This document shows, piece by piece, positions 1 to 64,000 of a stretch of 64,000 nt of DNA. Below the pieces are notes generated by a model that did no database searches, was not told the origin of the DNA, and saw only the letters and a list, made by a program, of their open reading frames with translations. The number at the start of each line of letters is the position of its first letter. Position 1 is the first letter of the stretch. The stretch is from contig WHVD01000057.1 in the NCBI GenBank assembly GCA_015178975.1, positions 62,001 through 126,000 of the forward strand, in the 5' to 3' direction. The translations under genes and the position numbers were made by a program. Source of the stretch: Hysterangium stoloniferum (Eukaryota > Basidiomycota > Agaricomycetes > Hysterangiales > Hysterangiaceae).

Positions 1-1123
1 GAATGGAGGAGCGAGCACGGGAGCACCCGACGCGGGTAGAGGTGGCAGAACATGAGAATGTATTGGGGAGCTTGGGGGACAGGCAGCGGCCCAGCCGAAG
101 GAGGTTATGGGGATGCTCTCTGGATCAATATCTGAGTGAAAATTTCAACTATTATTAATCAAAGAAACTGGAAAGATGGGGAAAAAATCACATTCTCCCA
201 TTGCCGCAGCTGTCTCAGCCGCTGAACGCAAGTCCCAGCTTATAAATTGCGAAGGTCCATCATGCATCGTGAAAGTTGCACGAAATTCTGGTAGATATTC
301 TTCAACATCCTCAAGCAGAGCAATCTGATCCTTTACACGAAGATGTCCAATGTGCGAGCCTAACATGGTATCATTGAGGAGTACAACATTTGGTGACTCT
401 GCGGTTTTGCCAATTGTAAAAGTATCTGATTTGGCTTCCCAACTAGGTTGTGCGGCGCGAAGTTTAGCTGGCTGGATGGCCCAGAATGGTTGGAGACGAT
501 CATGAATGGAATCATACTCATCTGGAAGCTGAACTGAGTGAAATTCAACGTAGTCCCACCTAACTCGGAAGTCAGTGAAACACACTTATCCACCAACAAA
601 GGGCATACCATATCTCGAAACCCTTTGGCGGCGCACGGCCATATCGTCTTCTATATTCCTCCACTGCCTGCCGGAGGGTTTTACTCTGTCTTACAAGTTT
701 ACGTTTCCACTGTATCTCTGAGGTCGCTATCAGCTCATATATCGGATGCTTGCCTTTCGGATTAACTTCCATAAGACCATCAGCATGGTAGGTGTGCTTC
801 CCAAGGGCTTCAGAGTTGCGTTTACGCTTTGCGGGCGGTGGTGCTATAGTATAATCAACATCCTGGTTCCTCGGATACTTGGCAGAGGGTTTGATGTCCT
901 CGATAGACTTTTTTCTCAGAAAATATTCGTGAGGCGATCGTGGCCAAAATACAATGGCCAATAGAACAAGAATGCAGAAAATCCAGGAAAGAATGCGAGA
1001 TAGCTGACGACGACCACGCCAAGACGATCGTGAGAGGTATTTACGACTATGCGAGGACTGTCGTGAGTGCTTGCGCTTGTCGTCCAAAGGGTCAGTCCGA
1101 GAGGACCGTGACCACCACTCCAT
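1..1123 (-). CDS. GT90/CAP10-type glycosyltransferase, 5' part (runs off the left edge)
   Basis: Three exons are visible on the minus strand: 1123-609, 559-192 and 131-1, with introns GT..AG at 608-560 and 191-132. The protein starts with a basic, Ser/Arg-rich cytosolic tail, then a hydrophobic anchor near residues 42-60 (motif ILSWIFCILVLLAIVFW), then a stem and the conserved RRYGRAPPKGFE segment. This is the layout of a type II Golgi membrane protein. Exon borders, phases and sequence match the complete paralogue at 47.1-49.4 kb, including PDEYDSIH, YLPEFRATF and GWAAACPP. The family transfers sugars, for example xylose in Cryptococcus CAP10-like proteins; the substrate here is unknown. The catalytic region lies outside the window. 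No stop or frameshift is seen in the visible part, so it may be intact. Confidence 0.85.
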
Positions 1124-1929
1124 TTCACAGTCGCGACGAAAATCTAGCCTCGATGGGCTGCTGAACGGCTGGCTTTATAACTGAGACGCTGCGGGATATC
1201 TTAACGATGGTTTCTTACGATTTGCATAAATGCCAATTCAGGAACTCATCTGTCGAATTATTGCTGCACTTACTATCTCTAATACTCCTAAACAGGAAAA
1301 TAGCGGTATATTGTAGCCATGAAAGAAGCTTATACTGGCGCCATCGGCGTCAGCCACATGGTAGGTTGAGAACATACAAGTAACGACGACTACTACACCT
1401 AGACTCTGGAGGAAATACCATTATACAGACGATGTTAAGATGATCCTTGTCCAACGCGCCACCTAATATAACAAGGAAATATCGATAAAAATATCTTTAC
1501 TTGAGAATAACGCGCGGGATGATAACCCTTTGACGTCTGGCAAGATTGCCGAGTGTTAACCAGACGTGAGAATCCTTCGAAAAGGTAGGGTTCTTAACAA
1601 GGTTTCCCGCAAACCTTGTCCGTAGCAATGTTTACTATTGCCAATAGGTACATCCCAAATGAAGTTGCAGGTGTTTCAGGTGTTTCAACTGGAGTATATG
1701 ATGAAGGGCTCAAGACAATACCCATGGCCACATATTGGGGATCCTGTACTTGTAGAATGTCACACTTGTATCTACATGAGAAATCATTGTCAAAGACAAT
1801 ACACAATTAGCATAGCTAACCAGGACAACAAGAAAAATAACCCGATAGTGCTCCAAAAACATATAATGTATTGGAGCATCTTAGATTATCAAACAAAGAA
1901 GAAAAAGGCTTCTAACATGATAGGTTTGG
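1124..1929. other. Intergenic region: GT90 promoter side and unclassified repeat-like DNA
   Basis: The part next to the GT90 start (1124 to about 1590) has unique-looking, CpG-containing sequence with no gene. A short hairpin (CAAGGTTT..AAACCTTG) lies at about 1599-1619. From about 1600 to 1929 the sequence becomes AT-rich and resembles decayed transposon DNA, but I could not assign it to a family. The short ORFs here look incidental. Confidence 0.5.
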
Positions 1930-2068
1930 TGATAGTTTAGGTGTACATGGGTAAAATCATGCATTTGCCTCAAAAGCATGGTCTACAATATGCACTTTCA
2001 AGGATAAAGTGGAAGGAGAGGGGTGAACTGCCCCTAGAGAGGTGGGTGTTTCATCATCATTTCCAACA
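1930..2068 (-). repeat. copia-1 3' LTR (139 bp)
   Basis: The ends are TGATAG and CCAACA on the + strand, read as TGTTGG..CTATCA on the element strand. About 100 bp of it recurs at 18630-18735, just beyond the gag end. It sits directly downstream of the RNase H C-terminus, as a 3' LTR should, and copia-2 has an LTR of almost the same length (142 bp). Confidence 0.65.
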
Positions 2069-2115
2069 CACTCCCATGATGAGACACCTTTTTAATCCCA
2101 TATCTTGTTAATTTC

Positions 2116-2535
2116 TTAATCCCATGATAGATCTGAACTTTCCACCTTTGGCTTTGGTAATGCTTTGGTTAGGATGTCTGCTGGCATTCCATCTATTTGT
2201 AAGTAGATGGGGTTAACTGATTCCTTTTCCACCATGCCATGCAACCAGCAGTAACACAAGCCCAGATGTTCCACCTGCCATGATGTTCTGGATTTTTGGC
2301 TAGTGTCACAATTGGTTGTAGCTTGCTGTTCCAGCATACTGCTCCTGATCCTACCTTGATTATGTAGCCTGTTGTTGATTTTCCACTGTCCTTGTCTCCA
2401 CCATAATTGGCATCACTGAAACCAACAAATAGGTCTGGATTTGAGGGATCTGGACCATATTTGAGTTTTATATCCATAGTTCTCTTCAAATATTGCAGTA
2501 GGTGTTTGACAGCTTTCCAGTGTGCCATGCCAGGG
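2116..2535 (-). pseudogene. copia-1 RNase H C-terminal part
   Basis: The translation contains AHWKAVKHLLQYLKRT, then GFSDANYGGDKDSGKSTTGY, the typical copia RNase H start, and ends in a second frame with DGMPADILTKALPKPK, the usual copia C-terminus. A frameshift lies near 2300. The upstream part of the domain continues at 5467 beyond LTR C1; across that insertion the frame reads AQFNSNPGMAHW without a gap. It is a dead fragment. Confidence 0.85.
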
Positions 2536-2865
2536 TGTTAGGATCCCTGTCATTCAGCCCCCTACAACCTCATTTTACCCTCCTCACCCTCCAGTGTCCT
2601 GCTATTGGTACCCCTGATCACAGTGTCACCACCCACAGCAATCCAACACTTGTTTCACTGTAGATCACCCCTTTAAACATCCTGTCCCATCTCCATCCCA
2701 ACACCCTCCCATTACCCATTCCACATGTACATGATATTTGCCACCTCATATGTATCTTGGAGGAAACTTTTGTTACATCATATTTAGTTTTCAGTTTGAT
2801 CCTTACTCTTTCCCATGCTTCCTTTGAGCTGTCACCACAGTTTGCTTGATTGGCCTCCCAATTAT

Positions 2866-3041
2866 TATTAGATTTTTTGGGTTTGCGAACAATGTAGCAT
2901 GTGATTGATGGGTAACCAGGTATAGTATTACCGGAGTAGGTACTTAAAACTAGGTACTTGTACTCTACACTTCATACGTTTGCAATGCATTCTTTCTACC
3001 CAAACCGAGTCAAGCATATTTCGAACCTGCAAATTCTAACA
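2866..3041 (+). repeat. F 5' LTR (176 bp)
   Basis: It matches 4884-5059 over its full length with about a dozen differences, mostly CpG transitions. This suggests the element is not very recent. Confidence 0.8.
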
Positions 3042-3119
3042 CAAACGTATAACCTAGCTTGAAGGGCATTATCAAGCAACGCCGAGTGGGGCTGAAACCA
3101 CTAGACTTGCGCGGCTTTG

Positions 3120-3593
3120 TGTGAAGAGTGGTAGAAGTTCAGACTGTTCTATATACGAAGAAATGAGTAGAAAGGAAAGATATTGACCTATTCGGTGCAA
3201 TATAAGAGAAAGTGAGAGAAAGAGCACGAGATGACGAAGGAGTCAACGAGTGCAATGGTTCGAGTGGAGGCCTCAACTGTTATAGTTTGAGGCCAGAAGT
3301 ATTCAGTAGTTCAGATAATGCTACCTATGTAGTAGCTGACACGTTACCCTGATCACCGCTCGTAGTAGACCTAGTTTGTGTCTTATGAGTGGTGGTTCTT
3401 GGGTTAAAGTGTGTCTGAGTTCTAATTGGTGCTGAGTGCACCCACAAGTATACACAATGCTTCGAACTAATGAAATATGCAATATTCGAAGAATATGAAA
3501 GATAGAAAAATATGAATAGAATATGTAAAATATAAATGAAATAAAAGGAGTGTTTTACCACAATGATACTGTGGTAAAAGCATACTCCTCACA
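3120..3593 (+). mobile_element. G1: family G solo LTR
   Basis: It runs TGTGAAGAGTGG..CTCACA, 474 bp, with perfect TSD CTTTG at 3115-3119 and 3594-3598. It lies in the untranslated leader of element F. Related copies are at 13804, 40263 and 60560. No coding sequence. Confidence 0.85.
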
Positions 3594-3654
3594 CTTTGAC
3601 TAGCCGCTTGCTTTATCGTCGCAGACACTCATGCTTCAAAGTCGACCCAACCTG

Positions 3655-4045
3655 AACTGCTATGCTGCCACACCTCGTTGAAAAGCATGTGTTGCGTTGA
3701 ACCCAAACCTGTGGACGCCCTGTTGAAAAGCGTCGCACACTGAACCCGAACTCGAATCGTGGACGCCTCGTTGAAAAGTGTCACATGCTGACACTGAACC
3801 CGAACCCATGGACGCCTCGTTGAAAAGCGTTGCACGCCGACCCTGAACCCGAACCCGTGGACACCTTGTTGAAAAGCGTCCCATGCCGAACTCGAACCCA
3901 TGGATGCCTCGTTGAAAAGCATCACACATCGAACCGAACCGTCAGCTACGCCTCGTTGAACAGTGTGCATCGAACCCGACCCGAACTGTTAGCCACATCC
4001 TGATGAACAGCGTGTGCTGAACTCAAACCTGAACTGAAGACACTG
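3655..4045 (+). repeat. Minisatellite in the F leader, unit about 50-58 bp
   Basis: About seven imperfect units share the core GCCTCGTTGAAAAGCGT followed by GAACCCGAACCC. It lies immediately before the gag start at 4050, as a repetitive untranslated leader. Minus-strand ORFs across it are by-products of the repetition. A related single unit lies near 63,005-63,050. Confidence 0.75.
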
Positions 4046-4049
4046 AAAC

Positions 4050-4840
4050 ATGCCAGAACTGTTAATTCCAAAACTCGACAATCGTAACTACACTGACTGG
4101 GCTTATATGATGGAAGCACTACTCGCCGACAAGGACCTGTGGGATGTTGTTAGTGGTGACATGACTCGTCCGCCTGGTTCTGCAAACTCAAAGCCAGTCC
4201 ATGCCTTTGTGACGAAGCAGAAACTCGCCCATGCCAAGATCATCCTTCATGTCGAAATGTCACAGTTTCCCCATACACGTCATGAAGATCTGAAGATTAT
4301 TTGGGAAAGTTTGAAACAAGTCCATTGGGCCCACGGTTTCGCTACCCGTCTCACCCTTCACCGTCGTTTTCTTTATATGCAGAAGTGCGATGATCAGACA
4401 ATGAACTCCTGGATATCAGAAGTCAAAAATGCCACCTACAGATTGACTGATGCAGGTATAGATGTTCTCAAAGAAGACATTATCCTTGTGCTTTCAGCTG
4501 GCCTTCCTGACACCTACTCCACATTCATTGTCACCCTCGACTCTATCCCTCCTGACCAATTGACACTCAACAGTGTCATAACCTGTCTCATGAACGAGGA
4601 GGTGAACCATCCACTGAAATTCACCCTGACCCAGAGACTGTGCTCACCATCCACAGCAAAGGCAAACGGCCCACATCCGAAATCACATGTTTTAACTGCG
4701 GCAGTAGGGGACATTATGCTACAGATTGTTTATCTGCATCACTGCGAGGTAATCAGAAACGATTATCTAATACCACAGCCATAGCGACAGATGAAAATAA
4801 GGAGTGTACAGATACTGAGCATGTTCTCTTAGTCATTTAG
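4050..4840 (+). CDS. F gag polyprotein (UBN2-like) with CCHC zinc knuckle, frameshifted
   Basis: The first ORF (4050-4784) gives a copia-type gag. It starts MPELLIPKLDNRNYTDWAYM, typical of the DUF4219/UBN2 gag core, and continues with motifs such as MNSWISEVKNATYRL and LSAGLPDTYSTFIVTLDSIP. The zinc knuckle CFNCGSRGHYATDC (C-x2-C-x4-H-x4-C) is in another frame at about 4700-4741, so a frameshift lies between, near 4610-4640. Gag would form the virus-like particle and bind RNA. The element has no pol, so it would depend on enzymes from another copia element. It may be a decayed copy of a functional non-autonomous gag. Confidence 0.75.
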
Positions 4841-4883
4841 TGTGAGTTTTTCCTGTATGAAGACTACATTGTTCGAGAAGGAG

Positions 4884-5059
4884 TATTAGATTTTTTGGGT
4901 TTGCGAACAATGTAGCATGTGATTGATGGGTAACCGGGTATAGTATTACCGGAGTAGGTACTTAAAACTAGGTACTTGTACTCTACACTTCATACATTTG
5001 CAATGTGTTCTTTCTACCCAAACCAAGTCAAGCGTATTTCGAACCTGTGAATTCTAACA
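4884..5059 (+). repeat. F 3' LTR (176 bp)
   Basis: Partner of 2866-3041 with identical length. It is preceded by a purine-rich tract and followed by the TSD ATCAT. Confidence 0.8.
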
Positions 5060-5466
5060 ATCATCTGTTACACTTTTGTATAAAGTTCCTATCATGTATG
5101 CTACTATTCTTCAGTTCTAATATTGACTTCTATTACCCCTGTTTAGTCTTCAGCCACATTACTCTCTCTCTAATACCCTCAAAGATGTCATTGGCAAGCT
5201 GCAACTCTTTACCCTATGGCTCTTAGTATTTCAGCTCCCTGGTCAATTGAGCTAAGTGTTGACTTAGTCTTTATTGTACTATTTGCTCTGCTTGAAATAC
5301 TGGAGCACCTTAACAGTTCATACAAGGGTGCAACACATAAGTTGAAGCCAAACTCTGCCTGTTTTATAGAGTCAGACCTCCTGACTAGTACAATCTCTAT
5401 CATAAGCCTCCTGACATACATACAGTAGAGCCCCTTTTGCCCCCTTGCTTAGATATTAATACAGGG

Positions 5467-6536
5467 TTTGAGTTAAATTGAGCCAATACTCCTGCAGTGT
5501 ATGCAATATTGGGATGGATCGTGGTGGCCAAGTATATCATGGACCTAACTGTTGAAATATGTGTGTCTTTATCATGGACTCAGGTGGCAGAAGACCCTCA
5601 CAATCATGCAGGGAGCTATGTATATAATATTAAAAGGATAGAATAGATAGGGGGATCGGGGCACAGAATAGTGACCCTAGTGGAAAAATAGACCACCACT
5701 CAGACACAGACACAGACTGGTTACCAGAAGTAACCAAACTCAGACAACTGCATGTTGGACAGAGTCACAGACATGGATAGGGACTATTATGGATACATGT
5801 GGGTACATAATGTTCTGAACCCCAAATTCCAACATATAAACCCTAAGAACAATAGAATGCTGTGAATGTGAAAAAAGGGAGTAATGGAACAATAGGGAAC
5901 AAAGGAACATGAGCTTTGATGATGCTTGAAATCCAACACTAACTGCATTTGTGTAGGGAATATCACACATTTCATCCCATTCATCTATGGTTTTGTGTGA
6001 TTGATCTGATGATAGTTTTGCCTCTGGCTCCATGGGTGTACCTATTGCATGGTAGTTTGACATCTCAAATTCTTGTAGTTTGTTCAAGATGTACTGGCAT
6101 TGTGACAGGGAGATGGTTTGCTTTTCTCTATTTCATATGATTTCAATGCCTACTAAAAATGATGTAGTCCCAGATCCCTAAGTTTGAAGTGGGTAGCTAG
6201 CTCAGCTACAAAATCATCCAGGACTTTTTCTGATAGTGCTGCAAGGGTGATATCATCTACAAATATTGGAACAATGACTTTGATTCCATCTCATTGATAA
6301 GTATAGACAGAGGGATCAGAATGAATCCACTTGAGGTCCATTTTCTTCAGTACATTCTGCAGGTATTTGCTCCAAAGATGGTTTGCCTGCTTGAGTCTGT
6401 AGAGTGACTTGTCTAGTCTACATGCTGTATCTGGGTTTCCTTGATGGAATCCTTATGGTTGGACTATATATATTTCTGTGTCAATATCACTGTTGATGAA
6501 TAGATGTGATATATCAACTGATTGAAGGTGGAGGAC
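5467..6536 (-). pseudogene. copia-1 reverse transcriptase, C-terminal half
   Basis: From right to left, the minus strand gives SLYRLKQANHLWSKYL, then the catalytic FVDDI motif (variant of YVDD) near 6255-6270, then LATHFKLRDLG, and MSNYHAIGTPMEPEAKL with DIPYTNAV near 5930-6060. The PYTNAV..RSMIYLA..PNIAYTAGVLAQF stretch is restored when solo LTR J (5550-5938) and one CTAAC are removed. Stop codons and frameshifts are present. The upstream half continues at 7616 beyond LTR A-a. Confidence 0.85.
5550..5938. mobile_element. J: solo LTR-like element
   Basis: It runs TGTTGAAATATG..AAATCCAACA, 389 bp, with perfect TSD CTAAC at 5545-5549 and 5939-5943. It splits the copia-1 reverse transcriptase/RNase H junction, and its removal restores the frame. 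It is the only copy of this family seen here, and it lacks the hairpin shared by A, B, C and D. Its orientation is unclear. Confidence 0.8.
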
Positions 6537-7002
6537 TGTTACGACCGGACAATCCCGCCGGACTCCGGGCACTAACCCGTACGCCCCCACGTGCTACAAG
6601 CACCAATCGTCTGTTTATAGGATTTCCCGCCCGGACTCCGTTATGTCAAGACTTGTTACGTTCGACCTCATTACGACACATATCAGTCACCGGACTTCCC
6701 CCGGACTCTGTCTCTGTCTATGTCCGTCTTCGTCCCACGCATCAGTCACCGGTCCCCGCTTAGAATCCCGTTACTGCTCTAATCGAGCCCCGTTCCCATT
6801 TTAGTCAAATGACCTGTCACGATTTAGGACTCCGCTCCCGCTCCGTTTCCCATTATGGGTTATGCTTTGTCACAATTCGGACTCCGCTCCGTTCCGTTCC
6901 GTTCCATTCCTAACACCAATTTGGTGTTTACTATTCCCGTTTCATGTTTTGTTAGTTTCATTTCACCATTACTGGATTTGGTATGTCATTCACTCCATGG
7001 TC

Positions 7003-7010
7003 TATATAAA
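7003..7010 (+). promoter_or_regulatory. TATA box of LTR A-a
   Basis: TATATAAA is followed by CTGGCAGATG and is identical in the other full-length A copies. It marks the probable U3/R promoter and sets the element's orientation. Confidence 0.6.
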
Positions 7011-7299
7011 CTGGCAGATGTTGTACATACAATCCAGTCAGAAAATTAGCTTAGATTCCCCCCAGTAATCTAATAATATTTTCCGCTCTAAAACCTTACT
7101 CGATTCACATCGCTCGCACTAGTCGGAGCCCACGGGCTCCGGCGCATCTATCTCTCTCAACCAACTCGACTCACGACCCACAACCTCCGACTTATGACCC
7201 ACGACCCGACTTACGACTCACGACGCACGAACCCCACCCGGACTCCCCGGGATCCCCATCCGTCCGTTTGAAATTGGACAACACGATCTAGCGAGGGCG

Positions 7300-7313
7300 C
7301 AGCCTATAAGCTG
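7300..7313 (+). ncRNA. Conserved LTR stem-loop, A form
   Basis: CAGC-CTATAA-GCTG, followed by AAGCCAAGTCCTACCGG. It lies about 290 bp downstream of the TATA box, so it should be transcribed. The same structure is seen in families B and D (loop ACATAA) and, with a compensatory CAAC/GTTG stem, in C and P. The function is unknown. Confidence 0.5.
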
Positions 7314-7324
7314 AAGCCAAGTCC

Positions 7325-7592
7325 TACCGGAAATCCTGCGGGTTTCTCCGGAAATCCTGCGGGTTTCTCCGGAAATCCTGCGGGTTTCTCCGGAAATCCT
7401 GCGGGTTTCTCCGGAAATCCTGCGGGTTTCTCCGGAAATCCTGCGGGTTTCTCCGGAAATCCTGCGGGTTTCTCCGGAAATCCTGCGGGTTTCTCCGGAA
7501 ATCCTGCGGGTTTCTCCGGAAATCCTGCGGGTTTCTCCGGAAATCCTGCGGGTTTCTCCGGAAATCCTGCGGGTTTCTCCGGAAACCCGGCC
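7325..7592 (+). repeat. 21-bp minisatellite, about 12 units
   Basis: The unit is TCCGGAAATCCTGCGGGTTTC. The copies are nearly identical. Other A LTRs have one unit (37298, 59062) or two (61115). The long minus-strand ORF with repeated FPEKPAG is a by-product. Confidence 0.9.
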
Positions 7593-7615
7593 TGTGTGTG
7601 TATCCTAACAAGGTC

Positions 7616-8292
7616 TTCTACTACAGCCAGTGTTAATGCTAGAGGAATAGTAGCATGGCACATTGTTGAGGCAAAATTTCTATATAGTCAAATCCTGGTC
7701 TCTGGTTATATATATCCTTTGCAACCAATCATGCCTTTAAGCATTCTACTGATCCATCTGCCTTTCATTTCACCTGAAAACCCATTTTGATCCTATGGCT
7801 TTCTTTCCTGGTAGTAGTTTCATTATGGTCCAAGTCCATTGCCAATATGTGTGTTGATTTCCTCCAAGGCTGCCTCTCTCCACTACCTTGCCTGTGGACC
7901 ATTTATTGCCTTTTCAAATGACCTTTGTTCAGAAGTAATCAATATATATATGTGTCTCTTCCAATTCTGCTTCATCAGTACTGTTGGGAGTGGTAAAATT
8001 GGATTCCCAAGTTTTCCACCATTTATTAAGAGGTTTTTTGTTGCACACAGGTTTTCAAAGGGAAATTGTCTATCATCTTCCTCATCATCATCATTTGTGA
8101 TCTGGGGTGATGGTGTGACAGCATTATTTTCAAATTCAGGTACAGGGAATTCATGATCCTCTACAGGGGCAGTTTGTAATTCAGTTAGTAGATCTTCTTC
8201 TTCTTGAGACCCTGCAGCCCTGGGGTATAGTCCCTAGTGCTTGGTTCATCCTTCCCCCCTAGTATGTATCTGTAATTATGGTGGTTGGTGTT
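7616..8292 (-). pseudogene. copia-1 reverse transcriptase, N-terminal half
   Basis: The minus strand gives FEKAINGPQ..WREAALEEINTH near 7850-7920, then a DQNGFSGEMKGRW-like stretch, and the copia pattern ending CHATIPLALTLAVVEDL at 7616. Several stops are present. To the left it joins 6536 across LTR A-a; to the right it is cut by LTR K. The acidic stretch at 8040-8220 is the usual linker between integrase and reverse transcriptase. Confidence 0.7.
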
Positions 8293-8907
8293 TGTTAAGC
8301 TCTGGGCTTACAGGTGGGTCTCTGGGGGAAACCCACAGATAATCTGATAGGCAGGTAGGACTTGGCTTCAGTTATGTGCTGCACCCTCACATGATTGTCA
8401 TGTCCAACTTCAGATGGGGAGAATGGGAATCCCAGGAGGTCCAGGAATATACAAGGTAGAGGGTGGGAGACCTAGGGGTTTTGAGAATACACTATGTCAA
8501 GTTAGGATGCCTGTGGGCTCAGAGTGAGAGATAGAATACTAGGTATGCTAAGTTGATTTTCTGATCAGATTGTAAGTACATGTTTAACTAGACTATATAG
8601 AGCTAGAGATTATTGTACTACAAATCTAGTGAGACAAAAAGATAAAACAGGTGAATGAGAAAAGACTGGCATATCATACTAGGGACAAGGGTCAAGATGA
8701 AACAGAAACAAACATGGGAGGCATAATAAACCAGATGTCAAATGGGTTCAGGGGTGGATTGAGACAAAGATCTTCAAGTTTCTAAAGCTCCAGAATATCC
8801 AGGCAGAGCCTAGTTGGTGAGTTGTACTATAAAAGAGAGCAAAGTGCTTGTAAGATGGAGTCTGGGACCCAGCAGGTTTTCTAGTCCTAACAATTCTAGT
8901 CCTAACA
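8293..8907 (-). mobile_element. K: solo LTR (family K)
   Basis: On the + strand it runs TGTTAAGCTCTGGG..TTCTAGTCCTAACA, 615 bp. TSD GTGTT (8288-8292) and ATGTT (8908-8912) differ at one base. The last 16 bp (ATTCTAGTCCTAACA) are duplicated in tandem. A shortened form of the shared hairpin (CAG..CTG, minus strand) is at 8369-8381, 76 bp from the LTR 3' end. It interrupts copia-1 between integrase and reverse transcriptase. Confidence 0.75.
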
Positions 8908-8912
8908 ATGTT

Positions 8913-9284
8913 CCCATGTGTATTGTTCATCAAATTTAGCTCATTTGCTGATTACCATCCTCCTTGTCACTGGATTGTAGAGTAGTCATCCCTTACATAT
9001 GTACAAATGTTGCCAAGTAGTACTCCCAGAAGTTCTTGGGTAGTCCAAACTCTGTTTGCATTGTTATGATCCCTTCTACTAATGACCTCTTTGCATGCTC
9101 TGTCATTCCATTTTGCTGAGGTCTGTTGCAGACTGTATGCTGATGCAAGATATCATGTTTATTGGTGAATTCAGTGAATACCCCTGATATGCATTCTCCA
9201 CTCTTGTCATTCCTAAGTTTCTTTAATTTTTGTCTAAGGAGGTTGTCTGAAAATGCTTTATTCTGTTTGAATGCTCCAAAGCCA
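8913..9284 (-). pseudogene. copia-1 integrase, C-terminal part
   Basis: The translation gives FGAFKQNKAFSDNLL, then LKKLRNDKSGECISGVFTEF (usual LRsDnGgEf position), then HTVCNRPQQNGMTE, the copia integrase signature, then GLPKNFWEYYLATFV. The RPQQNGMTE motif is intact. The upstream catalytic half is missing and replaced by Tc1-A and H3. Confidence 0.85.
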
Positions 9285-9873
9285 GAACAGTGATATTTTG
9301 GTCTTCAAACCATTTCTGAGCAAGTTTTGAGGTATGCTTGGGATCATTGTTCTGTTGGAATATTAATTCCCCTTCCATAATTTCCAATTTGCCAATGCTT
9401 CCCAGAAGACCATCCTCCAAAATGCTCACATACTGTTTGGCATCCATCTTTCCCTCAACCTCACAAATAATTCTAGGCCCATTCCACCCCATGCAACCCC
9501 AAACTATGATGCTACCTCCTCCAAATTTGACAGTTGCTTCCACTCCCTGTCTTCAAGTGGTTTTCCAGGCCTTTTCCAGCAATACTGGTGTCCATCTAAC
9601 CCAAATCTATTGATCTTGGTCTCATCTGACCAGATAACTTGCTTCCAGTCCTCCACTGTCCAATTTTGGTGCTTCTCAGCAAAAGCCAATCTGGATTTAT
9701 GGTGCCTGGGAGAGAGAAAAGGCTGTTTCTTCTTTGCATAGGACTTGTAGCCCTCCTGCTTGAATGTATTTCTGATAATTTGTATAGAAACAGGGTCCTG
9801 GAAGATGGAGTTGATGTGTTTGGCAGCTGCAACAGCAGTATTAGCCTTGCCAGTCCTGACCAAGGTGAGTATG

Positions 9874-10596
9874 TGTTACGACCGTGTCGCAACCCTATCG
9901 GTCCCGAGGTTATCGCCACTTATCAACATTTTCAAGTCACCATTTTGGAAACCATCGGCCCCGAAGCTGATGTATGTTTTCGCGAAGATCAAACTCCGTT
10001 TATGCCCACGTCAAAATAACTCGTATTGTCTGGTCAAACTTTTGATACGTCCCTTTTATTATGTTGATCCGTTCAATCTTATGTTTCACATATGTCTATC
10101 TATATTTGTAGTCCTTGAACTATTTCCTTTTATCATAATCCTGCTCTCGGTTATCATCGGCCTCCGAACTAATCATAAACTTCCCGTTCCTAGTCAAGCT
10201 TATTGTTAATGCCATTTTCCGCCCTTCTCCCCATTAGTATTTTCTAGACGCCTGTTACTTGTATATGAACCCGCTGTAGTTGTAGTTACTAGGCAATCAG
10301 AATATTGACTCAGAATACCCTCATACATCTGTAACAGTCTCATACTAAGAATCCCCCCATCTGCCTTCACATGCGCTCGTCCACTCTCGGCCCCGACCCC
10401 TGGCCCGACACTCGACTTGTCCTTCAGTCCTGATCGGTATCTCCCCGAAAGGAACTCTTTAGGATTAGTCTACGCCAGTCCGAAATCTAAGGACACCCTA
10501 CGGATATTTGCGAGGGTGCAGCACATAAGCTGAAGCCAAGTCCTTCCGATCGGTCCCCGTCGGCCACCGACATTAGTCAGTTTTCAGTTCTTAACA
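9874..10596 (+). mobile_element. B1: family B solo LTR
   Basis: It runs TGTTACGACCGTGTCGCAACC..CAGTTCTTAACA, 723 bp, with perfect TSD GTATG at 9869-9873 and 10597-10601. The TATA-like TATATGAA is near 10262. The hairpin CAGC-ACATAA-GCTG is at 10519-10532, 64 bp before the end. It is CpG-rich. Inserted into the Tc1-A transposase. Confidence 0.9.
10519..10532 (+). ncRNA. Conserved LTR stem-loop, B form
   Basis: CAGC-ACATAA-GCTG followed by AAGCCAAGTCC. Same position relative to the LTR end as in A. It is listed once here as the reference for family B; copies recur in B4, B5 and others. Confidence 0.5.
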
Positions 10597-11165
10597 GTAT
10601 GGGCTCATTGATCAACAGCTGATAGCTTCTTGGGATGACCATATTTGATGTTCTCCTTGTCAAAGTCATGGATTTTGCAAACATTGGAGACTATACTCTT
10701 GTGAATATCAAGCTTTTTGGCAATTTGCCTGGTAGAATAGCCAGAAGGGAGGAGGGAAATGAGCTCTCATGTATAGCAGTGGAGACAGGCTTCATTGGGG
10801 CTAAGTAATGGATAGGATATGAATTCAACTACTTTAGATACTGATTGAACAATAAGGATTTCATAGATATCCATGACAACCAACACCAACTTTATATTAA
10901 GGCACACAGAGCCTATATTGTATAGATTTGGATATGAAAGTAGTATGCTCAAAAAAAGTGTCCAAGTGTACTCATGTTTTTGAAAATTTATAGTTCCAGT
11001 GATTCTGGTTGGATAAGGACAAAGTTGGGCTCATTTTGTAGTTGAGATACTAAAGTTCAATTCTTACTATTACATATGTAATGGGAATTCACACTTTGCA
11101 TGATTTGTTATTGGATTTTCTTTGAAAAAGTCTGAAACATTTGGACACTTTTTTGAGCCATTGTA

Positions 11166-11478
11166 AATAGATATATCAAAGTAATCCTAAAGAGTTACAA
11201 TAATTAGCAGGATATAGAATAAAGAAACTTGAATTAGTAATACAACAAATAGGGAAATGTATGATGATACAGATTTTCTGACTGATTACCCTCACTGCCC
11301 TTTCATACCTTTTAATATTAATCAATGACTGATATGAAATATGAAATCATGAATGATGTCAAACTGAGATAAGTTAGAAATTGAGTTGAAGAAAAGTTGA
11401 AGGAAAGTTGAAGGAAAAGTCAAAAGGAAAAGTCAAAGGAAAGTCAAAGGAAAATCAAGATCTTATACATTCATGACA
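11166..11478. mobile_element. H3: diverged family H LTR fragment
   Basis: From about 11215 it resembles H1 and H2: GATACAGATTTTCTGACTGA, then GAAATCATGAATGATGTCAAACTGAGA, then an AAAGTCAAAGG-rich tract and the end TACATTCATGACA. The 5' end is not recognisable. It lies between Tc1-A and the copia-1 gag-pre-integrase region. Confidence 0.5.
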
Positions 11479-11812
11479 TGTGTATCTTTCCTGCAAGACA
11501 TGGTAATTGGATCTGGTTCAGCCTTTGAATTGAGTATCAATCCTTTGACCATGTTTCTCCTTATTAGATTTTTTATTCCCTCATAGTGGTGATGCCCCAA
11601 CTTAGCCAGGTGACCATGACAATGCAAGGTCACCAGTGTCCACCAGAGCACTGCTGGGCAGACCACCACCTTATCACTCACTGCAATCAGTTGTCTCTGA
11701 AGATTGAACTTTGTCAGCTAAGGTAGAGAGGGTGGCTAGGGGAAACAGACTGTAATGGTTTCGAGCTGATGAAAGCTCTCATCAGGGGATACCACTATCC
11801 CTACCATTTCAC
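11479..11812 (-). pseudogene. copia-1 gag-pre-integrase domain
   Basis: The translation from the minus strand contains VVCPAVLWWTLVTLHCHGH, then LAKLGHHHYEGIKNLIRRNMVKGL, the gag-pre-integrase HARLGH-type motif, then MSCRKDT at the first zinc-binding Cys. It is preceded by the residual GEMVGIVVSPD of the protease side. Integrase core to its left is lost. Confidence 0.75.
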
Positions 11813-11817
11813 CCTTC

Positions 11818-12402
11818 TAGAGTTACTGTTTAGGAGTCTACTACTGAGCCCAAGAGCCAAAGGGAGTGATAGAATAATGTATTCATGCCATCCTACATGT
11901 GCATTGAAATCTGAGAATCTTGAGACCTAATGGTGGGTGGTATATGGTTGGGCAGTACCCCTGTCAGGAGAGGGAGGCTTCAACCCATGATCAGCAATCA
12001 CCAAAGCTGACAGATCATGGTCTGAGGCCAGTAGGTTTCCCTGCTGGATCAGATTTTGTCAATGTCCATACAGCAAGACAATGGTGAACACCTATGCCAC
12101 AGACAGATCTAGAGGTGAAGTACAGGGCATGTGCACATTTTCCAATTTGTTTACAATGGTCTTGCCATCCAAGTAGCCCACATTTTGATTGGTGATTGAT
12201 GCAATAATTAAGAGATTTCCATGGTGATTAGATCTTATGGTTTTGGATGAAATGTGTACATTATATTCTTTGTGATATGTGAGGTATATATAGCACAGTG
12301 AAAATATTATTATGTAAAGCTGGAACATGTAATACTTTTGTAAATTCAATCTTCCAACTAACCCTTCCATTAATGATTAGTTGAAAAATAACACTCCCAA
12401 CA
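11818..12402 (-). mobile_element. M: solo LTR-like element
   Basis: 585 bp with perfect TSD CCTTC at 11813-11817 and 12403-12407. The minus strand starts TGTTGGGAGTG; the other end is CTCTA, so one terminal dinucleotide has decayed. It splits copia-1 protease coding between KLADNRIIYSEG and GEMVGIV. A TATA-like ATATATA is at about 12287. Single copy in this window. Confidence 0.6.
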
Positions 12403-12407
12403 CCTTC

Positions 12408-12780
12408 TGAGTATATAATCCTATTGTCTGCAAGTTTTGTTGGGATTCTGTGTGGGGCATAGGTGTGGAATCAGTTGTAGTGTGGTGTCATATGTACATA
12501 TGTGATGTGGTCCCTGTGTCTGTGTTCCAATCAAAGATGTTAGCTGAGATTGCACATGTATCATGTTATGAAAAGGTACTTGGTTTTCCTGTCTGCTCCT
12601 CTACTTCCTCTATTTTTGCCTCTTCCATCTTGTTAGCACTGTTGCATGACTACCAGTTGTGCTGTAGCTTTTCTCCATTCCTTGGCTTTTGACAATCATA
12701 TGTAGCTAAGATGCCCTTCCTTGTCACAATTATAGCAAATCATCTTTTTGTTGACGTTTGATGGATGCTTTAGCCCTGTT
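12408..12780 (-). pseudogene. copia-1 protease side and gag zinc knuckle
   Basis: The stretch near 12410-12490 reads HTYAPHRIPTKLADNRIIYSEG, which matches the strand after the catalytic Asp in copia protease. At about 12690-12750 lies a zinc knuckle CYNCDKEGHLSYI followed by TGA exactly where the fourth ligand (Cys) should be, so one point change (TGT/TGC to TGA) explains it. Confidence 0.6.
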
Positions 12781-12848
12781 AACTATTTCTCCTTAGCAGT
12801 TGTAATTTAATTCTTTGCTCCCAAATGCCTGGAGAATAGTGTTCTTGC

Positions 12849-13166
12849 TCAACTTCTCCATGAGTAATAATGATGAGGAGAGGTGTGGATATTCTTCAGG
12901 AAAAGCCCAGATGAATGCATGCATTGTAGTTTTTCATCCAGCTTTTCAATTGTGAAGTCCTTTGGATGCAGGTTTTGAATAGTCCCCATTGCTTTATCAA
13001 TTCTAACACTCAGATCTATCAAAGACTCCTTTTCATCCTTTTGGATTGAGAATATATGTATCATCATAGGCATTGAAACAGACTCCTGGTTTTTGTTATA
13101 TGTAAATGTGTCCTTTAACAAGTCCCACATTTTGATTGGATCTTCTTCAGATCCACAGAAATGCAT
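12849..13166 (-). pseudogene. copia-1 gag core (UBN2-like)
   Basis: The reading frame HFCGSEEDPIKMWDLLKDTF, then LIDLSVRIDKAMGTIQNL and IEKLDEKLQCMHSS, is a copia gag core. It continues upstream across LTR C3 at 14536-14567 (MVENDQTL) and, beyond Tc1-B, at 18469. The TSD (TGCAT/TGCAA) sits inside the LHF codons. It formed the particle protein of copia-1. Confidence 0.75.
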
Positions 13167-14535
13167 TGTTAAGACCTAAGCCTGGAGAAGGGAGAATGCT
13201 CTAGTTGGAGGGCCAATGATGGGAAATGAATTAATTGGGGGGCTGACGGTAAAGATTGTACTAGTCAGGAGGTCCAACTCCATAACTGTAGTGGAGCTTG
13301 GCTTCAACTTATGTGTTGCATTACATAAACTGTCAGGGTGCTCTGGTATTTCACACAGAGCAGATAGTACAATATGAACAAGAGTCCACACATAGCTTAA
13401 TCAACAGGAGGGCCAAATTACTAAGAGTTGAGGGATAGAGGGTTGCAGCTTGTTGAAGACCACTCTTGAGGAGTATAGTAGTGAGGAAAAGGCAGAAAAC
13501 TAAGAGAGGCTAATTTAAGTCAACATTCAAACTGAAGAACTGTAGTGTATATGAAAAGGGCTTTATACTACATCAAGACAGGTGATCAAAAGGCCAATCA
13601 AAGAAGCAAAGTGTAGGATGGATCACAGAGAAGTGATGATGAGGTGGGGAGATATGTATAGAAACTAATGTACATATGGTACTAATAAAAAATACTAGGT
13701 GGCAAATAAGAGTATATGTGGAGATGGAAATGGAGGAATGGATGGAGCAGAGATGGAACAGGGTGGGAATACATATACTATAAACAAGTATTGGGGCACT
13801 GCATGTGAAGAGTGGTGGAAGTTCTAACTGTTCTATATATGAAGAATATCGACCGTTTAGGTACAACACCGAGATGTATTGACTGTCTAAGTCTAATACA
13901 GGCCGAACATGTATTGACTACTTAGTTCAATACGGTTGAATGAAGTAGCTATCTAAAGTAGAATAGAGAGCTAGAATGAATAAAGAGAATTGACTGTTAA
14001 GTACGATTCTAGATGACTACTTGAGTGTAAAATAGAGTAACGAGAGAGCCAAGTGATAGAGTAGCACAGATATAGTCCGCATGGATTGAGATAAAGATGG
14101 AGTTTTGACTGGTACAGTTTGAAACTCTGATTGCGTAGATAGTTAAAGCCCGTCTGTGATGGTCGAGATGATACCCCAATCACAACTTACAGGACACAAT
14201 TGGTATCTTGGGTAAGTCGTGGTTGCGGGGTAAAAAGTGTCTGAGTTTTAACTACAGGTGCTAGAATACATAAGTCTGGCGTGTATGCGCCCACAAGAGT
14301 TGATGTACCACATATATAGGTTGTCGAACTAATTATAAGTGTATAATAAAATAGAGAGAAAGTAGAAATAATAAAGGAAATATAGTATGAGCTCATCTGA
14401 CTATATTTCCTGAGTATATTTCGCCATACCTCTCACACTGCAAGGGTTAATGATGTGAGTGGAGGTCCCAATAATGGATGATGGTTTTCCAGTGAGAAAC
14501 AAGTTCCAGGGGTCCGAAATGATGGGATCCTAACA
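13167..14535 (-). mobile_element. C3: family C solo LTR
   Basis: On the + strand it runs TGTTAAGACC..GGGATCCTAACA. TSD TGCAT (13162-13166) and TGCAA (14536-14540) differ at the last base. The hairpin CAAC-ACATAA-GTTG is at 13305-13318 (minus). It hosts solo LTR G2. It interrupts copia-1 gag. Confidence 0.85.
13804..14437 (+). mobile_element. G2: family G solo LTR (long form)
   Basis: It runs TGTGAAGAGTGGTGG..CTCTCACA, 634 bp, with perfect TSD CTGCA at 13799-13803 and 14438-14442. The extra length over G1 (474 bp) comes from a tandem of segments containing ATTGACTGTCTAAGT-like motifs near 13850-13990. Confidence 0.85.
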
Positions 14536-15543
14536 TGCAACGTCTGATCATTTTCTACCATAAGAGATACAGTGGCTCAAAAAATTATTCCAATGTTTTG
14601 TTGTTTTGAAAAGATTGATTCACAATACAAATACCAGACATCAGATAATCTTAAAAAATTACCCAATATAGTATAGCATCTTAGCTTGAACTTGACACTT
14701 GGTTTATGTAATTTGAATCCAAATTGGTGGAACAATAAATAAAACAAAATAATCACTCATTGGAGCAATTTTTTGACCCTCTATTATTTTGGCAAAAAAA
14801 GCTCCTATTTCAGTAAAAATAGAAGTCTAACCCACTTGTGAGAATAATAAACATGTCATGTGACTTTGTTTACATCTGTTTGACATGTTGACAGTTGGTT
14901 CAACCACTCCTTAGCCTTTACCACCACCATGAAAGCTATTTCTGCTACTCAGCACTTTACTATAATCTCTCTTCTTCAAGAGAGGTATTCCTACACTCAA
15001 ATACAGACTAAAACTGGTTTAGGGAGGGCTACAATCAGCAGGATCAAGGCTGAAGTGCTTGCAGATAAAGAAAACAACCCAGCTGGCCATCCTTCTAAGC
15101 TTACTTGTGACAAACAGTCAATTGTCTGTCAAATTAGCTCTGGAAATCTTGACAATGCTGTTCAAGCTACCCAATTCATTAATTCTGCCATCCCCAACTC
15201 TATCACTCTCCAAACAGTCAGGAATGTACTCAAGAAAAATGGTTTTTACTCTGCAACAAAGAAGAAAGTGCCTATGTTGAAAAAGATCCATCATCAGAAG
15301 TGATTTTGAGTTTGCTCAGTACCATGAAAACTGGACTGTGGAGGACTTCAAAAGAGTGTTGTGGACAGATGAGACTAAGATTAACCAAATTGGATCTGAT
15401 AGAAAGGTGTATGTTTGGAAAGAAAGGGGAGAACCAATATCTAACCAAACAACAATATATCCAACTGTCAAGCATGGAGGAGGAAATAATCTCATAGTAT
15501 GGGGCTGTATGGGGTGGAATGGTGTAGGAAGTTAGTAGAGGTT

Positions 15544-16296
15544 TGTTACGACCGTGTCGCAACCACATCACAACCTGATGGTCCCTGATGATACTATTGT
15601 CTTCCTACATTTCAAGTATGGATCAAGTCATTGTATCGGCAACTGTCGGTATACCGACACTGACATATCTCTTCATGGTGATCAAACCCTGTTTATGCCC
15701 CTGTCAAGTTATACTCGTGCCATCTGGTTATGCTTTGATATGTCCCCTTTTATTATGATGATCTGTTCTACTCTATGTTTCACATATGCTCACATATACT
15801 TGTAGCTCTTGGACTATTCCCTTTTCTCATAATCCTGCTCTCAGATAATCACAGCTTCTGATCTTATTGTAACCTTCCAGTTCCTAGTCAAGTTTATTTG
15901 TCACTAATTGGACATTCCTGCTCTTCCCTAGTTAGCATTTCGAAATGCCGATAACTAGTATTTAAGTCCTACTGTAATGCAGCTACAAGTCAATTGAGAA
16001 TATTGACTCAGAACACTTGTCTACCTCTCTCATAGTCCCACTCTAAATATCCCGCTCCTCACCTTTGCTTGTGCTCACTCACTCTCAGTCTCCGACCCTT
16101 TGACCTCCCAACTACCCTTCAGTGTCTGATCAGTGACTTACTGAGAGGATTGTTTGATAGGATTGGTTTTCTACCCACCCAAAATGTAAGGACATCCAAT
16201 GGTAATTTGCGAGGGTGCAGCATATAAGCTGAAGCCAAGTCCTTCCGTTCAGTCCCTGTTGGTCTACCGACATCAGTCAGTTTCCTGTTCTTAACA
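15544..16296 (+). mobile_element. B7: family B solo LTR
   Basis: It runs TGTTACGACCGTGTCGC..TGTTCTTAACA, 753 bp, with perfect TSD AGGTT at 15539-15543 and 16297-16301. The hairpin CAGC-ATATAA-GCTG lies near 16218. It lies in the Tc1-B transposase; CpG partly decayed. Confidence 0.9.
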
Positions 16297-16806
16297 AGGT
16301 TCAGGGGATAATGGATTCTGGTCAGTATGTGGAGATTTTGAAGGATGAGGTGGTAGAAAGCTTTGAAATACTGGAAATGGAGGAGGACCAATGTTATGTA
16401 CTTCCAACAGGACAATGATCCAAAACATACATCTAGGAAGGCCAAACAGTGGTTTGAAGACAATGACATTCAAATAATATCCTGGCCTGCCCAGTCCCCT
16501 GATCTAAACCCCATTGAACACCTTTGGGAACATGTGATGTATCTAGTATATATTCACGAATTTTCCCTTAATTTTCCCGAATTTATTTCAATTTATTTTA
16601 TTCTATTTTATTTTATTTATTAATTCAAGAATTAGGCTATTTCCTTTTAACTTCGAATACTCAAAGCTTCGAATGACATCATATTATGTAATCGAAGCCT
16701 AGAGCGGTCGAAATATAAATATAATAAAGCCGGGTTATCTAATTTCAAGAGACCGGGTTTTTATTATATTATATTAGTACATATATGCGCATTATTATCG
16801 CGCAAT

Positions 16807-16840
16807 CACGTGACATCACGTGACGACGACGTCATGACGT
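16807..16840 (+). promoter_or_regulatory. ACGT-core cluster in LTR E1 (E-box and CRE-like)
   Basis: Two TCACGTGA/CACGTGA sites are followed by GACGTCA and TGACGT within 35 bp. They lie about 260-290 bp upstream of the TATA box, in the presumed U3. A diverged version is kept in E2 near 21270-21300. Such sites bind bHLH or bZIP factors in fungi; which factor is unknown. Confidence 0.45.
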
Positions 16841-17094
16841 GTTTACAAATCGTTGCGAGTAGTTTTCGCAGCCGCCCGGCTGCGTTTATTTCTGTTTTGG
16901 CGCCACGGCTTATTTTGCTTCCACCCTCGGCCATCCCAGGTTTATTTCCTGACTCGACCGGTTCGGATCTTCGGTTCGGATCTTTGAGTTGGGTGATAGC
17001 TATGACATCATAGCGGAATTATAGGAACTTTTAGAAGCTTCTAATAATTTCCTAATTAGTTATTTAGCTATTATTAAGCAAAAATCTCTACATG

Positions 17095-17102
17095 TATAAA
17101 AG
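17095..17102 (+). promoter_or_regulatory. TATA box of LTR E1
   Basis: TATAAAAG followed by GAGGCCTAAATCACTG. The corresponding sequence is kept in E2 near 21010. Confidence 0.6.
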
Positions 17103-17881
17103 GAGGCCTAAATCACTGAATAAATCACTACTACTTTACTACTATCAACAGCACCAGCTCAAAGCTTATCTAATCATCCTAAGGACAAAAATAGCCTTAG
17201 TCTGATATCTAACTGCAAGCATCTACACTTGCAGCATTTTGAACTCTTTCTCTTGAACTTAGCTAATTCATCTAAGTTCCCTCAGCTTCCCGGAAAACCT
17301 TTAGGCTTACTAATCACTTAAGTAAATCTAAATTCTCATTACTGAAATCCCTGCCTGTTTAGGTTATTCAAGAGCCCATTTTAACAGCACAGTTAATCAA
17401 TCTTTAAACAAACGCTTGGATATTCGACTCTCGGACAATCTCTCTATTTATAAATTATTTAACAGCTTGTTAAATCTTTATAAATAGTAAACTAAAAGGC
17501 TACAATAAAGCGAAGGCTTACGACAAGTTTCCGCCAACTTATTGTGCATACATTCAGCTCCCGAACCTTTATTCTCAAAGAGAACTTAACTTTCGTAGAG
17601 CATGTGACTACAAGTTCATCTGAATTTGTCAAGAGACCAAACAAATATTGACTTTAGTTGTTTAAGCTTAATAGCGCAGCTAATTAATCTATCAGTATTT
17701 AAATTACTGGACCTTTATTTGTTTATTTCTTGAATCCCTTGCCGTGTCAACGTTTGTTAATTATTTGAGAGAGTAAATAGCCGGATACCTTACAGAACAC
17801 CTCAAGTGTTGTCTGCAACAATACCCAACACCACCTAAAGGAGTACATAAATTATGGGACTGAGTTGTGGAGGAGTGGAAT

Positions 17882-18359
17882 TGACATGAATTGGATTTTA
17901 CTCAATAAAGTCGAATAAACAATCAAAGAATATTCAACAATATTGAATACAGATGCCTCATTTGACGAAGTATTAATTCATCCTGTTGATAAAGTGTAAG
18001 GCAAAGATAGGACACAGAGGCTCACAAATATTTAAGTTGAATAAAGGCTTGGAAAAGTTTGACAATTATATAATACAGTAATAATATAATTATGATACAG
18101 GTTTTCTGACCGACTTCCTTCATTCCTATTATTGCCCTTATATACTATATATCATTTACCTATGATGATAATATGATATCAAAGTGAAATCATCAATGAC
18201 ATCAAACTGAGACAAGTTGAAGATATTCGAGATTGTTGAATAATAGTCGAGTCAGAAGTTGAGTCAGAAATCAAGTCGGAAAGTCAAAGGAAAGTCAAAG
18301 GAATGTTGAAGAAAGTTAAATTGAATATTATTGAAATTTGAGCTTGTACATTCGTGACA
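17882..18359. mobile_element. H1: family H solo LTR
   Basis: It starts TGACATGAATTGGATTTTACTC and ends TTGTACATTCGTGACA, about 478 bp. It is similar along its length to H2 at 37218-38527 without its passenger. No matching TSD is found: the left flank is Tc1-B coding and the right flank is its terminal repeat, so adjacent Tc1 sequence was deleted. Confidence 0.7.
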
Positions 18360-18466
18360 TATACTATATTGGGTAAGTTTTTAAGAATTATCTGATGTCT
18401 GGTATTTGAATTGTGAATCAATCTTTCCAAAACAACAAAACATTGGAGCAATTTTTTGAGCCACTG

Positions 18467-18735
18467 TAGTGAGATGTATTACAATTAGAAGTTGGAGCCC
18501 ATAACCTACATATTAAAAATAGTATGAATTGACTTATTGTAAATGCACAACCTACAAGGGTTTTATAAATTTGTAATAGAAGTACTTATGTGTCAATCAA
18601 TGTGTCAGTTAGTGAGTCACCTTCTGACATGATAGTTTAGGTGTACATGGGTAAAAGTATGCATTAGCCTCAAAAACATGGTTCACAATACATATGCTTG
18701 TTCCAGGATAAAGTGGAAGGAGAGGGGTGAACTAT
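18467..18735 (-). pseudogene. copia-1 gag start and 5' LTR fragment
   Basis: The minus strand near 18469-18560 continues the gag frame toward its N-terminus but without a clear start codon. From 18630 to about 18735 it matches the left LTR (1930-2030). The outer end of this LTR has been lost. Confidence 0.6.
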
Positions 18736-18775
18736 CCCTAACCTGTTAAAAGTGTAGAAAATGAATGGTGTTATG

Positions 18776-19613
18776 TGTTATGACCAGACAATCCCGCCAG
18801 ACTCCGGGCACTAACCCGTATGCCCCCACACGCTACAAGCACCAATCGTCTGTTTATAGGATTTCCCGCCCGGACTCCGTTACGTCAAGACTCGTTACGT
18901 TCGACCTCATTACGACACATATCAGTCACCGGACTTCCCCCAGACTCTGTCTCTGTCTATGTCCGTCTTTGTCCCACGCATCAGTCACCGGTCCCTGCTT
19001 AGAATCCCGTCACCGCTCTAATCGAGCCCCGTTCCCATTTTAGTCAAATGACCTGTCACGATTTAGGACTCCGCTCCCACTCCGTTTCCCATTATGGGTT
19101 ATGCTTTGTCACGATTCGGACTCCGCTCTGTTCCATCCCGTTCCTAACACCAATTTGGTGTTTACTATTCCTGTTTTATGTTTTGTTAGTTTCATTTCAT
19201 TATTACTGGATTTGGTATGTCATGCATTCCACGGTCTATATAAACTGGCAGATGTTGTACATACAATCCAGTCAGAAAATTAGCTTAGATTCCCCCCAGT
19301 AATCTAATAATATTTTCCGCTCTAAAACCTTACTCGATTTACATCGCTCGCACTAGTCGGAGCCCACGGGCTCCGGCGCATCTATCTCTCTCAACCAACT
19401 CGACTCATGACCCACGACCTCTGACTTACGACCCATGACCCGACTTACGACCTACGACCCACGAACCCCGCCCGGACTCCCCGGGATCCCCATCCATCCG
19501 TTTGAAATTGGACAACACGATCTAGCGAGGGCGCAGCCTATAAGCTGAAGCCAAGTCCTACCGGATATCCCGTGGGTTTCTCCGGAGACCTGGCCTGTGT
19601 GTGTATCCTAACA
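18776..19613 (+). mobile_element. A-b: family A solo LTR
   Basis: It runs TGTTATGACCAGACAATCC..GTGTATCCTAACA, 838 bp, with perfect TSD TTATG at 18771-18775 and 19614-19618. It lies two bases into D1, so the first TG of D1 is on its far left. The hairpin CAGC-CTATAA-GCTG is at 19534-19547. CpG-rich, hence younger than its host. Confidence 0.9.
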
Positions 19614-20317
19614 TTATGACCCATTCCTGGATACTTCAATCTTCCATAATTATCTGTAACTTTCTGACCTAACTTCTGTCTGCAGAACATTTCTAGTTCC
19701 TGCACTTCTGAACCTCATCCTTGTTCTGTATTTGGTAACTTGTCTATTGACAAGTATCCATTCATTTACTTGTTGCACTCCCATTTTGGAATATTCATCC
19801 TAATCCACCTTATTATGATCCTAGTTTGTAGTACAATAATGGAAAAACCTATATTAGTTTCTATGCATTTGTACTCTATGTTAAGATCTAAGCTAAAAGG
19901 GGAAAGGAAGACTCTAAGTTGGGGGTCTGATGATTGGAAACAAGCTAATTGGGAGGCTGATGATAGAGATTGTACAGTACTAGTTGGGAGGTCTGACTCT
20001 ATAAATGTAGTGGAGCTTGGCTTCAACTTATGTGTTGCACCCTCATACAAACTGTCAGGGTGCTCCAGTATTTCAAACAGTGTGGATAGTATGATAGAGA
20101 CAAAGTTCAATACTTAACTCAATTGGCTGGGGGACTATGTTATGACCCATTCTTGGATACTTCAATATCTGCTATTATCTGACATATCCAACTTTATACC
20201 CTGCTCTGACTTCCACCTCAACATCCGACCCTGACCTCCAACTATGGAATATTATAGTTTCTGCATCTTCTGTATCTTCCCCTTGTTCCACATCTGGTAA
20301 CTTGTCCACTGACAAGT

Positions 20318-21575
20318 TGTAAGGTATCTGGCTATTTACTCTCTCAAATAGTTAACAAACGATGACACAGCAAGGGATTCAAGAAATAAACAAATAAAGG
20401 TCCAGTAATTTAAGTACTGATAGATTAATTAGCTACGCTATTAAGCTTAAACAACTAAAGTCAATATTTGTTTGGTCTCTTGACAAATTCAGATCAACTT
20501 GTAGTGACATGCTCTACGAAGGTTAAGTTCTCCTTGAGAATAAAGGTTCGGGAGCTGAATGTATGCACAATAAGTTGGCGGAAACTTGTCGTAAGCCTTC
20601 GCTTTCTTGTAGCCTTTTAGTTTACTATTTATAAAGATTTAACAAGCTGTTAAATAATATATAAATAGAGAGATCGTCCGAGAGTCAAATATCCAAGTGT
20701 TTGTTTAAAGATCGATTAACTGTGCTGTTAAAATGGGCTCTTGAATAACCTAAACAGGCAGGGATTTCAGTAATGAGAATTTAGATTTACTTAGGTGATT
20801 AGTAAGCCTAAAGGTTTTCCGGGAAGCTGAGGGAACTTAGATGAATTAGCTAAGTTCAAGAGAAAGAGTTCAAAATGCTGCAAGTGTAGGTGCTTGCAGT
20901 TAGATATCAGACTAAGGCTATTTTTGTCCTTAGGATGATTAGATAAGCTTTGAGCTGGTGCTGTTGATAGTAGTAAAGTAGATTATTTTATTCAGTGATT
21001 TAGGCCTCCTTTTATACATGTAGAGATTTTTGCTTAATAATATCTAATTAACTAATTAGGAAATTATTAGAAGCTTCTAAAAGTTTCTATAATTCCGCTA
21101 TGATGTCATAGCTATCACCCGACTTGAAGATCCGAACCGAAGATCCGAACCGGTCGAGTCAGAGAATAAACCTGGGATGGCCGAGGGTGGAAGCAAAATA
21201 AGCTGTGGCGCTGAAACAGAAATAAACGCGGCCGGGCAGCTGCGAAAACTACTCACAATGATCTGTAAACATGTCGTCACGTCGTCATCACGTGATGTCA
21301 CATGATTGCGCGAGAATAATGCACATATATGTACTAATATAATATAATAAAAACCCGGTCTCTCGAAATTAGATAACCCGGCTTTATTATATTTATATTT
21401 CGACTGCTCTAGGCTTCGATTACATAATATGATGTCATTCGAAGCTTTGAGTATTCGAAGTTAAAAGGAAACCTAATTCTTTAAATAATGAACAAAATAA
21501 AATAGAATAAAATAAAATAAATAAATTCCCAGAAAATTAAGGGTAATTTCATGAAAATATACTAGATACATCACA
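20318..21575 (-). mobile_element. E2: family E solo LTR, inverted relative to E1
   Basis: 1258 bp, + strand TGTAAGGTATC..GATACATCACA, with perfect TSD CAAGT at 20313-20317 and 21576-21580. It is colinear with E1 over its full length. E1 and E2, about 2.5 kb apart in opposite orientation, form a long inverted repeat. Confidence 0.9.
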
Positions 21576-22076
21576 CAAGTATTCACTCATTGTTTATTGT
21601 ATTCCCATTTTGGAATACTCCCATTTCCATCTTATTGTGGTCTTAGTTTGTAGTACAATAACAAGAAAACTTATATTAGTCTTCACAAATTTGTACTTTA
21701 CTTTAGATCTGATATCGACTTAGTTTCTTATTCCCTCTTCCATCTTTCTGTATGCTCGATATTTGGAACTCTTTGGAACTCTGAATATCCATATTTTCCA
21801 GTGTAAGTCCCATCTTTGAAATTAAGGACTCCTGAGCATTTGCATAGAGGCACAGCACATAAGCTGAAGCCAATGTCCTGACCCTATGTTACAACTGTGT
21901 TGCAACCCAACGGTCTCTGATGATACTATCATCCACCTGCACTTCAAGTTACTGGCCAAGTCATTGTATCGGGAACTGTCAGTAATCTGACACTGATGTA
22001 TACCTCCATGGTGATCAAACCCCGTTTATGCCCCTGTCAAGTTATACTTGTACCATCTGGTTATGCTTTGATACAT

Positions 22077-22872
22077 TGTTACGACCGTGTCACAACCTGA
22101 TGGTCCCCAATGATACTATCATCTGCCTGCGCTTCAGGTTACTGGTCAAGTCATCATATCAGAAACTGTCGGTAACCCAACACTGACGTATACCTCCATG
22201 GCGATCAAACCCCGTTTATGCCCCTGTCAAGTTATACTTGTACCATCTGGTTATGCTTTGATATTCCCCCTTTTACTTATGATGATCCGTTCTACTCTAT
22301 GTTTCACCTATGCCTGTATATACTTGTAACCCTTGAACTATTTCCTTTTCTTGTAATTCCACTCTTGGTTAATCACGGCCTCCGATCTTATTGTAACCTT
22401 CCAGTTTCCAGTCAAGCTTATTTGTCAATAGTATTTCTGCTCTTCCCTTAGTTAGTAGTTTCTAGATGCCGATAGCTCATATATAAACCCACTGTAGTGT
22501 AGTTACTAGGCAATCAGAATATCGACTTAGAGATACCCCTCTAATCTCCAACTCCGTTATCTATTCATGACCACCACATTCCAACTCCATCCAATTTACA
22601 ATTCAACCTACATTTACAACTTCAACCTCTAATCTCTGACTCTCAGTCTCCAACTCTCAGTCTCCGACTCTCTGACCCAACCCTCGACTTATCCTTCAGT
22701 TTCTGATTGGTAGTTTACCGAGAGGTTTACTCGACAGGACTAGTTTCTGCCTGCCCAAAATTTAAGGACACCCGACAGTAACTTGCGAGGGTGCAGCACA
22801 TAAGCTGAAGCCAAGTCCTTCCGTTCAGTCCCCATCGGTCTACCAACATCAGTCAGTTTTCTGTTCTTAACA
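22077..22872 (+). mobile_element. B-in: family B solo LTR inside B-out
   Basis: It runs TGTTACGACCGTGTCACAACC..TGTTCTTAACA, 796 bp, with perfect TSD TACAT at 22072-22076 and 22873-22877. Its host belongs to the same family and orientation. Confidence 0.9.
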
Positions 22873-22992
22873 TACATCCCCTTTTATTATGTTGATCTGT
22901 TCTACTCTATGTTTCACATATGCCCATATATACTTGTAGCTCTTGTACAATTCCCTTTTCTCATAATCCCACTCTCAGATAATCACGGCCTC

Positions 22993-23377
22993 TGTTATGA
23001 CTGGAAATCCTGCCAGACTCTGGGTACTAACATATATGCACCCACACCCTATATGCACCAATTATCAGTTTACCGGAATACCTGCTGGACTCTGTACATC
23101 AGACCTGTCCACACTCGACCTTTGTTACTTCATGTATCAGTCACTGGAATACCCACCAGACTCCGACCCATCTATGTATCACTTGACCTCTGACTTATCT
23201 ATCTCAACTCCCCGACCTCTCGACCCACAAACCCCACCTGGACTCCCCAGGATTCCTGTCCACCTGTTTGAAATTGGACAAGATGACCTAGCAAGGGTGC
23301 AGCCTATAAGCTGAAGCCAAGTCCTACCAGCTTTCCCGTGGGTTTCTCTGGAAACCCTCCATGTACACACCTTAACA
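22993..23377 (+). mobile_element. A2: short, diverged family A solo LTR inside B-out
   Basis: It runs TGTTATGACTGGAAATCC..CACCTTAACA, 385 bp. TSD GCCTC (22988-22992) and GCCTT (23378-23382) differ at one base. It keeps the A hairpin (CAGC-CTATAA-GCTG) and the segment TGAAATTGGACAAGATGAC but lacks the central promoter part of full A copies. Confidence 0.8.
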
Positions 23378-24612
23378 GCCTTTGATCTTACCATAACCTT
23401 CCAGTTCCTAGTCAAGTTTATTTGTCATTAATTGGACATTCCCACTCTTATGTACCTAGTTAGTATTTTCAAGATGCTGATAATTAGTATTTAAGTCCTA
23501 CTGCAATGTAGCTACAAGTCAATCAGAATATCGACTCAGAATACTTGTATACCTCTCTCATAGTTCCACTCTAAGTATCCTGCTCCCACCTTTGCTTGCA
23601 CTCGCTCATTCTCAGTCTCCGACCTCACAACCCCCTACTGTCCTTCAGCTTCTGATCGGTGACTTACCAAGAGGACTATTTGACAGGATTAGTTTTCTGC
23701 CCGCCTGAAATTTAAGGACATCCAATGGTAACTTGTGAGGGCACAGTACATAAGCTGAAGCCAAGTCCTTCTGTTTGGTCCCCACTGGTCTACCAACTTC
23801 AGTCAATTTTCTGTTCTTAACACCCTATCTGATAGTTTCTGAGTTCCCAGTGACTTTCTGATAGTTCTGGAATAAGTTCTGACATGGCACTTAACAGACT
23901 GAAATACTAAGAGTTGTAAAGTAAGAGTTCATGCTTGCTGAAAACTTCTTTGAGGGTATTGAAAAGGGAGGAAAGGGACTGAGAACTAATAGGGGGTAAT
24001 CTACGTTGATTTTCAAACTGAAGAACTGTAGCATACATGAAGAAGATTTTATACTACAATGGGATGGATGACCAGAGGGCTGATCAAGGAAGTGAAAGGT
24101 GAAACAGATCATGAAAAGTCAATGACAAGGCAGGAAGACTAAATGTAGGATACTAAACAATACTAAAGGGGTCTGAGGTGGCAAGTGAGACCTGTGAAAG
24201 GAGATAGTGATGGGGGAGTGAATGGGATGGAGATGGAATGGAAAACTAAAAAGGTTAACTACTATAATGAAACAAGTGTCAGGGACACCACCAGTGGTGA
24301 TACTGTACCTTGAGTGGGGGTTCTGACAGTGAGTTGACAGAGGGTTTTGAGTCTAAAACAGGTTGTGGGGTCCAAAGCAATGGGATCTGGTATCAACTTA
24401 GTTTCTTATTCCTTCCTTCTTTCTGTATGCTCAATATTTGGAACTCTGTCTTCTGGTGTAAGTCCCTCCTCTGAAATTAAGGACATTCCAAGTGTTTGTG
24501 TAGGGGCACAGCACATAAGCTGAAGCCAATGTCCTGGCCCTATCTAGAAGTTTCCAAGTTCCTAGTCATTTCCTGGTAGTTCTGGAATAAGTTCCCGACA
24601 TGGCACTTAAGA

Positions 24613-27171
24613 AATGGCCAGACTGGGAATAAAACCAGGGCTTCCAGTTTGACTCACAAAAAAAAAAAAAAATTTTGCAAGCTCAATGGACTCCAATTTT
24701 GGGAAATATGTATTTGGTATTAAAATATATATACAAAACTACAAGGTGATTGGTCAACATTTGAAGGAGCTATGAAGTTCAGAATTTTCATGCAATATTT
24801 CTGGGCATTCTAGCGCGCGCCTTACATGATGGAAACAGGGATTTTTTGGATATACATTATTAATTTATTAGCGACCCACACATTTTAAGAAATGTTAGAC
24901 CAATCTATGACGGGGATCCATCAAGGCATGAGATATCTAAAGTTACAGCAGGAATGTTTTATTGATGGGGGCAGAATGTTCTAGTAGAGCGGTGGAAACA
25001 CCTTGGCGACCAGCAGCGTTAGTTGGTGCGGCCGGAAGGTGACCCGTTGCGACCAATATTAGGTTGTGCATAAAATTTAACCCATAGATATTCCTGGCGG
25101 GGATCTCACCCCGCAAAGGCTCGGGAGTACGGAGAGTGAGCTCGGTAAGTGGGTCAGAAAAGAGGATTAATAGCATCAAATCCACACTCAAACAAACCCA
25201 GGCCAAAAAATTTTCACTCCCCTTCTAAATCCCAACTTACCTCAGATCTGCAGGCGTATTCGAACCCGAGTCAAGTTGTGTACTGATCCCGCCTCATCAA
25301 TTTTTCCTGACCCCGGTTATTACTCTTGGGGCTCCATTTATTGGCCCTGTTCACAGTGCCTGATGATTGTGGAAGCGCATCATAAATCTGATCACGTTAC
25401 ATATAAATGGTCAACGGTTTACTCAGCGGTATGTATTGGCCTAGACTCGGAGGCGGTGGCCTCTGCGTGACCGGTGTGCAGAAAGATTTGCTGGCCTGAA
25501 TTTTGAAAGTACTTGTCTTTTAGTAAGAGAGCGAGGTACGCCAACGACTGCTATTGATATTTAACTTCGAGAACTCTGGGAGTCTGTTAGTATTGATCTG
25601 AAGATGATGGATCGAAGGTGACCTTGTACGTTAAATGGTGCCGATGCTTAGCTTTGCGGGACTCTGCCTCTGGTAGTCTATTCTCATTGATTGGCCTCGT
25701 GCTGGGAAGTATCACGCTTGCAAGAAGATCAACTGCTTGACATCAAGACTTGTGAACAGGGTTTGCTCGAGTATGCCGGTACTTCTGGGAAGCGCGATCC
25801 AAAGAAATACGTAAGTCCATCACGAGACTACCGAGGATAAATCATGCTAGCAGGTATGAGCTGCGGTAATTGAAAAGACACTTTTCAAATGGTCGTTCCG
25901 GCGAGTGGACAGACCCTCCTTATTATGCAGGCATGATATCGGTGGACATCGCTTGAATGTGCTTCTTGCCGGTCTGAAGAAAGAAGAAGTGCGTGTGAAT
26001 GGAGTTTTCGGATAAAAAAATAAGTATTTACTTCAATCCGTCATCGTTAAAAAGTTTGCACTATACGCGCTGTATACGCTATACATATACGGACATACCA
26101 TCCGGTTATGTATTCGAATTGAGAACACATGAGTCCCTTACTCCTACTTTGGGAGGAACAAGGATTGGCACTCGTCCGGGTAGAATGGCGATATCGCATG
26201 TGGTTGATCAAGAGGAGGATCAAATTTAGAGCAATCATAGGAGGAGTAATGGTCAAGGTGTTGGAGTTTGATTGAGAAATTTTCCAAGCTGTCAAGCAGG
26301 TCTAGTGACGTACGCCATTGACTTACCAGAACCGATGATTTAGATCACCGGATCCATCAAGTCCATCAAGGGGCGAACGCTGGCTAGATATAGCCACGAT
26401 TGTTTAATATGAAAGTGCCAGCGAATGGATAAGATTGTCTTGGGGAGGTCTCAGATCCGAGGCACTAAAATCGAGAGTCTATCGATCGTGCCCGCGCGAC
26501 TATTCCTCATTCATAGTTGAGAGGATCCATAAAAAAATGCTCGAGACTATACCGGAAACGGATATTTTTCTGCCAACGGGAACCGGTAGGAACAAGTGGG
26601 GAGAAACGGTGAATTGTGTTTAATTCGCATGCTGGTAGGTTCATGAATGTAAATAGAAGACAAGCTCATTGGTCAACGCATATGTACGGACAGTGACCAG
26701 CGTTTTCGGTGTGAAGCGAGCGGGAGAAGGTGGCGACGGTGCAAAGCGAAATGAAGCATAATATAAAAATACATTCATATGTATACCCGCCAACACTCCT
26801 TATACCCAGCTCTCTTGGAGGGTGTGAGAGTGCTGGTAGCCGTTGTAAGTAGCGATCCAGGTGATAGCTAATGGTAATCACAAGACAGCCATCTAGATAA
26901 ATATTAAAAATACTCATAAAGCACGGAAGCTTCGGGTTCAAGCCGATCGTTCGACCACCTGAGCTCGTCGCTGAAACATCGACACGGCGTCCCCTGCCAG
27001 CTCCTGCCAGCTCCTACCTCCATCCACACTGCTAGTCCCACTGAGCATCAACAATTCACACATCATATCATCGGATCATAGTCGCTCCTTAACCTCGTCT
27101 TACTGCATCTGAGCTTCACCTCGGATTTTTCTTCCAATCATCTCCGTCTTCGACCACGACGACGGAATGGG
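24613..27171. other. Intergenic, no recognisable gene
   Basis: After the D1 TSD there is an A15 tract at about 24659 and then CpG-containing, unique-looking sequence. Short ORFs on both strands lack recognisable motifs or a splice pattern. The last 150 bp before 27172 are CT-rich, as expected for a basidiomycete promoter and 5' leader. Confidence 0.5.
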
Positions 27172-29461
27172 ATGGGTTTCTTTTCATCCAGAAAGGCAGA
27201 ACCCACTCCTCTCACTCCAGCAGAGCAGGCGTCTTCAGTCAAGGTCATCCGATCCAGATTCGTGCGTATTCAACACTCGTGTCTTTGCCAAGCCCTGAAT
27301 TTCTCATCATGTCTCGACGGCTTAATATAGTACGGAAAGAGCAAGACAAATTCTATCAATAGGAATGGAGTATCGTCTAGCCCAAGTCTGCTTCTTCAGC
27401 AAACGTCCCAATCATCGTCAGCGCAGCCCCGAAGAGACCCCGTCCAACACAGCAATCCAATCGGACACCCACGGCAGGTGTCTACAGATGCTCTCACGTA
27501 TGCGTTGGCACCTCTCTTGACAGTCATCATCTAATTATGTGCCATCTTCTCCTTTTTCACCATTAGCATGAGTTTAGCAGAGAGGCTTAATGACCTCGCC
27601 GTTGCCAATGCGGACGGCCTTCTTGAGTGAGTACAGGTACTATTCGCTGTTGTTCTCCATCTGACACTCGATAGTGACGAGGAGTACCGCTTACTCCGCC
27701 AAAATATCTTTGAACGCTATGCTGCTGGTCCAGATCTACCTAATGAGAGCCCCGTCATTCCTAGAATGAGAGGGAATTCTATTCGCGGTATGTTTACCTC
27801 GCAGCAGACTGGATTACCCTCACTCCATCCTAGTAGATCCTCCACGCCGTACACCGTCAATCGACTCTCAACGTTCCGTAACTACAGCTATTTCCTCTCT
27901 TTTCCGTCGCGCAACAGGACGCTCTAGCAGCTCTATCACATCACCTTCTGCCTCTGTTACTGGTTCCAAGTTTTCTCTCGATCAACAAACGAGCCTAGCC
28001 GAATATGATACCTCCTCCATCTATTCCCGTCCTTCCGTCTCTTCCAATCACCCCTATTATCACAGTGTATCCCGTCGACCATCAAATGATTCCTTAATGA
28101 GCTCGTCTCAGGCAGGTTCGGTATCGGGTTCCGTCAACCATGATATCCGGAGTCTAATATCCCGTAAGCGGTCCCTTGGTCTTAATTACGCCGCTTCTAT
28201 ATCTTCTCGAGTAACCACTCGTTCTACGAAACCACCATCATCCTTCCATCTTCGCCATCATCCCACGTTTCCGCAGCTTCCCCTACGGAGCCACGAGGGA
28301 GATGACGACGACGACACCCAGAAGACGGCTGCTGAGCTTCGTGCGGAGATTGCAAATGTCGAGAGTGAGGGGCGTAAGCTCCTCGATGCCTTCAATGGCC
28401 TTGAGCTCACTACATTGACTAAGTCCCGGCCGGGAGTAGGCATGGGTATCATAGGACGACTCAATCTCTATCCCGAGGAGCAACGCTTCGTCCCCGCCGC
28501 GCACAGTGAGGAACCATCGTCGGTACTTGGTTCATCCTATACCTCGATACCTGACCGGACACAGTCAATCCCTCTCGTTGCACAGCCCGTCAGTCTCAAA
28601 CGGAAGCCATCCGTGGTCACCACCATTGCTGGGACATTCAAATCGTCCACGTCCGGCGGGTTCAAGTCCTCTTCCAGCACGTCTGCGTCTGCTTCCGCTT
28701 CGGTCTCCACCTCCGCATCTATATCCACATCTAATATGTATCTGTCATCACCACCATCATCGCTATATGGCTCCCGATCATCACCCAACCTGAACTCCGC
28801 TTCATCACTTTCGTCATCGCCGGCGGTGCCTGCCCTACCCATAGCGACGCCAGGCAAGAAACGGCCCTCTATCCTCCGACCCTCAAGGCGTCCTGTTGTC
28901 CTGCCACCAGCCCTGGCCGCCGCCGTCTCCACCGGCACCAGCACTGCCTCTAGAGCCCCTCCTCCCAACCCCCCCACTATCTCTCTTTCCAAGCACTCTC
29001 CCACCTCTCCTTCCAAGCACTCTCCCACCTCTCCTTCCAAGCACTCTCCCATCTCCCCTTCCAAGCACTCTCCCACCTCTCCTTCCAAGCACTTTCTCAC
29101 CTCTCCTTCCAAGCACTCTCTTACCTCTCCTTCCAAGCACTCTCTCACCTCCCCTTCCAAACTTTCTCTCACCTCTCCCTCCTCCAAGCCCCCCATCGTC
29201 TCCAAAGGACCTCCAGCCTTCCTAGATACATCATCAACCTCTCCGCCAAGCCACCACCTCCTCTCCGCCACGAAGCCCTCGCTCCCCCTCTCTCCCACGA
29301 AACGTTCCGTCCCTGATCCCGGCCTTCACATCCTAGAAGTAGAGTTGGAGGAGGTCCGACGACGGCGCACGGAGATGGCGTTGAGGTATGAGCGGCGGTT
29401 GGACTTTTTGAGGGCCAAGTTGAAGAGTGCGGAGATTAGGGAGAAGCTGAGTCGGCGGTAG
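27172..29461 (+). CDS. Conserved fungal Ser/Pro-rich protein, function unknown
   Basis: Five exons: 27172-27261, 27331-27497, 27567-27626, 27675-27787 and 27834-29461. All introns are GT..AG and phases agree; 685 aa. It starts MGFFSSRKAEPTPLTPAEQ. Residues about 86-120 (MSLAERLNDLAVANADGLL, DDEEYRLLRQNIFERY) form a SHOCT-like two-helix motif I know from uncharacterised basidiomycete proteins. A long Ser/Thr/Pro-rich, probably disordered centre follows, with an octapeptide repeat (SKHSPTSP) at about residues 525-595 and a C-terminal coiled coil (VELEEVRRRRTEMALRYERR). No membrane segment or enzyme motif is seen. The next gene is 830 bp downstream in the same direction. Confidence 0.75.
28980..29180 (+). 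repeat. 24-bp in-frame coding repeat
   Basis: About eight units of CTCTCCCACCTCTCC plus TTCCAAGCA encode SKHSPTSP. Because 24 is a multiple of three, copy-number changes keep the frame. A 253-aa minus-strand ORF across it is a shadow. Confidence 0.8.
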
Positions 29462-30292
29462 CGAGTGGGGGGTAGTAGAAATGTAAAGGTTGAGGTTGAG
29501 GTGGAATCTTTTTTTTTTTTTCTTTTGCTGCTATGATTATATATGTCCATTTCTTTCGATCTACTCCGGATCCTTACTTGTTTCTTGCTTCAACCCTTTG
29601 TTTTCTTTTTGCTTTTTCTTGTTCATATGTCATATGGAGTGTACGATTGATTGGATATTATTATGCTGTGGTTTACTACATGACCATGCAGAAGCGCATT
29701 GCATTGTTGTCAACGGAGTGTATCGAGGTTGCTACCAACCAGAAGGCCTTTGATGTTACGGCATACTCTCACGACGAAGTTTTTACGTCATGCATGGATA
29801 GTTTTCCTTTTTCTGAGAGACTACGCTCAAGATTTACAATTAATATTAATACCCAGTCCGCAGGCAGCAGCTCAGCACCCCCTTAGTATTTATTTCAATG
29901 CGCGTCTTGTCAATTTAGAATCGACGCAGTTCCTCTTATAACTTCCTTCTGATAACCCGACTATTTTTGCTGCGGCCGCAGCTCCAGACCTACAAAGCGC
30001 ACCAGCTTGAGTGCTAAATGAATTTCTGTGGTATGGTGTTAACTATGTGTATAGTACGTGGTACGAGTAAGACGAGTATAGTTAATTGCGACGCAAGCGA
30101 GTGCATCGCCGGATATGGCAGAAAGATTACTAAGCTTACCAGTGAAAGGCCAGGGGCAACAGAAGTTTAGATAACCCACCAGTGACATGCATAGCCTTCG
30201 TTCTAATGTCAAATTGTAAATGAGCTGTAGTTATTTCCCATAGCGCCTAAGCTCAACGTCCCGTCCTTCTACTGCAACGCCAACTTGCCGTC
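29462..30292. other. Intergenic region, no gene seen
   Basis: A T13 tract lies at about 29509. The rest holds the 3' end of the upstream gene and the promoter of the gene at 30293. Overlapping + ORFs of 80-117 codons here look incidental. Confidence 0.5.
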
Positions 30293-31845
30293 ATGGATGC
30301 TGAAGGACTAGACGTTCCCCCGCCTCCTTACGTCGAGTTCTCACCAGATGAGATCTACGACTCGTACAGTAGTCTGACTCAAGAGTCTGCTGTAGAACTT
30401 GAACCTCCCGCAAGAACCATTTCACCGCACCAAAGTCGTCAACCATCAACCAGCGAATATACACCGATAGTGTATGATGTCGAAGACACACAGAAGTTCT
30501 ATGGATCGTATGTAGTATATATATCATAGGGTCAAACGTCGCGAAATGATGCCACAGGCTTATTGATGAAAATGGGCACCCCTCTAAAATTATGTGCAGG
30601 ATGTCTGACGCGCTATTCTTCTACGTGAATAATAATTGTCCAAGGACTGATTTGAGGGGAACCCAGTTCATTGAGCCGTCGAAACTTCTCTGGCTTGTTA
30701 CGGCACCCGAAAACGACGTGTTTGACCTGGTTAGTTTGTTTACATCTACGTCGGCCTCGGTTGCCATGTCGTTGCCTGTGGTATTGAAGTTATTTTTGCA
30801 GGGCCCAAACGCCGTAAGAAATCTCTCGATGATATACGATGCAGCATCTATACCCTATTCTGTGAGCCAACTATCTTGTTTCAGTAAGATTATCAACTGA
30901 TTTCTGCGCTAGCTCAATACCTCCAGACTACCCGTCTTGGATAGACGAGGATTTTTTCACTGGACAACATTTGAAGTACGCGCCAACCCCGATGAATCCC
31001 ACCCTGTACGTCCACTCCGCCAACACTTGTGATTCTGTATACGTGATATAACGTGTTCACCGTCCCTATGGCAGTTCTGGAACAAAATGATGAACATCTT
31101 CAAACTAGTTGATCCCCTTACTAACATCGCATTCCCCACTCCCCTCGTGCGCTCCAATTTCCCTGCGGCTTCGGTGCCTGCTCTGGACAATTTGCGCAAG
31201 GCGTGGCAAAGAATTGCGGCTTTCCAGACTCAGCACCGGCAAAGATCACTCAATGCGCAAACCTCTTTTGTAGCGGAACCACAGGGTATAGTATCGGGCG
31301 AAGGGCAGGAATGGCATATGGACGATACCCAAAAGGCACTAAACAGACTGGCATTGAGAAAGGAGCATCGCCAGCAGGTTCGGAAGGCTCTTCAAGCAGG
31401 CTCGGTCGGACGGCCGCGAGGCCAAGTGATGTCAGAAGCTTCTGCGGCGCAACCAACGCCACGTCCTTCACACCCCCCGCCAATTCCACAGAGCTCACGG
31501 CCCCTCCAACGAAGATCCGCGATCCTCCGACCATTTTTAGAGGAATTACAATCCCACGTGTATCCCCCCTCGTCGCCCTCGGCCTCCCCGCCGCCCCAGT
31601 CGCTAGATCCACAGTCGCAAGGGTCCCCCTCCCCAAGTCGGTTGGGTCAACTGCGGCCGCGTGAGATCAGGAAGGCAGTCAAGCACGAACTCTTGCGACA
31701 ATTTGGAGGACTCACACTTCAGCCGAGTCCCCTTTCGGGTCCAGGCGGGTCTGCCTCACCGCAATACACTTCAAACCGGGATGGAGCCACGCCGCTGGAT
31801 CCTTCTCCAAACGAATGGCAGCGCAGACGAAGTACGGGAGCATAG
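30293..31845 (+). CDS. DUF7514-like basidiomycete protein, function unknown
   Basis: Five exons give continuous phases: 30293-30507, 30558-30729, 30802-30861, 30913-31005 and 31075-31845; 436 aa. Residues 69-240 resemble DUF7514: FYGSLIDENGHPSKIMCRMS, then PSKLLWLVTAPEND, LPVLDRRGFFHWTTFEV with PDESHP, and AFPTPLVRSNFP. I know that domain as uncharacterised in fungi, and the match is from memory of its pattern only. The C-terminal half is Pro/Ser/Gln-rich with basic helices and is probably disordered. It converges on the F-box gene, 388 bp away. Confidence 0.65.
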
Positions 31846-32233
31846 GTACTGTTTAGCGGTGGAGCGGTTGGACACTTTTTGCACGGGCACTATGATTGTT
31901 ATATTACTATGTACAGTTTCTTGTAGTTTAAGTGTGACGGTCCCTTTCTTGATGTACATGTTAATACTAACTTTTTCATCATGCCGCTATGGATTGTAGG
32001 GACACTCGACGGCTGGTCACTTGGTGTGATCAGCAAATATATTCTAACTGGTATGTGTGACATCCCGCCGGCGATGTATCACCTCTTCAGAACCGGATTA
32101 TCGCGAAAGCTGCACAATAACAAATTCACTCTGGGCGTACGCAACATCTGTATTTGGGTATGTCGAGAATTAGTACATTAAGTAAAAATGAGTTCAGCCC
32201 GGTGGATCGGTCGGTCTCTTAAAGCGTCCCTCA

Positions 32234-33802
32234 CTAGCCGATGTGAATTAGCACGTTATGACTGAGGTCATGTTTCCGCGCCATCAAAGCATCCATATCC
32301 TCGTTGCTAAACGCACGCAGCTCAAGAAATATAATTCTCGGAAGGTCTGCATCAGGTTTCTTCGGAGGGATGCATCGGCCTTTAAAACGACTTTCGATCA
32401 TTTTTATGAGGTTCTGTGGAGACACTGTGATACCCACAAAACCCATGCTTGTTAAATTCGGACACAACAAAGGGCGTTCCGGAGAGAACGTCAGTTGATC
32501 AAGTGTCTCGTCGTCTAATTCGTAGGTGGACAGCGTTAATTGTGTCAACCCAGGATGTTTTTGCAATATCGAGGCCATGTCCTTCGGAGGTATGTCAATG
32601 TTGCTGAGTGCGAGATGTTCAAGGGGAGGTAATGATCCCTTCGGAGGGACCAGCACTGACGTCAGACCAGTAACGATACTTGCTTGTGGGAGTTGTGCCT
32701 CGATATGTCTCATTAGGGATAACTGCTTTAGACGGGGCACCCGTAAAAGCATAAGGAATTCGACGATGTTACCGTGTTCGTCATCCTCCCATATAATTTC
32801 GAGATGCTCCAATTGAGGTAAGAGAATAGGTGGCATAGAAGGGGGAAACACAGCGTCCGAAGGATCAACATAGAATAACAGAGCTACTTCCAGGTTAGGA
32901 CACTGCCGTAGCAGTTCCATGAGGATTTTCAGACTGTTCTCGCCTCCGTCATGTCTAAATGTGCGCAGGCGATCGGTGTGGAAAGTAATAAATGACCAGG
33001 AGGGACTAGGGGGACATCCAGTCCCTGTCCCGATGGCCTCAAGGTTCGGCGCGACAACTCTGCCGAACTGAAAATCGATCCTCTCATCTGGCTCATATGT
33101 CAGATAGTCGAGCTCAATTTTGAGTGATCGGAGCGCAGGAACTATAGTGCTTGTTCCGGCGGGAAATATTATCTCGAGCGCTTCGCCACTGAACGTTCTA
33201 ATGTGTTCAAAACGACAGATATGTGTGCGGATAAGTTCGCAGGCGTTCCTGAATGATTTTGTGCGACTAGAAAACTTGGGGTAATGCCATTGGTGAGGGG
33301 GATAGATAAGAACATCCAAATTTAAAGAACCGGCATGTTCAAGCCACGTGGGAATCATTATCAGTGGATCATATGCATTCATATCCCCTAAAACGAGCTT
33401 TGAAAATAAACGGGGAATTTTGAATCCTACTCTGCGCCATCTACGACAAACATGGAGGAGAGGGAATGAAGACGGGCAGTTCTCTGACTTGGTGACAGCA
33501 TTCGTGAAGTTCGGATCGCGACCGCTATACGGTCTGGAGATATAACAAAGGAATATTTCCCCGAGAATTTCTGTGGGGAGTTTGCGAATAGGTGATATGA
33601 CCGCCTTCATTATCGCAGCGGTTTCGACCAATGCGTGCTTCTTGACTAGCAGTTTGTTTATTTCAATGTCTAGCTGCTGAATAGATACTTCCGCGTCCGC
33701 AATGACGCTTTGACAAGTCAATGTTTGGACACAACTGGGAGAAAAATCTGTCGCAAGGAGATCGAGATACTGCGCACTTGGTTCTGGCATTTTGGCACCC
33801 AT
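32234..33802 (-). CDS. F-box domain protein, LRR-like C-terminus
   Basis: A single-exon 522-aa ORF. An N-terminal coiled segment (QQLDIEINKLLVKKHALVE) leads into the F-box near residues 68-90 (ISPIRKLPTEILGEIFLCY). The conserved HVCRRWRRVGFKIPRLFSKLV segment follows, usual in mushroom F-box proteins. The rest has irregular leucine-rich repeats (LEHLEIIWEDD, LEHLALSNIDIP, LTQLTLSTYEL). Such proteins recruit substrates to SCF ubiquitin ligases through Skp1. The family is large and fast-evolving in Agaricomycetes; the substrate cannot be predicted. No disruption is seen. Confidence 0.85.
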   Translation of the reverse strand: MGAKMPEPSAQYLDLLATDFSPSCVQTLTCQSVIADAEVSIQQLDIEINKLLVKKHALVETAAIMKAVISPIRKLPTEILGEIFLCYISRPYSGRDPNFTNAVTKSENCPSSFPLLHVCRRWRRVGFKIPRLFSKLVLGDMNAYDPLIMIPTWLEHAGSLNLDVLIYPPHQWHYPKFSSRTKSFRNACELIRTHICRFEHIRTFSGEALEIIFPAGTSTIVPALRSLKIELDYLTYEPDERIDFQFGRVVAPNLEAIGTGTGCPPSPSWSFITFHTDRLRTFRHDGGENSLKILMELLRQCPNLEVALLFYVDPSDAVFPPSMPPILLPQLEHLEIIWEDDEHGNIVEFLMLLRVPRLKQLSLMRHIEAQLPQASIVTGLTSVLVPPKGSLPPLEHLALSNIDIPPKDMASILQKHPGLTQLTLSTYELDDETLDQLTFSPERPLLCPNLTSMGFVGITVSPQNLIKMIESRFKGRCIPPKKPDADLPRIIFLELRAFSNEDMDALMARKHDLSHNVLIHIG

Positions 33803-35707
33803 TTTCCTGGAGATGGCAAGTATGCTCTGGGCAGAAGATCAGTAAATAGATGCTTGGGCAGGTCATTAAAAAAATTGAAAGAGGTAGCTCACCTTGGGGA
33901 ATTTGCGAGAGAAAGTGGAACAAATGAAACAGGTGTGTCCGGTAGGAGGTGGAAAGACCTGGCAGTAGTGAAGACCATGTTAAAAAAATGATATACATAA
34001 AATGAAATCTTAGATCCAAGGTACTAATTACTAAATAATCACGTCACGTGGCATACGCGCGTGACGTGTAAATGAATGTCTCGGTTTGGTTTCAGCAGGC
34101 GATTTGGTGGTGAAGCTCGCCTCTCTGAAAGCGAAAGATTTTTTTTTACACATATATACAACAGACGCCAACATTGCTACCATCTTCAGGTTTTTAAATA
34201 AGAATGCCCGATCACGATTTTGCGGTATGGTCCGCCAGTCAATTGCAGGCCAAATTTATTCCGCTGCGTTTAACGTTCGATCGGAAAATGTGGTTCACTA
34301 TTGTACATACGATCAGGTTCAATAGAAATCATGTTTTCAGTACCAGTTATCACATGTGTGGCCCATAATAACAGAGTTAAAGTACAAGTACTGTTGTCAA
34401 TGCCAGCTTTCACCAATGAAGAAGCGGCTCTCACATGAACAGAAGAAGCTCGAACGCAATTAGAACCGTAGCTATATTCTTTGGTGATGCGATTGTTGCA
34501 TGCAAGTCCGTTACAGAGATCGTCATAAAGAAAAGATATCACAGCTCCCACCTCACTAATGGCTTGACGAACTATTAGGAGGAAATGTTAACAACTGGTT
34601 CAAGGATCAGCTTATCATATCTTCTGGAAGCTTGTCAGACAATTAATATTGTTCAGGAGAATCCAGTTATGGACAACCGATTCCGTCACAGTAGAAGAGA
34701 AGAGCAGGCCTGGTTACAATCTTCTGCTATGCAGTAGTCATAACTCTCTCAAATCAGAAGGTCGCAGAATCATTCCGGCGTGTATTTAATTTTTTAATTT
34801 GGGAGATGTCTTGATGATAGAAGAGAATGCCGTTAAAGATAGGACAAGAGGTACTGCGAATGCGATCATACTTTATCACGCTTTCGTGGGATTTCACTGC
34901 GGACTTGGGGTGAAATCACGGATCCCGAACAATGTCTCTCTGTACTGTCTTCTCAGATTGAGGAACATTTCGCTTTTTTGCAGTCTGTTGTGCTCACTTG
35001 TTATAAAATCGAACTGCAAGATTTATTTCAAGTTATTCTCAACGTCTGAGCGGAGAGAAGCAGTCTGAGCCAGTAAAAGGTACCATTCTTCGCAAGAAGG
35101 AATATCATGGGATATCTCAAATTTATAGATTAGAGAATGGACACATTCCAAGAGAGGCTCAACTGCTCCAATCTCTGCCTATAGAATGCACTATAAACCT
35201 TGTTGTATTTCTTTTAGTATACAACAAATCTGTCTGATCTACTGCAAATTCCAGCGAACTGTTTTTTTTTCGACGGGAGTCACGGGACCCACAACGCTGA
35301 GGTATTCTTGGTCTCGGGATATCCTGTGACATTTGGGGATGTTGGAATACGAGCGTTACATAAGTTCGTAACACATATTCCTTTTGTTCTTTGTTCTTTG
35401 TTTCTTTACTCCCATTGTTCAATCCCTTTTTGTTGCCCCATTTGATATTCTATTGTTTAGCAGACATATATAAGTAGCCTAGTGTTCATGTATTTACTCA
35501 TTCGTTTGCCTAATCTTACTACAAGATATACGCACAAACGGAATTTATACACTGCTCTTATAGTTCATTCGGAGCTTCTATATTTTATTTCAACAGGGGA
35601 AACTATGAATCTCTGTCTCTCGTGCGTTGGGCAAGCAAACAAATATTCGCTCTCTCGCAATGCTCAAGCCAGCGGAAGTGAATGTAAATGAGTCACAATG
35701 AGAGAAG
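33803..35707. other. Intergenic region with an inverted ACGT-core site
   Basis: No gene is supported. At 34040-34069 is an imperfect inverted repeat (CACGTCACGTG..CGCGTGACGTG) upstream of the F-box gene. Further right the sequence has short ORFs without motifs. A TATA-like stretch (TATATAAG) is near 35467. Confidence 0.5.
34040..34069. promoter_or_regulatory. Palindromic CRE/E-box-like site
   Basis: CACGTCACGTG and its inverted partner CGTGACGTG are separated by about 10 bp, about 240 bp upstream of the F-box start codon. It could bind a bZIP or bHLH dimer. Confidence 0.35.
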
Positions 35708-35849
35708 TGTAGAGATAAAGGAGCGGAGAACTTAGTTGGGACCATTACTAAGGCAATAAACTTTGTGACTAGGATATACATATATATAGCCTCTGTTAGT
35801 TATACCCCTCCCCCTGCTTCATGTACAGTCAGCTTCAGTTATTACAACA
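35708..35849 (-). repeat. N1: copia-2 3' LTR (142 bp)
   Basis: The element strand reads TGTTGTAATAACTGAAGC..CTTTATCTCTACA. It is preceded by the polypurine tract AAGGGGGAG, directly after the RNase H end. A TATA-like TATATATATG is inside. Confidence 0.65.
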
Positions 35850-35854
35850 CTCCC

Positions 35855-36055
35855 CCTTACTGTATGTGTGAGGGTGCAATCCCATGCCTAATGTGAGCTG
35901 TTTGAGTTTAGGGTGAGACAGAGCCTTAGTGAGTGTGTCAGCAATCATTTTGTTTGCAGGCAATATGTAAGGCTGATTAGGTTCTGGGATACAGTATCAC
36001 AGATAAAATAGAAATGGATGTCAATGTGTTTGGAATGAGTGTGGTAGTGTGAGGG
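35855..36055 (-). pseudogene. copia-2 RNase H C-terminus
   Basis: The translation gives HSKHIDIHFYFICDTV, then MIADTLTKAL, the standard copia C-terminal motifs, followed by the polypurine tract and LTR N1. LTR C5 cuts it on the right. Confidence 0.8.
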
Positions 36056-36369
36056 TGTTGGGATCCTCACCTTTTCAGGCCCTGCAACTTGTTTTCACTC
36101 TGGCAACCCTCTGGCATCCCAATATTGGTACCCCTGACTATGGTATCACTGCCTGTAGCACCCTGATACTTGGTTTACTATAGATTACCCTTTTAGTCAT
36201 TCTGTTCCACCCTTGTATGTATGAACTGTTAAGGTGCTCTGGTATTTCAAACAGAGCAGATAGTACAATAAAGACTAAAGACAACACTTAGCTCAATTGA
36301 CCAGGGGGTCAAAATACTAAGAGTTGTAGGGTAAAGAGTCATGACTTGCTAATGACATCTTTGAGGATA
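36056..36369. mobile_element. C5/C6: two family C LTR pieces joined head to head
   Basis: From 36056 (TGTTGGGATCC) a + strand C LTR runs to about 36215. Then the sequence switches to minus-strand C LTR (GTGCTCTGGTATTTCAAACAGAG) and continues to 40114, interrupted by B4 and Tc1-C. The switch lacks a TSD, so it is a rearrangement junction. Confidence 0.65.
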
Positions 36370-37111
36370 TGTTACGACCGTGTCGCAACCTGATGGTCCC
36401 CAAGGTTATCGCCACCTATCGACGATTCAAGTCACCGCTCAAGTCCTCACATCGGAAACCGTCAGTTTCCCGATGCTGACATATGCTTTCATGGTGATCA
36501 AACTCTGTTTATGCCCCCATCAAAATATACTCGTACTATCTGGTTAAACTCTGATATGTCCCTTTTATTATGATGATCTGTCCTACCCTATGTTTCACAT
36601 ATGTCTATATATACTTGTAACCCTTGGACTATTTCCTTTCTTTGTAATTCCACTCTTGGTTATATCACGGCCTCCGAACTAATCGTAACCTTCCCGTTCC
36701 TAGTCAAGCTTATTTGTCAATACCGTTTTCTGCTCTTCTCCTAGTTAGTATTTCCTAGACGCCGAATACTCATATATAAACCCGTTGTAGTTGTAGTTAC
36801 TAGGTAATCAGAATATCGACTCAGAATACCCTCCTACACCTACAGAAGTCTCATACTAAGTATTCCACTATCCGCCTTCATGTGCACTCGCCCACTCTCG
36901 GCCTCTGACCCCTTGGCCCAACACTCGACTTATCCTTTGTTTCCAATCGGTAGTTTCACCAAGAGGTATTCATTAGGACTAGTCTCCACCTGTCTGAAAT
37001 TTAAGGACACCCGATGGATTATTGTGAGGGCACAGCACATAAGCTGAAGCCAAGTCCTTCCGATCAGTCCCCGTCAGCCTACCGACATTAGTCAGTTTTC
37101 AGTTCTTAACA
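36370..37111 (+). mobile_element. B4: family B solo LTR
   Basis: 742 bp, TGTTACGACCGTGTCGC..CAGTTCTTAACA, with perfect TSD GGATA at 36365-36369 and 37112-37116. TATATAAAC is near 36774; the hairpin CAGC-ACATAA-GCTG is at 37033-37046. Confidence 0.9.
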
Positions 37112-37217
37112 GGATATTAGAGAAGAAGTAAAGTGACTGAAGACTAAATGGGGGTAATCTACAGTACAGTGACTCAAAAAATTGTTCCAATGTTTTGTTG
37201 TTTTGGAAAGACAATAC

Positions 37218-38527
37218 TGTCACAAATTGAATTTTACTCAATGGGGTCGAATAAACAATCAAAGAATATTCAACAATATCGAATACAGATGCCTCATTGT
37301 TACGACCGGACAAATCCCGCCGGACTCCGGGCACTAACTCGTACACCCCCACGCGCTACAAGCACCAATCATCTGTTTATAGGATTTCCCGCCCAGACTC
37401 CGTTACGTCAAGACTCGTTACGTTCGACCTCATTAAGACACATATCAGTCACCGGACTTCCCCCGGACCCCATCTCTGTCTATGTCCGTCTTCGTCCCAT
37501 GCATCAGTCACCGGAACCCGCTTAGAATCCCGTCACCGCTCTAATCGAGCCCCGTTCCCGTTTTAGTCAAATGACCTGTCACGATTTAGGACTCCGCTCC
37601 CGCTCCGTTTCCCGTTATGGGTTATGCTTTGTCACAATTCGGACTCCGCTCCGTTCCGTCCCGTTCCTAACACCAATTTGGTGTTTACTATTCCCGTTTT
37701 ATGTTTTGCTCATTTCGTCTCATTATTACTGGATTCGGTATGTCATGCATTCCACGGTCTATATAAACTGGCAGATGTTGTACATACAATCCAGTCAGAA
37801 AATTAGCTTAGATTCCCCCCAGTAATCTAATACATTTTCCTCTCTAAAACCCTACTCTTATCAGACCGCTCGCACTAGTCGGAGCCCACGGGCTCCGGCG
37901 CATCTATCTCTCTCGACTATCTCGATTCACGACTCTCGACTCACGACCTACGACTCACGACCCACGAACCCCCACCCGGACTCCCCGGGATTCCCGTCCG
38001 CCTGTCTGAAATTGGACAACACGATCTAGCGAGGGCGCAGCCTATAAGCTGAAGCCAAGTCCTACCGGATATTCCGCGGGTTTCTCCAGAAACCCGCCCT
38101 GTGTGTGTATCCTAACACTCATTCAATGAAGTATTAATTCATCCTGTTGATAAAGCATGAGGCAAATATAGGACACAGAGGCTCACAAATAATTGAGTTG
38201 AATAAAGGCTCAGAAAAGTTCGATGATTATATAATACAGTTAATAATATAATTATTGTACAGGTTTTCTGATTGACTTCCTTCGTTCCTATCATTGCCCT
38301 TACATATATACTATATATCATTTACCTATGATATCAGAGTGAAATCATCAATGATGTCAAACTGAGACAAGTCAAAGATATTCGAGATTGTTGAAGATAT
38401 TGTCAAAGAATAGTTGAGTCGGAAGTTGAGTCAGAAGTCAAGTTGGAAAGTCAAAGGAATGTTGAAGGAATGTCGAAGAAATATTAAATTGAATATTATC
38501 AAAAATTGAGTTTGTACATTTATGACA
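37218..38527. mobile_element. H2: family H solo LTR carrying A-c
   Basis: It runs TGTCACAAATTGAATTTTACTC..TGTACATTTATGACA with perfect TSD AATAC at 37213-37217 and 38528-38532. Its own length is about 485 bp. It sits about 50 bp inside the left end of Tc1-C. Confidence 0.85.
37298..38117 (+). mobile_element. A-c: family A solo LTR
   Basis: 820 bp, TGTTACGACCGGACAAATCC..GTGTATCCTAACA, with perfect TSD CTCAT at 37293-37297 and 38118-38122. It has one 21-bp unit near the end, the TATA box TATATAAACTGG and the A hairpin. CpG-rich. Confidence 0.9.
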
Positions 38528-38835
38528 AATACAAATACTAGAGATCAGACAATTCTCAAAACATTACCCAATATAATATAGCATCTTAGCCTGAACTTGA
38601 CACTTGGCTTATGTAATTTGAATCCAAATTGGTGTAATAATAAATAAAACAAAATAATCACTCATTGGAACAATTTTTTGACCCTCTATTATTTTGACAG
38701 AAAAGCTACTATTTCAGTAAAAATATAAGTCTAAACCACTTGTAGGAATAATAAACATGTCATGTGACTTTTTTTACATCTGTTTGACATGTTGACAGTT
38801 GGTTCAACCACTCCTTAGTCTTTCCTACCACCATA

Positions 38836-39710
38836 AAAGCTACATTGTTGCAGGTGATGCTTGAGGTGTTCTCAAAGGTGTTCAATGGGATTTAGATCAG
38901 GAGACTAGGCAGGCCAGGATAGTACTTGAATGACATTGTCTTAAACCACTGTTTGGCCTTCCTAGATGTGTGTTTTGGATCATTGTCCTGTTGAAAGTAA
39001 TATTTGCCCCCTCCATTTCTAGCATTCCAAAGCTTTCTACCATTCCATCCTCCAAAATCTCCATATACTGACCAGCATTCATTATTTCCTGAACCTCCAC
39101 AAACCTTCCCACACCATTCCACCCCATAAAGTCCCATACTATGAGATTATTTCCTCCTCCATATTTGACAGTTGGTGTTGTTGTTCAGTTAGATATTGGT
39201 TTCCCCCATTCTTTCCAACCATACACCTTTCCATCAGATCCAATTCAGTTAATCTTAGTCTCGTCTGTCTACAACACCCTTTTGAAGTCCTCCACAGTCC
39301 AGTTTCATGGTACTGAGCAAACTCAAGTCACTTCTGATGATGAGTCTTCTTCAATATTGATACTTTCTTCTTTATTGCAGAGTAAAGACAATTTTTCTTG
39401 AGTACATTCCTGACAGTTTGGGAAGTGACAGAGTTAGAGATGAGAGAATTAATGAATTGGGTAGCTTGAACAGCATTGTCAAGGTTTCCAGAGCTAATTT
39501 AATGGACAATTGACTGTTTATTATAAGTAGTAAGCTTAGAAGGATGGCCAGCTAGGTTGTTTTCTTTATCTGCAAGCACTTCAGCCTTGATCCTGCTGAT
39601 TGTAGCCCTTCCTAAATCAGTTTTAGTCTGGATTTGAGTGTAGGAATACCCCTCTTGAAGAATAAAGATAATAGTAAAGTGCTAAGTACCAGAAATAGCT
39701 TTCATGGAGA
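38836..39710 (-). pseudogene. Tc1-C transposase, degenerate
   Basis: From the right, the minus strand shows the start region (CTTTCAT near 39702), a helix-turn-helix (YTQIQTKTDLGRATI-like), the LWTDETKIN region, damaged near 39270, then WGLYGVEWCG and FQQDNDPKHTSRKAKQWF near 38940-39000, and the DLNPIEHL equivalent near 38880. Several frameshifts and stops. Confidence 0.8.
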
Positions 39711-40114
39711 TGGTAAAGACTCAGGAGTGGTTGAACCAACTGTCAACATGTCAAACAGATGTAAACAAAGTCACATGATATATTTATTATTCTCACAAGT
39801 GGTTCAGACTTATATTTTTACTGAAATAGTAGCTTTTCTGTCAAAATAATAGAGGGTCAAAAAATCATTCCAATGAGTGATTATTTTGTTTTATTTATTA
39901 TTACACCAATTTGGATTCAAATTACATAAGCCAAGTGTCAAGTTCAAGCTAAGATGCTATACTATATTGGGTAATCCTTTGAGAATTGTCTGATCTCTGG
40001 TATTTGTATTGTGAATCAATCTTTCCAAAACAACAAAACATTGGAACAATTTTTTGAGCCACTGTAAGGTAAGTCAATATTTGAACTGAATAATAGTAGC
40101 ATACATAGAACTTT

Positions 40115-40995
40115 TGTTAGGATCCCTGTCATTTTGGACCCCAATGAGCTGTTTTTAGTCTTGTAACTCTCCATTATCCTACTATTGGTACCCCTGCTCA
40201 TGGTAGCACCACCTGCAGTGCCCCCAACACTTGTTTCATTGTATCATAGTACTTTAGCCTTCTGTGAAGAGTGGTGGAAGTTTTGACTGTTCTATATATG
40301 AAGAAATGAGTAGAAGGGGAGGAAGAATGATTTGAGTGGAGGCCTGAACTGTTATAGTTCAAGGCCAGAAGTGTTTGTTAGCTCAGATAATGCTACCTAT
40401 GTGGTAGCTGACATGTTACCCTGATCACCACTCGCTGTAGACCTAGTTTGTGTCTTACGAGTGGTGGTGCTTGGGTAAAAGTGTGTCAGTTTGTTTGGTG
40501 CTGAGTGCACCCACAAGTATACACAGAGCTTCGAACTAATGAAATGGTACAATATTCAAAGAATATAAAGGATAGAAAAATATGAATAAAATGTGTAAAA
40601 TATAAATAAAATAAAAGGAGTGTTTTACCACAATGAAATTGTGGTGAAAGCATACCCTTCACACCTTCTGTCCCATCACCATTCCATTCACTCTCCTATC
40701 ACCATTCCACATATATATTCCATTTGCCACCTCACACCTTTTTAGTATACTTTGCTATGTTGTATTTAGTCTCATTTACATTCCCATTTCCTTCCCCCAC
40801 TTCTTTTTGACCCATCATCACTCTCACTTCTCTGATTGGCCCTCCAATCATCTGTCTCCCTGTAGCATAATGTTCCTTCATGTATCCTACAGTTTCCTCA
40901 GTTCGAAAATCGACTTAGATTACCCCTTCTAGTTCTCAGTCCTAATACTCCCATTCTAATACCCTTGAAGGTGTCTTTGGCAAGCTGCATCCCTT
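40115..40995 (+). mobile_element. C4: family C LTR, 3' end deleted
   Basis: It starts TGTTAGGATCCCTGTC, preceded by ACTTT, and hosts G3. The LTR runs to about 40995 and changes into copia-2 integrase without its end or a second TSD, so its 3' third was lost by deletion. Confidence 0.7.
40263..40663 (+). mobile_element. G3: family G solo LTR
   Basis: 401 bp, TGTGAAGAGTGGTGG..CCCTTCACA, with perfect TSD CCTTC at 40258-40262 and 40664-40668. Confidence 0.9.
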
Positions 40996-41112
40996 TACCT
41001 CACAATTGTTGCAGGTATGCCTTAAATTCACCATTGATGAATTTGCTGCCATTGTCAGTCTGGAAATTTTTGGTTTTCTTCCCATGCTGTATGTGTACCC
41101 AGGCCTCATATG
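40996..41112 (-). pseudogene. copia-2 integrase core, C-terminal piece
   Basis: The frame gives EAWVHIQHGKKTKNFQTDNG, then SKFINGEFKAYLQQL, the second catalytic Asp region (TDNG) of the integrase. Upstream it joins 43435 across D5: removing D5 and one ATATG restores LEQYKAYEAWVHIQ. Confidence 0.8.
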
Positions 41113-41951
41113 TGTTAAGTTCTGGATCTCTGGGCAGAATTTCTGGTGGATATTCCAAACACTTCTTGGAATGTGTCCATGGAGTTCCCAAGAATTAGTC
41201 CAGGAGTTTCCAGGGGTTAGTCTAGGGAGTATCAAAATATTACCAGAGTACAGGATGGACTTGGCTTCAGCTTATGTATATGCTGTGCCCTTGTACACTC
41301 ACTCAGGTGTCCATATTTCAGGAGGGTGGATATATGCTGGAATGTTTAAGGATACTTGGAGTTCCAGAGAGTTCTGGATATCGAGTGTACAGAAAGACAG
41401 AAGGGATAAGAAACTAAGTTGAGATATAAACTAATTTGAGATTAAAACTGAGGAGTAAGTTCATGACTATGGAAGACTATATAGATGTTATTGTTATTGT
41501 ACTACAAACTAGGATCACAATAAGACTGATTAGGATGATGATTCCAAAACAGGAGCACAACAAGTAAATGAATGAATACTTGTCAGTGGACAAGTTACCA
41601 AATACAGAACAAGGATGAGGTTCAGAAGTACAGAAACTAGGAATGTTCCATGGATGAAAGTTGGGTCAGAAAGTTACAGATAATTATGGAAGATTGAAGT
41701 ATCTGGGAATGGGTTGTAACAGTAATGTTCCATGGATGGAAATTGTATCAGGAAGTTATGGAAGATTGAAGTATCCAGGAATGGAGTGTAACAATATTAT
41801 CCAGGAATAGATCCTAATACAAAGTTTCTAGAATAAATACTGGGATTCCAACCAGAAGTCCAGGCCAGGAAATGACTTGGAATATGTGGAGAAGTCAACT
41901 GTCAAAGGGCAGATTCTGATGGGTTCTGGGTCATAACAGGAGGTGTCTAGT

Positions 41952-43264
41952 TGTTACGACCGTGTCGCAACCCTATCGGTCCCGAGGTTATTGCCACTTG
42001 TCAACGTTTCAAGTCATCCTCTCGGAAACCATCGGCCCCGAAGCTGACGAATGTTTTCGCGAAGATCAAACTCCATTTACACCCACGTCAAAACAACTCG
42101 TATTGTCTGGTCAAACTTTGATACGTCCCCTTTATTATGTTGATCCGTTCAATCTTATGTTTCGCATATGTCTATCTATATTTGTAGTCCTTGAACTATT
42201 TCCTTTTATTGTAATCCCGCTCTCGGTTATCATCGGCCTCCGAACTAATCATAAACTTCCCGTTCCTAGTCAAGCTTATTGTTAATACCGTGTTCCGCCC
42301 TTCTCCCCATTAGTAATTTCCAGATGCCTGTTACTTGTATATGAACCCGCTGTAGTTGTAGTTACTAGGCAATCAGAATATCGACTCAGAATACCCTCAT
42401 ACGCCTGTATCAGTCTCATACTAAGAATCCCCCCATCCACCTTCGTGTGCGCTCGCCCACTCCCGGCCCCGACCCCTTGGCCCGACGCTCGACTTGTCCT
42501 TCGATTCCGATTGGTATCACGCCGAAAGGTACTCACTAGGATTAGTCTTCGCCCGCCCAAAATTTAAGGACATCCTACGGATATTTGCGAGGGTGCAGCA
42601 CATTGTTAAGTGCTGTGTCGGGAACTTATTCCGGAACTATCGGGAAGTCACCGGGAAGTCGGGAGCAACTAGATAGGGTCAGGACGTCGGCTTCAGCTTA
42701 TGTGCTGCGCCTCTACGCAAATGCTCAATGTCCTTAATTTCGGAGGTGAGACTTATGATGGGAGTTACGGATATTCAGAGTTCCGAAGAGTTCCGAATAT
42801 CGAGCGTACAGAAAGACGGGAGAAGGAATAAGAAACTAAGTCGATATCAGATCTAAGGTAAAGTACAAATTCGCGGAAACTAATATAAGTCTGCTCGTTA
42901 TTGTACTACAAACTAAGACCATAATAAGACGGAAACGGAAGTGTTCTTAAAACGGAAATACAATAAGACATATTAGGAAGGCAATATTCCGTAACAGGAA
43001 TATAACAAACAAACGAGTGAATACTTGTCAACGGACAAATTACCAAATGCGGAACAAGGGAAGAATGTGGATGATACGGTAACTATGATGTTCCGTAGTC
43101 GGAGGTCAAAAGTCGGAAGTCAGGGATCGGAAGTCGGGAGTGGGAGACCGGAAGTCGGATATTGAAACATCCGGGAACGGGTCGTAACACACATAAGCTG
43201 AAGCCAAGTCCTTCCGATCGGTCCCTGTCGGCCACTGACATTAGTCAGTTTTCAGTTCTTAACA
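41952..43264 (+). mobile_element. B3: family B solo LTR hosting D4
   Basis: It runs TGTTACGACCGTGTCGCAACC..CAGTTCTTAACA with perfect TSD CTAGT at 41947-41951 and 43265-43269. D4 is inserted exactly in its hairpin. CpG-rich and very close to B1. Confidence 0.9.
42604..43189 (-). mobile_element. D4: young family D solo LTR
   Basis: 586 bp; the + strand runs TGTTAAGTGCTGTGTCGG..GGGTCGTAACA, with perfect TSD CACAT at 42599-42603 and 43190-43194. It splits the B3 hairpin between ACAT and AAGCTG. It is rich in CpG, unlike D1 and D2. Its own hairpin (minus) is near 42693-42706. Confidence 0.9.
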
Positions 43265-43439
43265 CTAGTCAAGGGCAGAATAATACCAGAACAGGATTTG
43301 AGTTGAAGGTACTTGAGGGATGAGGGTCAGGTTCCAGTGGGTTCCAGATCTTGATACTAGTCTGGAAGATAGTTCAGAACCTGATATGATATCTAGGAAA
43401 TACTCTGTGGAGTCTCCAGGAATGGAACTTCACAATATG

Positions 43440-43859
43440 CCTTGTATTGCTCAAGTGCCTTGTCTTTAGTTGCCATTAAGTAAGTGTATGTTTCATGGCT
43501 GTAGTCATTGGTGAAGGTGATGTACCACCTTATGCTGCCCCTAAATTTTACCTTTGCAGGTCCCCAGATATCTGAGTAAGTGAGTGCTCCATACTCAGTT
43601 TTGCATTCACCTTTCTGTTCTTTTGGAAAGTTGTTACATGGGTGTTTTGCTTTCACACACACTTCACAACAACTGATATCTTCACTTGTGGTTAGTTTGA
43701 TTCCATCAATGATTTTCTTCCTGATGATCTGCGTGGCCATAGATGGATAAATGTGACTAAGGTTTCAGTGTAATTGAGTTGGTGTGAGTGTGATGTTGGC
43801 ACTGGCATATTTGGTATAATTGTCAGGATCAGTGGTGTGTTGGCATGATTACATATCAT
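43440..43859 (-). pseudogene. copia-2 gag-pre-integrase and integrase N-terminal part
   Basis: The ORF from 43740 gives HPCNNFPKEQKGECKTEYGA with the zinc-binding CCEVCVKAKH before it, then LTYSDIWGPAKVKFRGSIRW (first catalytic Asp in YSDIWGP) and YITFTNDYSHETYTYLMATK. It is well preserved over about 115 residues. LTR C7 interrupts it upstream. Confidence 0.85.
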
Positions 43860-44843
43860 TGTTAGGATCCTCACCCTCTCACGGCCACACAACTTGCTCT
43901 TACCTTTATAACCTTTCTGGGACCCCAACATCAGTGCCTCAGACTACAGAGCCACAGCCCCTAGACCCTGACACTTGGTTTATGTTGTCATCCCTGTCTT
44001 TCAGCCCCTGCAACTTATTTATACCCTTGTAACCCTTTGGCACCCTGACATGGTACCACCTCCTTGGCACCCTGAAACCTGTTTCATTGTAGAATACCCC
44101 TTTAGGCATTCCATTCTGTCTCCATTATGATGCTTTCCCTTCATCTGTTCTACATGTAAATATTATTTGCCACCTCACACCTTTTCAGAATACTTTCCTA
44201 TGTTGTATTTAGTCTCATTTGCATCCCTGTTCCTTCCCCTACTTCTTTTTGACCCATCACTACTTCTTTTTGACCCATCACTACTTCTTTTTGACCCATC
44301 ACTACTTCTCTTTGACCCATCACTACTTCTCTTTGACCCATCACTACTTCTCTTTGACCCATCACTACTTCTTTTTGACCCATCACTACTTCTTTTTGAC
44401 CCATCACTACTTCTCTTTGACACATCACTACTTCTTTTGACACATCACTACTTCTGCTTCCTTAATTGGACCTCCAACTCTCCATTATACCTTTGTATAA
44501 AGTTCCTACCATGTATGCTACAGTTCTTTAGTTTGAAACTTGACCTAGATTACCCCCCTCTTGTTTAAGTCCTCTTACATTCCTCTTAATACTCTTCACT
44601 CTACAACTCTTAGTATTTTCGGCCCTCCAGTCAATTGAGCTAAGTGTTATTTTTAGTCTCTATTGTACTACCTACTCTGTTTGAACTACTGGAGCACCCT
44701 AACAGTTCATATGAGGGTACAACACATACATTGAAGCCAAGCTCCACTTTGCCTTATAGAATTGGACCTCCCAATTAGTACAATCCACCATTTTCAGACC
44801 TCTGTAATCATCCCCTTTTTGCTCCCTTGCTTAGATCTTAACA
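43860..44843 (+). mobile_element. C7: family C LTR with duplicated start and minisatellite
   Basis: A first start (TGTTAGGATCC, 43860) is followed after 123 bp by a second one (TGTTGTCATCCC, 43983). The element then runs to GATCTTAACA at 44843. Flanks ATCAT (43855-43859) and ATAGT do not match well. It contains an expanded 21-bp repeat and a degraded hairpin (CAAC-ACATAC-ATTG, near 44719). Confidence 0.75.
44239..44450 (+). repeat. 21-bp minisatellite in LTR C7, 9-10 units
   Basis: The unit is CTACTTCTTTTTGACCCATCA. The C4 LTR has a single unit at about 40800. The ORFs with repeated LLLFDPS and KRSSDGS are by-products. Confidence 0.9.
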
Positions 44844-45414
44844 ATAGTCCACTTTTCTCAGGGACAGTGAGGATCTCACTACTATTTGGATTGGGTGAGT
44901 TGTGCCCTGTCTATTCTAATGGTTAGTTTATAGCCATATTTTGCAATACAGCTGATGGATATCAGTGGGGCAGGTATAGTTGGTGAATATACGGTATTTT
45001 TCAGGGTGATTTTGAGGTTTTTCTGACTGTTACTTATGGTGAAGGTAAGGTCTCCTTGCCCTGTAGCATGGAAAATGTGGCCATTGGCAGCTTTTATGGG
45101 GCACAGGGAGATTGTTCAAAAGTTCTTAAAGTTCTTGCAGGTTTGGTGAAAATGGCTGCTACATACATATGTACATAGCACCAGAGTCAAGTATCTGTCC
45201 TAATTCTTTGGTGTCAGGTGCCACAAGTGAGAAGTCTGTTGTTATGAGGTAAGCATGTTCATCTATGTTTGGCATGTTGTCTGCTGTCTTTGCACTCTCA
45301 TTTCAGTTCATTTCCCATGACATCCCCCATAGTTCTTCAGATGTTGACCTTCTTTCCCCCCTCCTTTGCTCCAGCAGTCAACCTTCCAGTAGCCATCATA
45401 TCCTTAGTTGGGAC
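44844..45414 (-). pseudogene. copia-2 protease and gag zinc-knuckle region
   Basis: The minus strand gives, near 45360-45400, GYDGYWKVDCWSKGGGKEGQ (end of the zinc knuckle and the usual linker), then near 45190-45220 ILDSGAMYICM with the protease DSGA motif, then near 44950-45010 IPAPLISISCIAKYGYKL. Stops interrupt it. The rest of gag is deleted against LTR N2. Confidence 0.7.
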
Positions 45415-45522
45415 TGTTAGGTGTACAACTAAGACAATAAACTTTGCAACTAGGATATATATATAGTATATAACCTCAGTTAGTCATAACCAGGTCACAT
45501 GTCCCCCTCCTTACAATTGACC

Positions 45523-45632
45523 TTCATACATACATTTCTCTGCCTACCATTAGGGTCCCTGTTCCCAACCACTATGTATCTTAGTTATGCAATGTGGTAT
45601 ATAAATGTATTAAAAATAAAAAAATAAAAAAA
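45523..45632 (+). mobile_element. LINE 3' end, + strand, with A-rich tail
   Basis: About 110 bp, ending ATGTGGTATATAAATGTATT followed by an A-rich tail (A7 and A8 runs). It is flanked by about 17-bp direct repeats (AGGTCACATGTCCCCCT and GGGTCATGTGCTCCCCC). Its body matches the other LINE end in inverse orientation. Confidence 0.7.
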
Positions 45633-45651
45633 ACTGGGTCATGTGCTCCCC

Positions 45652-46051
45652 CCTTTTTTTTTCTTTAATACATTTGTATACCACATCACATAACGTATAT
45701 ACATAGTGGTTGGGAGCAGGTACCCTAATGGTAGGTGGATAGGTATGTAGGTACTAGGGCAAGAAGGTGTGGGTATGTGGGTCAACTGTAGAGTGGAGGG
45801 AGGGTGAGAGGGCAAAGGAAAAAGAGAAAAGAAAAAGAGAAGAACTGAGGGGGCTATATCTTGCCAAAGATGTTTGAGGCTTCAATGAATTTTCCTAGAG
45901 CAGTGAGCCCTTTATGGGTTCTGAGGATGGCAGAGGGGGACAGGTCCTGAGAGGTGTCGATTAGGAGGTGGCGGTGTTCCTCATATAGAGGGCACTCAGT
46001 CAAGATGTGGTGGGACTGAATGACTGTAGTGCCACAGGGGCAGGACAAGGG
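45652..46051 (-). mobile_element. LINE 3' end, minus strand (Tad1-like C-terminus)
   Basis: A T-rich start (about T9) on the + strand is the tail. The ORF 46048-45854 reads CPCGTTVIQSHHILTECPLY, then RHLLIDTSQDLSPSAIL and GKFIEASNIFGKI. This is the Cys/His end that follows RNase H in fungal Tad1-type LINEs. It is a 5'-truncated copy of about 400 bp. Confidence 0.75.
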
Positions 46052-46106
46052 TAGGTCTCATGTGCTCCCCCTGCCTCATGTACAGTCAGCTTCGGTTATT
46101 ACAACA

Positions 46107-47121
46107 AGAAAAGGACATAAGACTAGGAAATGGGGAAGGGCAGGGGTGTGTAAAATAAATTCCTACTCAAAGTCTTTCAAGACTATCGAGTGGTGTAGTG
46201 AAAACATGCAAGATGTAGAAATATGACGAGAAGAAACAATATATATATATATGGCAGAGGAGAAATGGAGACAGTGAGACAGAGGGAAGAAGGAGACGAG
46301 ACGTTGCCTCGTGGCACTGTAGGACGCGTCATGGCACATGGATTACGTGCCTCATCCAGAGAAATCGAACTAAGTACTTTGTTCGATCTAGTTTTCCCGA
46401 CAATGAATCTTCAAAGTTTTTGGAAATTTTTATTCTTATATGTGTGGTTCCACGGATTTGGCGCATCGCTTAGATAAGCGTTCATATTACATTGGGGTGC
46501 CTCATCCGGTTGTCGTCTGTCGCATGGTCTTACTTTTAATTACATCTATCTAATTATCACGACATCTGCCTGTCAGATAGTCTTACTTTTACTTATCACG
46601 ATATGCCAACACTTGCCGATGGTCTAGACTCTCGCCGAGCACACTCTGTTTTGATGTCCAATTCCACGCCGTAAATCGAGATCGACGCAATTAATGAGGA
46701 TCTATATACCAATCTCAATTTCTGGCATTGAGAATATGTTTAATAGATATGAGACACGAGTAAGGGGTCGGATGCTAGTGCTAAAGGTATACGTACCATC
46801 TCCTGAATGCTGATCGCTATCAACAGCCAAATCGGTATTTTCCAAGTTTATCAATACATCGAAGTTCGAATCCCTTTATATAATGAGAGATAAATTACTA
46901 AGTAGGATAAGGCACCTAGATGGTTCCTGCGATGTTCCTGCGATGTTCCTGCGATGTCCTGCGATGTTCCTGCGATGTTCCTGCGGCGTTCCTGCGACTG
47001 ACAGACGCAAATGGCATTTGCCATCAGTTGGACCGTGGTTATTTGGGCCAAGACGCTCAGCAGCTGAAAACTTACGTATATTCCTTCCTGATATCTATCT
47101 CGACCACTATCTGGCTGTTAG
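46107..47121. other. Intergenic, upstream of the complete GT90 gene
   Basis: No gene is seen. An 11-bp tandem repeat (GATGTTCCTGC, 5-6 units) lies at about 46927-46995. The TE-poor, CpG-containing sequence marks the return to host DNA. Confidence 0.5.
46927..46995 (+). repeat. 11-bp tandem repeat
   Basis: Five to six copies of GATGTTCCTGC, about 130 bp before the GT90 start codon, in its promoter or leader. Confidence 0.8.
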
Positions 47122-49380
47122 ATGGGACGCCTATCGTCTGACGACCGCCCAACTAGCTATCGACCACAGTCATCGTGGCTTACCGTTCGTCGAGTGTCTC
47201 GTGGCCTGACATGGGCATTATGCATTATCGCCACACTCGCGACTATATTTTTTACATGGCAGCCCAGTGCCCCGCACGTTCCCAAATCGTTTGCCCAAGG
47301 TGGCAAACCGCCACTGGCGCGAGAGAAGTATCGATTCCGCACACCCCAGAACCGCAAACCTACAATGAAAACTGAACATAATTATCGACCTGACGGGATT
47401 GTGGAGGTCAACCCAGACGGTAGACATCCTATATATGAGCTGATAGAGACGGCCGAGGCACAATGGAAACGCAAGCTCGCAAGACAGAGCAAGACCCTGA
47501 ATGAGGCGGTGGAGGAATATAAGAGACGATACGGACGCCCGCCTCCGAAAGGCTTTGATGCTTGGTATATTTATTGCTTGCGTTAGATTGTCCTGTTCTG
47601 ATCAGTTTCTCCAGGTGGCACTATGTCGAGTTCAACTCAGTAAAGCTCCCAGACGAGTATGATTCCATTCATCATCGAATTCAACCATTTTGGGCAATTC
47701 CCCCTGCCGATCTTATCGCTGCTCAACCTCTTTGGGAACAGCGTAGAGATCAATTTGTTATTGGAAAAGCGGCAGGATCTTCCAAAGTCAGCCTCCTCAA
47801 TCAGACTATGTCTGAAGAGGCCCAGCGTATTGGGCGCTTGCGCATAGAACAGCAACTGGACATTTTAAAAGATATTGGACAGTATTTACCTGAATTCCGT
47901 GCAACATTTAACATGCACGATACTCCAATACGATTCATCAGCTGGGAATGGCGTAAAGCGGCAGAGGATGCGGCAGCGAAGGGACAATGTACTTGCCAAG
48001 ATCTCCCTTTGAAATTAATATTACTAATATTAACTTATAGATGTCAATGTGCGAAATATACCTGTAACCAATCGTGGTTGGGCTGCCGCCTGCCCTCCCG
48101 AAACCCCAATTCACTCATACCCACTTGCACCTCTCCCTACTCTCGGCGTTCCATTGAATCCACCGCCTCTTCCCGCCAAAAAGTCATTTATACACGACCA
48201 CCCTATATCAATGTCTCCGTGTCTTCACCCGTCTCATCTCCCGCTCTCCGGATTTCTTTCTTCAAGACACTTTGATACCCAATTTGGGCCGCATCTGGAC
48301 GCCGAGCTTCTCCCCATATTCAGCATCTGCGCCTCACCGCTCAATGCTGACATCCTCACGCCTGCACCGGAGCAATTTGTTGAGAAGGGAAAAATCGGGG
48401 TCGATCCCGATTGGTCAGATAAAGTCGATGAACGGCTTCTCTGGCGAGGGAGCAATACGGGAGCATGGGCAGATCACGGTAAAGAGTACAATATCAGCCA
48501 GAGATATCGACTGGTGGAGTTGGGAACAAGACGAGGTGGAGAAATGACAGTTATTTTCCCTAAAGATCGCGATGCAGCCGTGGGACCGGGGGAGACGGTG
48601 ACGACTGGCGCGTTCAATGCTGCGTACATGGACATTTCATTTGTGGCTAGGCCAGTGCAGTGTAATGAACCAGTCTGCGGTGATTTGCAACGTACGTTCG
48701 AGTGGTTGAAATTTCAACACTGGGATAATGCATGGGCTTATAAATACATATTGGATGTGAGCCTCATATTATGCTATTTTCCACAAAGAAACCCCTCTCA
48801 ATGGATTCTTTAGATAGATGGCAATGGCTGGAGTGCACGCTTTAAGCGACTTATGACCTCCAAGTCGCTCATCTTCAAATCAACCATATTTCCCGAGTGG
48901 TCAGTTTTCCCTTATCCTCTCCTTATGTTTTCAAACAAATTTATTTTGGCTGCAGGTACACGGAACGAATCATGGCATGGGTGCACTATGTCCCTGTGCA
49001 GGTACGAATTTATCAATCGGCTCGAACGATTTACTTGTTTTAAATCCTTGATTTTCAGGTGAATCTATCTGATCTGCACGACATCATCGCATTCTTCCGC
49101 GGTTCCAACGTTCTTGGATCGTCAAAGATCTCTGGAAACGATGTTCTTGCCGAAAGAATAGCGAACGCTGGCACGAAATGGAGTGATACCTTCTATCGGA
49201 AAGAAGATATGACGGCATATAACTTCCGGTGAGTTTTTATGCTTTCTATTATGGTGTGTTCGGAGTAATATACGGTTGCCCAGACTCTTTCTGGAATATG
49301 CACGTGTCATGAGTCCCGATCGAGATGCAGCAAGCTACGTGGAAGAGGGCTGGGAGGAAGATATCGATGTTGGCTCATGA
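47122..49380 (+). CDS. GT90/CAP10-type glycosyltransferase, complete
   Basis: Seven exons: 47122-47564, 47615-47988, 48041-48756, 48814-48899, 48956-49001, 49059-49228 and 49284-49380. Every intron is GT..AG and the phases fit; 643 aa. A basic tail and a single anchor (TWALCIIATLATIFFTW, residues about 29-45) predict a type II Golgi protein. GT90 hallmarks are RRYGRPPPKGFD near 130-142, DERLLWRGSNTG near 402-413, DIDGNGWSARFKRLM near 511-525, FKSTIFPEWY near 532-541 and WVHYVPVQ near 548-555. The family adds sugars to glycans or glycolipids in the secretory pathway; donor and acceptor are unknown here. It is the paralogue of the gene at 1-1123, with identical exon borders where both are visible. 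Confidence 0.9.
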
Positions 49381-49578
49381 ACTGGCGAGTTTTGCGTGTG
49401 TTTATTAGCCATTTACAGATAATTGCAATAAATTATGATTACGTGTTGGTCATCGTTTTGTAAGAGGTTCTCCATACAAAGTAGTCGGAATTTCTACATC
49501 AACGGAATGGCTTGCACTGTTTGATGTTAAGATATAGGCTGCTGGAGCAGAGGTTTTTCCCACCTTCAAAACACCGAA

Positions 49579-49946
49579 TCACTTTTCATTTCCTTTCACA
49601 GCTCCAAACACGACATGCCCGCCTGTCCCAGGAATACCTTGGCCATCAGTCCCAAGCTCCACGTCTGGTTTCTGCTCTCTCATCAACTGGTAAAAACTAC
49701 TCCATAAATCGGCAATGGGATCTATTTCTTTGCGCATCCCTACAACATCTTCTAGCTTCCGATTTAGCATGTTTGTAGATGAGATGAGTTCTTCAAAGTC
49801 CTGTCACATATCAAGTGGCCAATGTAAAATCCACGTGATTAATTTCAGGTCAAATGCAACCTTACGCGTGAAATCTCATTTGAGAGCCTTTCCCGTTCTC
49901 TTTCGAAGAAAGTGCGCTCATCTTCCGCTGGTTGCGACGCGTTCAT
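49579..49946 (-). CDS. DAD1: DASH/DAM1 complex subunit DAD1
   Basis: Two exons, 49946-49866 and 49800-49579, with intron GTAAGG..GACAG; 100 aa. The sequence has the DAD1 pattern: FFERERERLSNEIS, then FEELISSTNMLNRKLEDVVG and IDPIADLWSSFYQLM. DAD1 is a small coiled-coil subunit of the ring-forming DASH complex that couples kinetochores to spindle microtubules. Length and motif order agree with fungal homologues (about 90-110 aa). The Gly-rich C-terminal tail (GIPGTGGHVVFG) is also usual. It converges on the GT90 gene, about 200 bp away. Confidence 0.85.
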
Positions 49947-50655
49947 GATGAGAGTGATATGACGGTACGGATGGTTCGGGTACAGTACTTGATGCCGATT
50001 GAGCCATCAACGGACGCAAAATCAATCCTTCCCTGAGTGCAGTCACCAGCTTCGTCCTGTATATATTTTGAAGAGATCCCGACTGTATTGCCGTTCGGAC
50101 CCAGTTGACCCCGCCCACCTAGCAGTAACCAAGCATATTCGCAGTCAACAAGGATGTTCTCCCGCACCGCATTTCATATAGTATTTGGTTTGGCAGTGGC
50201 CTTTTTGTTGTACAAATATTACAAAAGTATTCATTTACCTGGAAATTATTCCCCATTCAAGTTAGTTGCATGGGCGCGGTAAAGGAGCGAGACACATCGA
50301 TAAGGACGGAGTAATTAATATATACTTATTAATTTTTTAAACGGTGAACATGAATTGGTATGTAGTAGCCCACTGAGAGACATCGGAAAACCTTCAATCG
50401 TATACACATTGCAAGGTTAATATTTTTTTGGAGGGGCTTACATTTAAATTTAATTATATAGTATTCAACACGAGCATATTGTTAAATTTCAGATCTAGTG
50501 GCCTCCAACGAAATACAAATCCGACATGAGAGTCTCCGAAACGTGTTCTTCATGCAGACACCGTCCTTTCTCACCAGCCTTGCTCTTAGCTCACAGGATC
50601 ATTCTGATTTGGCATCATGATGAGGGGATGGCCAGAAACTATTACTCATGGCGCA
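49947..50655. other. Intergenic, DAD1 promoter side; no gene seen
   Basis: The minus strand just upstream of DAD1 has a 75-codon ORF (50167-49943) overlapping the DAD1 start in another frame, probably incidental. The rest is AT-rich without motifs. Confidence 0.45.
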
Positions 50656-50920
50656 AATGAAAATATGAGTGAGTCGTGGGGGGGAAACGCTGAACAATCA
50701 AATGAGGACTGGAACACTGAAACATCGAACAGCCTTTATTTGGATAATTTTGAACACTCGACGCTATGATACTGCAAATTGGCTGGGGACGTACCTTCCC
50801 GTATACCGTTCTGATAAGACTGTGCCAAAATTTCAAGGCGACAAGTACCACAAACCTTGCGACCCTTTTGCTGTCGATATCTTTTACATTGGTCATATGA
50901 TCAAGACATCAATATCTTAA
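50656..50920 (+). pseudogene. Kinase-like gene fragment (duplicate)
   Basis: It opens with MSESWGGNAEQSNEDWNTE, nearly the same start as the ORF at 51762 (MSESWEGSTEKSNEDWNTG) but on the opposite strand. After a frameshift it gives KYHKPCDPFAVDIFYIGHMI, which resembles the subdomain IX region of mushroom kinase-like proteins. The end forms one arm of an inverted repeat. Too short to be a kinase. Confidence 0.6.
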
Positions 50921-51079
50921 TCATATGACCAATGTAATAGATATCGACAGCAAAAGGGTCACAGGTTTCATGGTACTTGTTGCGTTGAAATTTTGGTACA
51001 GTCTTATCAGAACAGTAAGTGGGAAGGTCCATCACCAGCACATTTCCAATATTATAGCGTCAAGTGTTCAAAATTATCC
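50742..51079. repeat. 169-bp perfect-register inverted repeat with almost no loop
   Basis: Arms 50742-50910 and 50911-51079 pair symmetrically about 50910.5 without any net gap and with roughly 85% identity by eye. Both arms carry the kinase fragment (CDPFAVDI[FY]YIGHMIK). Confidence 0.85.
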
Positions 51080-51321
51080 AAATAGTATTTCGGAGGCAAA
51101 TGTCACCAGTCGACGCTCGCGTCTTGCGCAGTTTGGACATTTGCACAGCCTTGGGGGGGATGCATCACCTTGATGTTACTCACCGTACAATTCCTACAGA
51201 CGTGAGGATTAATTCAACTTCATGATGGTTAGCTGGGGAAATTCACCGATGGGCAACCTTGTTCTCATGCAGAAATTGTATGCCCTACGCAGTCTCATAC
51301 TAAGTGTACCCGTGAATTGAA
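51080..51321. other. Spacer, nothing recognised
   Basis: Unique sequence between the inverted repeat and the kinase-like ORF, with no motif or repeat noted. Confidence 0.4.
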
Positions 51322-52190
51322 TTAGAAACGCACCTCAAATATCTGTCTGAGAAATTCCATACTATCATCACGCGTTTCAAACTTCACATCAAGTAAAGGT
51401 AGGAAGTTTGGAAACACCAAGACGATGATGCTCTCGTCCTTTGGGATTTCGATGACTTCAAAGACTGGGATGCAGTGATTCTGAGGCTCCGATGCCAATA
51501 ACTCGCTTGCTTCAGAGTCTAGAGCAGCCACTAGCTTCTCGGAACCAGCTTGCACAACATGCTGTCCGCTTTCAGGTGCAGTTGCGTCTGCGACCACTGG
51601 TGGCAGTCCTTCACTCTCGGTCTCCCATCCAGATTTGTTGCCAGGAAAAGATGTAAGGTCAATGATTTCAGCCTGCCATTCCTCTACATTCGGCTGTTCG
51701 ATGTTTCCAGTGTTCCAGTCCTCATTTGATTTTTCGGTGCTTCCCTCCCATGACTCACTCATATATTTTCATTTGCGCCATGTACGTTTGTGCTCCTTTA
51801 TCCTCGCGAGTACGGGCCCTCAATGATCATATCGGTTAGATTTAGGGCAACAATCTGACCCGTATTTGTTTCCATGTGATGTATCTCCTGGAGGTGGCGA
51901 AGCGATAAATAAAACGGCAGTGCCAGCCGGAGAATGCAAGATACTGGATCGTGCATTATCGCACGATCTACGATGAAGGTGGTCCTGAGTTGCGGGGTGG
52001 ATTGTCCGACATCGCGCTGCAATCCACAAACTTCTAGCAGGCATGTATGCGGTGCATATAAGTTCTTCCCGTCAGCGGGAAATGGTTCCTCATTGACCCA
52101 GTCTGCAATTTTCAACTCTGGAAGACACAAGGTCATTATGCTGCCGAGCAACTGGGGTGGAAATGGATAGTCATCGTGCTTGGCCTGCAT
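51322..52190 (-). CDS. Kinase-like basidiomycete protein, two ORFs (one gene or remnant)
   Basis: ORF 52190-51798 (130 aa) contains LLEVCGLQRDVGQSTPQLRT, then TFIVDRAIMHDPVSCILRLA and LPFYLSLRHLQEIHHM. ORF 51762-51322 (146 aa) begins MSESWEGSTEKSNEDWN and ends with HCIPVFEVIEIPKDESIIVL, VFPNFLPLLDV and SMEFLRQIFEV. The last part matches the N-lobe hinge region of mushroom-specific kinase-like proteins (CVPILDVI..P..I+VMP.L..). No catalytic loop (HRD) or DFG is present. The two ORFs may be neighbouring small genes or exons of one; a convincing intron was not found. Confidence 0.5.
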
Positions 52191-52424
52191 GTCGGTGGGT
52201 GGCAGCAGCTAGTGGGTAGTGATGAGGAGTTGGGGTGGATAATTATGTCGTTCTATCCAAGTTCAGAAGGTTTATTAATGGACGAATATGATACACTGTG
52301 CCTGGGATATACCTTGACCAACATTATCCTCTGACACGGAGTCACGAAGCCTTGCTGTTTCATCTGTTGTGTACTGCGCATCTGGAGCACACTCACACGC
52401 TATGTCGGCATGTCATCCCTTAAG

Positions 52425-53036
52425 ATCATACTCGAATTCCTTGGCACATCGATGCGATAAACTGTTTTCGCGTTCTAGAGCTCGTAAACGTGATTGGACT
52501 GTGTCAAGCGCATGGCTACAATTCCCGACTGAAGGGCAAGACTCAACAACTATGAAGATTATTGTTGGGAAACCGACTGTCGTGTCGAATATAGCCTTCA
52601 TCACCCTTCATGGAACTCGGAACGAAACGTTAACCAGTCACATCTTGCAGGCGAACATCTCCTCTTGCTTTTTGCTTCATCTCCACAAAGCCGTCATTGA
52701 CGATATTAGAGAAAAGAGGTCGGTTCTCGTGAGTGACTACAGGCGTTGAAACGAACATCCGTTGTGTAGGTGCTCGAGGAGTCAGGCCTTTCTCCTTATC
52801 CTTGATCGTGTTACGTGAACGAACTCGAGATTCTACATCAATATCATGGACCCGACCGTGCCATGTTTGGATATTAAATCTGGAGATGGTTTTTCCTGAT
52901 CCGTGTGCCTAAATTCATGTCGGGCGGGGTTGAGATTGGAATGTCGAAAAGGGCCTTTAAATTGATTAGGTTTGGAGACGTTGACTTTTATGCGAGTCAT
53001 GCGAACGAGAGTTGCTTTAGGACGAGCTTGAACCAT
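52425..53036 (-). CDS. Possible coiled-coil protein, exons uncertain
   Basis: Three stretches on the minus strand look protein-coding. One starts at 53036 (MVQARPKATLVRMTRIKVNV). A second, 52855-52645, reads KGLTPRAPTQRMFVSTPVVT, then HENRPLFSNIVNDGFVEMKQ. The third, about 52550-52425, reads LDTVQSRLRALERENSLSHR with CAKEFEYDLKG, a coiled coil like those of basidiomycete centrosomal or spindle-pole proteins. Splice sites joining them in phase could not be fixed. It may be a pseudogene. Confidence 0.35.
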
Positions 53037-54899
53037 ATCAGCGATGGGGTAGGCTGAGATAGAACGGTCGAGGAGTCCAAAACTCGCACATACACCTCAT
53101 GTCCCACAGCGAACCCCGATACACACCAGTTGGGAAAGAAAGGGAAAGGAAGAACATGGCACCTTCATTCATGTTCCATTCCATCACGATCATTCTTCGA
53201 CCAGTATCCACCCTGGGTGTGCAGTCAGAATAGACAGATAGACATAGAAGACGAAGAGGTGAAATGGAGAAATCTAGCTCGCAGCCTGGCGATCGAGTGC
53301 GAACTGAGAATCGTGTGTTCGGGTAGATATTGCGCAAGTGGTTGGTGGGATGGCGCGGGCTAAAAAGAGTGGCGGGATGACGCTGGAGAAAAATCCGACA
53401 AAATGGGATACACACGAAGAGACGGACGACGGAAGATGTTGACCGGCGGAATCGAAAGAAGCGGGCGGCGACGAAATTGCAGTAAGTTGAAACGGACCGA
53501 AAGGACGAGTCTGAGTCTGCGTACACGCTCGTCCACCCTGCACCTGAACGTACATCTGAATTGTGCATTCACCTCATCTCTCCACCGCGCCACTGCCCCA
53601 CACTCCTACCCTTCCTTAATGCAGGTGCAGGCACAATACTCCTGACACTAGCACCTGGCGATTGATGACGATGTGTTGTTGATTTTGACCACGTTTCCCC
53701 GCTTGACTCTGCCGCTGCGCCTGAGCTTGTTGCACAGCAGCAGTTTGTGCCTTTCAGCCGCAATGCGTGCAGGTGTAGAGAATCAAAGGACCAGTCCGCG
53801 TCGCAATTGTACTTGGCGGTTGTGATTGAGTGTGTGATTGCGATTGCGAGGGTTTGGCCAAGGTGTCGTGTGACTGATGTTGTCGTTGTTGTCGCTTGAA
53901 GTGGGGTTGAGATGAGGATTAAGATTGAGGCGTGTAGTTGATGTTGCGGTGCGGCGCTGGAACTTCGATTGTGGCGATAGCTGCGACCATTGTGGTTGGA
54001 TCTGTGCCGCCTGCTTCGCCCCTGCACCTAAAACGCTATGCGGATACGCAGTTGACACCGATGCACCCGACTCCAAGACTGGCACCGATCCCGTGAGCGA
54101 TATCCCACTAGACCCTGGCCCTACCGCCCCTGCTGCTGCTGCAAACATAAAGTCGCCTCCGAATCCCAAAGTCCCCTCACCTCTACACCTCTTCGCGCCA
54201 AACATGAACCCTCTCACGATTTACAGGAGCTTAACACTAACACTTGCGCTCACCGTTGACGCATAGTCTCTGAATTCACAGGGTCCAGTGAGGGACGGCA
54301 TGTCAAAAGGCGGTGAGATAGGGGGTATTGAAGAGCATGTTGTTGCTAGTATTGAAAGCTATGGAGATGTTCATGTCAATACCGCTGCTGGTATCTAGAC
54401 GGGGATTGCAGCTGGAGCCTAATTCGGACTTGATGTTTCGATCTGATTCTGAGCCTGCAGCGACTGTGTGTATTTGCTAAAGGAAAAGCAGTCATCATCA
54501 TCATCGGGGATGAGGGGATGAGTGAAGGCAGCGGGTGTGCTTGGTATTGCTGAAGTTGAGCATGGGCTTGCAATTGTAGAAAGCGGCGTGAGACTTGAAA
54601 TCTTTTAGATCAGCCTATCGAAGACCAACTATTGAATGTGTGGGTTACAGTTAACTCCTTCTTAATCCATACCATTCCATGGACACTCCGGGGTGGGTTA
54701 TGGGGAGTATGGGGCAAAAGGGAGTACGAATAGCTGCAAATACGGGGTTTTAAGGAAGTAAGGGTTATGAGGAGTAAAGGGGCGACTGTAGTTTCCATAT
54801 TTATCCATGGCCTGAATAAGACCGGCTGAAGCCACCTAGTGCATCCATATTTACAAGGCTGTGACCCGTAAGCCCCCATGCTACCATCACAACTTTACT
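53037..54899. other. GC-richer region with Q/T/N-rich minus-strand ORFs, status unclear
   Basis: ORF 54217-53783 (minus) contains LGFGGDFMFAAAAGAVGPGS followed by Gln/Asn/Thr-rich sequence. A Gln-rich ORF (HAQLQQYQAHPLPSLIPSS) lies at 54573-54376. They could be pieces of a low-complexity transcriptional regulator or pseudogene, but no DNA-binding domain is visible. Nothing is recognised at 54600-54899. Confidence 0.3.
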
Positions 54900-56058
54900 C
54901 AGTCACTTTGTGACCTGGTGGATCAATATCTCTTTAAACACTACATCAGCAGTTATATCTGTCTTGGAATAGCATTTTCAAATACTTGATCACATAACTT
55001 TTATATTACCTTCTGTGACCATGTCATATTGAGGCTTCTGTACACTCCAGCTTCCTATTTATTCTCATCAGAGACTTATTTTTTAAAGTGATTGAAGTTT
55101 ACATTATTCAAAATTATATACATTATATACATTTATAAATTCACTGAACTTAAAAAACATAAGTCAGTCTCCTTTTGGAACTTTGCTGAATACTTACTCA
55201 TGGATCAATAATAACATCCTTAAATACTACATATTTGGCTTGGAATAGTATTTTCATTCTTCCTCAATTTCTTTCTCTTAAAGTGTCAGGTATTTTGTTC
55301 CACATTGGACTTCCAACTTCCCATATGGCTGTGATTGCCCTTCCCATGTCATATTGGGGACCTTGCAGATTCTAGCTCCCCCTTTATTCTCTTTCATACT
55401 CATACCCCACTTTCCTTCCATTCCACTCATCTGTCTGTCATTGAATCTTTTAGTATAAATTATTGTCTTGTACATATTCTACTAATCTCCAGTTCAAACA
55501 TTGATTTAGAACCTTTCTGTTAAGAACCACATTGTTCAGGCCTACATACAGTATGTGTATTTTCAACCTACATATACTGTCCTCTGGCATTATGATACCC
55601 AACAACACACCCACTTAATAATTTCCTTTTCCAGCCACTCTATCTCAGTTCTGTTCTAAGGACATTCCATTATTCCTTGCATTACTTCACCATATCATTT
55701 GGCATCTCAGAATATGTATATTTTTTCTGTTGTCTTGTATTCCTTTTCTTAATCTCCTGTTCTGTTTCCTGATTTCCTTTGTTCTGTTAATATCAAATCT
55801 CCATTTTCAGCTCTGTACTTCCATTTACTTTAGTATAAAACCCATCATGTACTGTACACTATTATCCTTCAGTGTTTGAATATTGACTCAGAATACACAT
55901 TTAGAATCTCCCTCTCATGTTTAGAAGTGTATGCAATAATACCTTCATTTACCTTTTAACTATTGTTAATACTGCTTAATCCTTTTCCTAGTGTCTGGCC
56001 AGACTGAGATTTATGGCCCTTTTTGACCTTAGCCTCTGGACCCTCATTTGCAGCTAAG

Positions 56059-56788
56059 TGTTACGACCGTGTCGCAACCCTATCGGTCCCCAAGGTTATC
56101 GCCACCTATCGACAATTTTCAAGTTACCACATCGGAAACCATCGGCCTCCCGAAGCTGACGTATGCTTTCACGGTGATCAAATTCCATTTACGCCTACGT
56201 CAAAACATACTCGAACTATCTGGTTAAACTCTGATACATCCCCCTTATTATGATGATCTTCTCCATCTTATGTTTCCACATATGTCTATCTATATTTGTA
56301 GTCCTCGAACTATTTCCTTTTACCGTAATTCCACTCTCGGTTATCATCGGCCTCCGAACTAATCATAAACTTCCTGTTCCTAGTCAAGCTTATTGTCAAT
56401 ACCCTGTTCCGCTCTTCTCCTAGTTAGTATTTTCTAGACGCCTGATACTTGTATATGAACCCGCTGTAGTTGTAGTTACTAGGCAATCGGAATATCAACT
56501 CAGAATACTCTCTTATGCCTCTAGCAGTCTTGTACTAAGAATCCCCTCATCCGCCTTCACGTGCACTCGTCCACTCTCAGTCGCTGACCCTTGGCCTGAC
56601 ACTTGACTTAACCTTCGGTCCCGATCAGTATCTCGCCGAAAGGAACTCATTAGGATTAGTCTTTGCCCGCCCGAAATTTAAGGACACTCAATGGACATTT
56701 GCAAGGGCGCAGCACATAAGCTGAAGCCAAGTCCTTCTGATCTGTCCCTGTCGGCCAACCAACATCAGTCAGTTTTCAGTTCTTAACA
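56059..56788 (+). mobile_element. B5: family B solo LTR
   Basis: 730 bp, TGTTACGACCGTGTCGCAACC..CAGTTCTTAACA. The left flank CTAAG is not repeated on the right (AATAA), so a few bases of flank were altered. It lies in P sequence. The hairpin CAGC-ACATAA-GCTG is near 56710. Confidence 0.8.
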
Positions 56789-56861
56789 ATAATGCATCCT
56801 GCAACATACTTTCTTGCTTGTTTCAAAGTATCAGAGCATCTGACAGTTTTGTGTGAGGGCA

Positions 56862-56875
56862 CAACACTTATGTTG
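56862..56875 (+). ncRNA. Conserved LTR stem-loop, C/P form
   Basis: CAAC-ACTTAT-GTTG followed by AAGTCAAGCTCC. The stem differs from the A/B/D form by G-to-A and C-to-T on opposite arms, which keeps pairing. The C LTRs C1 (5331-5344) and C3 (13305-13318) have the same stem with loop ACATAA. Confidence 0.45.
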
Positions 56876-59061
56876 AAGTCAAGCTCCACTTGTTTTTAGA
56901 ACTGGAGTTGCTGGTTAAGTACATATATAATGACCTTTTGGACCTCTATTTTCTCCTTTCCCATGTTGTCCCACTCTTAACACTTACACTTTGGTATAAC
57001 CTTTTGTCATTCAATTGTTTCATTCCATATTGTTCTTCTATTCTTTCCACATTAGTCTTTTTATGCTTTCACACATTGAGGGCTCCCCATTTGTTTGAAC
57101 ATGTACTCTATTTCCATCTTCCCATGTCTAGTATAAATCATAAACCACCCATCCCCAATTTGAATATTGACTTTAGAATTTCCCTTATTATCCTTTAAGC
57201 TTGAATGGTAATATTTTTCAGCCCTGGAGTATTGTTTTGTACTGTTATAACTCTTCTCTAAGTCATTGGCCTCACTGTGGCTTAGTATTTAGTAACTCCT
57301 AGTATCTGTAGTTGCCAGTAACAAAGAAAATTGTTATGTTTTGGTCTTAACATATTTAATCCTTGTATTTGAATTATTAAAGCACCTAAATAGTTATGTG
57401 AAGATGCAATAGATACATAATTGAAGCCATGCTCTACTTGTCCTAAGCCAAATAGAATTGCTAGCAATTTACCTACTAACTTCAATGAGTCTTATTTCTT
57501 AGCAGTACAGTTGTATCTGTTTTTAAAATCCCTCTCCCATGTTTAGAAGTTGATGGAATAACACCTTCATTTGTTTTAAAGTAATATTTGTACTGCTTAA
57601 CTTAATCCTTTTGCTAGTGTCTGGCAAGATTGAGACTTATGTACTCTCTTTGCAACTTTAGCCTTGGATCCCAATTTATAGCTAAGTGTCATTATACATC
57701 CTGCTATATACTTTGTTACTTGTTTTGAAGTACTGGAGTATCTGACAGTTTTGTGCAGGTGCAACATATTTTATGTTGAAGTCAAGCTCCACTTGTCTTT
57801 AGTAACTGGAGTTTTTTCCCACTCTTAACACTTCCCTCTAACACTTCCACTTTGGGATAACCTTTTGTCATTTAGTTGTTCCATGCCACATTTCTCATCT
57901 ATTCCTTTCAGAGTCTTTTTATATGGTCACATCACATTGAGAGCTCCTGTATATTCTGAACCCTATGGAGGATAACCCAAAACTTTAAAAGTTATTTATC
58001 CACTAAAGTATATATATTTATATTGTTTGTTGTAAAATTAATATTTAATCAAATTCAGCCTATCAGATGGTGTTCTGGAGAATAAGGAAATATTAATATT
58101 TATCTTGTATCTGACAAAAGTTAGTCAAACAAACATATATAGATTATCCTTTTGGGGATAAATTCCACAACATGGATTGGTTGGCCAGATAGTTCTGGTG
58201 AACTTTCTAAACCAAATAAATTTAAATTATATGAACTATATTTGAAAGTTTGCATAATATACAAGAGAATCCATCTTATCCCAAAGATTAAGTCATAACC
58301 TGAGTAATTTTTATTAACTATAATGTTCGTGGACATTTTAAAAGTCATGGAGATGCTAGAGAATGTATTTTATCCCAAAGATTAGGTAACAACCCAGATA
58401 ATCTTGTATAACCATGACATTTGTGCATATTTTAAGGGAGTGTACAAGTCTTAAAGATGAAGTTTTGGGTTAATGAAATATAAATCCTTAAAACATGTAG
58501 TCATAGCCAGGAGAAATAGTCTTACTTAAAAATATGAGGAGTTTTTCATAAAATTTTGTGTATTCAATGAATTGTGACTATCCTCCTATTTAGTTTGTAT
58601 AGATATTCTATTGCCCTCTTGTCCATTCCACTCACCTCTTTGATTTTTTTTAGTATAAATCATTGTTTTGTGAACTATTTGTCTTCAGTGTGAATATTGA
58701 CTTGTAATTTCCTTTATTGCCCTTCAACCTTGCATGGAATTATCTTTGGGCTTCTGGAGTATTATTCTGTATCACTATAAATCCTCTCTAAGTCATTGGT
58801 GTTATGACCGTGTCATAACCCATGTCACAACCCGACGGTCCCTGAGAATACTACAGTCTATCGATGTTCCAAGTTATTGATCAAGTCATCATTTCGGCAA
58901 CCTTCAGAACACCGACACTGATGTATACCTTCATGGCGATCAAACCCCATTTACGCCCCTGTCAAAATATACTTGTACCATCTGGTTATGCTTTGATACA
59001 TCCCTTTTCATTATGATGATCTGTTTTACTCCATGTTTCACATATCCCCATATATACTTGT

Positions 59062-59901
59062 TGTTACGACCGGACAATCCCACCAGACTCCAGGCACTAA
59101 CCCGTACACCCCCACGCGCTACAAGCACCAATTGTCTGTTTATAGGATTTCCCGCCCGGACTCTGTTACGTCAAGACTCATTACGTTCGACCTCATTACG
59201 ACACATATCAGTCACCGGACTTCCCCCAGACTCCGTCTCTGTCTATGTCCGTCTTTGTCCCACGCATCAGTCACCGGACCCCACTTAGAATCCCATCACC
59301 GCTCTAATCAAGCCCTGTTCCCGTTTTAGTCAAATGACCTGTCACGATTTAGGACTCCGCTCCCGCTCCGTTTCCTGTTATGGGTTATGCTTTGTCATGA
59401 TTCGGACTCCGCTCTGTTCCGTTCCGTTCCTAACACCAATTTGGTGTTTACTATTCCCGTTTCATGTTTTGTTAGTTTTGTTTCGCCATTACTGGATTTG
59501 GTATGTCATTCACTCCATGGTCTATATAAACTGGCAGATGTTGTACATACAATCCAGTCAGAAAATTAGCTTAGATTCCCCCCAGTAATCTAATAATATT
59601 TTCCGCTCTAAAACCTTACTCAATTCACATCGCTCGCACTAGTCGGAGCCCACGGGCTCCGGCGCATCTACCTCTCTCAACCAACTCGACTCACGACCCA
59701 CGACCCCCGACCTACGACCCACAACCTCCGACTTACGACCTACGACCCACAAACCCTGCCCGGACTCCCCGGGATCCCCGTCTGTCCGTTTGAAATTGGA
59801 CAACACGATCTAGTGAGGGCGCAGCCTATAAGCTGAAGCCAAGTCCTACCGGATATCCCGCGGGTTTCTCCGGAAACCCGGCCTGTGTGTGTATCCTAAC
59901 A
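59062..59901 (+). mobile_element. A-d: family A solo LTR
   Basis: 840 bp, TGTTACGACCGGACAATCC..GTGTATCCTAACA, with perfect TSD CTTGT at 59057-59061 and 59902-59906. One 21-bp unit; TATA box and A hairpin present. Confidence 0.9.
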
Positions 59902-60239
59902 CTTGTAGCCCATGGACTATTCCCTTTTCTCATAATCATGCTCTCGGCTAAATCTCGGCTTCCAATCTTATCATAACCTTCCAGTTTCTAGTCAGTTTTA
60001 TTTGTTAATCGTGTTTCCGCTCTTCCCTTAGTTAGTAGTTTCCAGACACCAATAACTTGTATATAGACCCACTGTAATGTAACTACTAGACAATCAGAAT
60101 ATCGACTTAGATTGACTTAGATACCCCTCTAATTTCTGACTCCATTATCTATTCACAACCACCACATTCCGACTCCATCCGATTTACGATTCAACCTACA
60201 TTTACAACTTCAACCTCTAATCTCCAACTCTCAGTCTCC

Positions 60240-60356
60240 AACTCTCTCAGTCTCTGACTCTCTCAGTCTCTGACTCTCTCAGTCTCTGACTCTCTCAGTC
60301 TCTGACTCTCTCAGTCTCTGACTCTCTCAGTCTCTGACTCTCTCAGTCTCTGACTC
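60240..60356 (+). repeat. 16-bp tandem repeat in LTR B6
   Basis: About seven units of CAGTCTCTGACTCTCT. B-out and B-in have only one or two related units at this position. Confidence 0.85.
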
Positions 60357-60559
60357 TTGGTCTCCGACCCTCAGCCCAACCCTCAACTTATCCTTCAGTT
60401 TCCAATCGGTAGTTTACCAAGAGGTTTACTTGACAGGACTAGTTTCTGCCTGCCCGAAATTTAAGGACACCTGACGGTAACTTGCAAGGGTGCAGCACAT
60501 AAGCTGAAGCCAAGTCCTTCCGTTCGGTCCCTGTCAGTCTACCAACATCCATCAGTTTC

Positions 60560-61034
60560 TGTGAAGAGTGGTAGAAGTTCAGACCGTTCTATATACGAAG
60601 AAATGAGTAGAAAGGAAGGATATTGACCTATTCGGTGCAATATAAGAGAAAGTGAGAGAAAGAGCACAAGATGACGAAGGAGTCAGTGAAGTGCAATGGT
60701 TCGAGTGGAGGCCTCGACTATTACAGTTCGAGGCCAGAAGTGTTTAGTAGTTCAGATATTGCTACTTATGTAGTAGCTGACACGTTACCCTGATCACTGC
60801 TCGTAGTAGACCTAGTTTGTGTCTTACGAGTGGTGGTTCTTGGGTTAAAGTGTGTCTGAGTTTTAATTGGTGCTGAGTGCACCCACAAGTATACACAATG
60901 CTTCGAACTAATGAAATATGCAAGATTCGAAGAATATGAAAGATAGAAAAATATGAATAAAATATGTAAAATATAAATGAAATAAAAGGAGTGTTTTACT
61001 ACAATGATACTGTGGTAAAAGCATACTCCTCACA
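60560..61034 (+). mobile_element. G4: family G LTR without TSD
   Basis: 475 bp, TGTGAAGAGTGGTAG..CTCCTCACA, very close to G1. The flanks GTTTC and GTGCC differ. Right of it the sequence is neither B6 nor P, so either a deletion removed the right flank or this is the 5' LTR of a longer element whose rest is gone. Confidence 0.8.
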
Positions 61035-61114
61035 GTGCCCCCCAGTTCAAAGGGATGTGCTATACGAAAGTCTGGAAAGCTTCGGGGATGCCCCCCAGGT
61101 GTCTTGTGTGGAGC

Positions 61115-61972
61115 TGTTACGACCGGACAATCCCGCCGGACTCCGGGCACTAACCCGTACGCCCCCACGCGCTACAAGCACCAATCGTCTGTTTATAGGA
61201 TTTCCCGCCCGGACTCCATTACGTCAAGACTCGTTACGTTCGACCTCATTAAGACACATATCAGTCACCGGACTTCCCCCGGATCCCGTCTCTGTCTATG
61301 TCCGTCTTCGTCCCACGCATCAGTCACCGGTCCCCGCTTAGAATCCCGTTACCGCTCTAATCGAGCCCCGTTCCCGTTTTAGTCAAATGACCTGTCACGA
61401 TTTAGGACTCCGCTCCCGCTCCGTTTCCTGTTATGGGTTATGCTTTGTCACGATTCGGACTCCGCTCCGTTCCGTTCCATTCTAACACCAATTTGGTGTT
61501 TACTATTCCCGTTTCATGTTTTGTTAGTTTTGTTTCGCCATTACTGGATTTGGTATGTCATTCACTCCATGGTCTATATAAACTGGCAGTTGTTGTACAT
61601 ACAATCCAGTCAGAAAATTAGCTTAGATTCCCCCCAGTAATCTAATAATATTTTCCGCTCTAAAACCTTACTCGATTCACATCGCTCACACTAGTCGGAG
61701 CCCATGGGCTCCGGCGCATCTATCTCTCTCAACCAACTCAACTCACGACCCACGACCTCCGACTTACGACCCACGACCCGACTTACGACCTACAACCCAC
61801 GAACCCCGCCCGGACTCCCCGGGATCCCCGTCCGTCCGTTTGAAATTGGACAACACAATCTAGCGAGGGTGCAGCCTATAAGCTGAAGCCAAGTCCTACC
61901 GGATATCCCACGGGTTTCTCCGGATATCCCACGGGTTTCTCCGGAAACCCGGCCTGTGTGTGTATCCTAATA
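61115..61972 (+). mobile_element. A-e: family A solo LTR
   Basis: 858 bp, TGTTACGACCGGACAATCC..GTGTATCCTAATA, with perfect TSD GGAGC at 61110-61114 and 61973-61977. Two 21-bp units near the end; TATA box and A hairpin present. CpG-rich. Confidence 0.9.
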
Positions 61973-61977
61973 GGAGC

Positions 61978-63000
61978 CCCCCAAACTGCAAGGTGCCAAG
62001 ACCCCAGTATTCGAAGAGAGGTTGGTGGGTTTATAGGCAGTAAGGAAAGATGTCGATGTGGAAAAAGGGAGGGAAGGGAAGGGGAAAAAAATAGATCCAT
62101 TCTTTTCCTTCAGTCCCTAGTCGAGCACTCCTTCAGTCCTCGAACAGCAAATGGACTACTTGATAGCCTTCTAGACACTGCCACATTGTCTCCTTCCAGG
62201 ACACGAGGCATTCCTCATAGTAGATGTCCTGTAGGCAGACAGACTGTCATGTAACTAGTGCATCTTGGGGTTAGGAAGGTAAGCTATCATTAGAGTCCAT
62301 CGGAATCTCCTCCTCCTTAAATGAGTACCGGAGGAGGTTTATGATGCTTTGCTGTGACGAGATAGTGTAAGACTCGGGATTAGGATCTTTCCATGCTGCT
62401 AGTCTATGGGACCTAGCAACATGCTAGGATGTATACCCTATACCCCCTATACCGCCCCCCACTTTGCGATATTGTGATTCCACCACGATCTTGCAAATTA
62501 CCCATTATTGTGCACAGTTAGGTTGCAGTCTGTGTTCCCGAAAGGTCTAGCCCATGGCAGGTCTAGAAAGTGTCCAGGAATGCGTCAAGTAGGTAGGCGA
62601 GTCCGGAGGAAAAAGAAAAAATCATGAAATCGACTGAGTTCAGTACGATTGTAATAATGAACCCAAATACGGTACTTGAGTTGGGTGTGTATGCATTCCT
62701 CACTCCAAAATCCCAACACTGGCACATAACTGCTTTTCCTGCCCCCGTCGCAGCCGAATTTGACATCACAAGTCACACCTATCGAAAATGTGTGTCGTCG
62801 CTATGCCTAACGAAAGCACATGAACTGAAATTGAAAGTGAAAGGGGTGAAGGGGAAAGAGTCCCTGTCTGTTGGCGAGACGTTGTCAGGGTATGGTGTTG
62901 TGCGGCCAGTGAGCTTAGAGTGTACCACCGTCGTTGTTGCATCGTCACGGACGTCGCACACCTTCCTGACACTCATACTACGATGTCAACCTGGACCACC
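61978..63000. other. Unclassified region, no convincing gene
   Basis: CpG-containing, unique-looking sequence. A 136-codon + ORF (62624-63034, MKSTEFSTIVIMNPNTV) has no recognisable domain and runs into repeat sequence, so I do not call it a gene. Confidence 0.4.
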
Positions 63001-63095
63001 GCCACGCCTCGTTGGAAGGCGTGCGCTGCACTGAACCCAAAACCGAACTTGTCGAACAATGCTGCATATAATGGATGGGTAACCGGGCATTCGTG
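63001..63095 (+). repeat. Fragment related to element F leader and LTR
   Basis: ACGCCTCGTTGGAAGGCGT followed by CTGAACCCAAAACCGAAC resembles one unit of the F leader minisatellite. GATGGGTAACCGGGCATT shortly after resembles the F LTR. Order and spacing differ from F. Confidence 0.4.
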
Positions 63096-63429
63096 ACGAG
63101 TTCCATGTACCCAGGAGGGGAAAGAGCCCGTGTCCATTGGCGAAATACTGTCAGGGCACAGTGTTGCGTGGCCAGAGGACTACAGGTGCGTCGATGGGTG
63201 TGAGAAGGATGCTCATGAATTTGACCGTGAGAGATGAGCGCATCAACGCAACTCGCAAATTCGACCACAAATGACAAGCGCGTTGGCGTGGCTCATGAAC
63301 TCCATTAGAAGTCAGCATCCGTCGGTGAGGTCATTGAGGCATGGTGTTATGCAGCCCGTGAGCTACAAGTGCATCAATGTAGTATATCTTCAAGCTGTGC
63401 CCCCACACCGTATTTGCGCACCCGTGTAG

Positions 63430-63945
63430 CACAAGTTGCGCCCTCATGTAGCCCAGTCGCATGGTCGTACCGTTGCACAGTCGCACCATCACGCAGTCGC
63501 GCCGTCGCGCTGTAGCACAGTCGTGCAGTCGCGCCATCACGCTGTAGCACAGTCGCGCAGTCATGCCGTTGCGCACCCGTGCAGCGTGGTCGTGCGGTCG
63601 CACCCTCATACAGCGCAATCGTGCAGTCACACCGTCGCGCTGTAGCACAGTCGCGCAGTCGCACCGTTGCGCACCCGTGCAGCGCGGTCGTGTGGTCACA
63701 CCCTCGTACAGCGTGATTGCGCAGTCACACCGTCGTGCAGTCGCACCGTCGCACTGTAGCACAGTCACGCAGTCGCGCCGTCGCGCACCCGTGCAGCGTG
63801 GTTGTGCAGTCGCGCACTTGTACAGCGTGATCACATAGTCACACCGTCACGCTGTCGCACGGTCATACAGTCGCGCCGTCGCGCACCCGTGCAGCGTGAT
63901 CGTGCGGTCGTGAACTCTTGCAGCGCAGTCACGCAATTGCACCAT
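63430..63945. repeat. GC-rich minisatellite, unit about 60-70 bp with short sub-repeats
   Basis: Imperfect units of GCAGTCGCACCGTCGCGC, then TGTAGCACAGTCGCGCAGTC, then GCGCACCCGTGCAGCG. The short core CAGTCGC(A/G)CCGTCGC is repeated many times. Long ORFs on both strands (such as 63834-63331) are products of the repetition. Confidence 0.85.
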
Positions 63946-64000
63946 CATACCCCGTCCCTCTATTTTTTGACGTTCCTTTGAAACAACCTCTGCTAGACCA

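Follow-up and report, generated by a model that had tools for sequence, protein, structure and literature searches.

The sequence between positions 18769 and 24612 of the window (i.e. the whole stretch of 64,000 nucleotides of Hysterangium stoloniferum DNA that was analysed) consists of eight solo LTRs nested to five levels within exact outer boundaries: D1 contains C2, C2 contains D2, D2 contains B-out, and B-out contains both B-in and A2, while A-b lies in D1 and E2 in D2. This arrangement and the insertion order that a first-pass annotation had read from it (D1, C2, D2, B-out, then B-in and A2) are borne out by empty sites and by target-site duplications (TSDs). Nests of retrotransposon end-repeats are a known kind of genomic fossil that records the order of arrival, and the present nest is a new example of that kind, but an unusually clean one. 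As the insertion order is fixed by geometry, the stack provides a clean natural time series for testing molecular clocks. Its members are, with residual lengths in brackets:

18769-24612, plus strand: D1, outermost solo LTR, family D; own sequence 18769-18775, 19619-19883 and 24384-24612 (501 nt); TSD AATGG at 18764-18768 and 24613-24617
18776-19613, plus strand: A-b, solo LTR, family A (838 nt), in D1, 7 bases from the D1 end; TSD TTATG at 18771-18775 and 19614-19618
19879-24383, probably minus strand, as a shared motif suggests: C2, solo LTR, family C, in D1; own sequence 19879-20137 and 23902-24383 (741 nt)
20138-23896, plus strand: D2, solo LTR, family D, in C2; own sequence 20138-20317, 21581-21886 and 23828-23896 (555 nt); TSD GACTA at 20133-20137, GACTG at 23897-23901 (one mismatch)
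20318-21575, minus strand (antisense by the shared polypurine flank): E2, solo LTR, family E (1258 nt), in D2; TSD CAAGT at 20313-20317 and 21576-21580
21887-23822, plus strand: B-out, solo LTR, family B, in D2; own sequence 21887-22076, 22878-22992 and 23383-23822 (745 nt); TSD CCCTA at 21882-21886 and 23823-23827
22077-22872, plus strand: B-in, solo LTR, family B (796 nt), in B-out; TSD TACAT at 22072-22076 and 22873-22877
22993-23377, plus strand: A2, A-type solo LTR with an internal deletion of ~370 bp (385 nt), in B-out; TSD GCCTC at 22988-22992, GCCTT at 23378-23382 (one mismatch)

The eight LTRs and the duplicated target sites fully account for the 5844 bases: the residual lengths sum to 5819 and the duplicated TSDs add 30, and the resulting 5849 exceeds the span because C2 and D1 overlap in the count by five bases (19879-19883). 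All seven TSDs that had been listed earlier are present, so that a 5-bp TSD is kept in seven of the eight members, five times perfectly and twice (D2 and A2) with one mismatch. The members carry LTR termini of the form TG...CA, with two decayed ends, i.e. D1 ends in ..AAGA and the right end of C2 is deleted. C2, for which no TSD had been listed earlier, starts at 19879 with TGTTAAG, as do family C copies in the genome, and its left TSD copy is probably CTCTA at 19874-19878. On the right side C2 lacks its last ~6 bases and its TSD copy, and D1 lacks ~5 bases, apparently through a deletion of ~20 bp between GATC microhomologies. GATCT had been considered as the C2 TSD and was dropped in favor of such an end deletion, because the family C copies in the genome begin with TGTTAAG and end with CTAACA.

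All seven internal insertion junctions are spanned by uninterrupted copies elsewhere (7, 23, 24, 20, 18, 37 and 39 sources), where the test for A-b involves a junction that is only 7 bases from the D1 end; the nest with each insert taken out thus corresponds to sequence that matches uninterrupted genome copies. Since the query pieces match genome copies at 88-96% identity, chance likeness is not an issue. D1 is 85% identical to an uninterrupted copy (L079) over residues 1-499, C2 is 86-88% identical to three copies (L085, L087 and L088), and the nearest genome copies of A-b and E2 both show 96% identity. A2 matches in two pieces only (best 90%, over 169-385), and these pieces, 1-177 and 169-385, stand ~370 bp apart in another copy, on contig C528.

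Families A, B and D are found as paired LTRs around pol-like sequence. Among 40 scored places, family D shows four same-strand pairs ~6.95 kb apart and two that are 8.2 and 9.6 kb apart, and the one D pair that was read encodes RVT_1, RT_RNaseH and Integrase_H2C2 (Pfam) in that order, which is the Ty3/Gypsy order. One A pair, 9.3 kb apart, has rve and Chromo (Pfam) between its LTRs; in this pair (L015 and L020) the outer flanks are both GATTC and the inner flanks are the shared internal ones. Family A combines the chromodomain with a Tf2-1-like SH3 domain (Pfam). As the pol reading covered stretches of 2.5 kb, the order from reverse transcriptase to integrase comes from D and the chromodomain from A, no single element providing both. 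Family B yields four pairs 7.5-9.6 kb apart, and the one read has broken pol-like frames on the matching strand, as judged by likeness to the D frame. Where pol was seen, families A-D are of the Ty3/Gypsy type, family E being separate. In both A and D, 11 nt of the primer-binding site next to the LTR are complementary to inner sequence of the element's own LTR (position 495 in A, 336 in D), which may point to self-priming, the putative transcript start being placed by that complementarity. Of 16 open frames considered in the window, seven were run against Pfam and six of these gave no match.

For families C and E the LTR status is less direct, as the 40 places scored per search contain no two C or E copies on the same strand at a distance of 4-15 kb and no full-length C element was found. 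Some members, most plausibly those of C and E, might on these grounds be short non-autonomous elements (TRIM- or MITE-like) that never had an internal region, which we consider unlikely: family C has the LTR leader motif described below and TG..CA-type ends, and two E copies on different contigs have the same polypurine flank directly beside the element, as is expected beside the 3' LTR of a longer element. Family E also has TSDs, seen by eye in five of five copies in one set and at 4-5/5 in seven of ten copies in another. We infer that C and E are LTRs as well.

The stack was very probably built by repeated insertion of LTR retrotransposons into existing LTR copies, with the internal regions lost by LTR-LTR recombination. 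In this history members of families A-D and of the separate family E would have integrated repeatedly into LTR copies already in place. D1 was the first to arrive and then received C2 and, in a separate event, A-b. D2 went into C2, D2 in turn took up B-out and, again separately, E2, and B-out became the target of B-in and A2. Each element, presumably after or between insertions, would have lost its internal region through recombination of its two LTRs, so that a single LTR remained within the original 5-bp TSD; this step, already proposed in the first-pass annotation, is supported by the fact that TSDs are kept and internal regions are absent. A later small deletion would have taken off the right end of C2, and A2 has an internal deletion of its own. 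Chromodomain targeting to silent repeats may underlie the insertion of new copies into old ones, the chromodomain being seen only in A.

Transfer of part of the stack as a ready-made block from elsewhere (segmental duplication), in place of build-up by successive insertions, is very improbable. The region is repeat-rich, with an inverted E pair nearby, and block copies do exist in the genome: L005 and L008 agree in both element and flanks, and the flanks of L040 and L051 are near-identical. Nevertheless, every layer except C2 has its own TSD, the TSDs and flanks of A-b and B-in are not shared by the other 29 A and 29 B sampled copies, and the similarity between E1 and E2 stops at the element ends, E1 having its own TSD. 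Tandem duplication combined with assembly error as the source of the repeated B, D and A segments is less credible still, for although B-in and B-out have 187 nt in common, almost side by side and at 87%, the repeats differ by 13-31%, the TSDs are distinct and the empty sites are clean.

The nest had been called unusual because all its members are solo, a claim that the data do not support in that form: both the solo state and nesting are common in the sampled copies. In family A 24 of 30 copies have a 5/5 TSD and were counted as solo, and in family B 21 of 30 do, with three more at 4/5 of which one (L050) is doubtful, giving 21-24 solo copies. Of 49 sampled copies with a TSD of 4/5 or better, at least 12 sit within another LTR of families A-F; these 49 include A-b (L001) and B-in (L031) themselves, as well as L020 (A, 4/5), which has no host and in fact belongs to a full-length element as its 3' LTR. 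The TSD ends were those with the best match in a search range of 25 bases, a choice that favors scores of 3-4/5, and the independent copies are fewer than counted because L005/L008 are one site taken twice and L040/L051 nearly so.

LTR-pair dating is impossible in the nest because every member is a solo LTR, and the expectation that age falls with nesting depth fails on raw divergence. The terminal branches (D1 0.089, C2 0.062, D2 0.078, B-out 0.106, B-in 0.081, A2 0.045) are not ordered by depth; the B-out value was computed without its relatives L089-L092, the C copy L072 also being left out, and with closer relatives (10 sequences in the case of B-out) the branches become 0.079 for B-out and 0.063 for B-in. 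Nearest-copy identity misorders the members too (B-in 88%, D2 94%), and both measures are read as upper bounds only. An age order emerges only when CpG decay is set apart from the other changes, and even so it includes near-ties. The smallest non-CpG distances among the relatives listed (D1 0.067, C2 0.054, D2 0.041, B-out 0.043, B-in 0.044, A2 0.035, E2 0.018, A-b 0.004) fit five of the seven host-insert relations, D2/B-out and B-out/B-in being reversed by 0.001-0.002. CpG retention (observed/expected: D1 0.06, C2 0.04, D2 0.16, B-out 0.30, B-in 0.64, A2 0.30, E2 0.99, A-b 1.11) likewise fits five of seven, D1/C2 (one CpG each) and B-out/A2 being marginally reversed.

In every one of the 12 nests at the sampled loci the insert likewise retains more CpG than its host, one of these inserts being B-in itself and some of the hosts being short (60, 119 and 198 nt, without CpG); the same holds for 2 of 2 other nests in the window. 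Contrasts between neighbours are often not significant (Fisher; D1/D2 p 0.62, C2/D2 0.32, D2/B-out 0.37) and others are (B-out/B-in 0.03, D2/B-in 0.003, D2/E2 4e-5, D1/A-b 9e-10), with CpG content confounded by family, in that 18 of 18 C copies are at or below 0.21 and 33 of 33 A copies at or above 1.06. Total divergence thus fails as a clock in the nest and CpG retention broadly tracks the order, a pattern that fits a putative methylation-driven decay of silenced repeats.

The best lead for novelty, the nest itself being of a known kind, is a shared leader motif, R1, an element of ~60 nt with covarying stems that resembles an RNA fold and is common to the otherwise hardly alignable families A-D and F (a distant D relative). 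Each A-D LTR of the nest has one, i.e. seven of the eight repeats, and none is reported in E2:

22764-22822, plus strand: R1 in B-in
19508-19562, plus strand: R1
20009-20067, minus strand: R1
21825-21881, plus strand: R1
23274-23328, plus strand: R1
23714-23772, plus strand: R1
24480-24537, plus strand: R1

The R1 core occurs 8514 times in the genome and its reversed control not once. The proposed structure is a stem, P1, enclosing a strongly conserved hairpin, GGYRCARC-loop-GYUGAAGCC. The sequences were gathered by the exact core ATAAGYTGAAGYC, so that invariance of the core is by construction; stem P1, the 5' strand of the hairpin and the cross-family matches are not built in by this selection. 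The 146 hits yielded 115 distinct parsed segments, of which 51 were retained; 33 of these were hand-picked for the alignment, which omits redundant copies and those interrupted by deletions or junctions. In six family-D rows P1 is out of register, which speaks against this stem, and 14 of the 26 window matches of the resulting model were already in its own alignment. Because the folding z-scores are weak (-0.2 to -2.4), the case for R1 rests on covariation and position. None of 500 shuffles reached the observed number of cells paired, of cells changed on both sides or the covariation score, whereas at least as many covarying pairs were seen in 186 shuffles and at least as many pair types in 252. 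Only a few lineages stand behind these counts.

A single fold for all families was rejected, as single-sequence folds gave a three-way junction in B, C and F, an extended hairpin in A and a third variant in D. A known RNA family was likewise dropped: 4227 Rfam models gave no gathering match in the window, the sole weak hit in 18700-24700 being ZNFX1-AS1_2 (23292-23399, E 0.5), far below the gathering score. String and topic searches of the published literature did not find R1, a search for the 13-mer string giving no paper, and the motif is not described in the portion of PMC3601003 included in this check. We put at about even chances that A, B, C, D and F carry one undescribed structured leader RNA element that is kept by selection although almost all other parts of the LTRs have diverged, lies in the transcript leader with the putative self-priming site on one side and the primer-binding site on the other, may serve first-strand priming or packaging, and is now spread over the genome in thousands of copies, many in solo LTRs. 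R1 would give a family-independent marker for finding old LTRs of these elements and a concrete target for the question of how self-primed retrotransposons start reverse transcription.

Nested LTR retrotransposons are known from plant genomes, maize being an example, and as in those nests the elements described here lie inside one another and nesting gives relative age. The plant nests differ in that the present one consists entirely of solo LTRs and shows a clearer order from CpG retention. The tools REANNOTATE and TinT reportedly order transposable-element activity from nesting by the same logic, with genome-wide statistics there and a single stack here. In the part of Jedlicka et al. 2020 (PMC7251063) consulted, nesting in plants is read as relative age, solo LTRs are put down to ectopic recombination, and nested elements are more diverged than their hosts in 1042 of 4126 pairs.

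As for the elements themselves, Ty3/Gypsy chromoviruses with self-priming are of the Tf1/sushi type, which families A and D appear to resemble in the chromodomain and Tf2-1-like SH3 domain of A and the primer-binding sites of A and D that are complementary to their own LTRs. Self-priming Tf1/sushi-type chromoviruses are mentioned in passages of PMC3601003 and PMC2864245. The black truffle Tuber melanosporum, according to the sections seen of PMC4165359, has a Gypsy-dominated genome rich in transposable elements and without RIP, in which methylation of these elements prefers CpG and C>T changes are higher in the methylated ones. The Tuber melanosporum repeats may thereby be among the closest known parallels to this nest.

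The five-level nest of solo LTRs that the first-pass annotation described at 18769-24612 holds up: eight LTRs, each named by the letter of its family (A-E), account for the whole of this stretch without remainder when LTRs and junctions are compared, a 5-bp TSD is recognisable at seven of the eight (five perfect, D2 and A2 with one mismatch), and for all seven insertions within the nest uninterrupted copies elsewhere align straight over the junction once the insert is removed in silico. The genome sampled comprised 111 Mb in 554 contigs (window: C508:62001-126000). The five levels run D1-C2-D2-B-out-(B-in or A2).

LTRs of the nest, followed by terminal branch (maximum likelihood; an upper bound dependent on the sampling of relatives), smallest non-CpG distance (CpG columns excluded, smallest value among the relatives listed) and CpG observed/expected ratio
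D1: outermost LTR of the nest; 0.089; 0.067; 0.06
A-b: inserted in D1, 7 bases from its end; 0.037; 0.004; 1.11
C2: inserted in D1, judged antisense; 0.062; 0.054; 0.04
D2: inserted in C2; 0.078; 0.041; 0.16
E2: inserted in D2, antisense; 0.027; 0.018; 0.99
B-out: inserted in D2; 0.106 (0.079 with closer relatives); 0.043; 0.30
B-in: inserted in B-out; 0.081 (0.063 with closer relatives); 0.044; 0.64
A2: inserted in B-out; 0.045; 0.035; 0.30

The start of C2 is corrected to 19879, and its orientation is judged from the strand of a shared leader motif, a ~60-nt RNA-like element common to families A-D and F. Related genome copies of family C start with TGTTAAG and end with CTAACA; C2 breaks off at GGGATC and D1 picks up again at GATCTGG, for which the simplest account would be that ~20 bp, comprising the end of C2, its right TSD and a few D1 bases, were deleted between two GATC words. 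A2, of A type, lacks ~370 bp of its interior. E2 is read as antisense because L118 and L130, E copies from different contigs, both have the purine-rich flank AAAAGGAAGAGGGGATTT immediately before the TGTGATG end, where a polypurine tract would sit. The E-family LTRs at 16533-17794 and 20318-21575 form an inverted pair (95%) separated by about 2.5 kb; each carries a target duplication of its own, and together they could serve as a substrate for a large hairpin or an inversion.

Paired LTRs were searched for in families A, B and D, with 40 places scored for each. Family D gave four same-strand pairs spaced 6.94-6.95 kb and two at 8.2 and 9.6 kb, and the one pair read encloses pol, in which RVT_1 is followed by RT_RNaseH and then by Integrase_H2C2; family A gave a single pair (L015, L020) spaced 9.3 kb, with rve and a chromodomain between and GATTC at both outer flanks, like an intact insertion; family B gave four pairs spaced 7.5-9.6 kb, and in the stretch read the matching strand carries broken frames that resemble D pol by eye. 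In A and D the PBS beside the LTR complements 11 nt of the LTR's own inner sequence, as would be expected for self-priming. Genome searches for a full-length copy of families C and E found none; judged by eye, the ends and TSDs of family C fit an LTR (e.g. GTTAT/GTTAT in the copy L088) and the TSD is perfect in five of five copies of family E; in seven of ten further E copies, 4 or 5 of 5 bases match. Elsewhere in the window, an open frame at 4047-4784 carries a copia-type gag domain (Retrotran_gag_2, E 1.5e-26), a family-A LTR near 6537-7610 contains a short tandem duplication (7327-7465 again at 7453-7591, 98.6%), palindromic (self-complementary) stretches lie at 45496-45779 (~285 nt) and 50737-51084 (~350 nt), and overlapping internal repeats, 64-72% alike, lie at 63414-63947.

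The claim that the stack is unusual, since all its members are solo, is not borne out. Solo is the common state, so that a solo chain is no surprise: among sampled copies, which are those most similar to A-b and B-in and no random draw, 24 of 30 A copies (A-b included) have a perfect TSD, and the 30 B copies (B-in included) have a TSD of 5/5 in 21 cases and of 4/5 in three (L050 doubtful), i.e. 21-24 solo. The other six A copies are ends of longer elements, since their inner flanks recur among them (GTATTTTCTGAC in four, AAAGGGAGGATAC in two). Independent copy numbers are slightly below these values, since at least one pair, L005 and L008, is one site counted twice (a single A-family insertion that appears, flanks included, on two contigs); the B-family pair L040 and L051 has near-identical flanks, and both cases are duplicated or allelic assembly segments. 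Among the 49 copies whose TSD matches at four or more of five bases (25 A and 24 B, including L020, really a paired LTR), 12 (7 A, 5 B) span a junction within an A-F LTR, which is a lower bound because the library is small and A-b itself missed the 12-base criterion. Given independence, about 24% per step over four steps yields about 0.3% per element, and some tens of such stacks are expected among 8514 motif copies.

Divergence had been predicted to fall with nesting depth, and the maximum-likelihood terminal branches show no depth order. CpG transitions dominate the changes (A-b and its nearest copy are separated by 36 transitions and 0 transversions, with 33 of the transitions at CpG columns). 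On non-CpG distance the predicted order stands in five of the seven host-insert relations, D2/B-out and B-out/B-in being reversed by 0.001-0.002; on CpG observed/expected it also stands in five, D1/C2 (one CpG each) and B-out/A2 being marginally reversed, and contrasts between single steps are often without significance. The insert has the higher ratio in 12 of 12 nests among sampled loci (B-in being one; three hosts are 198 nt or shorter with zero CpG) and is CpG-richer in both other window nests examined. This contrast partly reflects which family inserted when, because families differ in CpG (all 33 A copies at least 1.06, all 18 C copies at most 0.21). Of the two other window nests, one (41951-43265) has a young D LTR within a B LTR, and the other (58820-60562) has an A LTR as the insert, again in a B LTR.

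The leader motif is a more novel lead than the nest. When one LTR per family was compared pairwise at a cut-off of E 0.01, the main match between families was a short core, and E had no match with LTRs of the other families.

Pairwise matches between LTR families
A/B: 42 nt, 88%
A/C: 29 nt
A/D: 31 nt
A/F: 35 nt
B/C: 29 nt, second match 23 nt
B/D: 31 nt
B/F: 25 nt
C/D: 23 nt
C/F: 87 nt
D/F: 381 nt, 67%

The extent of the D/F match marks F as a relative of D. The core begins 72-152 nt upstream of the LTR inner end in A-D; in families A and D the self-priming site lies upstream of it. This position suggests that the motif may act in priming or packaging. In 33 hand-picked sequences, tested against shuffles and slid versions, 91.1% of cells are paired (82.9, sd 1.0, in shuffles and 15-44% in slid versions), 45 cells are changed on both sides (shuffles 18.5) and the covariation score is 0.302 versus 0.170, but neither covarying pairs nor pair types are more numerous than in shuffles; all these counts derive from about five lineages and are non-independent. 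Between family types, stem P1, which encloses a conserved hairpin, exchanges A-U/U-A, G-C/A-U and A-U/G-C, and the hairpin has G-C replaced by A-U; 81% of P1 cells pair, with pair 6-64 broken in 15 of 32 sequences. The motif model has 26 window matches at E 0.01, of which 14 are rows it was trained on; each of the seven nest LTRs from families A-D holds one match, and 19 lie at other places.

Model matches to the motif in the nest
19508-19562
20009-20067
21825-21881
22764-22822
23274-23328
23714-23772
24480-24537

A 23-place core pattern occurs 8514 times in the genome, versus 0 for the pattern read backwards. An Rfam search gave no match, and a literature search for the motif found no paper on it.

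The nest was built by successive insertions, each with a 5-bp duplication, and the internal regions are absent. LTR-LTR recombination would have removed these regions, a reading suggested by the intact TSDs, and chromodomain-guided insertion into silenced repeats may have caused the nesting, the chromodomain being found only in A. In the truffle, repeats are reported to be methylated (PMC4165359), and the CpG decay of the nest LTRs would fit repeat methylation of this kind. The stack itself belongs to a known kind, of which it is a well-preserved case.
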